Of a stretch of DNA of 64,000 bases, positions 1-64,000 are shown one piece after another; positions within the stretch are counted from its first letter, which is position 1; the number at the start of each line of letters is the position of its first letter. The DNA lies in the NCBI GenBank assembly GCA_023053545.1, contig JAKZAN010000007.1:2542001-2606000 (forward strand), in the 5' to 3' direction. Origin of the DNA: Lepidurus packardi (Eukaryota; Arthropoda; Branchiopoda; Notostraca; Triopsidae). The notes beneath the pieces were generated by a model. The model had not been told where the DNA came from and ran no database searches. It saw only the letters and a list, made by a program, of their open reading frames with translations. The position numbers and the translations under genes are program-made.

Positions 1-521
1 TGAGCTTTCAGCGAGACACAATGAATGCAGAGACACAGGGGCAACTGGCTAATTAATTAACAACAAAGCAACTTGCTGCATAGTGTAGACACCCCTCACC
101 CTTCCTTTTAACCCTCCTGGCTGCTAGTTTTCATTCGTGAAAATTCCACTGTTACAAACGCAACAGCTTCTCGTGTACCACGTTTTTTGGAAGAAAAAAG
201 AATGTGGATATACATTCCTTAATTAATAAAAATATGACTTAATTTGTATAAGCTTTAATAAGGAAAATCAATATTTTATAAATTAGGCTTTCATGGGTAT
301 TCCCTGTATGCTTTCTGTTTTTTTTTTTTACCGGCGACAGATTCATTTCAAGTCTGTTTTTTGGTTTCCTTTCTACGCCCCTGGAATTCCTTCCTCATTA
401 TTTTCTTGTCGTAAAAACGCACAGCAAAAAGATCTCAGTAAAAGTTCCTCAATTAACTCAATTTTCATAAAAACAAATTAATAATGTGTTCGCAAGACAA
501 TGCACGAGTCATTTTCCGTAA
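1..521. other. AT-rich non-coding DNA
   Basis: AT-rich sequence left of the first dispersed repeat. Only short open frames without family features are present, and I see no exon with a credible coding pattern. Confidence 0.4.
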
Positions 522-1053
522 GGCTCACGTATACTTTAGCTCGGTATAGACGGTTAGCATGGGAATTTTGGAACACTTTTTTGAGAAAACCAGTGCATTT
601 AATAAAAAAAACATTTTTGACAATAATCTCGAGCTTATTAACAGGTAGTGCACAACTAAATTCTCCATTTTTCCAATTAGTAATAAATTAGCAATATGCT
701 AATGAAGTTTGCAATTATTAAAAATACATTACCTAAAAATCTGTCCTTTGATTGTGCACTAGCTGCCAACAAAAGAAAACTTTTGTTTTAGATTGCTTTC
801 AAATCTGACCAGCCGTTGTTGAGAAAGATGGTTCCGAAAGTTTGACGACTTAATTTGGGACATTGCTCTGCTCGAGCAAACAGTGGTGACAAGTTGCACT
901 TTTTAGACGCAAAACAATCGTAGAAACTTTGCCGGCAATTAGCTCTCTATTTCTTTTCTTGCTTTCTTGCGCAAGGCTTTCGCAAAACAATAAAAAATAT
1001 CACCTCCATCTGTGTCTCTTTCCCGTCAATAAACTATAAGGTCAACGGGAGCC
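522..1053. repeat. Dispersed TTAA-bounded MITE-like repeat, copy 1
   Basis: About 530 bp whose body is clearly similar to 40631-41049. Both share stretches such as the 'attgctttcaaatctga' block and a 'gtttgacgact' block. The ends are inverted: the left reads GGCTCACGTATACTTTAGC and the right ends ACGGGAGCC. TTAA follows on the right (1054-1057) and a decayed GTAA precedes on the left (518-521). The pattern fits a non-autonomous DNA transposon with TTAA target duplication (piggyBac- or Kolobok-like). No coding capacity is seen. Confidence 0.65.
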
Positions 1054-4000
1054 TTAATGATTCAATGATGTGTTTCTTAAAAATAAGACTGGAAGGTTAA
1101 GCATTCGTCATGTAGTGTATCCTCCGTGTTAGTCTATACAGAGAGTACTTTCTGTACTGTTCCTCACGTACCGTACCCTCGGCTTCCCTACCTTTCTGTT
1201 ACAAGCACTTGCCAAAACGCCTTTAACTCTCCAAGCCCCAATATTGTGTGTGCCGCAGATCTTACAACTAATTCAAGTTGCTAAATAATTCAAATAAACC
1301 AACTATTAGAAAGAAAAACGAAACGACTAGAACGTCTATCATGTATGCTAGTTTCTCCGCTCACTACTGTCACAAGCGTTTCTGAACAACCCTTCCAACT
1401 CTCTAAGCCCGACCTTACTCGCTTCCAACTCCTTAGTCCAACTCTCAATTAGTTCCCACACCCGTCATTAGATGGCGCAATGGGCACTTCCCATTGTGCT
1501 TCTCCCATCTCAATTGTAATTCATGGGACACGAGGAAACACCAAATACCGCCAGGGCCTTCATCACATCTAAAAAATAAAAAAAACATCTAAAAAAGACT
1601 ATCTTCATTGGCGAGGCTCTTTTTAACCACAGCGACTGGCTGCCAAACGAGGCCAGCGACTCAAGAGGGTGATAAAGGATCTTTTGACAACCCTCCTCTT
1701 TAACTGCTCTTTCCTGCACCTTATAGGACCATATCCCGATCCAGAAAAGAAAATCGAGTTTATACCGTGTCACGTACTGAACGTAACCCATCTGAACACA
1801 GTAGGAAAGAAAAGACAAAAAAAAACGCCACACACGCCTTATTTCTTCCTTTTTAGGACTCTCTTGGTGCTGTAAGCTGGGGGTAGTGCAGGTAATATAT
1901 AGATCGACAGTAGGGCCATCTACCCGCCCACTTTTCTCCCCCTCCCCCTTCCAACCTAACCTAAGATATATAACATCCCTGTAGAGTTCCTGCCAGCCAC
2001 CTCTTTTCATGGTGGCCCAAGCAATCACGCGTTGTCGATCAACAACTTCTAAACTTTTCTCCATCTTCTCACTTTCTAGGATTGTATTATTTTCTCTTCT
2101 CACCCCCGCGTTTTTCTAAGCTATTATTATTCTACCCCGCTTTGGTTTGAATTAGCAATTCAAAGACTTTGCCCAAAAAATCTACTAAGTCCACAAAGCT
2201 GGTCTCTGTCGTACCTTTTTACTCGTTTCTTTGACGCTTAACAAAACAAAACAAAACGCCAGAAGCCTCAGATTTTTTAAAACAATTTTTTGTTCCATTT
2301 TTCAACATTTTTCTTCCTCCTTCGCAGTCTTTTGTCGCTCATAAACTTAGCCAAATTTCCTAAAATCCACTGGGAGCCTTTGCAGCTTCTTTATATAAAC
2401 GATGCCCGCAGCGCAAGCCTGCATCTCTAATCAAACCACGCTTTTTTTTTTTTTTTTTTTTTTTTACTGATTTTCTTTTCAAGCATAAAGACTTGAGTTC
2501 CTCTTTCTTTCTGGCGACGTTTATAACCTAACCTTTTTTTCTTTCACACAAGGTTTGTGGGAGGAAAGTATCATTTTAGCGAAGAATCCTCCTGATCACC
2601 ATGGCAACTCCCACTTTCATCTCTCCAAAGTATTCAACGCTATGAAACTTTTCATCTTCTTTAGATCATAATAACCATGCAAAATATTTTTTCCCTTTTA
2701 TTAAAACAAGAAAAAAGAAAGAATTCCGTGTACTTAGCTTTCTGTCACATAGCATTTAAGGAGCACAGCCACGCTCTTACGAAAAACTATATGATATTTC
2801 TACAAAATTTCTTGCCAGTGCCATGATTGAGATGGTTTAATTTTTCTACGTGCCTTCACTAATTTGAAATTGCATTTGCAAATTTATATGTACAAAGGGG
2901 GGATGCAAAATCGCAACATCAATTAACAACAACATTACTTTCCCCAAAATATTGTAGTATTCCGTAGAAAAATAATAAGAGAGCGAAATGTTGAAGGTTT
3001 TCCCGTTCGAACCACATTTTTAAACTTACGCAGAACCACTTTTAGTTTTCTAACTTTTTAGCCTTGACTCATTAACTCTCTTTTTTATTTTCTTGTTTGG
3101 TGGCTGACGTCATTGAAAAATCAAGAAAAAAATATCTCCTACTGGATTATGGATGACGTGTTCCTGTCCTTGAGCCTTTTCACGTATCGTTGAGCCTTGA
3201 CTTTGTAGGCCCCGCCCCTCTAATCTGGTTCAATTAAAACTCGATTATTCAAGTCGTTTTAATTAAAGATAGCTGATAAATAACTCCTAATTAGCGTAAG
3301 AAATAAGGTGTCGAGAAAATCCATTAATCTTTCTTTTTAAAACAAAGAAAGAAACACTGAAACCAGCAAAGTTGTAATGAAGGAAGACGTAGAATTCGCT
3401 TCGAGAAACCTTAGTTGAGATATCCATGATAAAACAAAAGAAGACAAAATAGAAAAAGAATAAATATGAGGAGAAAGGGAACACTGCGTAGCTGAAAGGG
3501 ATGAATGCCAAACTATATATACGTGGTTATAGGAACAGCCCACTGCAAATTGAATTACAACTTGCAAGACTTGGAGAGGGATTTACTGGTTTGAGGACAC
3601 GGCAGCAAACGTTGCAGGGCTAACGATTTTGTGTACATGACTCAAGAAACTTTTCCCCTTCTCTTTATGCTTAGCCACAGGGTTCTAAACTCATTTCTCT
3701 TTTATCCTATAAGTTCCTCTCAGCACGCCAGTGTCAAAAGACATTTATGAGAACCTGGAGTTTCTGTGCAATAAATTAAATTTGTAATACAATAATAATA
3801 CCTAATAGTGTTTATGCTCTAGTATTTATAAAGGGCACAAACCATCCAAAAACACTATCTTAAAAACTAAAATAGAAACTCTTAAGATATGTTTATTTCA
3901 GTTATGCTCAAAGTAGTTATTAAACTACTGTCTGTTACAGACAGTATTAAACTACTGTAGTTATTAAACTACTACTATTAAAGAAAATAAAAGTTCAATA

Positions 4001-4375
4001 AATATAGGATCACGCGCTCGCCCCATGATACGTCTTTGACGTGATTTTCAAAGTTCAGATGAACGGCAAATCACCAAGACTTGAAACACAGCTTAAAAAA
4101 TCTAAATATGCTAAAATAATGTTCCTTGAGAATTTGCCAAGAAACTGTCTAATCTTCGTCCAAGATTTTCGACAGAAATCTCACTATGTAGTGAAGCAAT
4201 TTGGCTATTTCGCCCAAAGTGTGGAATCACATGAATGATAAATGGTTCGAGAAAATTGGAAAATACTTAAAAAGTCGGAATTACGGATATTCGCAGAATG
4301 ACGTCCACAACTTATTTATTGCACAAAAGAATATGGGAAAAGAAGATTGTAAATTATCTTAGGGCAACGTAATTG
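1054..4375. other. Gene-poor AT-rich intergenic DNA
   Basis: No convincing exon on either strand. It contains a 24-base T run (2442-2465) and short AT-rich repeats around 3890-3980 built on the word taaactactg. The longest open frame (1510-2103, minus) is low-complexity and has no recognisable domain. Confidence 0.4.
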
Positions 4376-4381
4376 TTTATT
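4376..4381 (-). terminator. Polyadenylation signal of the 4513-4950 gene
   Basis: AATAAA on the minus strand about 130 bp past the stop codon of the small membrane-protein gene, with a second A/T-rich candidate just beyond. Its position supports a real minus-strand transcript. Confidence 0.45.
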
Positions 4382-4512
4382 CTCTAAAATGTCTCATATT
4401 TATTTACCTGAATCAATTTCTATTGTTAAAATATCCCCACCTTTTCTTCCTCTTTTTTACAACTGAAAACAAAAATGTAAGCTTTTCCACGCTGAAAGAG
4501 AAAGAAAAAATA

Positions 4513-4950
4513 TCAGGGCATGACATCGTGCAACTTGCGCACCAACAAATGCAGTTCAATGGTCAAGAGGACGAGCACGACCAGCAAGACAAGGATGAGT
4601 AAGCTAAGGATTCCCAGCGCCAAACGTAGTTCCGTCACGTAATCCTTGCTCCACCTGATCTGCAGCGCTTCTCGAACCTCCTCCACTCCATCACCATCGT
4701 CCCTGGCCATTTTATTTGTTGCCTCAGGCTCTGTAATGGGTGTTTCCAGATCCGGCACTAGCAAAACGTCACGGTCCTCTTCCTCTTCTACCTCACCCAA
4801 CTTTCGATTCTCGCTGGAATCGTCGCCGTCGTTATTGCTGCTCGGTTGCTCTTCATCAGCAACCCAATCCTCCCAGGATCCCAATGAATCGGCACGAACC
4901 CGCTCCCTACTCTCGCTCTCCGTCTGCTTCGCTGGCGATTCAGTCTCCAT
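4513..4950 (-). CDS. Acidic tail-anchored membrane protein, unrecognised
   Basis: A 145-residue open frame. Residues 1-100 are hydrophilic and very acidic (SWEDWVADEE, then a Glu/Asp run at 54-61). A single Leu/Val/Ile-rich segment at about 109-131 is followed by a short basic tail ending HDVMP. This is the layout of a C-terminal tail-anchored or type II membrane protein with its bulk in the cytosol. The start codon lies just after a good 3' splice site (polypyrimidine tract then AAACAG at about 4952-4957), so a 5' UTR intron is likely. A minus-strand AATAAA lies downstream. I do not recognise the family and assign no function. The gene could be lineage-specific or fast-evolving. Confidence 0.6.
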   Translation of the reverse strand: METESPAKQTESESRERVRADSLGSWEDWVADEEQPSSNNDGDDSSENRKLGEVEEEEDRDVLLVPDLETPITEPEATNKMARDDGDGVEEVREALQIRWSKDYVTELRLALGILSLLILVLLVVLVLLTIELHLLVRKLHDVMP

Positions 4951-7707
4951 ACTGTTTGGGATTAAAAAAAGTTAATCTGACGCCCAAAAGGGAAGACAAC
5001 ATTTTTTCGTACACAAGTTAATATTCCAAGAAAACTAGGTTCTCGAGTTATAGCATAGCCAATTAGTCCTTACTACCCCGTTCACAAAGAAAGCTATACC
5101 GATCGAAGGAGACTAAGCCGGGTTTGCACTACGGAGTCCAGCTGAGGCAATCCAAAGTAGCATCAGTAGCCGCCCACGGACCTAGAGCTTCGGTTCTCCC
5201 CTATTTAGTTTTCACTGTTGCGCAATTTTCGGGCAAACTTCAGTGTTTACTCGACAACGCGGTAGAAAAATACAACTAGTTAGATGATCGATAGCGGATC
5301 ACGGACCTACTTCCGGTATCGGGATGATGACGCTTTTGTGATCAATTCAAGATCAATTTTCTTACGACTGGACAACAGAGGAAATTAAGATAATGCAAAA
5401 AATCGACTCGTTTTAATACACAGGAAAATAATAATAAGTTAAATTTGGGACTTTAAGAACTTTTTGTGTCAGTTTACCTTTTGACCTTTAATGTCGTTTT
5501 AAGGGCTCGCTCACGTCCCACTAACTCAGCCTCCAAGTCTTTCTGCCTTTCTGGTTTTGCTCTTTTTGTCTTTTCCCAAGCAAGCAAGATGGAGGAAAAA
5601 ACCTCTTGTAACGAAGGCTTTCTTTCTTTCCTTTTTTAGCTGTCCTTTATTGCGCTCTACGGTTATAAGGATAAATGGCTTTTCCTCCAACTGTATATGG
5701 TCAGCCCCAGCACACACATTTCCCCCGCAGTTTTGCCTTATAAGACGGGGGTAGCTTTTGAGGGGAGAAAGCTTTGCGGGGATCTTTCAAAGGTTCCAGG
5801 CAAACGTGGTACCGACGTTATTATTATTCCAACCCCCTATTTCCAGGGAGGTACCAACCCATCTTCAAAGGCCTCTCACTATTTTAGCTCCCTCTACATT
5901 ATTACTCGCTCCTTTTCTTGCCCTGTTCGTCCAATCTCGACGTTGACGGCGATAAAATTCCACAGGCCAAAAGAGAGAAAAACTTTACTTTGAAGCCAAC
6001 AAATCTCGTTTAGAGGGTCCTCAAACGACGTGTGTCCAGGTCACTTCCCTCGCAATAGAGAGGTTCCCATGCTAATCGAGTGAGACGTTTTCGGAAACAC
6101 CTTTTTGGGGTGCATGGTTTGTTTCGTTGTGTTTTGTTTTTGTCGTGACAAAGACGACTTTCCAATATCTTTTCTGCAACTCGGCCGTTTTTTTAAGTCC
6201 TGGGTTGTGCCAGCTCTGGAGCGCAATTGCCAGTTAGGAAGTAAGTTTTCTGTTGGAAACAATGCCAGTCTATTGTATACAAAAATAAGTATCTCCCCCC
6301 AATATCCCTGCCTTGCAAGCCATGCATAGTTGTATTTAGCATTAAAGTTTTTCAAACTTTAATATTATTATTATTATTTTAAATCAGGCATTAGGCATGA
6401 GGCTGATAACAGCATCATACTGATGGCAAAAAATACGCCGACTAAGAGTTTGGATGCTATTTACTAGGCAAAAGTTAAGGGGAGTGTAGGTGGGTGGAGT
6501 ATTGGTACAACTAAAGGTGAAGTAGTGAGGGATCAAGTGTTGATTTGGTATCTCTGGGTGTTTAGTGCACAGAGATGTGCAGCGGGTTTAGCTCCGGGGG
6601 ACTGAGGGCGGTTGTATGAACTTATGAACTTTTCACTTTCTTGTCCATTCAATAGCGGCAATAATGGCTTTCCGGTTAGAGTATTTTATTTCACTGGGTT
6701 CAATGATAGAAGACCGGAAGTTATTCCTGGTCAAGTCAGAGAGTCTTGATGAGATTTGTACCGTTTGCTCGAGGTTGGTGGGGTAAGAGTTTTTCCGGAA
6801 TGTATCCAGATGCCGCTTACCGCAGTCCCTTCTCCTTAAACTGGAACCTAACGGCGGTTTTTAGAAACAATTTGCTGTTTGCTGATGCAAACTGCGTTTC
6901 ATCTTTCATTCTGTACCGCATACCGTTAGTATTCACCCATGGCACCATAGAGTTAAGATATATATATAGAGAGAGGGAACATCCCTGTGTAGAAGTCCGT
7001 TGCCAAGAATTATATCGAAAAGGAGGAGCCAAATGTGAAGCCAATTGCTGATTGGCCGTTAGGACGCAGATCGGTATCGCTTGTCAGACACATCGATTAT
7101 AAACAGTTCAAGTGTGAATACTAATAGCATGGGAGAAAATCAATTCACGCTTGTTCAGCTCAGATAAGCTAGGGAATAGATATATGCATATATTCGATTT
7201 TCGTTTGAACCTCATTTTTATATTCGCGCCATGAACAAGGCGTTGGTCAAACAAGTCTGACCAATCCTGTCCTCTCGGGTAACTAGCTTGCAGCTTCGAA
7301 AGGTGCTAACAAAAGGCCCATAAGGAAGGGGCTCAATGTTCCCTCTCTCTCTCTCTTTACTCTATGAATGGCACTGAGGAAACGTTATAGGGCGAACTCA
7401 CACTTTCAATGACCGGGTATATTCGTTACCCAATTACCTTATATTATTCATTTAGTCATGTGCTACTATAATTTTCCTACATTTTAATTCTCTAGTTACT
7501 AAACTTTATGTCAATTTTTTATCTGATTTGCAAAGTTGTGAAATCGACAGGCTTTTAGCAAATTTTGGTTCCAAATTGTCGCACACTTTCTCTCCTTTAT
7601 CATCCACGAAGGAAAAAAAAAATCAATTTCCCTGTTTTAAACTATTCAAATGAACGTTACCGTGTACCAATTCTCTCACTCATGACTCGTTACCTTTTTG
7701 TAATTAG
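4951..7707. other. Intergenic / upstream region between divergent genes
   Basis: Lies between the small membrane-protein gene (-) and ADAM10-A (+) and should hold both promoters and the missing first exon(s) of ADAM10-A. One candidate first exon is 6105-6240: a short hydrophobic start (MGCMVCFVVFCFC) followed by a strong GTAAGT donor in phase 1, matching the phase-1 acceptor at 7708. Its hydrophobic stretch is short and has no positive N-region, so I treat it as a guess. Otherwise I see only AT-rich sequence and a CT microsatellite near 7340-7358. Confidence 0.35.
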
Positions 7708-10700
7708 GTTTGGTGCTCAACGACTTTATCAAACATTTCGAGCCACTTTACTATGAACAGGCCCATGTCCGCGAACAGCACGAGCGCGTTCGTCGCAATA
7801 TCGACGACACGATCCATTTCCAATTCCACGCCCATAACCGGTAAATTAAAGATTAGACAAAAAAGAGGAAAGACGTCCAATTCTTCTCCATTTTTTTTTT
7901 GCTTTAAAGGCGGTTCCAACTATATTTACGCCCTGCCAGCCAAGACCTTTTCGCCGACAATGTCGTTCTGGAAAACACCGAAGGCCCCATCAATGTCCAA
8001 ATTGATAACGTCTACTCGGGCTTCTTGAAAGGTCCGTTTGTCACCTCTCAGCGGATTTAAGAAACGTTGAAACCTTACTGTAGTTTTCTGTTTTTTCAAT
8101 TTTATTTCTTGCAGACGACGACCAATCCGAGGTTCATGGAATCATCACAAAGGATGGTTTGTTCGACGGGACCATTTCCACCGCGACGGAAGAGTACTAC
8201 GTGGAGCCGGCCAGTCGTTACGCGCCGCAGTTGGACTTCCGTGCCATCATTTACAAAGTGTCGGACGTGATTCCGCCTTGGCAACTTTCAGCCTCTTCGT
8301 CTTCTGATAGTTCTTTTTTGGACGCCCCTCATTGTGCTTCTCATGAACTGCATCTCAAACGCCGTGAATCTTTCCTTTCCGATTATTGCCACGACGCCAG
8401 TCAATGCCACGAGTCTTTTATGCAAACCCTGCCCCGTGCCAATTTGAGCCACCCCCCTTCCCCATCTGTGATACCTCCTCGTTCTCCTGATCGTCGTCGT
8501 CGTGGACAGCAGCGTCAGAAACGCGAACCGGGCCGCGAGACGTGGACCATTGACCACGAATGGAGCGCCAATGAGACCAGCCAATGGAAGGTCAATGGTC
8601 GGAGCTTCCGGCGGAGGAGAACCATTGACCCCAAGAAAGTGACGTGCATGCTGTACTTGCAAGCAGATCACCTCTTTTACCAGAAACTGGGCAGCGAAGA
8701 AGCCTGTATCGAGAGTATGACGCGCCACGTGCAGCGAGTTAATGCCATTTATAAGAAAATCGATTTCAATGGCGATGGACAACCCGATAGCCTTACGTTC
8801 ATGATCAAACGCATTAAAGTGCACACTGACAAGGCCTTGAAAGATCCCAAATACCGTTTTCCGGGCAATTATGGAGTCGAAAAGTTCCTCGAGCTCTTCT
8901 CAGGTAAAGTGCTTTCTTAGCTCTTTCGTTTCAAATCTTCCTACTTAAAAAAAATAAGAAGAAGACGAGCTACGTGTGTTGAAAGCCTTTTCTTAACGTC
9001 ATTAGGTTTCATAATTTAATTAATTGATGCTGTTTCACTCTTCAACAAACGTTAAGGACGAAATTCAGTAGTATATTATTTTGGTAAGGCTAACTAGTTA
9101 GAGACGATCGAAGGATAGGAAGACTTTTGTTTTCCTATTGCTTGACTTTTGTCAAAGGGAAAGAAATATAATATCGAGCAGAAACATAATGATTCTGCAA
9201 CACAGTACTTTTTTTTAACAAGTCTTTAACTTGTGAGACCACAGTAAGCAAGTTCTCCCCTTACATACTACATACATACGTACGTACGTTTCTGGAACTT
9301 CCCTCGGCATGTCCGACGTCAAAGGAAGAAATAGAATACATTTGTGTCACAAAAAAGACATAAGTGGACAGCTAGGAAAATAAAATATGGCTATATAGAG
9401 CAACTGGCTCTCTGAGATTGAAGAAGTTGGCACACATACGTGGATTTCTAGAAGCAAGAAAAATGAAGAGTTTTCCTTTTTTCCTAAACCTCCCACGGGG
9501 CGTATTAGTGCAGCAATTGCTTTCTTCCTTGGATTGCCTGTTCTTATTTGCAGAATCTTGTACAATTCCCTTAAATGATCTAAAGATCTCAGAATATTTC
9601 AATGTCTTGTTTTCTCTTTAAATTGAATGGAACGTAGAGGAGGATTACGACGCATTCTGCCTCGCGTACATGTTCACGTACCGGGATTTCGAAGGCGGTA
9701 CTTTGGGATTAGCCTGGACTGGCGATTTGAAGAACGCTGGTGGAGTTTGCGAAAAGAATGGGGTAAATCAAATTCAAAGATAATTATTTTTCACCACACT
9801 TCATTTCGTTGCTTATTTGCTTGTTGCAGCATTATCGAGGTAGCTCGAAAAGCCTAAACACAGGTATCGTGACATTACTCAACTATGGCAAACATGTACC
9901 TCCTGCCGTGTCCCACGTTACTTTAGCGCACGAAATCGGACACAATTTTGGATCGCCGGTACAAAAAATACAACAAAAACAATTTCACAATTTTAATTTA
10001 AAAAAATAATTATTCAACACAGCACGATCCCGAGAATAACAAGGAGTGCACGCCAGGCGGAGAAGACGGCAATTACATCATGTTTGCACGTGCAACTTCC
10101 GGCGATAAGAAAAACAACAATGATTTCTCACCTTGTAGCCTCAAAAGCATCAATAGTGTTCTCAACACTAAAGCGCGGGACGATAAAGGTTGTTTTAAAG
10201 GTAAACAAACAGAAGAAGCTCTCCTCTTTCAGACCTTAGTTTGAATTTCATATTAATTCATGACTTACATAATAACTGATCTTTTGTTGTTTACTTTAAA
10301 TAATAATTTAGAACCCCAAACGGCCATTTGTGGAAATGGAGTAGTCGAAGTTGGCGAAGAATGCGATTGCGGTTGGGAAGAAGACTGTAAGGAGCAATGC
10401 TGCTACCCGATGCGTACTTCACCTACACTGGGCGAAAAACCTTGTAGTTTACGTCCACCTAATCGTTGCTCTCCATCCCAAGTAGGTTCTGTTCAAATCC
10501 TCCTTAAAATTTTAATTTCCTATCAAGTATTATTAATTATTAAGCCTTTTTGTTTAATTAAATTCAAGTTTTTGTTTCAATTTTTCTTTGCTTTAATTTT
10601 TTGGTAATCGCCGCCCTAAAAAATAAAAGAGAGCTAAACGACTTGTTCATTTTAAAAGGGTCCTTGTTGTACGAACGACTGCAAATTTCGATCTGGAGTC

Positions 10701-13700
10701 AAGTGCCGGGACGATAACGGGTGTCGCGACCCGAGCTTCTGTGATGGGAAAGGCCCCGAGTGTCCTCTAGCTAAGAACAAGCCCAACAAGACGATCTGCA
10801 ATGATGAGTTTGTGTGCTTCATGGGCGAGTGTACAGGGTCCATTTGCATCGCCTACGGGCTCGAGTCGTGTCAGTGCATTCAAGGGTCGGGCGACCCGCC
10901 CACCAAAGCCTGCGAGTTGTGCTGCAAACAGCCGGGCGATGACCAGCCCTGTCTGTCGAGTCACGACTGGAATACCTTGCCTTACGACGTGCCGGACACG
11001 TACGCTAAACCTGGAACGCCTTGCAACAACTACAATGGTTATTGCGATGTCTTCCAACGTTGTCGAGAGGTAACCCCAACTGTCTTGCGTTCATCTTTGA
11101 GGATTAATTCATTAGTGGAACTCGGTTGCCAGAAAGATGTTTTAAAAATTGCATGTTTCCGTATCCCCGAGTTCGTACTTAAAAATGCCTAAGCTTTGAA
11201 GATTTCATACTTGAAGATTTAATGTAAAAGCTTTGCGTAAAGATACATCTTTTGAACACTTCATGTTCGAGAGAATAATGCTGGAAGATTCGGTACTTGT
11301 TTGAAGTTCCGATGATCTCATGATTTGGAGTACAATAACTCACATCTGGTTTATTTTTATTAGTCTCTTTTTTTTAAGTTCCAAAGTGTTCTAACGTAAT
11401 GGATCTGCAGTGATGGACCGTATTTAAACTAGTCGAGGACCTTCTGTTTTGTTAAGCGTTAATATAGCCATTTTAACTAGATGTATTTAATTATTATTTG
11501 AGTACTTTACAAAATGTGTCGAAATACTAGTATTTTACCCATCACTGTGGACCTGTACAAAAAACACAAAGCGTCCCACAAAAACCCATTCAAGTACCCC
11601 GGGAATCTCATTTTGTTCCTTTTTAACGTTGATTTACAACCCGAAATAGGTGGATCCCTCAGGCCCTTTAGCCACTCTACGCAGATTGCTACTCTCGGAC
11701 GAAAGTATCGCTTCTTTGAAGAAATGGGTGGAAGAACATTGGTACGGCGTGCTCTTCATCGCCATAGGCTTTATCGTCTTCATGGTAATTCCTTTCATAG
11801 CCCATCTCCTCGCTCCTAATCCTTGGCTAGCATGACTCGCTTGCTAAAAATCTCTTTCCTTCGTAATCCGTTTTTATTTGTCGCCTTAAAAATAATTATA
11901 ATAATAATAAATTTAAACTTGGGGCTTATTCCGATATTTTTTTTACTTTTACTACGCCTTCCATAAAACTTTAAATACTTGCCTAAAAATCCTAGTCGCT
12001 GCATGTTGCCTGTAAGTACCATTTCATTTGTATTGTTTGCAGTCTTGTTTGAAAACTTATGCCTTGAGTCAGAAAGCTCTCCTTTTCGTGATCTGAAAGC
12101 CCACTTCCCAAATAAAGAAACTCGTGTGTTTTACCCTGCGTAGGTCGTTATTGTTCGTCTGTTCGGCAAAAAACGCTCAAAGACTACCCGCGTGCGTCGA
12201 ACTAGTAGGCCCCGTAAATCCGCTGCCCTTGCCGCTTTACCCAATGGCGCAGCAGGTGGAGCCACCACCGAAGAAGGGGACCCCAGCAGCGGCCATGTCG
12301 TTCATCCCGCGGCGGTCCGTGCCCATCTTCCTTTCAAGAAGAAGGTACGCGAGAAGTCCAGTCATGGCCGATCTCGTCACGCCTCCCGCAAAAAGAGCGT
12401 CCGACCAGAGGGCGGGGCTAGTACTAGTCGTTCCGTCCAATTACTGTGCCGCCTCCTAGGTCGCTCCACCCTTTCCCCTTTGAAGGCCAAAAAGCCCCGC
12501 AGCTCAGCCAACGGCGCCTTGAGCAGCGCCGAGAAAGTCATGTCCTGGTTAGAGCGCGAAGACCCGCCCACTCTTAACTTACCCCGCCCTTCCCAAACGC
12601 AGCCTAACCTCCAACGATCTCCCTCCTCCCACGAGACCGCAAGCAACGACTTGGCCTTACAGGAGGCCCGCCTTCTGGCTTGTTTACCCAATGAGGGTGC
12701 CGTAGTAGTGTCCCTTGGTGACAAACCGGCTAAAAGCGGACAGACACCCAAAGCAAAGGGTATGGGACGCTCCGTGTCCGAGAATCCGCACCGACGGCAC
12801 TCTGCTCGCTTCGAAAGCCCCGCCCGTGACTCCACCCACGAAACCACCGTGGCTCCACCTACTTTCAGGCGTTCTCACAGCCATATGGCCAAAAGCCAGT
12901 CTCATCACCCTAACCCGGGGAAACTGTTCCGGAAATCCGAATCGCAATCCCAGTTACTCATGTCTCGCTCGAGATCGCTCTCCACGTCCCAGTCGCAAAG
13001 CCCCAAAGACAGCAGTAGTCAGTCGGGGTCCAAGAGGGATTTAGTCAATCCTAACCTAGAAGACTTGGAGCCCGAAACTGATACTTTTAACCCTCCCTCC
13101 TTATCACGGATGGAGTCCCAGGTCCAGCTCATCCCTCCGAGTACGGACGAACTGCCTCGTAAACGTAAAACTAGTAGTAGTAGTACTTGCCAGGTCCCCA
13201 AGCCTGCGGCGTTGATGCCCAGTATGAAATCCAATCGAATCTTGCCCAAATCCGCCACCGATTCCAAGTTGAAAGCGATTCTGAGTGCGCCGTTGGGGGC
13301 GACCACTTCTGGGGGCGTAGCCAAGCGTGCTTCCAGCCTAGATATGCTCAATATATTCAAATCCCGCCCTTCGCTGCCCGCAGGGGGTGGAGCGTGCCAA
13401 AACCCTGCCTCCCGCCCTCCGCAAAACCGCGGGAAAGACGTCGCCAAAAGAAAAGGGGCGGGAACGACTTTAGGCTTGGGTCCCGTGCGTGTGGTGCTCA
13501 AGTGGCACGGCAAGAACAGCGCCGGTGCTCGCCGGAAGAAAACCAGTACTTCTGGAACCGGCAACGACAAGAAGAAGCGCCAAGTGATTGTGTACTCGAA
13601 CCCTGAACCAACCTTGGCCGACAAGAGCAAAAAGCGGGGTAAACTGGCCTCCGAAGACGCAAGAGACTTAGAGGATGGAAAGGGGCGAAGCAAAGGCGAA

Positions 13701-13901
13701 GCAAGCCGCAAGCTCATCCATATAACGGATAATCCGTTGGACCGTCACGATTTGGTCAACCCAGGTTATACACCAAGTCCTGAGCCAGAACGCAGTCGCA
13801 AAATCTCTAACAATGCTTTAAGAGCTACGTCGTCCGATACTTCTTCTTCGGGACATATCAGTATCCACATGGATTCCGAGCTGGAACACGTGGATTGTTG
13901 A
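7708..13901 (+). CDS. ADAM10: ADAM10/Kuzbanian-type metalloprotease, paralog A (5' end not found)
   Basis: A membrane sheddase that releases ectodomains (Notch and others in known family members). Exons by splice consensus and continuous frame: 7708-7840, 7910-8031, 8115-8903, 9638-9762, 9830-9958, 10023-10200, 10312-10481, 10659-11069, 11650-11784, 12144-13901. Order: prodomain (EPLYYEQAH...FHAH), basic cleavage sites (RQKR, RRRR), catalytic domain with zinc motif [11 protein letters not shown] split by the intron at 9958/10023, disintegrin module ([15 protein letters not shown]), Cys-rich domain, and a transmembrane helix ([15 protein letters not shown]) crossing the 11784/12144 junction. 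The last exon encodes a 585-residue basic, Ser/Pro-rich tail, far longer than the short mammalian tail and closer to fly Kuz in size. The signal-peptide exon lies upstream. AATAAA at 14146-14151 is the likely 3' end. It converges on paralog B. Confidence 0.9.
11785..11835 (+). other. Possible alternative terminal coding segment of ADAM10-A
   Basis: If the donor at 11785 is not used, the frame continues from the transmembrane helix for 16 residues ([16 protein letters not shown]) to a TGA at 11833-11835. This would give a membrane protease with almost no cytoplasmic tail. The donor (ATG|GTAATT) is usable but not ideal, so intron retention is possible. RNA evidence is needed to choose. Confidence 0.3.
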
Positions 13902-14463
13902 ACTTGAACTACTACAAACGTCAGTATGTTGTGTGTGTACGTATGTGTGCGCGTGTGTGTCGGAAAACGAGCATATCAAGTCATCTTGTACGTTGTTATA
14001 TTGTTGTTTTTTCATTTATTTTTTCGCTTGTTTTTCTAACGTCAACGGAATTCTTAGGCCTCTTAGGTATAAACAAATTGGGAGTCTGGTGAAATGTTAA
14101 AAGGGTGGGGAAAACATGATCTTTGTTGGGCAAATTTCGTACTTAAATAAACCGAACTATGTATAGTTCTAATGCTTTGTATAAAAATAAGGAAGCCGCA
14201 CTTCTCTGCAGAAAATTAAACCCAACTTATTTCTCAAATGCAAAAGAATTTTCTTTATCTACCGAGACGCGGTAAGTTATGTTTTATCTCAAATCGGTTT
14301 GGCTCTTCTGCATATTGGATCATACACAAGTTTGGATGAAAGATTTCGTGTAACGTGGCCGACAATTTAAAAGCCTACCGACAGCGACGACCGATAGCGA
14401 CAGACGGTCACATGTTAGGTTTGATACATGGCGACACATGCTGTCATGCAATAAAGGAGGTAA
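13902..14463. other. 3' UTR of ADAM10-A and flank
   Basis: Non-coding. It holds a GT-rich stretch at 13925-13960 and the AATAAA at 14146-14151 that probably ends the ADAM10-A transcript. Confidence 0.45.
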
Positions 14464-15204
14464 GAATAGTGAATCGCATAGCGAACGCGGCCCCGCTTTA
14501 CGAACCGCACGCGCGCTCTGTTGTGTTTCTTACATTTGAACTTTGTGGACAGTTCAGTGCTTTTTTAGTGTTGTCACAATGGCACCTAACAAGACCGTTT
14601 GTGGGAAGAGTAGAAATGCTCTTATTATTGAACTGAAGCAAGAAATCATAGACAAAAACGACGTCGGAGCTCGAGTTGTGGATCCTGCAGCTGAAATTGG
14701 AGTGATCAAGTCAACCATAAGAAGAATTTTAGCCAATTGAGAATTAATCTTGAAAGCTAAGGTGGCTAAGAGAGTCTCAAGAGTTTGTTCACAGGCACAT
14801 AGAAAATCGATCAGTGATGAAATGGAGAGCTTGCTGAGTCTTGATGGAGAGGGAGTTTGGGATTAATGAAAGGCATATGAAAGGAGATCAAACCTCGCAG
14901 GAAATAATTCGCAAGAAAGCCAGGGTCACGAATAAAGAGCTTAAAAGATCCACTCCAGGAACAAGCTCACAAGTTTAGAGCAAGAGCAAGAAGACTTCAA
15001 AGCCAGTAGGGGGTGGTTTCATGGGTTTAATTTCACCGTGTCATAATGCAAAATTACGTTCCTTTGCGATTTTGAACCGGCCTCGGGAACGGATCAAAAT
15101 TATTCATATAGTAACCTATGCGAAAGGGCGTCCCACATTCCACAACGATTCCAGAACGAACGCCGTCCTGGACCGGATTGCGTTCGTTATGCGAGGCATC
15201 ACTG
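14464..15204 (+). mobile_element. pogo/Tigger-like DNA transposon remnant, copy 1 (741 bp)
   Basis: Closely related to, and the same length as, the element at 17424-18164. The right end reads GCGAGGCATCACTG followed by TA, and the left end is decayed. The inside begins a transposase-like frame at 14579 (MAPNKTVCGKS...), similar to the N-terminal helix-turn-helix of CENP-B/Tigger transposases, which stops at 14740. The rest is broken. It lies between the two ADAM10 genes. Confidence 0.7.
14579..14740 (+). pseudogene. Tigger/CENP-B-type transposase fragment
   Basis: A 53-residue fragment with the charged 'ELKQEIIDKNDVG...DPAAEIGVIKSTIRRIL' pattern of the psq-like helix-turn-helix that opens pogo/Tigger transposases and CENP-B. 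It ends early at a TGA, and the second copy at about 17540-17700 is also broken. No DDE catalytic part is visible, so it cannot work on its own. Confidence 0.55.
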
Positions 15205-16179
15205 TACTGGGAATGCATCTACGACTATGTACGGTAAAGCAAAATACTTATCAATTTTCTTTATTGAAGACACATGGCAAAAACTGGGGGTAAAATTGAA
15301 AGACAAAAAGGCACTGAGCCTCGGCAGAACAACAAGTTGGACTGGCCAGCCTGAGCCTTTCAATAGCAATACTCGCTTTTGTCGTCCGCCAACAAACCTA
15401 TACTCTCCCTCCCGGTAGGCCCAGTCTTTCTTTTTCTTGGTGTGTAGACGAATACTATTATACTTATATACAAAGTAGAAAATGTAAACAAATGCAGAAC
15501 AACAGAAAACTCAGATCACACAGTCTATAGAACCTATAATTTCCGTTCTAAAAATGTCTTGCTTTGCCCCTCCCCCCCTTTTTTTCAGCCTCCAAACGTT
15601 GAATCCGATTCTCATGCACACAAATTCCCATCAGATCCTAGTTTTGTTTAGAGATGGACCCACACACGAAACAAGAACAATACATCTACCATCCCCCCCA
15701 CAAAAAAAATAATTACATTTGAAAACACGGAATATTCTTGGTTGAAAACATTCCGTTGTCCTTTTCTGGCAAGGTAAGTAGAGAAAATCTCGCAGGTGAT
15801 ACTTCACGAAAATCTCATATGCTGGCGTACTAGAGACGGAAAATAAAGAGGAACGAAAGGACACTTGGGTTTAAAGTTCCTTTGAGGAGCGGAAAGTGCT
15901 TCCAGGGGTACGGAAACACAAATTAAATTACCATAAAGAGAAAGAAAAAACAATTTTACACAGTGTTGATTCGGTATTTAAAAAAATCGCATACTTCCTC
16001 ACTCGGCAGGCCGTCACATAAATTAATACAATATAAAAACTACCAGCAAAAAAATCTGCTACCTTTTTCCACTGTCCCCAAAATGCCACAATTAGGTTAA
16101 AAGTCTATCTTTTTCCCTTTTTTTTTGGTCCAAGGAACGTTTTCCACTGTCTTAAACCAGTCGCCCCAAACCGTTCACT
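15205..16179. other. Intergenic / 3' UTR of ADAM10-B
   Basis: Non-coding sequence between the Tigger remnant and the stop codon of ADAM10-B. I see no exon or RNA gene. Confidence 0.4.
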
Positions 16180-19100
16180 TTAAACTCTGGGATTCCTCAT
16201 TTCGAACGCATTAGCATTACGAGGACTTGGGTAGGCGTTTGCATACGGATCAGCATACGCTCTTCCTCCATTTCCAGGTGGCGCTGTAGCTGCTTTAAAG
16301 AAAAAGGCCAATTAATTGAACAAATTTCTTGAAAATATCTCAAAAGAAAATATATATATATATATATATTAATAATAGTAATAATTAGTACGTTTCGGTC
16401 GGTTGTAATGTCCTCGACCGTCACCATAGCCATGAGCGGGGCCATTAGGGGGCGGAGCCCGGTTAGGAGCCGGGTACAAAGGCGTTTGTGCCGTGGCAGT
16501 TCCTGGAGCAGTGTCTGGCGCAGGAGCAGCGCCGCCCCCAGGCGGTTGATGACGTTTTCGCCGGAGCGTGCTGTACGGATGACGTAAAGTCTCTGTTATT
16601 CTGAGAGCGGGCTGTTTCTTAGGATTCGAAGACGGCGTGTGGACGGCACAACACTTGATGAACACACCCATGAAGAGCACAAAGCCCACGCCCATGAGTA
16701 GAACTGCCCACCAGTACTCGGTGATCCATTGAGCGATCGTGAGCAGGGTTTCCCGGTTAAAAAGGAGGTTTTTAAGTCGAGCCAAGGGTCCTTCCGCGTC
16801 CACTGCTCTGCATTTCAGGAACACGTCGCAGTAACCCTATAGGAATGAAAATATCCCAGGATTAATTATAGAACAATAACTATTGTTGAATAGTTTAGTT
16901 TGACAATAACTCAAGTTTTACCTGGTAGTTATCACAAGGAGAACCCGGACGTAAGGAAATTCCATCTGCTAACTGCAACTCCACAGTCAATTCGGAAGTG
17001 CTCTTGCACGTGGCGTTCATTCCACGCGAAGCGTGTAAGCACGCCAATTCGCACAGTTTCCGCTTGTCGTCGATATTTTGCGACGTGAGGAAGCACTCAC
17101 GCAGGCCCCACTTGGAGCAAATCGAACCCGAACATTCGCCACTCTGGCATACTTGAGTCTTCCCATTGCATTCCGTGCCATTCGCTTTGGGCGGAGGTAA
17201 AGGACAGCGCGCAGAAGAACCGTTGCAAGTTGCAAATCCACTGCATTCACTTTCGCCTTTGCACTGGAGGCTTCGCGTGGCTGTGACAAACGTGCAGCTG
17301 CTCGTGCAGCAAGTGCCTTCGCTGGGACTAAAAATACATAAGAAAGAATCTTTTCAATTAACTAGCTCTCATTTTGATTTTAATTGAATTACTAATCAAA
17401 AAATTTAATTCACTGTTTCACTACAGTGGTGCCTCGCATAATGAACATGGTCCCGCATTACAAACCGCACGCGCGCTCTGTTGTTTTTTACATTTGAAAT
17501 TTGTGGAAAGTTCCGTGTTTTTTTTTAGTGTTGTCAAAATGGCACCATAGAGACCGTTAGTGGGAAGATTAGAAAAGAACTTATTACTGAAATGAAGCAA
17601 GAAATCATAGATAAAAAAAAGTCTTAGGAACTAGAGTTTGTGGATCTTGCAGCAAAATATGGAGTGATCAAGTGAACTATGGCAACAATTTAAGCCAATA
17701 GAGAATCAATCGCGAAAGCTAAGGTGGCCAAGGGAGTCTTAAGAGTTTGTTCATAGATGTACAGAAAATCGATCAGTGGTGGAATGGAGAGGTTGTTGTT
17801 CGTTTTTATTAATGAAAGGCTAATGAAAGGAGATCAAACCTCGCAGGAAATAATTCGTAAGAAAGCCAGGGTCACGAATAAAAAGCTTAAAAGATCCACT
17901 CCAGGAACAAACTCGCAAGCTTTAGAACAAGAGGAGGAAGAGTTCAAAGCCTGTAGGGGGTGGTTTCCTAGGTTTCAGAAAAGAAGTTGCATCCACAGTG
18001 TCAATGCAAAATTTTAAGATTTTTCGCGATTTTGGACCGGCCTCGGGAACGGATCAAAATTATTCCCATACTAACTTATGAGAAACGGCGTCCCGCATAA
18101 AGAACGATTCCCGTAATGAACGCCGTCCTGGACCGGATTGCGTTCGTTATGCGAGGCACCACTGAATTTTGAGAACTCGTGAACGGCTAACGAAACGAAA
18201 AGGAAGGAAAAACATCCCTTCCTTATGATAACGAAGACGTCGAGCTTCTTTCGAAATACGCTTTAAAAAAAAAAAAAAAAAAAAATTTTTACCTGCATTG
18301 CTTGCCAGGACGACGCTTACAGCCTTGAGCGGTCGGATCACGTCTTCTGTCCTCATCGGATACGACACGTGGATAGCAGCAAGTTTCTTGGCATTCTGCG
18401 TCATCGTATCCGCAATCGCACTCCTCGGTCTCTTCCACGATCTTGTTCCCGCAAAAGGCACCGTTCCATTCGGTAAAACAGTTCTTTTTCCGGCCTTCCT
18501 GCAAGGCATCTAATACAGAAGAAACGTTTCCGGTGGAACAATTGGAGAATTTGCTATTGTTGGGCCGTTCACCGGAAGTGGCCGACGCGAACATGATATA
18601 ATTGCCATTTTGACCTCCAGGTCGACATTGATTTGGATAATCGTGCTGTCAAAAGCAAAATAATTGCCATTTTTAACAAAAATAAAAGGAAACATTTCAA
18701 GAATTAAAGGAACTGAGGTATTTTAACGAGACAAAGAGTTTGTCATGAAAACAAGATATGATTCAGAATCTATAGTGTAAAATTATGTAATTACCGGCGA
18801 GCCAAAATTGTGGCCAATCTCATGGGCAAGAGTAAGTTGTGACACTTTGGGAGGGACGCGACTGTTGTAATTGACAAAGGTGATGATACCCGTATTAAGA
18901 GATCGTCTGGTAGTACGTGGATAGCCTGCGACATTCTCGGTATAGGTCTTGAATCGTTCGCAGATGCCACCGGAAGCTCCTGAGGCTGAAGCCACCCAAG
19001 CAAGGCCCAAGGTTCCACCCGTGAAATCTCGGTAAGTGAAGACGTATGCCAAGCAAAAGTCTTCGTGATTGCCTTGGGAGTGGAGGTTGAGAAAATTGCT

Positions 19101-22100
19101 CACGTCGATATTCGGCAGACAAAACTTGTTTTCATCCCCTCGCCAACCGTGTTCGCACGCTTCGTAATCGTCCATCTATAAAAGTAAGAACGAGACACAC
19201 TGTAAATTTCAAACTTTCCTAAAGGAGTTTAAAGTTATCAAAATCAACGTGATTTATAGACTAAATGTACTTTGATCCGTTGGACTTCGAAGCGAATCAT
19301 TCGATGCTGGTATTTGCCATCGAAACGCGTGTTCATGTAAATGAGGTTTACGGCCTTGACGTGCTGGGCAATGAGCGACGAGATTTCTTCGCGCGTACGC
19401 ACAGCGTCGCGCTTCTCTTGCTCGTAAATATGGCGCCAAATCAAGGGATCCGTTTGGATGAAGAGTGAGCAGGTGCCTTTGGTGCTGGAGCTCTCTCTGC
19501 TCTGTCGTTTGCTTCGTTTTCTGCTTTCAAAAGTGCCCGTGTTGGCTTCCAACGAGTATTTGTAATAACCGGGGTGGTTTTTGGCCATGGCTGTCTCCCA
19601 ATCGTCTCTGGGCGACTTGTGCGGCCCAAAATCTGTCACTTCGTTCATTCTATTAACGTTTGGGCCTGTTTTGGGAGGGTGTGGGTTCAACTCCACCTGT
19701 TCCTCTGACACAGCGCTGTTTTGAACGCTATCCATCCAAGCCGCCACTTCATCTGTCGCTCCACAACCAGGTGCGTGGCCTAAACACAGTAATATAATAG
19801 TATGTACATATTATTAGTATTTTTCAGAATACTTTTCCGGCGCGTATCATAAGGGTCGATCACATGTTCATCCTTGTAAATGACTGAATGAAATTGGGAA
19901 CCATTATGATTTGGGAAGTATTTCTGGGCTCTTTCCACGTAGAAAGTGCCCTCTTTGGTATGAATCTTCCCATCGAAGATACCATCGCGCAACGAACCAA
20001 ACGCTAACGCATCTGGTTCACCTAAAGAAGTGAAAAAAAGGTTACATGTCAGTTGCAAAGGGTTTTGGAATATTTATATACATATTCCTAACAGCAAAAC
20101 TTTGTACTTTTTTTTACAAACTACAATAGACGCGCTTATTGTGATGACTAGTTATTAGAATCAGCCGCTTTATGGAATCAAATTTTAAAGGACCGATTCA
20201 AAGTGAATATTGATTGCATTTTAATCGGTTATTGGAATCACACTTAGGATACTGGAATAAATTTCAAACGAATCTTCACATGTTCACGAAACTACAGTAG
20301 TGATTGCTATACGGACTTTGCATACTAACCAATGACATTGCTTTTACGTCGTTTTGACCAATCCTGTCCTTTCCAGCTTACTATTACGCTTAGGGAGAAA
20401 TTCATTCTAAACTCCTCTGTCACTTAAATGAGCAAATTATTGAATTACCAGTTCCTTTAATTGAATGGGAAAATTAAAAAGATATCGAGTTGAAAACCCT
20501 AGCTAAGCGTAAGAGTAGGCTTCAAAGGCGCAGTGTTACTTGTGTTTTAGACGTGTGGTTATACAAAAATGGCGACGAGCAAGAAAAGAGTTGATTCAAG
20601 TGTAAAAGAGAAGTTTTGGCTCATTGTAGCTTATGACAAATTAACTTTAAAAGATTTGTTAGAAAGGGAAGCGGCCATTAAGTTAGGAATTAATGAATCA
20701 TCTCTATCAAAATTGTTGAAAAAACGTTACGAAATAAACAATGGTGGGTGTCGTGAATTTAGAAAAAGGAAACGTGTTGGAAAGTGTCAAAAAGTAGATG
20801 ATGTTTTGTTTCTTTCGTTTAAACAAGCCAGTTCCTTTCACGCGCAGATTAATCGTAGCATTCTATTGCAAATTCCAATTTTTGGTTATTAGAACCTCCG
20901 CTTAATAGAATCAATATTCACTTGAGAAACATGATCACAATAAGCGGTATCTACTATATTCATATAAGATGAACTATTCCTCTTAAACTTAGCGTGGAAA
21001 AATTGAAAAGTTTACCTATAAGCTCTCCTTCGTAATGGGTGGAGTCTACGTCCAAACGACGTCCGTCATGGCCCTCAATCACCAGATTGTCCGAAAACAC
21101 GGACGTATCTCTTCGTAGGCGGAGCTTAAAGGGTCGTGCATGAGCATGGAATTCTACTATGTGGGCGAAATCTGCGTCCAAAGCCCTTTTACTCCGTGTA
21201 TGATGGGACGGTTCATAATCTAGTGACTCGTAATGAAGGACATACTCGTTCAACCGTTCTAAACCGGAAAAGAAACACGAAAGCAAGAAAAAACAATGCA
21301 TTAACACATTCTGTCTCATTTCTTTGTTAAAAAACATAATAAATCCACCACAATCGTCCACACATTTGTAGGCTTCCACAGGTAACCTATTTTTCCGCAC
21401 TTCTTTTTGTAACACACGACTGAAGAGATAATTCGACTTCTAAGATAATTACAAATAATAAAGGCATATGGGAAGCCAGTGTCATGCATTAGAAAGCAAC
21501 CCGGTCTCCGCTTCTCGATTTCCATACTTCCTCTTTCTATCATCGATTCACCTTCAACTTCCCTTCTCACACAAAAAGAAATAAAAAGAAAAAACACCCA
21601 TTTCCTCAACGAAAATCGACGCAATTAACCTTGCGGGTTGGCTGAACTTGCTTCCCGGCGCCTAATTTATACACATTAAACCCCCTATTGTTGGACGTCC
21701 TTGCTTTTTGCCCAGAATCAGTGAAACTTCCCATTAAGCAATTTGGGATCCTTTGCAAGTTTATTTCGATTTGCTGCAAAACTCTTTCGAGAATAGCGGA
21801 CAAATTGGGACGGCTAGTCACGTGCGACCAAGAAGGGGAAACCGGTGTGTTACCACACTTGCCCGAAAGGCAATCGTTTGCTTTTATTTTCTGAGGGGCC
21901 TGTCAGAGGTGACGTCAATTCAGCATAGGATGTTGCTTCATAAAGGCGGTTGCTCCGTTAATAAGGGAGAGTTTAGTCCTGATTAACCACCAATGCTTGA
22001 TGTTCTCTTAAAAGGGGACTGAAAACGAGAAATGTTTTATGTAAGTGAGCGTTTTTCATTTCACTGCAAATTATAGAATTTTTATTTTTTTTACCTTTTG

Positions 22101-22537
22101 GGTGCAAACGAAAGAGGAAAGAGAAAGCCCGTAGGCCTGAGTCGGGATGTTTCGGGATCATGGGCATAAAGTAAGTAGGAAGCCGAGCTTGGCATGCCTA
22201 AAAGATATCAAGGCCAGCAGGAACAAAACAAAGAAAGGCAAGGAACTCTTGGTCGGAACGAAATTAACGTGGAAGTTTGCAGTATAGATCGATTTGTTTG
22301 CTTGTGCGTCGGGATTCTAAAGTTTAGTTTCTAAATAAACACGTTGGAAACGAGGCACCGAATGAAAAACAGTTATGTAAAAAAGGATCAAGAGGGATTT
22401 TCCGATTTCTTGGGTCTTTCTAAACGAACGTTGTAGGGGAGGAAAACGGTAATTTGTGTGTGTTACTCACCAGCCCTGCAACAAAGGTGGGGGCCGTGGC
22501 TGAGCAACGCAGCCAACAATAGAATACGCGTCCTCAT
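16180..22537 (-). CDS. ADAM10: ADAM10/Kuzbanian-type metalloprotease, paralog B (complete)
   Basis: Nine exons, read from the start: 22537-22471, 21258-21016, 20021-19833, 19779-19262, 19175-18795, 18645-18293, 17327-16922, 16836-16392, 16289-16180. They total 2712 nt (903 residues) with every phase matching. Exon 1 gives a classic signal peptide ([13 protein letters not shown]...CCRA). Then come the prodomain, a furin-type site (RKRSKR), the catalytic domain with [11 protein letters not shown] (His457, Glu458, His461, His467), disintegrin and Cys-rich modules with many paired Cys, a transmembrane segment at about 760-780 and a Pro-rich tail of about 120 residues. The domain plan and length fit ADAM10 well. 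Oddities are a weak donor (GTCTAT) after 19262, a NAGNAG acceptor before the last exon, and transposon remnants in two introns. Confidence 0.93.
17424..18164 (+). mobile_element. pogo/Tigger-like DNA transposon remnant, copy 2 (741 bp)
   Basis: Good inverted ends: CAGTGGTGCCTCGCATAATG at 17424 (preceded by TA) and the complementary GCGAGGCACCACTG ending at 18164. The interior is the same as copy 1, with the transposase-like frame broken by stops. It sits in the ADAM10-B intron between exons 18645-18293 and 17327-16922, in the opposite sense to the host gene. These ends are typical of the Tc1-mariner/Tigger group, which uses TA targets. Confidence 0.8.
18265..18285 (+). repeat. A21 homopolymer in an ADAM10-B intron
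   Basis: A run of 21 A on the plus strand, which is a T run just downstream of the donor at 18292 on the transcribed strand. It is probably only a microsatellite. Confidence 0.8.
20124..20954 (+). mobile_element. pogo-like DNA transposon remnant of a second family
   Basis: TA-flanked (20122-20123 and 20955-20956). The inverted ends share the core CGCTTATTGTGAT near 20132-20144 and its complement near 20936-20948, with further inverted similarity inside (TTATTAGAATC-type words). A frame from 20569 to 20892 starts [17 protein letters not shown] and resembles the CENP-B/pogo helix-turn-helix. No catalytic domain follows. The element is in the ADAM10-B intron between exons 21258-21016 and 20021-19833. 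Confidence 0.65.
20569..20892 (+). pseudogene. CENP-B/pogo-type transposase N-terminal fragment
   Basis: 107 residues. The first 60 have the layout of a psq/CENP-B-N DNA-binding domain (basic start, then '[19 protein letters not shown]' as the recognition-helix region). The DDE domain is absent, so it is a remnant. A domesticated small DNA-binding protein is conceivable, but its place inside a TA-bounded element within an intron argues against it. Confidence 0.5.
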
Positions 22538-23784
22538 TGCCAACCATACAGCTTCCAAGAATCAGTCATAACCAGTGCATATTCCAGAGCAGATCTTTGT
22601 TAAGTAAACGGATGAGTAATGAAGAAAACGTCCACACACAAAAGAAACACACCACTTCCCGAAAGTCAACTGACCTGGACGACGGCAGACTACCTAACTA
22701 GCCGCTGCCTCCCGCAGCGCCAACTTTGGCGTGTCCATGTTTGAGTATAGATGGCAGCATGTTCTAGAGGATACGCTCAGTTGGGCTGGTGCAGCCCAGG
22801 GGGCAGTAACAGGCTACTCGCGTGAATTTATAAGCAAAAGCGTAGCAAAATTTTGTCAACGCGGCGGAATACATGAAAGTGAGAGTTTACATGTAGTGTG
22901 GTAAATTTGCACATGTGCCGCTTTTAATCGGTAAGCTTAATCAATTTTATTCCTATTCAAAGACTGGGGATGTGCATTGTGGGTAATGAGAATAATTTAG
23001 GAAGCAACCGTTCTTATGTTTTTAATTAACTGGATAGTCTAACTTCCTTGAATTTTTTTTAGTTTTGTATTTGCACGTCTTGCTCTCTTCTGGTAATTAA
23101 CGTTAATGACTTGGCTCCTTCAATAGTCATTAAAATAAAGGGACTTGTGCGTCATAAGCAACGTCGTGAAGCCATTTTAAACTTTTCTGCGAGAAGAGAC
23201 AGACGTTGATTTTCTCCATTGAATACTAATTTCTCTCCGATTAAACCTAATTTCTTTCTCTTCCTCGAGAATCTTAAATTTTTAACATACTCTTTGATAC
23301 TGAGACGCATTCTGCTCAGATGCTTGTTTTTTGGCCTTGAATTACCCAGAGTGACTTAACCAGTGAACCGGTTTTCTTGTTTGTCTCTTCATTCTTCCGC
23401 ATGCAAATTTTGAATTTGAAAGCAACAACGACAACAAACAGCATTTTTGAGCAACCAACTTGAGCATTAGCCTATCTTCCTGTGTGTGGACATTTAAAAC
23501 ACGCCCACGGTGGACATGCTGAATTCCGCTCGTCAACCACGCCTACTGTCAAGTATAACTTTTCAATTGGTTTAAAATTTTGACTTTTTCTCCGGTGTCT
23601 GTCTACCTTTTAATTAGCATTAAGGGGGTTGAGCTTGGCTTACGCTCCACCTGCTGGAGCTTCCGCTTCAATTCGTATCCTTGAGCAGGGTTCGTCATCC
23701 AGATCAGTCTCATTGTGCTCCTCGCAGGCAACTCGGCGGCCGCGTCTTAATCCAAGTTGGGGAGAAAGTGTCCAGACCCGAACC
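22538..23784. other. Divergent promoter region, ADAM10-B (-) / GPT (+)
   Basis: About 1.25 kb between the two start codons. It is unusually GC-rich around 22480-22810. No other exon is recognised except a possible upstream coding extension of GPT (23629-23784, open but lacking an in-frame ATG). Confidence 0.35.
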
Positions 23785-26700
23785 ATGGCAACAAAGGGAG
23801 CAACTCGGGGGCCTGTCATCACCGAAGCCTCTTTAAATCCATGTATCCGAGCGATGGAATACGCCGTCCGCGGCCCGCTCGTCATCCGAGCTTCCGCCAT
23901 CGAAAAGGAGCTGCAACAGGTGATAATTTTTCCTCGAACTTTTTAAGTTGGTCTCGATTTCCGAAGGCCGCTCATTAAACGTTGCCTTTGAAGCGTACCA
24001 AAGGCCCAAGTCAATATACTCCGATCATTTGCGAGTGTTGGCACTTGGACTGTTTTTCTGAAAAGACCCTTTTCTATTTGTTCAGTGCCTGGGCAGAGCT
24101 AAAAATAATTATTCTCACGAAATCCTTTTTTTAGTTATTTTTTGTTTACAAAGGGAGACGTTGGAGTTCTATCCCCTTTGTTTGATGACAAATTTCTTTA
24201 ATTTTTCATTTCTTATTTCTTTGATTTCAAAAGTTGAAACGCTTGGGTTCATTTTACGATGAATTTTACTGTTATCATCGCCTGCAGGGACATAAGAAAA
24301 TCGTTATCTGATGATCTGGTCCGAAACTTAATATCTTTCCGTGGCCTCTTCCTTGGTAGCCCCAAGGCGTGAATTCTTGAAAATTTCCTGTCTCAAATGC
24401 ACTTTCTAGATTGTGCAACATTATTACTATCAAAAACATTCCGCAAAATATTATGGATGAGTTTCAGAAAAAGAAAACTCTTATTGTTATCCAGTTTGAA
24501 TTATTTTCTGTTTTTTTATTATTTATCAAGTTTTGCTGTGTAAATTTTTTTTATCTAATTTATCTTATTATGTAATTGAGACATGTAAAGGTATCATTGT
24601 CTCAAATGCGCTTTTAAGATTATGCAACATTGTTAGTATCAAGAATATGCCGCAAAGTATTATGGACGAGTTTCGGCAAAAAGAAAACTTGTTGATGTCT
24701 AGTTAACATTATTTTCTATTTTCTATTAGTTATCAATTTTTGCTGTGTAAAACATTTTGTTATGTAATTTGAAAGTAAAAGTGCACAAATAACATTATTC
24801 GAGGTAAATTAAAAAGTTTAGTTTAATTATCAATTAGAAATATGCTTTTATGAAATTATGTTAAGGCATTTAAAGGTAGAAAGTTGTCCAGATTTACAAA
24901 TGGGGAGTAAGTTAAGAAACTGTATGATTTAGTTCAATAGAGCATGAGAGGTTGTCTGCTTTAGCTGCCGAATACTTGTATCTGTCTTTTATATTAACTG
25001 AGTGTTAAATATAAACTGACGCAAAGAAGACTCGCAATAAGCCCCACGTTTCAAATTTCCCTGATAGCATTGCGAATAGCGTTTCCTTGGAGCCTGCGAC
25101 TTTTCTTTTGCTCGCATAAAAAATCGAGCTGACTGTTGTGAAGGTCCGTTCAGCAAGCATTCTTTCGGGTGCTTAACCAAGTCTTTACATTCTTTGATTA
25201 TTTTCCAAACTCTATCCCAAAAATGTTTTCTTCCCCCCATCACACCACTGGTCATGCTGCAGGGCAAAATGTTCAAGGCAAACTGCGATGCCGCGGGCTT
25301 TTGGATCACATCTTATATTAAAACTACTTTGATCTCGATGTGGGCCAAAAAGTTTACGGGACCTGGCTCTGGAATTTGTTTCCTTTTATCGATTCTTCTA
25401 GGAATAAATCCTGTCCCACATCGGTAGTTTTCAAAGAAAGGCAAATTTTCGTGAATCGAATTTTCATAATTTAAGAAATTTCAAGGTTCAAATAATTAAA
25501 CCTAATTAAAACGTCATTCATTTTTTTCAGGGAGTGAGTAAACCCTTTAAGGAGGTCATCAAAGCAAATATTGGAGACGCCCACGCAATGGGACAGAAGC
25601 CAATTACGTACTTGCGTCAAGTATCTCATCTTACTTATCCTAGTTTCGTTTGTATTTTTTTACTTTTTTCTCAAGGTCTTGTTTTCCGTCAATCCTTGAA
25701 GTTTTTAATTGAGTTTCGCTTAAACTTGTAGGTCGTCGCGTTGGTAACGTACCCAGAATTGCTGGAAAGTGCTCAAGGCATTCCCGAAGATGCCAAGGAG
25801 CATGCGCGGACCATTTTAGCGGGTGTAAAAGGCTCCGTGGGCTGCTATTCCGACTCGACGGGCGTGGAAATCATTCGGCAGCACGTAGCGGAGTACATTA
25901 CGCAGCGGGACAAGGCGCAAGCGCAGCCTGCCCGTTTAGACGACGTTTTCCTGTGCGCAGGCGCAAGCGAAGGCATCCGAGCCGTCCTAAAACTCCTTTC
26001 GACAGGAGAAAAGGGCGTGAACCGTACTGGCGTGCTCACGCCCATTCCTCAGTACCCTTTGTACTCGGCTTCCATCGTAGAATATGACATGGAATTGGTA
26101 TAATTTCTTCTTCTTATTTCTTTCTTCTTTGTATAGGGTCTTCTTATTATTGTTATTATTAGTAGTAGTAATAGGAGACTAAGGGGGAGGAGGATTATTG
26201 TATTATTATTTATTATTACCGTCATTTATGACTATTGTTTATAATATTATTTTGTTTCCTTACTACAGGTGGGATATTACTTGGATGAAGCTCGGAATTG
26301 GGCGATGGATATGCCTGAACTACGCCGGGCGCTCAACGATTCCAAGAGCAAGTGCAGGCCTAGAGCCGTGGTGGTGATCAACCCGGGAAACCCAACCGGT
26401 CAGGTTCTTTCGCGAGATAATATTAAAGACATTATCAAATTCGCGTACGAGGAAAATCTCTTTGTCTTGGCGGATGAAGTATACCAGGACAATGTATACG
26501 CTCCTGGATCCGCCTTCCACTCGTTCCGTTCGGTACTCATGGAACTAGGCGCGCCTTACTCCACCCACTTAGAACTGGCCTCGTTCCTGTCCACCTCGAA
26601 AGGCTACATGGGCGAGTGTGGCTTACGCGGCGGTTACTGCGAATTGCTCAACGTGGATCCGGCCGTCCGAGCCCAGCTGCTCAAGAGCATTTCGGCGAAG

Positions 26701-27210
26701 CTCTGTCCCACGGTCTTGGGACAAACGGCCATGGATGTGGTAGTTCACCCGCCCCAGAAAGGCCAACTGTCCTACTCGCGCTTCCAAGAGGAAAAACAAG
26801 CGGTTTTGGATTCCTTAGCCCAGAGAGCTTTGATGGTCGCAGAACAGCTTAACACCATTCCTAGTATACGTTGCAACATCGTCCAAGGCGCGATGTATGC
26901 CTTTCCGTCAGTGGAAATGCCGCCCAAAGCCGTAGCTAAGGCCAAAGAGAAAGGATTAGCGCCAGACGCTTACTGGGCTTTCCAGTTGTTGGAGCAAACG
27001 GGGATTTGCGTCGTACCTGGGTCGGGATTCGGCCAACGACCTAATACTTACCATTTTAGGTAGACAATCTGACAAAACTTTACATTATTATTCATTCATA
27101 TTCTTTTCTTACGATTTAGGACGACGATTCTACCTCAAGTAGACAAGATGAAGGTGATGCTGGCCAAAATTGGGGAATTCCAAGAGGGTTTTTTGACTGA
27201 ACATCAGTAA
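23785..27210 (+). CDS. GPT: Alanine aminotransferase (glutamate-pyruvate transaminase)
   Basis: Catalyses alanine + 2-oxoglutarate to pyruvate + glutamate with pyridoxal phosphate. Five exons, 23785-23919, 25531-25620, 25732-26097, 26269-27059 and 27120-27210, give 490 residues, near the usual length. Diagnostic blocks are [49 protein letters not shown], the PLP-lysine block [11 protein letters not shown] (Lys308), QGAMYAFP and [15 protein letters not shown] chose the ATG at 23785. The frame stays open upstream to 23629 and is rich in Ser/Arg with few acids, so an upstream exon adding a mitochondrial presequence is possible. The AATAAA at 27366-27371 is the likely 3' end and meets PEX13 tail to tail. 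Confidence 0.93.
24391..24790. repeat. Diverged tandem duplication in GPT intron 1
   Basis: Two head-to-tail copies with a period of about 209 bp, starting at 24391 and 24600. Both open with TCTCAAATGC and share 'gcaacatt', 'tattatgga', 'gagtttc' and 'tttgctgtgtaaa' blocks in the same order. No coding content or transposon ends are seen. Confidence 0.65.
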
Positions 27211-27365
27211 AATTATAGTTCAAAATTGGGGAAGTTGATTTTGGAATTTAAAGAAAGTGCCTTAGTTCTGTGGGAGGGATTTTCTTAACAGGGCCAACAT
27301 TTGTGTCTTCTTTAGCGTAGCTATTGAGCTTCTGAAATAATTCGTGAGATCGAAACTGGTGTCAG

Positions 27366-27371
27366 AATAAA
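27366..27371 (+). terminator. GPT polyadenylation signal
   Basis: AATAAA 156 bp past the GPT stop. The minus-strand AATAAA used by PEX13 lies only 20 bp further on, so the two mature 3' ends should overlap. Confidence 0.55.
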
Positions 27372-27390
27372 AAAATATATAAAGTTTTTT

Positions 27391-27396
27391 TTTATT
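27391..27396 (-). terminator. PEX13 polyadenylation signal
   Basis: TTTATT on the plus strand (AATAAA on the minus strand), about 70 bp past the PEX13 stop. It is interleaved with the GPT signal on the opposite strand. Confidence 0.5.
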
Positions 27397-27464
27397 GATA
27401 CATATGGTTATAACCCCTCTTATTATTACAGTACACAAAATACACTCTTTTTTTTGTAGAGTGA

Positions 27465-29099
27465 TCATTTCTCTTCGTTTGGAATCAAAGGTGAAGCAGT
27501 TGGAGCATTTGGAGAAGCTTCGCCAGCCGCTTGGCCCAGAATCGTTATGTGATTCGCAGGGACAAGACCAGTCTGGCCCTGTAGATTGGACGCTAGTAAC
27601 CAGCCGCGAACATGGCGAGGCTGCATGTTTTTGGGGGCCAAACGAAGTTTTTGACCGGTGCTTAGAGGCAATTCGGTGTCTTGGGCGGGGTTGAAATCAT
27701 AATCGGCTTTGGCGAGGAAGTGTTCGCCACAACCTCGAGCCCAGCCTTCTTCCCTCTCGGTGGAGCCTTGCAAGGAGCGCAGGATTCGCCAAATGAGGTA
27801 CGGAGCGGCCACAATAATGGACATGAAGACAGTAATGGGCCATGACGAGCGACTCTTCTTCAGATCGGCTTCGCTTAGAATCCCGTTGTTGTTGACCAGG
27901 GGATTCGGGGCGACATTGGACCAGATCTGACGCCAGGACTCTTCTGCCGGCCGGTCTTTGCGCAAGCCAATCAAGTAAAGCAGCTTGGCAAGCGCCCAGC
28001 GAGCTGTGCGGAAGATGGCCAGAGCCGATAAAATGCTGGACAAATTGGTCCTAAGGCGGCCGAAATGGTCAGCGAGGCCCAAAACGGCGCGGAAAGCGCT
28101 ATGGACGGCTTGTAAAGTGGCGTCCAGCATGGCGCTGATGGAGCCAAAGGTGTGGACGACAGACTCTAATGACTGGAAAGCACCTCGCGCGCTATCTTCC
28201 GCGACTGCAATGACCCTAAACGTAGGCAAACAATGAAAGTACAAGCGAACTGCAGAAAATAAGAAAAGTCTGAACTCCCGGATGAAAAGCTAAAAAAAGC
28301 TGTACTCCGGAAAATAGTTGAACCCCGGTTGAAAAGTTAAAAAAAAATCTTTAGTATGTATTGTACGGAGGTTCAACGAGAAGAGCGAAGACGGAAGTGA
28401 TAGGTTTATGGCAATGATAGAAGTTACATTTAATCGGCCGGGGATAATTTATCCTTCGAAACCACACATGACTTAGGAAAGTTTTAGGAAGAATACTCAA
28501 TTCCGTATAGACAAACCGCTATTGAAATAAGAGATGAAAATATAATAGAATTAGCGTAATTAAAAGAGAAATGCTATAATGCTTTATACATTAATTGAAT
28601 TTAGTGTTAAATTATAGAGCACGTGAAATTTTAATTAAACAGACTCCGCGGCATGGTTTTAATCCCATAGAACATGGGGCTAGAAGGAAAATTAGAAGAA
28701 AGAAGTGGCACTTTTTTTTACCGGTTTTCGGGGTCATACGTGTTCATATAGGGACGATTGTACATGGAATCATAGCTAGAGCCATAACCAATCGGGTAGG
28801 AAGAGTACGGGGAGTGGAGACTACTGGAACCATATCCAGAATAGCGAGGAGTATAGCCATATCCTGCGCTGTAGGAATTAGGTGAGACGTAGCCCATTCC
28901 CATCGGATTTGCGCCCGCTGCAAGTGGGCGAGGGGGTAATGGGGGTGGAGCTGATCCTGATCGTAGGTTGTTACCCGGCTCACTAAACAACAGAGGGGAA
29001 CATTATGAAAACTGTTTGATTGATCAAAACGCGTTATTACCTCCCGGAAGACCCAGGCATGGGATTGGATGGCTGAAACTGGGAAGGCTGGGGTGGCAT
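27465..29099 (-). CDS. PEX13: Peroxin 13, peroxisomal import docking factor
   Basis: An integral peroxisomal membrane protein of the docking complex for the PEX5 and PEX7 import receptors. Exons 29099-29041, 28982-28722 and 28215-27465 give 356 residues. The N-terminus is Pro-rich and then Tyr/Gly/Ser-rich (repeated YG and YSSY patterns), as in family members. The core SARGAFQSLESVVHTFGSISAMLDAT is followed by conserved helices, a membrane segment (WPITVFMSIIVAAPYLIWRI, about 232-250) and a C-terminal SH3 domain at about 273-335 (ALYDF-type start AKADYDF, then VRGWLLAS, TGLVPANHI). The start ATG has a splice-like CCAG upstream, so a 5' UTR intron is possible. Confidence 0.92.
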
Positions 29100-30541
29100 T
29101 ATGTTCACTGGAATTGTTCTCACGCTAGGCCATGGTTGCATCATATATTAAAAACTAAGAAAATCACAATTAACACTATTTTGTATTTAAAATTGCAAAA
29201 CAACTGGCGGCGATCAAGCACCGTGGTTGTTGTCAACCTTGTAGCGAGCAATGTTATTGTTTACGTAACACTTTGGTTGATATGGCAACCTTTAAAGCGA
29301 TAGTCAAAGGAGAACATGAAAAATTACAACATGTCAACTCTTTTAATCTCAAGTCGTTATAGAACTAAAAATCAACTTGCAAATAAGCTCCAAAAGAAAC
29401 AATGGGCAAACCCGAAAAGGCAGAATGTAAATAAAAAACTGTTTCAAGAGTTTCGGTACTGCTAGGCCCCGCCTCCATCGGTATGCTTTACGCTCGCATT
29501 GGTTCCTGATTGGCTCATCATCGCCGTTCCCTGAAAGGGAAAACATGGAGTCGTGATTAAAACAAAGGTTGTTGGACAACCGAACTCCCACAGAAAGAAA
29601 GTGATCCAGTCGCGTTTGGGTTTGTGGTCTTTCCAAACCGGAACTTGGTGGTCCCCAGTCTTGCGTCCTTTCCGCCTTGGGAACAAAAAAAAGAAAAAAC
29701 ATTTTTGAAAATAGTTAGTAGTACAGTAGGCCACGAAGGATAATTCGGTTAAAAGCCACACACACCTCCGGTAGACTGTGTTGCAATTTCTGCTTTGCAT
29801 TTCGTTTACTTGTGTGACAAGTTCCAGTTTGTTAGGACAAATTCATTTGTGCCATGACCCCTTGACAGTATCTGCTGTAGTTGTTCAAATTCTGTTTGAA
29901 ACAGACGTGGGTCTTTGATTGTCAGTAAGTGCGTTTCACTCTCACTAAGTTCTATTTAATCCCATACCTCTAAGTTTTATTTTATTAACCAAACCACCGT
30001 ACAAATCCTTTTTATAGGCAATTACAAAATTTTAATGATGTATCTGACCTACATCTACTTTATTCTTACAAAATTCTTAAAGTAAACAAGAAAAGGAACG
30101 TGGTAGTCTCAATCGGATCATTCAGCCATTTCCAGGTCACTAACATGCTACAACATGACTAACTTTGCTACCTTTGTAGTGCTTCATTTGCATAACCCAC
30201 AGCACAGAGAACAAGCAAGTGCCTCTTTTGAGCGCCCACTTTCCCTATCTTTATAATCGAGGAGAAGTGAAAGTGGCTTTGGAGAACCCAGAGTCATTTT
30301 TTTTTTACAAAGAGAGAGATGAAAAGAGGTACAATTTGCCCCAATCAAAGCCTGGATTGCCTGATTAAGTTTTTCTATTTCCATTTGTAGTTTGAAAAGA
30401 AAATGAGAAAATCTAAAGCTAACGACGACCTGTTTCATCTATTTTTTTTTATTATTTTTTTTTGCAGAGGATTTTTGGTTTGTGGCTGGTTTCTTCTTTC
30501 CAAAAAACCCAACTCGGTTTTGTGTTCTTATTTTTGAGGCC
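29100..30541. other. Divergent upstream region, PEX13 (-) / furin (+)
   Basis: Mostly AT-rich. A minus-strand open stretch at 29462-29700 has an acceptor-like start (long pyrimidine tract then CCCAAG) and ends before a GC-rich stop region. It could be an exon of an unrecognised small gene, but I see no family match and do not call it. Confidence 0.3.
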
Positions 30542-33500
30542 ATGGAGGCGCCTCTTTACCGATGGCTGGCAAGATACTTATTATTGACGAGTTTATGCCT
30601 AATTACTTGCCGAAGCGCTTTGGGGCTCAGTAGACGTCCTCACATTTACATGAACCAGTTTGCTGTTCACGTTCCCAATGCCACAGAAAGTTATATCCGT
30701 GAATTGGCGGATAAGCACGACCTCCTCTACCGGGGACAGGTAAAAAATAGCTCTAAATTTCCGTATTATTGTTTTGTACTTTGGTTTTTAGTGTATGTTC
30801 CTTATTACTTCCGGATCGGGTAACCTTCGTAACAATTCTGCTCCAACCCAAAAGGCCTTTAAAAATTCTTGGTTTCTCTGGGATATTTTTAGGAGATGAC
30901 AAGGAAAAAGATAGAAATGGGTGGGAAGACGATGTTGAATAAAGTAGACCAAAAGAAAGCGAGTTGAACACTTTCTCATTGACTTTCCCTATAACTTGCA
31001 TCTTTAAGAAAATACTGTTTTTTAACCCCTTTTTATAATCTAGAAAGAGAAAGGTAGATACAGTAGACACATTGTTACTAGTCTGCTAGACTTGTATGCA
31101 TACCTTGTACCCCTATCTGCGTTCCGCTTCAGTTAAGAAATGGATGACGTAATGGCAATTTAGGTGAAGATCAGAAATGTGCAAGGAGATAGAGGAAAAG
31201 ATACATTGCAGTTAGCTTTTCCTTTTCGGCTTTTCTCTTTCTTCGGGTTTTTTCGTTCTTTCTTTCTTTTTTGAAAAGTCAGGCAAGAAGAACCCAGAGC
31301 TGTTTCGGGTCTATTTTTTAATAAATTGGAAATGACCTAAAGTAGTGATTATTTTGTTTGCTTTTGTTTCTTATAGATTGGATCGTTGGAAGATTTTTAT
31401 CTGTTGGAAGAGCCACGTTTGCATCGCCGATCGCTTAACCATAGCCCCGCCCACCACAGTAAACTCTTGAACGAAGGGGGCGTGGCTTGGGTGGCTCAGC
31501 AAACAGAGAAGAAGCGGGTCAAACGAGATTTTACGCCCTTGAGGCAATCCAGACATGATTTCCCGGATCCTTTATATACCGATCAATGGTACATGGTAAG
31601 AGTCAGCCCTTTTCTCCTTTTTTGGGGGGTAAAAAGCGAGCTTTTAAAGTGTTTATTTTTTTTTTATTTTTGAGTTTCAACATTTTCTTCGGTTTTCATT
31701 AATTTGTACTTTAAAAGAGGTTTTTGCTTTCTTTTTAGTTCTTAGCCTTTGTTTTGTTTTCTGGGAGCTTTTTAAGGTTTCAAGAACTCCTTCAGTTGTT
31801 GTTTTCAGCATTTTTTGCATTCCTTGAAGTGGATTATTTTGTAACATTCCATAGATTGTCTAGTTAATGATGGGTATTGATTGATTTTTAGAACTATAGT
31901 ATAGGCGGTGTGTAGACAGGGATGTCTGAAAGTCCCAGAAGAGGAAACAAGTCAAATTCCTAGTAAATGAACTCAAGGTCGTTTTTGATTACCTACTGTT
32001 TTTGATCTTTAGAAGGCTTTTTGCCATTTTAGGTATTAACCTTGTGTTTACGGATTTCTGGTGTATCTTGTTTATTTTAGTTTTGTAAACATGTTTTTTT
32101 TTCTAATTAAAGAACCGGAATGGGTTTTTAAATTCAAGAAATGAGTGAAGGGAAGTTACTTTCCTACAGACATTTAAACTTATTAAAATATTGTAGAAGT
32201 TTTATTCATTAACATTGAATCAATTTATTAACCTGATTCAGTATGAAATTAATTTATTGCGTTGTATTGATCCATTTAGAATGCTGGAGCAGAAGGTGGA
32301 TGGGATATGAATATTTGGCCAGCTTGGCAGAAAGGATACACGGGAAAAGGCGTGGTTGTGTCCATTCTTGACGATGGCATTCAGACCAATCACCCAGATT
32401 TGGCGCCAAATTACGATCCTTTGGCCTCCACCGACATTAACGACGCAGGTAATTCATTCTTTCATTCATTAAATATAATTATATATAAAAATATAAAAAA
32501 AGAAATATAAATACAATTGTGTCGTACTTTCGTTAATTGTGAATGGATTGTTATGGGTTGAGTAGATGAGGATCCTAGTCCGAGGGATAATGGTGATAAT
32601 AAGCACGGGACCCGGTGTGCAGGAGAGGTGGCGGCCGTAGCGGGAAACGGCGTGTGTGGTGTGGGCGTGGCCTTCAACGCGTCGATTGGTGGCGTGCGGA
32701 TGTTGGACGGCGCAGTGAATGACGCCGTGGAAGCTAAAGCTTTATCCCTCCGTCCGGATCATATTGACATTTACTCGGCTTCCTGGGGACCCGAAGACGA
32801 TGGCAAAACGGTAGACGGACCCGGACCGTTAGCGAAGCGCGCCTTCATCAACGGAATCATCAAAGGGCGGGATGGGAAGGGTTCCATTTTCGTCTGGGCC
32901 TCCGGCAACGGCGGTCGACACGAAGATAGTTGCAATTGCGACGGATACACCAACTCGATCTTCACCTTGTCCATCTCGTCGGCCACCCAAGGCGGCCTCA
33001 AGCCCTGGTATTTGGAGGAATGTTCCTCAACCTTGGCCACGACCTACTCCTCTGGTCGGCCGGATGTGGACAAAGGCGTGGCTACGGCAGATATGGACGG
33101 TGCCTTGCGGCCGGAATTCTTGTGCACCACTGAACACACAGGTAAAAAAAAGCTTGGTCCACTTTAACCGTGCATGTTCGTAAATTCTCATGAAAAATAT
33201 GCTTCTTAGGAACGAGTGCGTCGGCTCCGTTAGCCGCTGGGATGTGCGCCTTGGCACTGGAAGCTAATCCGAGTTTGACTTGGCGCGATATGCAGCATTT
33301 GGTGGTCATGTCTTCGCGACCGGGCCCCTTGCATGATCCCAATTGGGTTACGAATGGTGTGGGCCGGAAAGTGTCGCACAAGTTTGGGTATGGGTTAATG
33401 GACGCGGGTGCAATGGTGACTTTAGCCGAGCAGTGGACCTCCGTGCCGCCCCAACACGTCTGCCAGACGCCGGTGGACAGCACGGAACGCCCCATTCCAG

Positions 33501-36240
33501 CCGGATTCGGACAAAAACTGGAAGTTTTGATCGATACAGATGCCTGCGCGGGCTCGCCGCATGAAGTCCGCTTTTTGGAACACGTACAGTGCCGTTTGAC
33601 ATTGAGGTACGCCCCCAGAGGGAACTTACGGCTCAGATTGACGTCGCCGTCCGGCACGCCCACCGTTTTGCTCTTCGAGAGGCCCAGAGACGTGTTGGAT
33701 TCCGTCTTTGAAGATTGGCCTTTCATGACGGTTCATTTCTGGGGAGAAAGAGCCCAAGGCAGATGGAAATTGGAGGTGATAAACGCGGGCAATCGTCGCG
33801 TTACTAAACCAGGTGATAAAGATAGTATATTTTAAATTTTGTAATATATTTAAAAAAAATATTTAAATAAGTATTTTTACATTTCTGTATTCATTTTATT
33901 TACCAAATCATGTATTTCAAGGGTGGTTTCACGACCGTTCATTCATTTTATTCATTACATTTTATTCATTGATTTTTTTTCCGCTGTTTAAGGGATTTTG
34001 AAAAAGTGGCAACTGGTGTTTTTCGGATCGGATACGAACCCGGTGAGGCTAAGGCCGTCGCCCGGCGGCCTGCCACCCCCTCAACAGCAAGCCGTGCCCC
34101 GTTTCCAGCCTATACCGCCCACGAGGAGCAACGTTTTCTTTCCATCAGATTTTACGGGCATCTTCAACTTAGCAGCCGCAGGTTCACAGCCAGTTACGTG
34201 GAGATCATTCCCCCAGACACGCCCCGTGGCCGTGACCAAAGCCTGGGAGGAGCAAAGTACGAGCCAGTGCCCCCATTTCAGCTGGGAAGGGTAAAATTTT
34301 GTTCCTTACTCTCTCTAACATTTTTAGAGCTTTTTTTAAAATACGAACTATCGTAAGTTTTCAATATGAACGAATTCTCAAAATTTTAACATGATAGTAA
34401 TATAAGATAAATCTGAGATAATTTATAATAAGATATTCTTGAATATAGAATATAATAATAAATAAATAAAATAAGTTAAGAAATATAACAATTTAATAAA
34501 AATTCATTTAGATATTCATATTATGATGAGAATTTACATTAGCGGGCATGGAATACAATTAGGCGCTAATTAGGAGGAATTCTTATTAGGCGTTGTGTGG
34601 AGGAATGTCCTTTGCGCCACCATGCCGGAACCGATGGGCGGTGCTATCCTTGCCACCCGACGTGTCTTTCCTGCACTCTGTCGCCCTTCACGTGCAATCG
34701 CTGCGATCGTCGCTTGCTCCTGCACGACGGACAGTGCTTAGCAGCATGTCCAGCCGGGTTTTCTGAAGCCGAAGACTCGTGCGCCGTCTGCCATGAAGAT
34801 TGTCACACCTGCCACGGCCCAGGAGTGCAACACTGTCTTACGTGTCCCTTTGACAAGTTCCTGCTCATGGGAACGTGCGTAGACCACTGTCCGGATGGCT
34901 ATTGGCAACCGGCAGAGGACAACACCTGCTTCCCGTGCACCCAAGGCTGCGTGCGGTGTGATAGCCAAGAGTGCCTCATCTGCGAAGACCGTTGGGAGCT
35001 GGATAGCAATGGACGTTGTATCCCTGAAGGCGCTAACATGTGCCAGAAAAGTAAGTGACTATAATTTTAATGAAGTTATTATAATTAAGTCTATTTACTT
35101 TGGGAAAATTTTATATGGTTTTCTTAAATATATGTTTTCGATCATTTTGTAGACGAGTACATGTCCAATAGCAGCAGCTGTGGGGCGTGTCATAGTACCT
35201 GTGCTACCTGCTCGGGTCCTTCAGCACTGCAGTGTCTTTCCTGCCTGGAAGGGTTTGCATGGGTGCCGAGTTTGGGTCAGTGTTTGGCTCAGTGTCCATC
35301 AGGCACGTTTTTGACCACGGAAGCAGAAGAAAACGCCCCGTTTTGTTTGCCCTGTGCGGACTCTTGCGATGCCTGTACTGGCCAGAAAGCCTGTACGAGC
35401 TGCCGTTCCGGATTGGTCCTTTTCAATGGAACTTGCTTAGCTGGTTGCCCCGATGGGTAAGTTGGATGTCTTTTTCTGGGGTCATAACATGCTTTTCTTG
35501 GAGGGGAGGGGGTATTTTTTTAACAAATATATGAGCCATTTACATTAGCATATAGTTTTACGAATAACTTTAAAAAAATGATGACCGTCTGTTAATGAAC
35601 GTATTATATTTTTATTCAGGTTTTACAGTGATCTAGGATGTTGCACACCATGTGACGAAGCCTGCGCAGCCTGTTCAGGGCCAGCAGAGCACGATTGCGT
35701 TCAGTGCGCAGCTTCCAGAGCTTGGCTTGGCTCGGAATGCGTGACAAGTTGCCCCAAAGGCTTGCAAGTGGCACGCCCCTTTTACCGGGATGAGCAGGGC
35801 GAATTCACTTGCGTATCGGAACAAATCACGTAAGAGGGATATATAATTTCTTTTCAAAGCTAAAAATTAAAAAAAAAATTGCTTTGCTTGGTTTCTCCAT
35901 TCTTAGTTCTCTGTCTGCAGCATTCGAGTTTGTGACGGAAACTTCAGGAAGGGGCGCAAGGGCGGGGAAAAGCATGGATCAGACCAGTGGTAGCTCTCCG
36001 AACCAAAGTTGGATGGCTTCGATGACTTTCCTGGCCGTCGCGGTGTGTGGCGTGAGTGCGGCCGTGCTAGGCATCGTTTTCGTCTGTTTTCAGCGCCGGA
36101 AAAGCTCAGTCGATGGCCTTTCGTACCGTAAACTACCCCGCATTGATGCTGGGATGGGTTCCGGCAATGAGAAGGTGCTGCTTTCGCCCTCAGATCTGGA
36201 TGATGATTACGAGTCAGAAGAGTTTTATGTCCGGACATGA
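30542..36240 (+). CDS. Furin-type proprotein convertase (Fur2/PCSK5-like, membrane-bound)
   Basis: A Ca-dependent subtilisin-like endoprotease of the Golgi that cleaves after paired basic residues. Exons: 30542-30739, 31377-31595, 32280-32448, 32566-33141, 33210-33812, 33993-34290, 34590-35050, 35153-35456, 35620-35829, 35907-36240 (3372 nt, 1123 residues). It has a hydrophobic signal, a prodomain with autocleavage site KKRVKR (ends at 116), the catalytic triad Asp170 (ILDDGI), His209 ([10 protein letters not shown]) and Ser390 (GTSASAP), and the oxyanion Asn310 (ASGNGG). A P domain ([14 protein letters not shown]) follows, then many CxxC furin-like Cys-rich repeats (about 565-885), a transmembrane helix ([23 protein letters not shown]) and an acidic tail ending [13 protein letters not shown]. 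The long repeat region points to Fur2/PCSK5 rather than short furin. ADAM10 proproteins, encoded nearby, carry sites it could cut. Confidence 0.94.
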
Positions 36241-36611
36241 TGAATCTGTAAACAACAAAGCGAAACAAAAAAATTGAGATGTGATATAAAAAAAGATGGG
36301 GGGGATTTAGCGTTTTTTTTTTTTTTAATTTGCGCCTTGTGTGAGAACAAAGTGCTATCACCAAAAATGTTTCCATAACTTCTCTGGTTTTCCTTTTAGT
36401 GAGTGTGGTGAATTTTGTACATATGGAAAGGAAACACCCTTTTGGACCTGAGAACCGTTGAAAACGGGTGAAAATGCAATTACATTGTTTTAATGACTGG
36501 CTGAATGATTTTAAGGAGTGTATTCACTAATTTACAAGCTATGCACTGGGCAGCTGGGAATTAGACCAATAATGACACCCAGTCGACGTATTTCCAATGT
36601 TTTTTCCATTT

Positions 36612-37226
36612 TTAGTGCATGTCGTACACGCTTTTCAGGGCCAATTCGGGTTGATCGAAGCCCAATTCCTCGGGTGTGTTGACTCCTAATTGCTCCAACG
36701 TAGGGCGGATCTCCTAAACGAAGCGAAGGTATACACTTAGATTTTTTTTCTTTTTTTTTCTGGAAGTTAAAGGGGTTTACTTGGAGAATGTAAGGATAGA
36801 TTTCCTTGACACGGCTGCCGCACTTGTCCTTGACAGTTTCCACAAATCTGACGGCGAGTGCATAATCGTTGAGTCGTCGGCAAGCATTTAGGGCTGCAAT
36901 GACGATCTTGGGTTCGGGAACCAAATCCATACCGGCCAAATCGTTCATGGCCTTGCGGATTTCCCAGCCATCGATGTCGGGACGGTTAAAGAAAGCTTCA
37001 TACCGAGCGTCAAATTCTTCATCAGACTCCGTAGAGTGTTTAGACATTTGCCGGCGACCAACCACTGCTATTTCAATGTAAGAAAGTGTTATAATCGAAG
37101 ATTACTGATTAGATTCCGCCGGATGCGTACAAGTTAATGTAAAAGATTTTCGATTTTACCCAAAGATTGTGGCATCAATCCAGTTTTGAAAGCAGAAGTG
37201 GCACGAACAGCAACGGCGCGAAACAT
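36612..37226 (-). CDS. COX5A: Cytochrome c oxidase subunit 5A, mitochondrial
   Basis: A nuclear-encoded helical subunit on the matrix side of complex IV. Exons 37226-37160, 37067-36781 and 36713-36612 give 151 residues, the usual size. The N-terminus ([20 protein letters not shown]) is a basic, Ser/Thr-rich mitochondrial presequence. The mature part has family blocks [59 protein letters not shown] and [26 protein letters not shown]. It is convergent with the furin gene (372 bp between stops) and divergent from protein 4.1. Confidence 0.95.
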
Positions 37227-38455
37227 GTTAGTGGAGGAAACTTGGGCTTTCTAACTTTAAAAATGCAAATTGTATTACTCTTATTAATGTTATCGTCAAC
37301 GATGGCGGAAAGGAAGGCAAGCTAAAGCATAGTTGACACATTTTTACCCACTTCTCCCAATTATTATACGTTAGAGTATTAAAACAGCATCCGAAAAGAA
37401 AATTTAGATAATGTATTTTTGTTAGATTCAGTTTTATTAACTGTCAAAAATTTTCAATCCAAGCTGCGTAGGCGTCGAAAAGCGGCAATGCTGTGAGTTT
37501 GACATTCGCTAGTGTTTGTTGATGAAGGTGTGGCTCAGTTTTGTGGTATTTTTGCCTGTTTTAGACACTTAAAAAGGATTGTCTTTCTATCTCAAGTAAG
37601 TTGTCCAATTTGTAAATCCGTGACCTTCGAGTTGAAGTTCGAACCACCTGAAATTCAAATCGCTATCAACGTTAACTTGATCGTGTGGGCGTGGTTGTTG
37701 TTTTACCTCAGTAACCGCTACTGAAATTAACAATTAAATTAGCCAGCCATCCAGCGCGTAATTTGCATGTATTTAATGTTAAGTTAGTGTATGTCCCTAC
37801 TCCACCCTTTCTCCACGGTACAAGTACGTTTACTACGATCCAATCCAATCGTTTTTCCTGTAATCAAAGTTATTATTATTCAAAACTCAACTAAATCAAC
37901 TGCCTTTCTATGAACCATTAATTTATTGCCACGTCAACTTTTTGGAACTTTCTTGTCTAACTTTTCTATTAATTTTCATTGTGTCAATTTGATGAGTCAA
38001 TTAGATTCAGCAATTTAGGTTCAATTGTCGTATTACAGGTTTAAATCATAAATGTTTGCAACAGAACGCCCTGGAAACCTTATCAGTGTATTATCTCATT
38101 TAAAGGAGGAATCTTTGCCCTCATTTCCTTGCGTTTTACTTAAGATTCTTCGCTTCTCAGTTTGTTCATCGTGTACCTTAATTTAAATTCTACATTTTAG
38201 TTAGGGTTAAGGCAATTTACACCAAAGCCTAATTAAAGCGTTAAGTGATTATGCCCAATCACGGTATTCTAAATTTTATTCCTGGTTCGGTTCTCCTTTC
38301 TAGAATCCTTATAACCTTGTTAAGGCGATTTGAATTGTCCAAGTTAACGAATTAACCAATTAGATGAACGTTTAATTGGGCTAGAGCTTTATTGTATCTA
38401 ATTCTTGTTCTTTTTTTGTCTTGAAAGGAGCTTTCTGTCAATTGAAAGCAGCGTC
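37227..38455. other. Divergent upstream region, COX5A (-) / protein 4.1 (+)
   Basis: About 1.2 kb, AT-rich, with no coding exon recognised. The sequence just before the 4.1 start (TTGTCTTGAAAG at about 38416-38427) could be a 3' splice site of a 5' UTR intron. Confidence 0.35.
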
Positions 38456-41400
38456 ATGCCCGAACCCGAGCCCGAAGCCACGCCTCCTGAGGAGAAATCC
38501 AAGGAAAAGGAGCCGGACAAGGAAACTAAGGAGAAGAAAGTAAAAGTAAAAGCTGAAAAAGAGCCAAAAGTAAAAGCTGAAAAAGAGCCAAAAGTAAAAG
38601 CTGAAAAAGAGCCGAAAGACAAAGAACCTGCCGTAAGTCGAGGGAAGTTGATTTTGGCGCGCGTTCACATGCTGGATGGCACACTCCAGGATGTCAGCAT
38701 TGATAAACGAGCCAAAGGACAAGAACTCATTGACCGTGTTTGCGATCTGGTGGATCTACTCGAGAAGGATTACTTTGGAATCCATTTCTTGGACGCGGAG
38801 AGTGTCCGTATTTGGTTGGCTCCTGATAAACGCGTTGCAAAGCAACTTAAAAGTATTTTTCTCCTTTTTCTTTACTTTCTAAATATAATTTAAATATAAA
38901 TAATGTATAAATAATTGAGAATGTATCTATTTTTTTTTTTTTTTAAGATCGTCCTTGGGAATTTTCTTTCGAAGTTAAGTTTTACCCTCCGGATCCCGCC
39001 CAACTCCAAGAAGACATAACGCGGTACCAATTATGTCTCCAAGTGCGCAATGACGTTTTGTCCGGAAAGTAAATGGATTCAAAAAACATTTAACTTTTAG
39101 AAATTAATCCTTTTACGCGTTTTGTTTCCAGATTACCGTGTTCCATGGTGACACATGCGCTGTTGGGGGCGTATTTGGTACAGTCGGAACTAGGCGATTA
39201 TGACCCTAGTGAGCACCCAGCCGATTACTTGCGTGATTTTCGCATTGCGCCAAATCAGTCACCAGAATTGGAGGAAAAAGTGGCGGAATTGCACCGTACC
39301 TTAAGGGGACAGAGCCCTGAGGAGGCGGAACTGCATTATCTGGAAAACGCCAAGAAACTCGCCATGTACGGCGTCGACTTGCATGCAGCAAGAGACTCGG
39401 AGGGCGTGGACATCCTATTGGGTATCTGTGCTTCGGGAATTTTGGTTTACCGCGACCGATTACGTATTAACCGCTTCGCCTGGCCCAAAATCCTCAAGAT
39501 TTCCTACAAACGCAGCGGGTTTTATATCAAGATCCGACCTGGAGAGTTTGAGCAGTACGAATCCACCGTGGGATTCAAATTGGCCAATCATAAAGCCTCT
39601 AAAAGATGCTGGAAAGTCGCTGTAGAGCACCACACCTTCTTCAGGTAATTATTTTAATTCTCTGGAAAAAATATGTATAGCTTTTCAATTTATTATAATT
39701 TTTATGGGATTTTAAAGAACATTTTGAAATTCATTCTAGGTTGAAGAGCCCAGAGCCCATTAATAAGGCTGGTTTGTTCCCACGCCTAGGATCCAAGTTC
39801 CGATACTCGGGACGCACGCAGTACCAGACGCGTCAAACGTTGATTGAGCGCCCCGCCCCCCAGTTTCAGCGCACGCTATCGTCACGTCCGGGCTCTGGCG
39901 GCGGCTCGCGTTCGCTGGACGCTTTGGCACCGGTGTCAGTGGCCGCCAGACCTCCACAAAGAGAAGTGAAACGCAGTACGGTAGCCAATGCTCCGTTCAC
40001 GCCCACTTCCCAGCCCCTCATGAAGGAGGGGCCTCGGGAGGGTGAGTGGGAGGAGGATGCCGGCAATGGTGCAGCAGCGGCCGAGCGACGCCGCGAACGC
40101 GAACGACTCTCGCAGGAAGCGAAAGAGAAAGAAGAACAGGAGAAACCGAAAGATAAGGTAAAAGAAAAACTTGGTTCCATTTTTTCCTGGATCTTAAAAA
40201 GAGGAAAATTCTTGGGTGTGGTATGACACCTCGACTCTTGACACGAAAGTAGAAATGAACTGAAATACTTTATTGATCTCGTTCTGACGTCACTTGTGGC
40301 ATTCCTTTTTAACCGGTTAGATCTTGTTGAAAGGCACAGATTCATCGAAAGATGCAACACTATTTCGAACCTTTTTAAAGAAAATTAGGATAATTTTTAG
40401 CGGATTATTTTGAAGGCGCTAATTATTACTACTAGCCTAAAAGTAGTAACTGCCGTCATCTTTTAATCCCAGCTATGATCTACGGGTGATGGTAAAAAAC
40501 GTTGTGTTCGCTTAAATTTACAGAAAATTCAGAGCTTTAAAGAAAACGTTACGAAATGAAATTGAAGTACTCAGAGAACAGTTGTACGAAACTTTTCTCC
40601 TAAATTGAAAGAAATTTTACGTTCCGTTAAGGCTCCCGTGTACCTTAGCTCGGTACTCGGTATAGGCGGTTTAATTAGTTTTAATAAATTCCTTTTAATA
40701 TGCAAATAAAGATTGCAACTATGAGAAATTGGTTACCTAAAAATCGGTTCTTTGGTTGTGCACTAGCTGGTAATAAAAGAAAACTTTCGTGTTAGATTGC
40801 TTTCAAATCTGACAAGCCGTTTTCGAGAAATCTTGTTCCGAAAGTTTGACGACTTGATTTGGGACATTGTGCTGCCACAGCAAACTATGGTGACAAATGA
40901 CACTTTTCAGAAGCAAAACAAGCATAGGAACTTTGTCGGCAATCTCTGTCTTTTCTTACTTTCTAATGCCAGGCTGAAAGCAAAACAATAACAAACACCA
41001 GTGCCATCTGCGACTCTTTCACGTCAATAAGCTAAGGTATACGGGAGCTTTAAAGAAAACGCACGGAAAGGCAATTAAAGTACTTAGAGAACATTTTTAA
41101 GAAAGTGTTCTAAATTGAAAGAACTTTTAAATTCGATTAAAATTATACATCCAGTTGCTCGATTGTAAATAGGATCTTTGCGATGTGGGTGTGCCTCGTA
41201 CAAATATTGCTACACAGAAATAGCGTTCATTTCCCTTTTGGATGTTACTGTTGGCTTCTGAAGGAAAAGGCTAGCTTGCATACTTATTTTTAGGAAGGGG
41301 TTTTTCTTTGGTGTGAACTAACAAATAACCCTTTTTTAAAACCCCTTTTGTCGTCAAACCTATCAAACCCTCGGCTTTCCTTTTAAAAAAAATGAGCAGA

Positions 41401-44400
41401 CGTCACGTGCATCTTCGCCTTCCGCGGCTTCTTCAACCAGCTCCGAGGAAGGTGAATACACCGTGACCCACATGGAGGTCACGGAGCATGAGGTGGGTCA
41501 AGCCAATAAGGTCACAACGCATGCTGCTGACGTCACTTTGCGTTCCCCTGCTTCTTTTCCATTAGCTCCTCCCTCCCTCCGCTCCTCAGCCTCTCCCTTG
41601 CTCAACCGCCAATCAGCGGTACTTTTCCCCTTTGATGAACACGATGACCACCCCGTCTTACTGCGCGTTGTCTCCGCCACCATGAAACCGGATGACCACC
41701 CCCCTTCCGAGGTCATGCGTTTTTCCACTTTCGCCAAGAATGCCGTCACCAGACCCAAGCCTCCGCCTCCTTCTGTCCCTCAAGTCTCTACCTCCTTCCG
41801 TTCTTCAACAACTAAAACCTCGACCATCGTGCCCATAAATAAAGCTCCCGTCAAAACTTGGGAGGGCGTCGCTATCATTTCCAAGACCCCGCCTCCTCAA
41901 CGAGCTGTACAAGAAATCGTCTCTGATAGCGATCTGGAAGTTGAGCGCGAAGTACGAAGCCGCGCCTCCACCTTGGTCGAATCCGTTTATGTGACGTCAT
42001 CATCCGATTCTTCCCATTCTTCGAATTCCCCAACGGGCTCTTTGGAACACTTTTCCAACTCTTTAGTGGAATTGGATTTCGATATGCCGCCTCCACCGCC
42101 TATGGCCCCGCCCCCCGCCGTAACCCCACCCCCTGTCGCCAAAGACTTGACCAATACGCGGAAACGCGAATCCCTAAATAGGCTCAGTTTCGTGGCCACC
42201 ATCATGGATCCGGGACAAACAGACGTGGCTTGCTCGGAACAAGTACAAAGACCATGCCCCCAAGTAGCCACGCCCTTAGATTCCGCCGAGGTAGCCAAAC
42301 ATATTTTTTTGGTTTTTCGCGTGTTGTTTCGCCACCTCGTCCTCGCCCCATCCACCAAAAGAAAAAGAAAAAAATTGTCGTCCGCTGGGTTTTTCTTTCT
42401 TTTCTTTTCTTTTTTTTTTAACAAACGGAAGTCTGGTGGCGGTTTTCTTCGTGTTCTGTCCGAAAGAGAGAAGTAGGTGGAGCTATCCCTTGTCCGAAGA
42501 CTTTCTGACCTTTTCCTTTTCGGAAATTTTAATTCATTTTTCGTTTGAAAAATAATAATTCTCGCTTTTTGTTTTTCACCAGTAAATGGTCAGCTTTGTT
42601 TTGTTTTTTGTGTTTATCAGTGATTTGTTGTGTTAATCTGTAATTCCTGGCTTCTGTTTTATATTTTATGTTTGCACTACCTAAGGTTAGATGTTTGGGG
42701 TAAACTAATGAGACTTGTGTATTATTCTGTTCTTTCTTGAATGTAGAAGCCTATTGGAGGCGTGGCTGTACTACCACCAGTTGACTTTGGAGCTTCCAAA
42801 TTGAAGAAAAAAGAAGGGAATGGGGAGTTGGCAGCCTCGCCAACCCATTCAGGGCGGTTCGGCAGCAAAACCCCGCCATCTTCGCCTAATAAGGTAAGAA
42901 GAACGTGTTATGTTTTGAACGATTGTATGCATCACTTTTTTGCCTGCAAAAGAAAAATTGGCCCTTTGATCCTGAAATGTGGTTTCAGTGAAAAGGATGC
43001 ACTCAAATGCAATTCAGGATAACTAAACTAGTTATGTTAAAAGCACGGTGAACTGCAAGTAGTGAATCATTTTGTCAAAAGATGGTATGATATCGTACCC
43101 CTATATCCAACAACAGGTTCTCCAGTTTCGGAAATCCGAGATAAAAATGACACTAGTGTGTATTATGGTTTCAAAACGTTCTCGGAAAACGAATGACAAA
43201 CGGGTGTCACTCGAATTCAAAAATGGTAGTTGGATTGTAAATACATTAGTTTAGGTTAGGTTAAGTTAGGATAGGTTAAGTTAGGATAGGTTAGGTTAGG
43301 TTAAGTTAGGATAGGTTAGGTTAGGTTAAGTTAGGATAGGTTAGGTTAGGTTAGGTTTAGGTTAGGTTAGTTTAGGTTGATTAGGTTAGTTTAGATTTGA
43401 TTAGGTTAGGTTAGCTTAGGTTAGGTTATTAAGTTAGGTTAGCTTAGGTTAGGTTATTAAGTTAGGCTAGATTAAGTTAGCTTCACGATTCTCATCAATT
43501 TTCGTTGATGAGAGTCGCTAAAGTTTGAATTTTCTTTCACTCCACTAGCTGAAAAAAGAAGAATTCATTGTTGGCCAATGACACACTAATGTCATGTTTG
43601 ACCCAGGGACACTTTACGTACGTATGTAACTAAATCCGGAGAACGTGTTGATATCCAACAGGTTCTCCGGTTTCAGAACCTGGAGAGAAAAGTTACACTG
43701 GTTGTGTCATATTGTTTCAAAACGTTCTCAGGAAAAGTGACAAATGGGTGTCATTCGTCTTGAAAATTGGTAGTTGGATTGAAATGGAATAGGTTATGTT
43801 AGCTAACTCCATTAGCTGAAAAATATCCCGCTGTCGAAAACGACACTAGTGTGTCGTTTTTAACAGCGGGGTACACTACATACGTTTGTCACTAAATCCA
43901 GAGAGCGTGTTGCCTTTATCGGGAGAATTATGCAACTTGAAAGAAAATTTAAACAAAAAAGTCAAAAGAAATGTAACTACATAATTGAAAAATACTATTT
44001 AAAAAAAACATATCTTAATAAAAATATCTTGGTAGGCTATGTCAAAAGATTTAGATATATGAGTTTTTATTATTATTATTTAAAATTTTCATAACTTGAA
44101 TAAGGTTAAATAAATCATATATCTAAATCTTTTGACGCAACCTACCAAGATATTTATATTAAGTTATTTAAAAAAAGAATTTTTCAGTTGTATCTTTCAA
44201 TTTCTTTAAGTTTTTGTTTCAAATTTTGTTTCAAGTTGCAAAATTCTCATCATAGAGGGATATGACATCAGTGCCATCCTCGACAAAAATGATCAACTAG
44301 TTGCAGTTCACCCTGGCCTTAATGTTCAAGACTAATTAATAAAAAAAATACGAATAAGGGCCAGTTTTTTACGAGCTTCTACAAAATGTTGGGCCTGCGC

Positions 44401-47044
44401 ATGCGTTTGGCACGCGTATGTGTGTATGTTGTAGCAGCTTGAGTATGTGTATTGTAGGACGTGCTTGTATCCACCACCGCCAACCGCTTCGGCAGTAGCA
44501 GCAATAACTATGGTAGTCGTCCGTATACCTATGAAGACGAACCGCGTAGCGGTACCGGTAAGAAAGCCTTTGAGCCGCAGAGTGTCCAAGGCTTCCGGTA
44601 CGATTCCCCACCCCCTTCGGACCGCGCTGGCTCCCCTGAGAGCGACAGTATCGGCCGGACCCAGTCGCCCCAACACAGTACTGGCTCAGGTGGCCCACGC
44701 ATCACCGGTCTAGCCTTCTCGTACGGGCAGCCCAAACTGGATTACGTCGAATCGGCGACGAATCGCACATCCCAGAAACCCTGGACCACCGAGATCCGTA
44801 ACGGCGGCAGTCCCGTCGTCATTAAGGATCAAAGGGGGCGGGGGCGTTCCGGAATCCCGGGTTTAGACAACGAGGGCAGTTCCGAGAGCGAATTGGACGA
44901 GTACGAAGCCGAACCAGCGGCTAACGTGGAAGATTTAATGAAAGCGGCGGCCATTGGCCCTAAAATCGTCAAAACAACTACGAAACAAACGGTCGTGAGC
45001 GACAAATCTGGACTTCGACACGAACGAGAAGACCGGGTTGAGGATCTGAGCCAACCGGGAGCCGCGCCCACTATTACTCTTAGCTCCACCCAGGTATCGT
45101 AGGACCGCATGTTTTTCTCCTTCTGAATGGCCTGTTCCTTTTCAAGCCTTTCTGAATTGCACGGTTTTTATGTGCAAATTGTCTCGCATATATTGGAGGA
45201 TTTTGTAAGGAGGGGCATTTAATTTAATTATGGGTTTTGCGTTATTTTTGGGTCGGCAATTTGTAGGCGGAGCGCAGTGTAGAAGACGGAGGAGAGATCC
45301 CCCATGTACGAGCCACCCAAGTGACCACCAGGACCGCATTGACCACGGAAGACCAGAATAAGAAGGCGACCACCTCGCAAATCCAAGAGAAAACTTTCCG
45401 CGCCACAACCATGACCACCGCGTCGCGTCAAGAGCAGCGCGTCGTGACGCAAGAAACAAGACACACGGCGACGATCCTGGCCACGCCGTTGCCTGATACC
45501 TCTTTGACTGCTGGACAACCTTCCACTGGACAAGTAAAAAACTTGCTCTTTTTTAAAACAATAAACTTTCTAATTTTTAACACAACTTGAACTTGGAACT
45601 TGTTTGGACTTGGTGGGATTAATTTTCTTGTGACTTGTATTTTATTGGTTTTTCCTTCTTAAGTATCGATTGTCCATTAACTTCTTGAATATCGATATTT
45701 TTGGATATCAATACTTCTTGGTTATCGATTGTCTGCTACCTTTAGTTCTTTAATCAAATTTAGAACAACTTATCGATTTCACCTAAAGATTTAACTCGTT
45801 GTTTAACAGAGTTGACAGTATTAAAGCTGAAAGATCGAAAAACGTGAATTGCAGGCTAATATTAACGAATTATTATGGCAATATTTATTTAGGAATTTTT
45901 TTATAATTAATTTAGCGATATTGACTGTTACATAGGCGTTGTTTTACGATTGCCTGTTGCCATGGTTAATGGTTATTTATTACACTAACCTTTAGTTAAA
46001 TTTTAAGTATTGTTTTCTCAATTAATGGAGACTTAATTGTTAGTTTTGTTTAGTGCTAGTTGGTTCCAAACAGATTTTAATGTATCCCTGCTCGTTTTTT
46101 AAGCTCATTTTGAGCATGATCTGGAGCACATCTTTCTTTTCGCAAATTAACTGAATGCAAGCATGTTAACTAACGATTACTAATCTCGCATGGGGTCGGG
46201 GCTTTATAGATAGACAAATTCGGGGTATATAGTAGAAAACGCACGCCTTCCTCCTCCTCTTCTTCTTCGGATGGTAGCGGTAGTAGCGGTAGCCATGGCA
46301 CGTGGGACTCGGGCACGCCCATTGATTTTCCCAATAACCAGGTTTTCCGTTTTTTTCTCCCCAGATTTTATTTTGACTGGTCTTTAATTTTTTTCACGTT
46401 TTTATCACTTTATGTTTTTTCTGTTGAAAAGAGTTGCTGCAGATTGTTAAAAACTAATGTGGGTCCATTTGTGACATACTTTAGGACCCCGTGATTGTCA
46501 AGACGGAGAGTGTTAAATACGGAGATGGTTCCGAAGCTGCGGCACCGCCCAAATCTACCACCTCGGTACCTTTCGTGCCCACCGAAACACGGACCTTGGG
46601 ATTTGGCTCCACTTCTATTGATGACGTAGCAGCACAGATCATTAGCAGCCAGAATATCACTTCCAAAACGCGAAAAGTTGAAACCACCACGGTAAATATA
46701 ATTATTTCTCCTTTTTTTTAAAATTAAGGAGAAAGCGATGTTCGGTAGCTACTATTGTCATGCAGGGTATCGTTTATCAAGAAAAGATGAAGTTTAGAGA
46801 AAGAGGACAGCGGGCGCAAGTACTTATCTTGGTTGCATTGTGTTTCTTTCAGTATAAAACAGAGCATGACGGTTTGGTGGAGACGCGAGTCGAACAGAAG
46901 ATTACCATACAAAGTGATGGCGACCCGATTGATCATGATCGTGCCTTGGCTGAAGCTATTCAAGAAGCTACGGCCATGAACCCCGATATGACTGTGGAGA
47001 AAATCGAGATTCAGCAACAAGCACCAGAAAGTATCGCCCACTGA
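38456..47044 (+). CDS. Protein 4.1 / coracle, FERM-domain membrane-skeleton linker
   Basis: Links membrane proteins to the spectrin-actin skeleton; the fly homologue coracle acts at septate junctions. Exons: 38456-38852, 38948-39068, 39132-39644, 39740-40157, 41400-42290, 42747-42893, 44458-45093, 45267-45533, 46210-46341, 46485-46691, 46853-47044 (3921 nt, 1306 residues). A Lys/Glu-rich start has three KVKAEKEP repeats. The FERM domain follows at about 64-345 ([65 protein letters not shown]), then a FERM-adjacent stretch ([13 protein letters not shown]), a long disordered middle, and the 4.1 C-terminal domain ([34 protein letters not shown]). All introns after the fourth exon are phase 0, so cassette splicing would keep frame. 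One intron holds a TTAA-flanked element. Small alternative exons may be missed. Confidence 0.92.
38546..38617 (+). repeat. 24-bp coding minisatellite in protein 4.1 exon 1
   Basis: Three in-frame, nearly identical 24-bp units, each encoding the eight residues KVKAEKEP. This is a likely site of length variation in a disordered, charged N-terminal tail. Confidence 0.85.
40535..40626. repeat. Left member of a ~90-bp direct repeat flanking MITE copy 2
   Basis: Starts GCTTTAAAGAAAACG and continues with 'gtactcagagaacag' and 'cctaaattgaaagaa' blocks. The same order recurs at about 41046-41135, directly after the MITE. Confidence 0.6.
40631..41049. repeat. Dispersed TTAA-bounded MITE-like repeat, copy 2
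   Basis: TTAA on both sides (40627-40630 and 41050-41053), with inverted ends GGCTCCCGTGTACCTTAGCT and AGCTAAGGTATACGGGAGC. The interior matches 522-1053 with a shorter left third. It has no coding capacity and lies in the protein 4.1 intron between 40157 and 41400. Confidence 0.75.
41046..41135. repeat. Right member of the ~90-bp direct repeat flanking MITE copy 2
   Basis: GCTTTAAAGAAAACG followed by 'gtacttagagaacat' and 'tctaaattgaaagaa' blocks, in the same orientation as 40535-40626. The pair brackets the MITE. Confidence 0.6.
43246..43480 (+). repeat. Interstitial TTAGG-type (telomere-like) degenerate array
   Basis: About 235 bp of tandem TTAGG, TTAGGA and TTAAG variants (reading 'ggttaggttaagttaggat' repeatedly). 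TTAGG is the arthropod telomere unit. Coding exons on both sides show this is not a chromosome end. Confidence 0.9.
43827..43870. repeat. Near-perfect 44-bp hairpin
   Basis: CCCGCTGTCGAAAACGACAC followed by its near-exact inverse, ending ACAGCGGG. The stem is about 21 bp, with a mismatched step (CG versus TA) and an ACTAGT centre. Confidence 0.85.
43922..44256. repeat. Long imperfect inverted repeat inside the TTAA element
   Basis: Outer arms carry GAATTATGCAACTTGAAAG and its inverse near 44236-44256. The strongest stem pairs 44023-44067 (tatcttggtaggctatgtca) with 44118-44155. It is AT-rich and non-coding. Confidence 0.7.
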
Positions 47045-47669
47045 AACCAGATTCACTCCCTCCCTCCCTTTTTATCCGTCTTCGTTTATAATCGTTTTGC
47101 GCTGAGAGCTGAAAGAAAAAAATAGTTTTCGTGAGGAATTCGATTGGGAGTTGATGCATGGGCTTCTCGATTTTTACTTCGCTTTTTGGTCTAAAAAGCG
47201 TAAGGCGGCTAGCCAATTTTCTTTTTTTAAACAACAACATTGTTTAGGGAGAGGATGGGACACATTTCAGCTTCCAAATGTTTTATGAAACGTGAAAGAA
47301 AAAAGCAAGTTTTTAGCACCCGCAGAGTTTGCTTTAGTAATTGTTTTCTACTAAGGTTTACTTTTTAACAAGCTTAACGTTTATTGGGGCAAAGCCAAAA
47401 AAAAGAAGAAAAAAATGATGGAAAAAAACGCGAGTGGTGCATAATGCAACTTTAGATTATTTTGTAGGGCAAAAGATTTATCGTTTCTTTTTTATTAGTT
47501 TGTGTTTGGCTCTGGCTTTTCTGAAGGAAAAAAAAAGAAAAAGCGTCCAAACGTAACCGTTTTAAGCAAAAAAAAAATAATTGATTATACCACATTTGAT
47601 CAATACACGGTTATGACATTAGCCTGTTTATTAAAGAGAAAGACTTGTCTATTTTGTTGCACAATGGAA

Positions 47670-47675
47670 TTTATT
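47670..47675 (-). terminator. VPS25 polyadenylation signal
   Basis: AATAAA on the minus strand, 25-30 bp past the VPS25 stop, which implies a very short 3' UTR. Confidence 0.5.
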
Positions 47676-47699
47676 AACAAAATGAATACTTGGATTCAT

Positions 47700-48224
47700 T
47701 TAAGCGAATTTTACGCCTTCGTTATCGCCCATAAGAACTGCTTTGCCTTCTTTCTCGAGAACTTGCAAGGCTTTGATAAGGACTTCCTTGTCGAGACCGT
47801 AGAATTCTTCGTTGACTGTATCGTCGCCATCAGTTAATTCAAACAAGGTGCAAACGGTATTCGAAAAACCGTTCTCAGTCACCCATTTGTGGATTAAAGA
47901 AGCCCAGTCAGCCGGAGTTTTCCAGTAGATGAAGCAGCGTTCCTTCCTCTTGTCGGCCCATTCTAACAGGCCTAATTTCTGAAGACTTTCCAACACTAGC
48001 AAGACGCCTTCTTGGGGCAGTTTTCGGCTGATTTTGGGGTTGGCAAACAAAGGCAAGGAGTAGACTTCGGCTACGGATAAGGCGTAGAGATGTTGAGAAC
48101 GAAAGTAGTCCAAAATCATCTGTCGCCAGGCTTCTAACTGCTTTTCTTGGGTTTCTTCGTTGGGTTGGATGGTGAAAAAGGGAGGGAAGTTGTACTGCCA
48201 TGGGAAAATGGCTTCACTTTCCAT
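47700..48224 (-). CDS. VPS25: VPS25, ESCRT-II subunit
   Basis: ESCRT-II sorts ubiquitinated membrane proteins into multivesicular endosomes, and VPS25 links it to ESCRT-III. A single open exon of 174 residues, the family's usual length. Motifs are FPWQYNFPPFFTIQPNEETQEKQLEAWRQMILDY at the N-terminus (the PPxF region contacting VPS22 and VPS36) and the two winged-helix domains (SLPLFANPKISRKLP..., CFIYWKTPADWASLIHKWV..., EFYGLDKEVLIKALQVLEKEGKAVL). The start is the ATG at 48224; no in-frame ATG lies upstream in the same open stretch. It converges with protein 4.1. Confidence 0.95.
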   Translation of the reverse strand: MESEAIFPWQYNFPPFFTIQPNEETQEKQLEAWRQMILDYFRSQHLYALSVAEVYSLPLFANPKISRKLPQEGVLLVLESLQKLGLLEWADKRKERCFIYWKTPADWASLIHKWVTENGFSNTVCTLFELTDGDDTVNEEFYGLDKEVLIKALQVLEKEGKAVLMGDNEGVKFA

Positions 48225-48576
48225 TATTTGATGGGAAGAGAACACGGGTACCTAAATATCTAATAAGGAAAACTTATTGCCTTTTATAGTAATGCTAATT
48301 TTAAAAACACACCGTTGGAAGTCAATTAAATTGCAACGAGTGTTGGGGCTTCTCTTGTTTATTTACACTTCTATTTATTATGATTTTAAGCACCGCCCTT
48401 TATCGCATCAAATAAACTAGCACGTTGTACTTGAAAACGAGCATTTGTAGTATATCGAAAACAGTTCTCAATACCAAACACCCAAGAGCGGCACTTTCAA
48501 ACCTTTCTCGCAACCCTTGAGCTACTGGTGACCAGTTAGCGGATGGACTTCGTAAACAGCTGAACGTACCGTCAAC

Positions 48577-49501
48577 TATGGAAGCCCTGAGTATGGAAGC
48601 CCTGAGAGGACAAAACTCGGGAACCGCAGAAAGTGACTCGGGAACAGCAGAAAGTACACTTATGGGAACATATTGACTTTCGGGAACACGGGAACCAGTT
48701 TTCGGAACATGGGAACCAGTTTTGGGAACACTATCGGGAACACGGGAACATTATCGGGAACACGGGAACATTATCGGGAACACGGGAACATTATCGGGAA
48801 CACGGGAACATATCGCTGTTTTCGGAACATATCGATATCTTCGGATGCAAGGTCGCTTCCACACTGTCATACAACTAATAATAAAGAACTCTTCATGCGA
48901 TATTAATTGTGAAATACTGAGCAAACTTTGTTGGGAAAAACTGTAAAATATGATATTAGCCTTAATGCATAAACCGTCATTATTATTATTATGATTGGAA
49001 AAAACTCCTTCAAATAACTAGAATGTATTGCAATTGTCAGTTCCCCAACAGCAAAACAGTGACTTTCCAATTAATAAACAAATGCTTCTGTAATGGCGAC
49101 AAGGTCTTTTTCTTCTGTTTAAACTACATTTCCGCACGTTTCGTGCATAAGTAAACCAGAGAAACATTTCTCAATGTGTTTCCTACAAGTTCCACAAGGG
49201 GGCGCAAGCTAGTGGAAGAAGATAAATTGGTTTTATGGTCTTGGGGGGGGGGGCCTAGTTGTATGACAGTGTGAAAGCGACCTTGCATCCGAAGATATCG
49301 ATATGTTCCGAAAACAGCGATATGTTCCCGTGTTCCCGATAATGTTCCCGTGTTCCCGATAGTGTTCCCAAAACTGGTTCCCATGTTCCGAAAACTGGTT
49401 CCCGTGTTCCCGAAAGTCAATATGTTCCCATAAGTGTACTTTCTGCTGTTCCCGAGTCACTTTCTGCGGTTCCCGAGTTTTGTCCTCTCAGGGCTTCCAT
49501 A
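48577..49501. mobile_element. Foldback element with tandem repeats in its arms
   Basis: Two long inverted arms, 48592-48877 (286 bp) and 49256-49501 (246 bp), surround a 378-bp loop without coding capacity. The arms match nearly base for base except in the number of 20-bp units (TATCGGGAACACGGGAACAT): about four on the left and two on the right. The outermost 15 bp on the left (TATGGAAGCCCTGAG) are doubled at 48577-48591. Long arms made partly of tandem repeats are the hallmark of foldback transposons. It lies between VPS25 and the first sulfotransferase gene. Confidence 0.85.
48727..48810 (+). repeat. 20-bp tandem repeats, left arm of the foldback element
   Basis: About four units of TATCGGGAACACGGGAACAT. 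GGGAACA words also extend outward through the arm in less regular form. Confidence 0.85.
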
Positions 49502-50384
49502 GACGTATGCATCGTTACGGAGTTTTACTTCTCTTTTTAGGGGGAATCCATTTCCAGAATGTCTGCAAACTATACAGATTGTAAAACGATTAATGTTTGT
49601 GAAGCAGAATAATTAATTTACTTTGAGTTAGTAAAAAGTCAATTGTTCTCAGAGCTTTTCTCTGGTTCTGTCCCATGTCGAAATAATAAAGAAACAAACT
49701 AAAAAGTAGTAAAAAAAACCTTATATGTTTATCGCCCAAGAAACAGACTTAAGTAATAAAGAAAACTACGTATTTTGATTAATGTCTTGACATTTATCAA
49801 AACATAACTTTCATGACTGGAATAATGAACACAAAAGATTTTACGAATGCAAAAATTAAGCTTATATTTTATATGATAAGGAAAATTTTTTATATGATAA
49901 GGAAAATCACCTTGTCTAGGCATGGATGTAAACCAAAATATGCAAAAGTTATAAACTCCCACAACGCGGAAAATGAGGAAAACTGTCAAGACACTCTTAA
50001 TAAATTATATTAAACCATAACTGAAATTCACATGTATTTATTATTTAAAAAAATAAAACCGACTGCAACGCCAGACAGAATAACGGTACTTGAATACAGG
50101 ATTACTATCCTTTGGCAAATAAATGATGATTGAAATTTTACTTGGGATATTTATAAGAATAGCCTTTATATAGTCTATAAACATTTTGTTATGCTCATAA
50201 GGATAACTAAGTATAAGCGCCATCAAGAGTTTTTTCCTGCAACTATAAGGAAATTTCCGTAATAATGCGCTGATTGGAAGCAGCGCAAATATATAGTAGG
50301 CAGAAACCTGCAGTTTGTTGCCAAAGCAACGCGACAGCATTTCAGTTTAGAAAAGGCTTCCAAAACCATTTTTTCTTTTCAGAA
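49502..50384. other. AT-rich region upstream of sulfotransferase 1
   Basis: No coding exon. There is a short duplicated word (TATATGATAAGGAAAAT twice at about 49869-49906). A pyrimidine tract ending TTTTCAG at 50382 just before the start codon marks a 5' UTR intron. Confidence 0.45.
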
Positions 50385-51572
50385 ATGTATTATCCTCGCA
50401 ACTTCAAAAGAGACGTAGGGACTCTAACTTTGGGGCTTTTCGTAGTAATCTTCGTAGTGACTGTAATCCGTAGTAAAAGCTTACAAGATGTCCAGTGGAC
50501 TAGACTGCAGGTAGAAAACGTTTCAAAAATATTTCCTGGCGGTATTTCCCAAGCTGACCCGCTGTCAAACTCTTTAAAAAACTTACTAGTGGAGCGAACG
50601 AATGAAGCTCGGAAGATATTGGCTGAGAATGGCATGGTCTTACCAGCTCCAGGAGGTGTAGCTAAGCGCATTTTGATAGTCACGACCTGGCGGAGTGGCT
50701 CTACTTTCACGGGCGAACTTCTGAGCGAGATCCCTGGTGTTGTCTACAATTCCGAGCCGTTCCGGTATTTGGCTTACAACAACATTCCCATCAATAACGC
50801 AACGCTGGCGGCAAACTACGTTCACGAGCTCACGCAACTCCATCAATGTAATTACGGGCCAATCCTGAAAAGATTCCGCAACAAGCAAATGCTGAAGAAT
50901 GTGGGGCTCAACACTAACGCAGCTTTTAAACTGTGTCGAGAGATCGAAACCGATGAATATTGCCAAAATTCAGAGCATGTCTCCTATGCCTGCCGGTACT
51001 TTCCAATCCAAGTCGACAAATTAGTCCGCATGCCCTTAAGTTATGTCGTACCACTTTTGCGTCAAAGAGAACATAACTTTCACGTGATCTTGCTTGTACG
51101 TGATCCCAGAGGCACCGTAGCCTCTCGTCGGAAGCAGATGTGGTGCATGAATCATTGCTCTGATCGAGAAAGGCTCTGTGGGCTCTTGCGCCAAAACTAT
51201 GAGACGGCACTCCGAACTGCGAAAGAGTTCCCTGATACTTTCACAGTTTTACGCTACGAAGACTTGGCGCTCGATCCGGAGAACGTCACTGCCAAGCTGC
51301 TCGAACGGGTCGGTATTCCGCTAACTAGGTCTGTGCGCACATACATCGAAGAACATACAAGTCGGGACAAAAGTCGAGTAACGGCTACAACAAGGCAAAA
51401 GGGCAGTCGTGTAGCTCTCTGGAAAACAACGTTGCCCTGGAAGGATATTGAGGAGACGCAGAACGTTTGCGGAGACACTTTAAGCAGGTATGGGTACCTC
51501 CCCATACCTACCATTAACTTTCTGAACAAAACTGAGACTTTGGTACCTTATTGGGAACTGACCACTTCATAA
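50385..51572 (+). CDS. Carbohydrate 6-O-sulfotransferase-like protein 1 (CHST1/3 family)
   Basis: A type II Golgi membrane enzyme transferring sulfate from PAPS to sugar hydroxyls, probably on glycosaminoglycan or N-acetylglucosamine/galactose chains. 395 residues in one coding exon. A short cytosolic end is followed by a membrane anchor at about 11-28 (VGTLTLGLFVVIFVVTVI), a stem, the 5'-phosphosulfate loop TTWRSGSTFTGELL (about 100-113), SEPFRYL, the 3'-phosphate site LLVRDPRGTVASRRK, RYEDLALDPE, and the C-terminal GSRVALWKTTLPW block. The start follows a splice acceptor (TTTTCAG). It is first of three tandem copies and very close to the second at DNA level in the catalytic part. The acceptor sugar cannot be told from sequence. 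Confidence 0.88.
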   Translation: MYYPRNFKRDVGTLTLGLFVVIFVVTVIRSKSLQDVQWTRLQVENVSKIFPGGISQADPLSNSLKNLLVERTNEARKILAENGMVLPAPGGVAKRILIVTTWRSGSTFTGELLSEIPGVVYNSEPFRYLAYNNIPINNATLAANYVHELTQLHQCNYGPILKRFRNKQMLKNVGLNTNAAFKLCREIETDEYCQNSEHVSYACRYFPIQVDKLVRMPLSYVVPLLRQREHNFHVILLVRDPRGTVASRRKQMWCMNHCSDRERLCGLLRQNYETALRTAKEFPDTFTVLRYEDLALDPENVTAKLLERVGIPLTRSVRTYIEEHTSRDKSRVTATTRQKGSRVALWKTTLPWKDIEETQNVCGDTLSRYGYLPIPTINFLNKTETLVPYWELTTS

Positions 51573-52259
51573 ATTCAAAGTTTAAACCAATAGCGTATTT
51601 GCTACTGGATAGTTTGCATTATCTCTGGCTGTTGCCCTCCTTGTATAATAATTTGGATGCCATACAATACATTTGCCTTATCCTAAGATTTGTCAAGTCT
51701 TCTAGCAACCCCGTCTTATCCAACAGAATTTGAAACGAGACGGTTTTTCCTCTTTCTAACTCAAGCGGTTGTTAACTATTTAATTGTAAAATTTCAAACT
51801 ACAGTTTGTGGAAATACTTTACATAAAGCTTAATTGAAACAGTGCCATATAGTAATTGCGTAGCTGCGATACTGAATGGTATTGTATTACGAACATAACA
51901 TAAACATGTCCCTGATAAATACAACCTTGCCCTTACCTTTTGTTAAACTATATAATTGCCACAAGTATATTTTATTTATATTGTGACAATTATACGGTCC
52001 TAGTTTTTATATTGCAAAGTTCTAATATACTAAGCTTGCAAATATCCATTGCTAGCTTAGATTGTTGCACCCAAGCTATTTCAAGGAGGCTCGCAGTGCT
52101 TTGCATGGGTGATGTAAAGGAGCGCGCGTCGCTTCAGCCATAAAATGGCAAGCTGCTCGAAAACAACTTTGAAGGATTAGTTTTAACAGGATCTTTTTTA
52201 GCAATTAAGAAACTGAATATAAGAAATTACTTCCATATTTGGGCTAAGCAAGAAGCACC
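51573..52259. other. Spacer after sulfotransferase 1
   Basis: AT-rich 3' flank with no coding exon or RNA gene seen, up to the hAT target duplication. Confidence 0.4.
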
Positions 52260-52787
52260 TTTACAGCCAGGGGCGTCGCGAGGGGGTTTCCATTGGGGGG
52301 GGGGGTGTGGAGACCTTAGTTTTACCGACTGTAGTTGACGATTTTACCGACTGTATTATAGTTTCTATCTTATATTTTCTATCGACTATTAAAGACACAG
52401 TATAGACGTTTCACAGTATGCGAACAGGGCTATCTTCCAATGTTAAGGTTTTCTGACGACCTTCTCGGTCCCCCGAGTAATATTCAGGTAAAAGGCCAGA
52501 AAATGAAAGGGTACATTCGCAAACCTCCCAGTGCAGTTCAAAAAAGGTCACGACGGTTTACAAAGCGCGTAATTTAAATCTATTGCTTTAAACTATGTGA
52601 GCTTAAAATAAAAGATGAATTAACTAGGTCAAAGCACAACACGTATACACATTATAGACTATTTCGCGTTACCCAGGTTGCACCACGAGGAGGCAGTCTA
52701 TTTTGCAACCCATACATAGGTGTTTTATTCAGCAAAGTATATTCAGAAATTCAGCATATTTGCTGAATTTCTTACGGCTGCTGAATT

Positions 52788-54899
52788 TCAATGGTGGATG
52801 AATTTACGGCTGAATTTCAATGGTGGAACCACTTGCTGAAAACCTTGCGACCCGCTTCCGTCAGTACTACGATAAATCCTGATACCATCAGTGGTATAAT
52901 CAGCTGAATCTCCGAGATAAAAACGAACCTCGTCAGACAGATCGTCAGGAATGGGCATATTACCCTCAGCACTAGATCGCAAATACTTGATAAACCATTC
53001 ATAACTAGTGTTTTGCTCGTCGGGAACGCTCAACTTACGACATTGACGAGACAGAGCATCAGCATGGGGAATATCTTTACCCGGACGGTGCCGGACCTCG
53101 AAACTGTATTGACCTAACCACAATACCCATCTAGCCAGTCGAGGAGATCTATCCCCCAACGAACGCCAAAACTTCAACGCCTGGTGGTCGGTTATTATGG
53201 TGAATGGACGACAGAGCAAATAATGTCGGTATTTTTCGATACCATTCAACAGAGCCAAAAACTCTTGCTCCGTCGTGGAATAATTCACCTCCGCGGGTTT
53301 CCACAAACCTGACGCATACGAAACAGCATAATCCAAACCCTCGTCGTCTTCTTGCGACAACACTGCGCCCCAACCCACCCTACTGGCGTCAGTTGTCAGA
53401 ATAAGCGGCCTACCCAGGTCAATGTTACGTAAAACAGGCTCGGAACAAAGTTTATCCTTTAGCTGGCCAAAAACTAAACCACACTCATCACTCCACACAA
53501 ACGGTACTTCTTTACGAGTTAACCGAACAATGGGTGCTACAATCCGCGCGAAATCTGGTACAAAATGACGATAATAGCTACACAACCCAATGAACTGCCT
53601 AACCTCTCTGACATTTTGTGGGACAGGCCATTATCGGACCTTCTCGGATTTATCTAAGGCTGGTCTAATTTTGTCACCTGCGAGAACGTGACCCAAGAAC
53701 GTAACTTCACGGGTAAAGAAACTGCACTTTTCAGGGTTCAGTTTTAACCCATGTTCTCTCAACCGGTCTAATACTAACCTCACATCTTCAAGGTGCTTAT
53801 CGAAACTTGAACTAAACACCAACACATCATCAAGATAAATTAAGGCAATTTGCCACTGAAGACCTGTCAGAACTCGGTTCATCATCCGCTGGAACGTACT
53901 TGTGGCGTTGCATAATCCAAACGGTAGAACGCGGAACTGGTACAATCCTTCGCTCATAGTAAAAGCAGTAACTTTTTGCGAATCTACGTCCATCGGAGCC
54001 TGCCAATACCCGCTTCTCTGATCCAAACTCGTGTACCAACTAGCGGTACCTATTGCACCTAACAAATCATCAATCCTAGGCAAGGGGTAACTATCTTTTA
54101 CGGTCACATTATTGACTTTGCGGAAGTCAACACAAAATCGATAAGAGTCATCCTTCTTTTTGACCAATACTATGGGACTAGCCCATGGGGATGTACTTGG
54201 CTCGATTATACCGGAATCAAGCATGTCCCTTATCTGCTCATGCACTACATCTCGCAAATGAACTGGTACTCTATAGGGCACCTGCTTGATCGGATGACCC
54301 GACGTCACGATCTTATGACTAACCTCCTTCACGCGACCCACCTCACCGTGGAGAGAAAATACATCTTTGTACTCTTCCAGAAGGGAACGTACCTTACTGG
54401 ACTGCTGGTCGGATAACTCTTTCAGCTGGGGAGGCCAAACGGATGTCTCCTCCCCTGGACCTACATTAGCTCGACTACAAGGTGGTAACACCTCGTCAGT
54501 CAACAAGACAGCTGACACTTCACCAATGACGGAATCTGCCTCTAACCTAAACGGCTGATCTGCCGTGTTGCAAATCAATACGGTAACTACTTCAGTGGTG
54601 TCGTTAACACAAGCTCTAGCAACTAGGATTCCTTTGCCTACGAACTCTTTACACGGTTCTATAATTAAAGTTTCTCCTAACTCGACTCTACGCGAACAAA
54701 AGGGCAAACGGACTGAAGCAGATAAAAAAGTTTCAGAGTCAGGTGGCAAAACCACGGCTTCTCTGATCTTAACTGAACCTCTGAACGCATCCAACAGTAC
54801 CTCTTGACCAAGTAATCTTAACGTACCTTTACCAAAATCAAGTTGGGCAGAAGTAGCTTTTAGGAAATCCATGCATTTCCAATTGCAAATCCAATCCAT
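52788..54899 (-). pseudogene. Ty3/gypsy pol, 5' half: protease remnant, reverse transcriptase, RNase H
   Basis: Minus-strand pol with family motifs in order: the end of the protease (MDFLKA), reverse transcriptase with PLPRIDDLL, VLPFGLCNA and the catalytic YLDDVLVFS, FLGHVLAG, then the RNase H region with LTTDASRVGWGAVLSQ and ITDHQALKFW. A single in-frame TAA at about 53631 interrupts it between the reverse transcriptase and RNase H. The protease catalytic part is missing: an LTR-derived fragment stands in its place upstream. The reading ends by running into the junction at 52788-52818, so integrase is absent on this strand. Confidence 0.9.
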
Positions 54900-54900
54900 G

Positions 54901-54978
54901 GTTTTTAATAGTTTTATTTAGTAAAAAGAAAGCAGAGAAACAGCACACTTGTACTCACAGACCAAAAACACTGTCATA
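54901..54978 (-). repeat. LTR-derived fragment inserted at the gag-pol junction
   Basis: About 78 bp nearly identical to part of the LTRs (for example 55878-55957), in the same orientation as the element. The end of the gag frame (MTVFLVCEYKCAVSLLSFY) is read from this LTR fragment. It replaces the start of the protease. Confidence 0.85.
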
Positions 54979-55748
54979 ACAGGACAATCCCTTACTAAGT
55001 GTCCGGACTGCTTACAACCATAACATTTCGAGCCTGACGCTCCGTCCTTGCTAGGGGAAGATTTCGACTTACCCCCGCTGCTTGTCTTATCCGTAATCGA
55101 CAACTTACGGTTAGACGCGGACTTGATCGGTGTAGATTGGCGGACAACTTCTTTGGACACCCGCATGATGTTCAACTTCTCCACATGGGCAGCAACGGAT
55201 GTCAGCTGGGCATCGTAGAAACGGGGCCGCCAATCGGCCGGTAGCCGTTTCACAAATTGCTCAGTGACAAAACGCTCGATGATGTCTTCTGCGACGATGT
55301 CGGGGTTAGCAGCTTTAAACAACCGTCGAAGATCGCTTCCGTATACATGGGCTGACTCCTCCCGCGACAGGGTGCGATTGTAGAATTCCGTCAGCTTCAA
55401 ACGTTGGGCTTCTTTGGGTTGAAATACGCGAGACAGCCCCTCCACGAGCTCGGTGAAGGAAGTAGGCGGGGGAGACAAACAGTCTAACACACATTCAGCA
55501 TCCTCTACCATTAACGCTGGTAAGATGCGAAACATTTGCCCATCGGTCCAACTGTTAGCTACCGCTACTCGACGAAACCGGGCCATGAACTTGCTGAAAT
55601 CGCCCTTACCATCGAACTCAGGCGCACTGACAACCAACTTCTGCTGCGCCATTTCGACAGCCTCACTCACTCCAATGTCAATTGTCGATAACTCAGCCTC
55701 AACTGGGTCCACTTTTACAGTAACACCGAGAAAACTGGGAGCCGCCAC
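54918..55748 (-). pseudogene. Ty3/gypsy gag with zinc knuckle, altered C-terminus
   Basis: A 276-residue frame. It has a capsid-like helical middle (FDGKGDFSKFMARFRRVA, FQPKEAQRLKLTEFYNRTL) and a nucleocapsid zinc knuckle CYGCKQSGHLVRDC of CCHC type near residue 250. Its last 19 residues come from the LTR fragment, so the natural end and the gag-pol transition are lost. It lies just downstream of the central LTR on the minus strand. Confidence 0.82.
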
Positions 55749-55791
55749 TGTTCTTTCACTTTAATGTACTAAAGCCAAAACCAAAACCGGA

Positions 55792-55815
55792 ACGAATAAA
55801 TTCGGATCCCACCGC
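55792..55815 (-). promoter_or_regulatory. Primer-binding site resembling the 3' end of tRNA-Leu
   Basis: Directly inside the minus-strand LTR end, the sequence reads GTCAGCGGTGGGATCCGAA. Apart from one base in the T-loop, GCGGTGGGATCCGAA is the complement of the TTCGAATCCCACCGC stretch found near the 3' end of animal tRNA-Leu. The match to the CCA end itself is unclear. Confidence 0.55.
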
Positions 55816-55819
55816 TGAC

Positions 55820-56221
55820 TGCTGAATTTCTTACTTTTATTAAACTCAACAACTTAACAAGGTAGACGTAGGCAGGCGGTTTTAATAGTTTCATTTAGTA
55901 AAAAGAAAGCAGAGAAACAGCACACTTGTACTCACAGACCAAAAACACTGTCATAACAGAACCCAAGTGTTTCGTCACAGTCGAAAGACAGCACATAATA
56001 ACAACTGCGGGTCGACTCTCCCCTGGCGCGACCCAGGCTTCACCTTTTATACCCGCGTCGTGTGCCACTTGTACTTATACCCTCGGCCTTCCACCGACGT
56101 GGACTTACATAGTTCTCCTGAAGGACAACACAACTTCTACACAACTTCTAAACCCCTACCAGAAGAACTTGTCCACGTCGGAGGAAAGCCAGGGGTATCG
56201 CCACGTGTGGGGATCTCAACA
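55820..56221 (-). repeat. Central LTR (5' LTR of the minus-strand half)
   Basis: 402 bp, the reverse complement of 57774-58176 with only a few differences. It starts TGTTGAGATCC and ends AAATTCAGCA (TG...CA). It has a TATAAAA box and an AATAAA in the same places as the other LTR. Confidence 0.92.
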
Positions 56222-56244
56222 ATCGAGCTTTTGTTATACCGAGA

Positions 56245-57695
56245 CTGATGCTCTGTCTCGTCAATGTCGTAAGTTGAGCGTTCCCGACGAGCAAAACACT
56301 AGTTATGAATGGTTTATCAAGTATTTGCGATCTAGTGCTGAGGGTAATATGCCCATTCCTGACGATCTGTCTGACGAGGTTCGTTTTTATCTCGGAGATT
56401 CAGCTGATTATACCACTGATGGTATCAGGATTTATCGTAGTACTGACGGAAGCGGGTCGCAAGGTTTTCAGCAAGTGGTTCCACCATTGTTGCGCAATGA
56501 AGTGTTGCGGTTGGCTCATGAAGCTCCAACCGCAGGGCATTTAGGGGTTCGCAAGACGCTTTCGCGTGTCACTCCTATGTATTATTGGTATAACCTTAAG
56601 AAGCAGGTTAGGGAGTATTGTCGGCAGTGTCCTAGTTGTTTATCAACGAAGATTGATTCTCGCCCACACCGTCAGCCGTTAAAATTCGTGCCTGTCATTG
56701 GCGAGCCGTTTTCTCAAGTCTCAATGGACATTCTGTCGTTGACAAGTGCTATTTCAGGAAATAAATATGTCTTGGTCGTTTCTGATTTGTTCACGAAATG
56801 GGTGGAGGTTTATGCGCTGTCTGATCAGACCGCGGAGAGTGTCTGTAATTGTTTAGTCAACTTTATTTGTCGTTTCGGAATCCCCAAGTCGATTCTCACC
56901 GACCAAGGGACAAATTTTGAGTCTCACTTGATAAGACGTTTGTGTGCAAGGTTAGGGATCAAGAAATTGCGCACTACGCCATATCACCCTGCGTGTAACG
57001 GACAAACTGAAAGGTTTAATCGCACTCTTTGTGAAATGTTAACCCATTATGTGGCCACCAACCAGAAAGATTGGGACAAGTGGTTGGATGTAGTTGTATT
57101 AGCGTATAGGACCGCAGAGCATGCCGTTACAGGTTACAGTCCCTTTGAGTTAGTGTTTGGGAGACAGGCAAGGGTCCCCTTAATCTCTGAGTTACTAGAC
57201 GACTCTTCTGAGGTCGAGGAACAGAGTTCATATGATGATTATGTAAAGGAGTTATGTAAGGGGTTGTCAGAGGCCAGAGGGTTAGCTTTAGGTTCTGTTC
57301 ATTCTTTGACCTGTAAAGATGTAGATGGGGATCGGAACAATTTCCGCTTGGGGGACGAGGTATTTTTAAAAGTGTTTCAACCCAAACGAGGGTTGCTGTC
57401 TAAATTGGCTCCTAGGGCGGTGGGCCCGTTCCGGATTATCCGTTGCTTGCCCCCGGATTTTGTCATTCAGCGAGGGCGTGTCCGTAAGTTGGTGCATGGA
57501 TCTAACTTACGTCGCGTACCGGATGGAATACGACCGATGGCAACAGTGAAGCCCCGAAGCCCAGACGAAGTCCCGTGTGGTGAAGCCAATTTGGATTCAG
57601 AAAGTGGTACGTCTGAAGATGGTTTCCTGACTAAAAATTTCACCAGCAGTCGAGGCCGTAGACGAGTGCCGAACCGAAGATACCTCGACGATTGA
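56245..57695 (+). pseudogene. Ty3/gypsy pol, 3' half: RNase H end and integrase
   Basis: The plus-strand frame opens in the RNase H-integrase linker and continues through a complete-looking integrase: an HHCC zinc finger (HEAPTAGHLG...CRQCPSC), the catalytic DDE residues in MDILSL, LTDQGTNFES and the NGQTERFNR block, and a GPF-type C-terminal module (LAPRAVGPFRII...VHGSNLRRV). It ends at a TGA (57693-57695), about 80 bp before the LTR. It has no gag, protease or reverse transcriptase upstream because an inverted LTR stands there instead. Confidence 0.9.
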
Positions 57696-57762
57696 ATCCT
57701 CCCCCCCAGCTCCAGTTGTGTGTGTATGTTCGTGTTTTCTTTTGTTTATGGGGTGTGAAATA

Positions 57763-57773
57763 GAGGTGGAGGA
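57763..57773 (+). promoter_or_regulatory. Polypurine tract before the 3' LTR
   Basis: GAGGTGGAGGA directly adjoining the TG start of the LTR at 57774. This is the expected plus-strand priming site of an LTR retrotransposon. Confidence 0.7.
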
Positions 57774-58176
57774 TGTTGAGATCCCCACACGTGGCGATAC
57801 CCCTGGCTTTCCTCCGACGTGGACAAGTTCTTCTGATAGGGGTTTAGAAGTTGTGTAGAAGTTGTGTTGTCCTTCAGGAGAACTATGTAAGTCCACGTCG
57901 GTGGAAGACCGAGGGTATAAGTACAAGTGGCACACGACGCGGGTATAAAAGGTGAAGCCTGGGTCGCGCCAAGGAGAGAGTCGACCCGCAGTTGTTATTA
58001 TGTGCTGTCTTTCGACTGAGACGAAACACTTGGGTTCTGTTATGACAGTGTTTTTGGTCTGTGAGTACAAGTGTGCTGTTTCTCTGCTTTCTTTTTACTA
58101 AATGAAACTATTAAAACCGCCTGCCTACGTCTACCTTGTTAAGTTGTTGAGTTTAATAAAAGTAAGAAATTCAGCA
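57774..58176 (+). repeat. 3' LTR of the plus-strand half
   Basis: 403 bp from TGTTGAGATCC to AAATTCAGCA. A TATA box (TATAAAA, 57944-57950) marks the promoter and AATAAA at 58155-58160 the polyadenylation signal near the end. Confidence 0.92.
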
Positions 58177-58871
58177 TGAAATTTCTCAGCATATATTCTA
58201 AATTTCTCAGCAAAGAAATTCAGCATAGTATATAGGTTTAACTCCATATACTATAAAATACCCATGTATATTAATGTCTATATGTGTTGTTATGACTATT
58301 TATGTCTATATACGAGTTATCCATTACATTGGTCTTTGCAACTGTTCCTAAATGTTACTAACTTTTGCAAGTTTAGTATTTTTCTTAACACTTTCAAATG
58401 CGCGCGTTGCCGGTAGGACCCTACGTCAGCCCAAAACTCCCTAGAGTGCCCGAGAGAAAGGTCACCAGTCCCCCGTTTTCTGAATGTTTTCTTCTCTTCT
58501 CGAACCCTTTTTCTAGTAGATTTGGAATGCCTACTTCTGGGGTAGGATGGGCAAGTCTGTGAATCCCCATCCCTCCTATGTTCCTTGTTACCCCCACATC
58601 CTCTTGAGACCGAGAAAATCGTGTTAATCCCTTTACATTGGAAGATACCCCCAGTTACCATACTGTGAAACCTTTATACTGTGATTAAAGATTTAAACAG
58701 TTATTATCGTAGTTATTTCCTTTAATTTTACGAGATTTATTGAATAATCCTCGTTTTATTTTCATTTTCCGAATTTTACCGACGGCGACCCAAATTTTAC
58801 CGAATCGGTTTTTGGCCAATTATTGGGGGGGTGGTGCACCCCCCCACCCCCCACCCCTCGCGACGCCCCTG
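58177..58871. other. Right part of the hAT-like element
   Basis: Non-coding. It starts with several copies of the words TCTCAGCA/ATTCAGCA, which also occur left of the gypsy block, and ends in the C-rich subterminal region and terminal repeat. Confidence 0.55.
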
Positions 58872-58879
58872 TTTACAGC

Positions 58880-59479
58880 ATCTTTGCAAGTTACATATTT
58901 TGTTAACTCTCATTTGAAGATTTTTCTTTTCTGCCTAAATACAAGTGCAGACAATAGAGCTGGGCTTTTATGACAGATTACAGTTCTGCCTCTCTGTCTA
59001 ATAATTAATCTGTTAGAAAATCTATACAGCTTTTATCATTATTATAGGTGTATAAAACGGAGAGCCTTGTTCGTAAGAGCTCGACAAACGCACACAGCAC
59101 AGCTGCCTTATTTACACTGTACTGTAGCGTCCTGGTTCCACGTATACAAATTGGGCAATAGGAACAATTGTGTACACACTGCATATTTACACTGCATAAT
59201 TGTTAATGGATCACTTAGTTTTACAATACGTTCCATTATACCTTTGAGAGGTCATAAAGTCATTCGAATGCTTAAAGGTTTCCTAACTTTGCATATTTTT
59301 CTAGATTGTTTATTATCAAATTGCGCATATGGATACAACGTAGGTACGTTTATACTTGCTACCAAGGTTGAACACGAGCTCAGTTTATTGTCAGTCTGTG
59401 GTGAAAGCTCAAAGCTCCAAGTCCTGGGGCAACAGGAACAATACAGACATAATCTACGCTTTGCGCTAGTGCTCAGATA
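58880..59479. other. Spacer upstream of sulfotransferase 2
   Basis: No coding exon recognised. CTCAG just before the start at 59480 could be a 3' splice site, as in the first gene. Confidence 0.35.
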
Positions 59480-60646
59480 ATGTTTATTCTTCATAATAAA
59501 ATAAAGTGTGCTCCTTCGATAATAGCTTGTCTCTTAATCTTTGTAGTGATGCTAATCCTGAACGACATCGGCAGAAACTACCAAGAAACCAGCTTACCGG
59601 TACCAAACGTTCCTGCCGATATTTCACTAGCAGACCTGTCAATAAGCGATTCGTTCAAAGCCTCGTTAACGAAACGAATGAATGCGGATCGGAAAGTACT
59701 GGCCTACAACGGCATGATTTTACCACCCCCAGGGAGCGTGTCCAAGCGCATTTTACTTGTATCGACTTTTCGGAGTGGATCCACTTTCACAGGCGAACTA
59801 CTGAGCACGATACCCGGAGTTTTTTACATTTCCGAGCCGTTCCGGTACTTGGCTTATACTAATATTCCCACTTATAACGAAACGATAGCCGCAATGTACG
59901 CTGATATTTTGACACAAGTCCACGAGTGTAATAATGGACCACTGTTGGCAGGATTTCGGAACTACAAAATGCTGAAAAACATGGGGCTCAACCTCAATAC
60001 AGCTTTCCAGCTCTGTCGAAAGACCGAATCCTACGAGTATTGCCAAAACCCTGACCGGTTGTCCTTTGCCTGTCGGTATTTTCCGATCCAAGTCGATAAA
60101 ATCATCCGTATGCCGCTACGTTATGTTGTGCCCTTTTTACGCCTGCCGAAACACAACTACCACGTGGTTTTGCTGGTGCGTGATCCCAGAGGTACCGTAG
60201 CCTCTCGTCGGAAGCAGATTTGGTGCATGAACGCATGCGCCGATCGGGGAGGCTTATGTGCTCTCTTACGGGATAACTATGAAACGGCGGTACGAGCTGG
60301 GCAAGAATTCCCGGACACTTTCACGGTGTTACGCTACGAAGACTTGGCGCTCGATCCGGAGAACGTCGTTTCCGAGCTGCTTAAACGTATCGGCATTCCG
60401 CTAACGAGTGGTATCAGGGCTTACATCGAAGAACATACTGGCCACGACGGAAGCAGAATAACAGAGACCACAAGGCAAAAAGGGAGTCGTGTGGCACTCT
60501 GGAAGACAAGTTTGCCCTGGGAACACATCGAAGAGACGCAAAAGCTTTGTGGAGATATTTTGGCAAAGTATGGTTACCTGCCTGTACTAAACTCCAACTC
60601 TATAAACGAAACTGATACGGTAGTTCCTAATTGGAAAATTCAGTAG
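59480..60646 (+). CDS. Carbohydrate 6-O-sulfotransferase-like protein 2 (CHST1/3 family)
   Basis: 388 residues in one coding exon: a short N-terminal tail, a membrane anchor at about 11-29 (PSIIACLLIFVVMLILNDI), then the PAPS loop VSTFRSGSTFTGELL, SEPFRYLAY, the 3'-phosphate site LLVRDPRGTVASRRK, LRYEDLALDPENV and GSRVALWKTSLPW. Golgi type II topology is inferred. The catalytic half is close to the first gene, with stretches of identical DNA (for example tacgaagacttggcgctcga in both), so either a fairly recent duplication or gene conversion is likely. The stem region is much more different. AATAAA at 60807-60812 is the probable 3' end. Confidence 0.88.
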   Translation: MFILHNKIKCAPSIIACLLIFVVMLILNDIGRNYQETSLPVPNVPADISLADLSISDSFKASLTKRMNADRKVLAYNGMILPPPGSVSKRILLVSTFRSGSTFTGELLSTIPGVFYISEPFRYLAYTNIPTYNETIAAMYADILTQVHECNNGPLLAGFRNYKMLKNMGLNLNTAFQLCRKTESYEYCQNPDRLSFACRYFPIQVDKIIRMPLRYVVPFLRLPKHNYHVVLLVRDPRGTVASRRKQIWCMNACADRGGLCALLRDNYETAVRAGQEFPDTFTVLRYEDLALDPENVVSELLKRIGIPLTSGIRAYIEEHTGHDGSRITETTRQKGSRVALWKTSLPWEHIEETQKLCGDILAKYGYLPVLNSNSINETDTVVPNWKIQ

Positions 60647-60806
60647 ACATCGTTGCAAAGCGTACGCTGTTGCTAAATGCATATGATGTTTCTGTAGATG
60701 TTTCAAAAATTCTCAAATCTTGCCTCTCGAATCTTCCATGTTATAAATCTCTCAGATCGTATATGTGTAAGCAATAACATTTATAGTCCCACAGTTTGAA
60801 AACAAT

Positions 60807-60812
60807 AATAAA
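60807..60812 (+). terminator. Sulfotransferase 2 polyadenylation signal
   Basis: AATAAA about 160 bp past the stop codon, in an A-rich setting. Confidence 0.45.
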
Positions 60813-60899
60813 AATTAATCACTATAATTAATACGCTTTAATTATGGGACATTTTTTCTTGAAAGACTGTGGAACCGTTGTCCTTTTGTCAAGTCGTCC

Positions 60900-60929
60900 T
60901 TTTGTCTCATTGCCGGCAATGAGACAAAA
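60900..60929. repeat. Perfect 30-bp palindrome
   Basis: TTTTGTCTCATTGCC is followed at once by its exact reverse complement. The word CCTTTTGTC also occurs once more just upstream (60882-60890). Confidence 0.95.
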
Positions 60930-62558
60930 CACAGTACCTTTCCCGCCTTTCCGACACCACATTGCACTCACTATACTTTAGACAAGAACGTAGAGCTTTT
61001 GTGTATTCAAATTGGACAATCTGCCCGGCATCTATTAAAAAACATTGATACCAAAGTCTTCCAAAAAGACGTTTCATTTCCGGATTTCTCCGCTACATGT
61101 CGTCAGGTTACTTGGCATGCTTGGTGCAAAATTTTACTGATATTTTCATATTTTTTTTCGTCTTGCTTGGTCTTTTTAAAAGAGGTTCTCAAATTGTGCC
61201 AGGTCGACGTGAGTTGGATAATCCGATGAAAGGAATCAACAGGATCCTAGTCACTATAAGACAGTGAACTAAGTCACCAAATGAGTGAATAAAAACTAGT
61301 GAACTCGTATTAAAAGTACGTTTTAAGTACAAGAGACCGACAAAAAGACGACCGAACACGACACAAGGACGACAGATGTGTCACAGGGACTACTTTAATA
61401 ATGAACATCCCGCAAGAGATGTGGATGTTCAATATATACATGAATATATACATTTATAGTTAAAGGTTTTATAGGTTTTATGAATATATACATTTACATT
61501 TATAGACAATATATACATTTATAGGTAAAGTTTCGACGCTTCCTGAGTGAGAATCGTTGCATTATAATGTTGCTCCATCGCAACAAAAAGGCGTAAGCCG
61601 TCTTTGCTTGAGAATTTCCGTCTTAACCTTCACGAGGTCGCCGTTCGCCACACAACTTTCCAAACTTCCAATTTACCATTTTGCAGATACTACAGGCTTC
61701 TCAGAAGCCCTTGCTGCCGGTACTTCTTTTCGGCGGATTTTTTGGCAAAGTGTATCAATTGTTTTAATGGTATTTTAGTTTTAATTAGTCTCATGTGAAA
61801 TCAGATGACAATGATGACCAGCTTAGAATCAAGTCCAACTTTTTCGTAAGTGTTATAATGAAATAAGTGCGAACAACGATAATCTTGGCAGTTACCAAGA
61901 CAATACAAGTTGAAATATATATCGTCTTATACTTCCTGCCACGTATCGCGTCGTATAATAGACTTGTTGAAGCTACTTTTATCCCCGTGTAAAGTAGGCA
62001 GTAGTAACTATGAACACATAAACAAACACATCAAGTGAAATTTCATTCGAGCATATAATAACTTTCGTTCGGGATTAAAATTACTTTATTGTTCATACGT
62101 AATGTAATATTGCTCTAAAAGGTATTAATACCTATAGAACGCCCCCTATTATTGTTCTATTTTAAAATTTGGAGCATAGGGTTCACTAGACCCCTCCCGC
62201 AACTAACACTCATTGATAGGAAAGAGACAAAAAATGCAGCTGGACTTTTCTAACAGGTAATCTGATGTAAAAAATTTAATGCAAACCTTGCCCTATTACA
62301 TATATGCATCCTGTGTGTGTCATAAAGCTATCAACAGTAATTTTATTATTTTCAGTTGTGTACACAAAAGGCTACAAACCAGAACCGAGCCGTATAGTTT
62401 TCAGAGAGAAAGGAAGACGCGAGGACAAGTGTACGCTACAGAATCTCTGAGATACTGGAAACCAAAGGTGCAGATTCCAACCCCGTCCTTCTGAAGGACC
62501 AATCAACTCCAGACAAACTACAACTAGCGTTGAATTGAATTGAGTTAAGTTCAACCAT
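60930..62558. other. Spacer upstream of sulfotransferase 3
   Basis: AT-rich. It contains a short array of the words 'atatatacattta' and 'tatacatttatag' at about 61430-61525. No coding exon or RNA gene is recognised. Confidence 0.4.
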
Positions 62559-63899
62559 ATGAAGACTATTTTTTCATCTAGAATGTGTGTCTTCCGCAGC
62601 TCCAAAAAACAAACAGTGATCACTTTCTTAGGATCTTTCTGCTTCACGTTATTGATAGTACTGTATCGTTATGAGAGTTTCAAGAGTTACGGCTATGGAC
62701 AGAACAACCTAACCGAATTGTCAACTGCGTTAATGGATACTGCATCAGATCCCGTGTTTCTCTCGAAGGAAGAGCATAATCTTGTGATTCCTGTCAAAAG
62801 AAGCCCTAAGATGCTAAAACTGGACAGAATCCAGTTGAAAACATCCACCGTGAGCTCAAAAGATGAACAACGGCTCGGACGCTATTCGCTCTTCAAAGAA
62901 ACCGTGGTGAATCAAACAAGTCAAGCCCGGAAAGTGCTGGCCGACCACGGGATGGAATTACCCGCTTCAGGAGGAGTGGCGAAACGCGTTTTGCTTGTTA
63001 CTACATGGCGCAGCGGCTCTACGTTCACGGGCGAACTGCTGGCCGCAGTCCCAGGCGCTCTCTTCAACTTTGAGCCGCTAGTCCACATGATTTACAAGGA
63101 TGTTGAGCTGATGGACAGAAAATCGGCGACCTTCTTCATGCATGAGATTCAGCGCATGCTCCAGTGCGACTACGCTCCTTTGCACCACAACCTCCGGTAC
63201 ACTGAAACCTTGAAAACTGTATTGCTCCAACACAACAAAGCTTTCGAAGAGATTTGCCGTGCCACCAAGACCCGAAAGTGCCACCAAGAGGAGCTTCTGT
63301 CTTTTGCATGCAAGTATTTCCCCGTGCAAGTCACCAAGTCGGTGCGCATGCCTCTACGCTACGTATTGCCCCTTTTGCGACAAATGGAACTCAACCTCCA
63401 CGTGGTGCTCCTGGTCAGGGACCCGCGTGGGACGATGGCGTCGCGTCGGAGGTTGATGTGGTGCATGGAACCGTGTTCGAATATCGGGAAACATTGCGCA
63501 CTCCTCCGGGATAACTATGAGCATGCCTTAAAAGCTTCTAAGGAGTTCCCGGATAGTTTCACGGTCTTACGCTACGAAGATTTAGCTATGGACCCTGTTA
63601 ATGTCTCTGCCTGGCTACTGCGACGCTTAGAAATCCCTCAAACGCCTTCTGTGACGAAGTACGTCGAAACCCATATTGGTAGCGACCGGGGTCGAGAGAC
63701 AGAGACGGTCCGAGTACGCGGTAGTCGAGTTTCTCTCTGGCAAGAGAATCTGCCGTGGGATGACGTACAAGTCATTCAGAACACATGTGGGGACACCCTA
63801 GAGAAGTACGGGTACGTGCCAGTAGCCAACTCCGCCACCTTAAATGAAACCGAGACTCTAATTCATGACTGGAGTTTATCATCTAATGTTGTAGACTGA
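62559..63899 (+). CDS. Carbohydrate 6-O-sulfotransferase-like protein 3 (CHST1/3 family)
   Basis: 446 residues in one coding exon. It has a longer stem than its neighbours. The membrane anchor is at about 19-36 (TVITFLGSFCFTLLIVLY), then TTWRSGSTFTGELL (PAPS 5' loop), NFEPLVHMI, LLVRDPRGTMASRRRLMWC (3'-phosphate site), LRYEDLAMDPVNV and GSRVSLWQENLPW. It is the most diverged of the three, with many synonymous and amino-acid changes. The FEP instead of SEP after the loop is nearer the vertebrate CHST pattern. AATAAA at about 63929-63934 is the probable end. Membrane topology and sugar specificity are inferred. Confidence 0.88.
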   Translation: MKTIFSSRMCVFRSSKKQTVITFLGSFCFTLLIVLYRYESFKSYGYGQNNLTELSTALMDTASDPVFLSKEEHNLVIPVKRSPKMLKLDRIQLKTSTVSSKDEQRLGRYSLFKETVVNQTSQARKVLADHGMELPASGGVAKRVLLVTTWRSGSTFTGELLAAVPGALFNFEPLVHMIYKDVELMDRKSATFFMHEIQRMLQCDYAPLHHNLRYTETLKTVLLQHNKAFEEICRATKTRKCHQEELLSFACKYFPVQVTKSVRMPLRYVLPLLRQMELNLHVVLLVRDPRGTMASRRRLMWCMEPCSNIGKHCALLRDNYEHALKASKEFPDSFTVLRYEDLAMDPVNVSAWLLRRLEIPQTPSVTKYVETHIGSDRGRETETVRVRGSRVSLWQENLPWDDVQVIQNTCGDTLEKYGYVPVANSATLNETETLIHDWSLSSNVVD

Positions 63900-63928
63900 A
63901 TATATTTGATCTCTTCAATCAAAAAGGG

Positions 63929-63934
63929 AATAAA
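63929..63934 (+). terminator. Sulfotransferase 3 polyadenylation signal
   Basis: AATAAA about 30 bp past the stop codon of the third sulfotransferase. Confidence 0.5.
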
Positions 63935-64000
63935 TATAAACTAACTAGAGTATCACGTAAGAGTTATTTTGTTTTGTTTTGGAAGATTATCGTGCCAAGT

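What the first reader, a model, noticed from the sequence alone, without database searches (positions are those of the whole stretch)
52761..58176. Two gypsy half-elements joined head to head with a 245-bp shared inverted segment
The minus-strand 5' half and plus-strand 3' half overlap by 245 bp that read the same in inverted orientation. The central LTR's outer end abuts the other half across a 23-bp filler. Simple autointegration of one cDNA would leave only a few shared bases, so two cDNAs, template switching during reverse transcription, or an assembly error is needed. Together the halves cover most of an element.
Basis: partly seen in the sequence, partly recalled or inferred. Interest (0 to 1): 0.75.

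Follow-up and report, generated by a model that had tools for sequence, protein, structure and literature searches.

The report
Retrotransposon halves patched in head to head
Two overlapping, opposite-facing halves of a Ty3/gypsy retrotransposon sit inside a small DNA transposon, most likely because broken retrotransposon DNA was pasted into a chromosome break by error-prone repair, which is a known kind of accident.

Summary
Two halves of a Ty3/gypsy element face opposite ways: minus strand 56221→52818 (LTR, gag, RT, RNase H) and plus strand 56245→58176 (integrase, LTR). They share 245 bp, 100% identical and inverted. A 23-bp filler joins the outer (U3) tip of the central LTR to the second half. 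The LTRs differ at 5 of 403 positions.

New here: (1) the complex lies within one hAT-type element (52268-58871; perfect 18-bp inverted ends, 8-bp duplication), so both outer flanks belong together. (2) Both outer junctions carry extra direct and inverted copies of the LTR's U5 tip, and the left one repeats the pol end, as templated end joining would leave. (3) No 4-6 bp target duplication at the U5 tips. (4) An 83-nt LTR piece lies at the gag/pol boundary, and no protease was detected there.

Best explanation: cDNA broken or incompletely double-stranded in pol was captured head to head at a chromosome break by Pol-theta-like end joining. Clean autointegration and in-place inversion fit worse; assembly error is unlikely but untested with reads. 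One versus two cDNAs is unresolved, and some junction repeats could be host sequence. A new member of a known kind, modest interest. No reads, other copies or related genomes could be examined.

The parts
52260..52267 (.). Left copy of 8-bp target-site duplication TTTACAGC of the hAT-type element
   Evidence: sequence printed
52268..52285 (+). Left terminal inverted repeat of the hAT-type host element
52396..52529 (+). hAT-type element, internal segment, 71% inverted match to 58683-58550
52745..52772 (.). 28-bp near-perfect palindrome: two U5-tip copies facing each other, left outer junction
52761..52775 (-). 15-bp exact copy of the LTR U5 tip, minus orientation
52776..52817 (.). Left junction filler: repeats of the U5 tip and of the pol end (52789-52798)
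52818..53062 (-). 245-bp shared segment, minus-strand copy (between RNase H and integrase domains)
52818..53630 (-). RNase H part of pol
53634..54917 (-). Pol ORF with reverse transcriptase domain; one in-frame stop separates it from the RNase H ORF
54903..54985 (-). 83-nt LTR fragment (98%) at the gag/pol boundary; no protease detected there
54918..55760 (-). Gag ORF; zinc knuckle match weak (E 0.037, under the curated cut-off); its last 22 codons read into the LTR fragment
55820..56221 (-). Central LTR (5' LTR of the minus half)
56222..56244 (.). 23-bp filler between LTR U3 tip and second half; 56240-56245 could pair with 56255-56260 (6 bp)
56245..56489 (+). 245-bp shared segment, plus-strand copy
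56247..57692 (+). Integrase half of pol: H2C2 zinc finger and rve core, ORF open to the end
57754..57773 (+). Purine-rich stretch just before the right LTR, presumed polypurine tract
   Evidence: sequence printed; role inferred
57774..58176 (+). Right LTR (3' LTR of the plus half)
58177..58225 (.). Right outer junction: 49 bp ending in a 13-bp exact copy of the U5 tip (58213-58225), with two looser U5-like stretches before it
   Evidence: looser stretches read
58854..58871 (-). Right terminal inverted repeat of the hAT-type host element
58872..58879 (.). Right copy of 8-bp target-site duplication TTTACAGC
   Evidence: sequence printed

Best explanation
A Ty3/gypsy cDNA was not integrated in the normal way. 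It was broken, or incompletely double-stranded, near the RNase H/integrase boundary, so that both pieces carried the same 245 bp. The piece from the 5' LTR to pol and the piece from pol to the 3' LTR were joined head to head (5' LTR U3 tip to pol, with 23 bp of filler), and the product was captured at a double-strand break in the middle of a hAT-type element. Pol-theta-like (templated) end joining sealed the outer ends, copying the U5 tip and the pol end several times. SHOWN: the anatomy, the U5-tip copies, the coherent hAT-type flanks, no 4-6 bp duplication at the U5 tips. INFERRED: the break, the capture, the repair pathway, and that the halves came from one molecule or two sister molecules.
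For: Inverted 245-bp identity and inverted LTRs. The U5 tip GAAATTCAGCA (up to 1 mismatch) occurs 4 times in about 200 bp of outer-junction sequence against 3 times in 58.5 kb of the rest of the window (expected 0.01, Poisson P about 5e-10; 0 of 2000 Markov shuffles reach 4, maximum 1; the U3 tip 0 times); motif and zones were chosen after they had been seen, so the P is descriptive. The left filler also repeats the pol end, and a 28-bp palindrome of two U5 tips lies beside it. In Drosophila, insertions of more than three bases at end-joining junctions nearly always have templates in the flanks, and some are strings of imperfect repeats of break-end sequence (PMC2895639, passages and one section). 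Short templated inverted duplications occur at yeast breaks (PMC11724301, abstract and two sections). No matching 4, 5 or 6 bp at the U5 tips. The halves' inner ends lie 245 bp apart on about 4.3 kb of internal sequence; two uniformly random breakpoints would be this close with probability 0.11. Capture of LTR-element cDNA at breaks is reported in yeast and mouse (PMC10802722, PMC4516963; passages).
Against: The unoccupied hAT-type sequence is unknown, so part of the U5-like repeats could be host sequence or an old target duplication: left 52746-52772 and right 58178-58207 share a 30-column direct repeat (score 17, reached by 3 of 1000 shuffle pairs), 52727-52742 and 58218-58233 match at 15 of 16 bases (E 0.051), and several 9-bp words are shared near, not at, the tips. 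The fillers are long: average insert length in the fly study was 5.5 nt with wild-type Pol theta and 13.3 nt with the D5 allele, though the two longest listed there are about as long as those here. The 23-bp central filler has no source found in the window. The 245-bp overlap exceeds that of inverted double insertions in yeast rad27 mutants (median 50 bp). Mouse captures seen in passages had truncated LTRs, whereas here LTR tips are intact. The preference for one molecule over two rests on one P of 0.11.
Confidence: 0.55

Rival explanations
1. Two independent cDNAs (or fragments from one particle) were joined before or during insertion; the 245-bp overlap is where two unrelated ends happened to fall.
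For: Explains a head-to-head join without a staggered break. Several retrotransposon pieces at one break are reported (PMC4516963, passages). The LTRs differ at 5 of 403 positions, as two source copies might. In yeast, of 342 inverted insertions from transformed single-stranded DNA only 16% carried identical barcodes, so most were between two molecules.
Against: Two random breakpoints lie within 245 bp with probability 0.11. The shared segment has 0 differences in 245 while the LTRs have 5 in 403 (Poisson P 0.048, Fisher P 0.16), weak either way.
Confidence: 0.17
2. A normally integrated copy suffered an internal inversion in place, with a staggered 245-bp break in pol and a second break just outside the 5' LTR.
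For: Staggered breaks create inverted duplications at inversion breakpoints in Drosophila (PMC5080602, passages); the order of parts is what this predicts.
Against: The bases outside the central LTR (CGAT, TCGAT, CTCGAT read toward the LTR) do not match those outside the right LTR (TGAA, TGAAA, TGAAAT). It does not explain U5-tip copies on the left, nor those beyond the right LTR, which it leaves unbroken.
Confidence: 0.13
3. Template switching during reverse transcription made one head-to-head cDNA, which integrase then inserted through two U5 tips.
For: Exact U5-tip sequence lies at both outer ends (52761 and 58176), and the LTR fragment at the gag/pol boundary shows that this copy or its parent went through another switch or join.
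Against: No 4-6 bp target duplication at those tips; the left U5 tip is only 15 bp long and is followed by filler repeating the pol end, not by LTR.
Confidence: 0.08
4. Autointegration of one cDNA: the U3 and U5 tips attacked pol of the same molecule, and the circle was later opened and inserted.
For: The U3 tip of the central LTR is joined to pol, and U5-tip sequences lie beside pol on the left, one of them (52745-52756) in the orientation an inversion circle would have.
Against: Autointegration should share only a target-duplication-sized overlap, not 245 bp; a 23-bp filler separates tip and target; the U5 copy nearest to pol on the left has the opposite orientation; an extra opening and insertion step is needed.
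Confidence: 0.03
5. Assembly error joining two separate copies.
For: No reads were available; repeats can be misjoined.
Against: One hAT-type element with perfect 18-bp ends and matching 8-bp target duplication brackets the whole complex; the LTR copies are not collapsed (5 differences); the central join carries a 23-bp filler found nowhere else in the window.
Confidence: 0.04

Closest known systems
Capture of LTR-retrotransposon cDNA at double-strand breaks (Ty1 in yeast, PMC10802722; MuERV-L and MaLR in mouse zygotes, PMC4516963)
   Same: LTR-element pieces inserted mostly without the element's own target duplication, microhomology or unexplained bases at joins, several pieces possible at one break (passages).
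   Different: Mouse pieces named in the passages were 327-950 bp with LTRs truncated or absent, and some had 4-bp or 10-bp duplications; this one keeps two LTRs with intact tips and most of an element, with repeated U5-tip copies at both outer joins.
Templated inverted insertions at breaks (PMC11724301)
   Same: Two pieces from one locus inserted in inverted orientation with partly overlapping sequence; short foldback inverted duplications near breaks.
   Different: Median overlap about 50 bp in rad27 mutants, little or none in rtt105 mutants; rDNA and Ty were excluded from that count; here 245 bp and pieces of kilobases.
Staggered-break inversions of Drosophila (PMC5080602)
   Same: Inverted duplication at both ends of an inverted segment (passages).
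   Different: Those are chromosomal inversions of host DNA; here the LTR flanks do not match as an in-place inversion predicts.
Ty3/gypsy (Metaviridae) retrotransposons
   Same: RT piece matches Ty3-G Gag-Pol (7q5b, E 3.3e-39; best hit 4ol8, E 5.9e-40); RT, RNase H and integrase domains; TG...CA LTRs.
   Different: No protease detected, LTR fragment at the gag/pol boundary, one stop in pol, head-to-head arrangement.

Membership tests
Ty3/gypsy retrotransposon (source of the pieces) | RT, RNase H and integrase domains, RT nearest Ty3 | tested here: met
Ty3/gypsy retrotransposon (source of the pieces) | Direct LTRs flanking gag-pol | tested here: not met
   LTRs are inverted: a rearranged derivative, not an ordinary copy
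Ty3/gypsy retrotransposon (source of the pieces) | Aspartic protease between gag and RT | tested here: not met
   No Pfam match at max_evalue 10 in 54384-54917, no protease match in gag (filters drop most matches above about 0.1); LTR fragment at that place
Integrase-mediated insertion | 4-6 bp target duplication at the LTR tips | tested here: not met
cDNA capture at a double-strand break | No element target duplication at the tips; filler at joins | tested here: met
cDNA capture at a double-strand break | Interrupted host sequence known from an empty site | not testable with these tools
   Genome not held; no relatives in the scans made
Pol-theta-type templated end joining | Insertions copied from nearby break ends, direct and inverted | tested here: inconclusive
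   Strong excess of U5-tip copies, but host origin of some repeats is not excluded
Autointegration product | Overlap of target-duplication size between joined segments | tested here: not met
   245 bp
Central DNA flap (second plus-strand primer) as source of the overlap | Polypurine tract just before the downstream piece | tested here: inconclusive
   The 33 nt before the breakpoint hold no such tract; the tract scan was too strict, since it also missed the presumed tract before the right LTR
hAT non-autonomous element (host) | Terminal inverted repeats and 8-bp target duplication | tested here: met
   that these mark hAT elements is recalled
hAT non-autonomous element (host) | Sequence relation to a hAT family member | not tested
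   No hAT library on hand

The most novel reading that the evidence does not exclude
The inverted LTR pair (about 400 bp) and the inverted 245 bp could make any transcript through the locus fold into a hairpin against the family's own LTR and pol, making this a natural silencing locus for the gypsy family, as the recalled Mu killer locus of maize is for MuDR. The sequence allows it; no expression or small-RNA data were examined.
Probability: 0.05. Interest if true: 0.6.

Novelty: new member of a known kind. Interest (0 to 1): 0.3.

Why it matters
It is a readable scar of retrotransposon cDNA entering a chromosome without ordinary integration, inside a host transposon whose ends show that the flanks belong together. 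Its junctions could test, in a natural genome, whether templated end joining is a route for cDNA capture. It changes no general picture.

Tried and rejected
Clean autointegration: disfavoured by the 245-bp overlap and the filler. Clean integrase insertion through two U5 tips: no 4-6 bp duplication; 9-bp shared words exist between the flanks, the nearest ending 1 base before the left tip and starting 10 bases after the right tip, and I read them as part of the repeated U5-like motif. Central-flap origin of the 245 bp: no purine tract in the 33 nt before the breakpoint, but my tract scan was too strict to count. Telling one molecule from two by divergence: inconclusive (Fisher P 0.16). Source of the 23-bp filler: none in the window at up to 3 mismatches. 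Relatives: hAT-type end in viral contigs 0 matches, a longer form in genome contigs 0; RT piece in viral contigs, 2 stretches matched a pattern, none confirmed; integrase piece, 25 stretches in genome contigs and 6 in viral contigs, none confirmed; LTR 39-mer in viral contigs 0. These collections are viral or prokaryotic, so their silence says little about a eukaryote. Literature: searches for head-to-head or inverted LTR retrotransposons gave 0, 1 (off topic by its title and abstract start) and 0 papers; a wider search on autointegration and circles gave 73, of which 20 were listed and none read for that purpose. The library is open-access only, so I make no claim that such a case is unpublished. 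PMC12368964 was seen in passages and not used.
Full report
WHAT IS THERE. The two arms 52818-53062 and 56245-56489 are 245 nt long, 100% complementary, 3182 nt apart. The LTRs are inverted to each other: 55820-56221 reads on the minus strand, 57774-58176 on the plus strand, with 4 substitutions and one single-base indel in 403 columns. The minus half runs from the LTR through a gag ORF (54918-55760), a pol ORF with reverse transcriptase (53634-54917) and, after one in-frame stop, RNase H (down to 52818); the plus half holds the integrase zinc finger and core and stays open to 57692. The RT piece matches Ty3-G Gag-Pol (7q5b, E 3.3e-39) and, best, 4ol8 (E 5.9e-40, listed as reverse transcriptase/ribonuclease H). 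Between the central LTR's U3 tip (56221) and the plus half (56245) lie 23 bp with no second match in the window at up to 3 mismatches.

THE HOST. The whole complex lies within one hAT-type element: perfect 18-bp inverted ends at 52268-52285 and 58854-58871, the only two matches in the window at up to 3 mismatches, with none in 100 shuffles, an 8-bp duplication TTTACAGC on both sides, and a 71% inverted internal match 52396-52529 / 58683-58550. Hence the left and right flanks are one locus, which speaks against a misjoin of two loci at the outer ends. The central join is not tested by this. That an 8-bp duplication and CAGGGG-type ends mark hAT elements is recalled, not from a call.

THE OUTER JUNCTIONS. 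Left: 52745-52756 is AGAAATTCAGCA, then TATT, then TGCTGAATTTCTTAC (52761-52775), a 15-bp exact copy of the LTR's U5 tip in minus orientation; after it come a further 12-bp match (52778-52789), a repeat of the pol end (52789-52798) and another U5-like copy (52809-52817), then pol. Right: after the LTR ends at 58176, 49 bp follow that end in a 13-bp exact copy of the U5 tip (58213-58225), with two looser variants in between (read). GAAATTCAGCA with up to one mismatch occurs 4 times in about 200 bp of junction sequence and 3 times in 58.5 kb elsewhere (Poisson P about 5e-10; 0 of 2000 shuffles; the U3 tip 0 times); a fifth copy overlaps the first base of the pol segment. The motif and zones were picked after inspection. 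At the exact U5 tips there is no 4, 5 or 6 bp match across the complex.

READING. Repeated direct and inverted copies of break-end sequence are what templated end joining leaves. In Drosophila, templates for insertions over three bases were almost always found in the flanks; most insertions in flies with one Pol theta allele (D5/2003) were complex, with many imperfect repeats (PMC2895639, passages and one section). Yeast work reports short foldback inverted duplications and, in rad27 and RPA-related mutants, double insertions from one locus in inverted orientation (PMC11724301, abstract and two sections). Capture of Ty1 and of MuERV-L and MaLR sequence at breaks is reported (PMC10802722 and PMC4516963, passages only). 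I therefore read the locus as cDNA halves captured at a break in the hAT-type element. The halves' inner ends lie within 245 bp of each other on about 4.3 kb; two uniformly random breakpoints do so with probability 0.11, which mildly favours one molecule broken or gapped there. That is weak; the divergence test (0 of 245 against 5 of 403, Fisher P 0.16) does not decide, and in yeast most barcoded inverted insertions from transformed DNA joined two molecules (16% of 342 identical).

AGAINST THIS READING. The empty hAT-type sequence is unknown. Left 52746-52772 and right 58178-58207 share a 30-column direct repeat (score 17; 3 of 1000 shuffle pairs reach it), and 52727-52742 and 58218-58233 match at 15 of 16 bases (E 0.051), so part of what I call filler may be host sequence, perhaps an old duplication of the target. 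The fillers are longer than the averages in the fly study (5.5 and 13.3 nt). The central filler has no known source; only a 6-bp foldback (56240-56245 / 56255-56260) hints at templating, and 6 bp is little. An in-place inversion with a staggered break predicts the order of parts equally well (PMC5080602, passages), but predicts matching bases outside the two LTRs, which are not found, and does not account for U5-tip copies beyond the unbroken right LTR.

A SECOND SCAR IN THE SAME COPY. At 54903-54985 an 83-nt piece of LTR (98%) lies between the gag zinc knuckle and pol. No protease was detected there or in gag, and the following sequence resumes with what looks like the end of a protease domain (my reading, not from a call). 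So this copy or its parent seems to have lost protease through another join or template switch. Whether this is shared by the family could not be tested.

VERDICT. Real at the sequence level, coherent, and explained by known kinds of event: a new member of a known kind. One or two cDNAs, the repair pathway and the date remain inferred. No whole genome is held for the window, and the viral and prokaryote scans made found no relatives.

Noticed in passing
54903-54985 (minus): 83-nt LTR fragment, 98% identical, at the gag/pol boundary; no protease domain detected there.
   Followed up: partly
52268-58871: hAT-type non-autonomous element with perfect 18-bp inverted ends and 8-bp duplication TTTACAGC that hosts the gypsy complex.
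   Followed up: partly
50274-51569, 59453-60643, 62544-63896 (plus): Three sulfotransferase ORFs on the same strand (Pfam Sulfotransfer_1/3); the nested transposons sit between the first and the second.
   Followed up: partly
10656-11189 (plus) and 16369-19810 (minus): ADAM10-type cysteine-rich domain at the first place; ORFs at the second look similar by eye and lie in opposite orientation (not searched).
   Followed up: no
58824-58846: Short G/C-rich palindrome just inside the right end of the hAT-type element.
   Followed up: no
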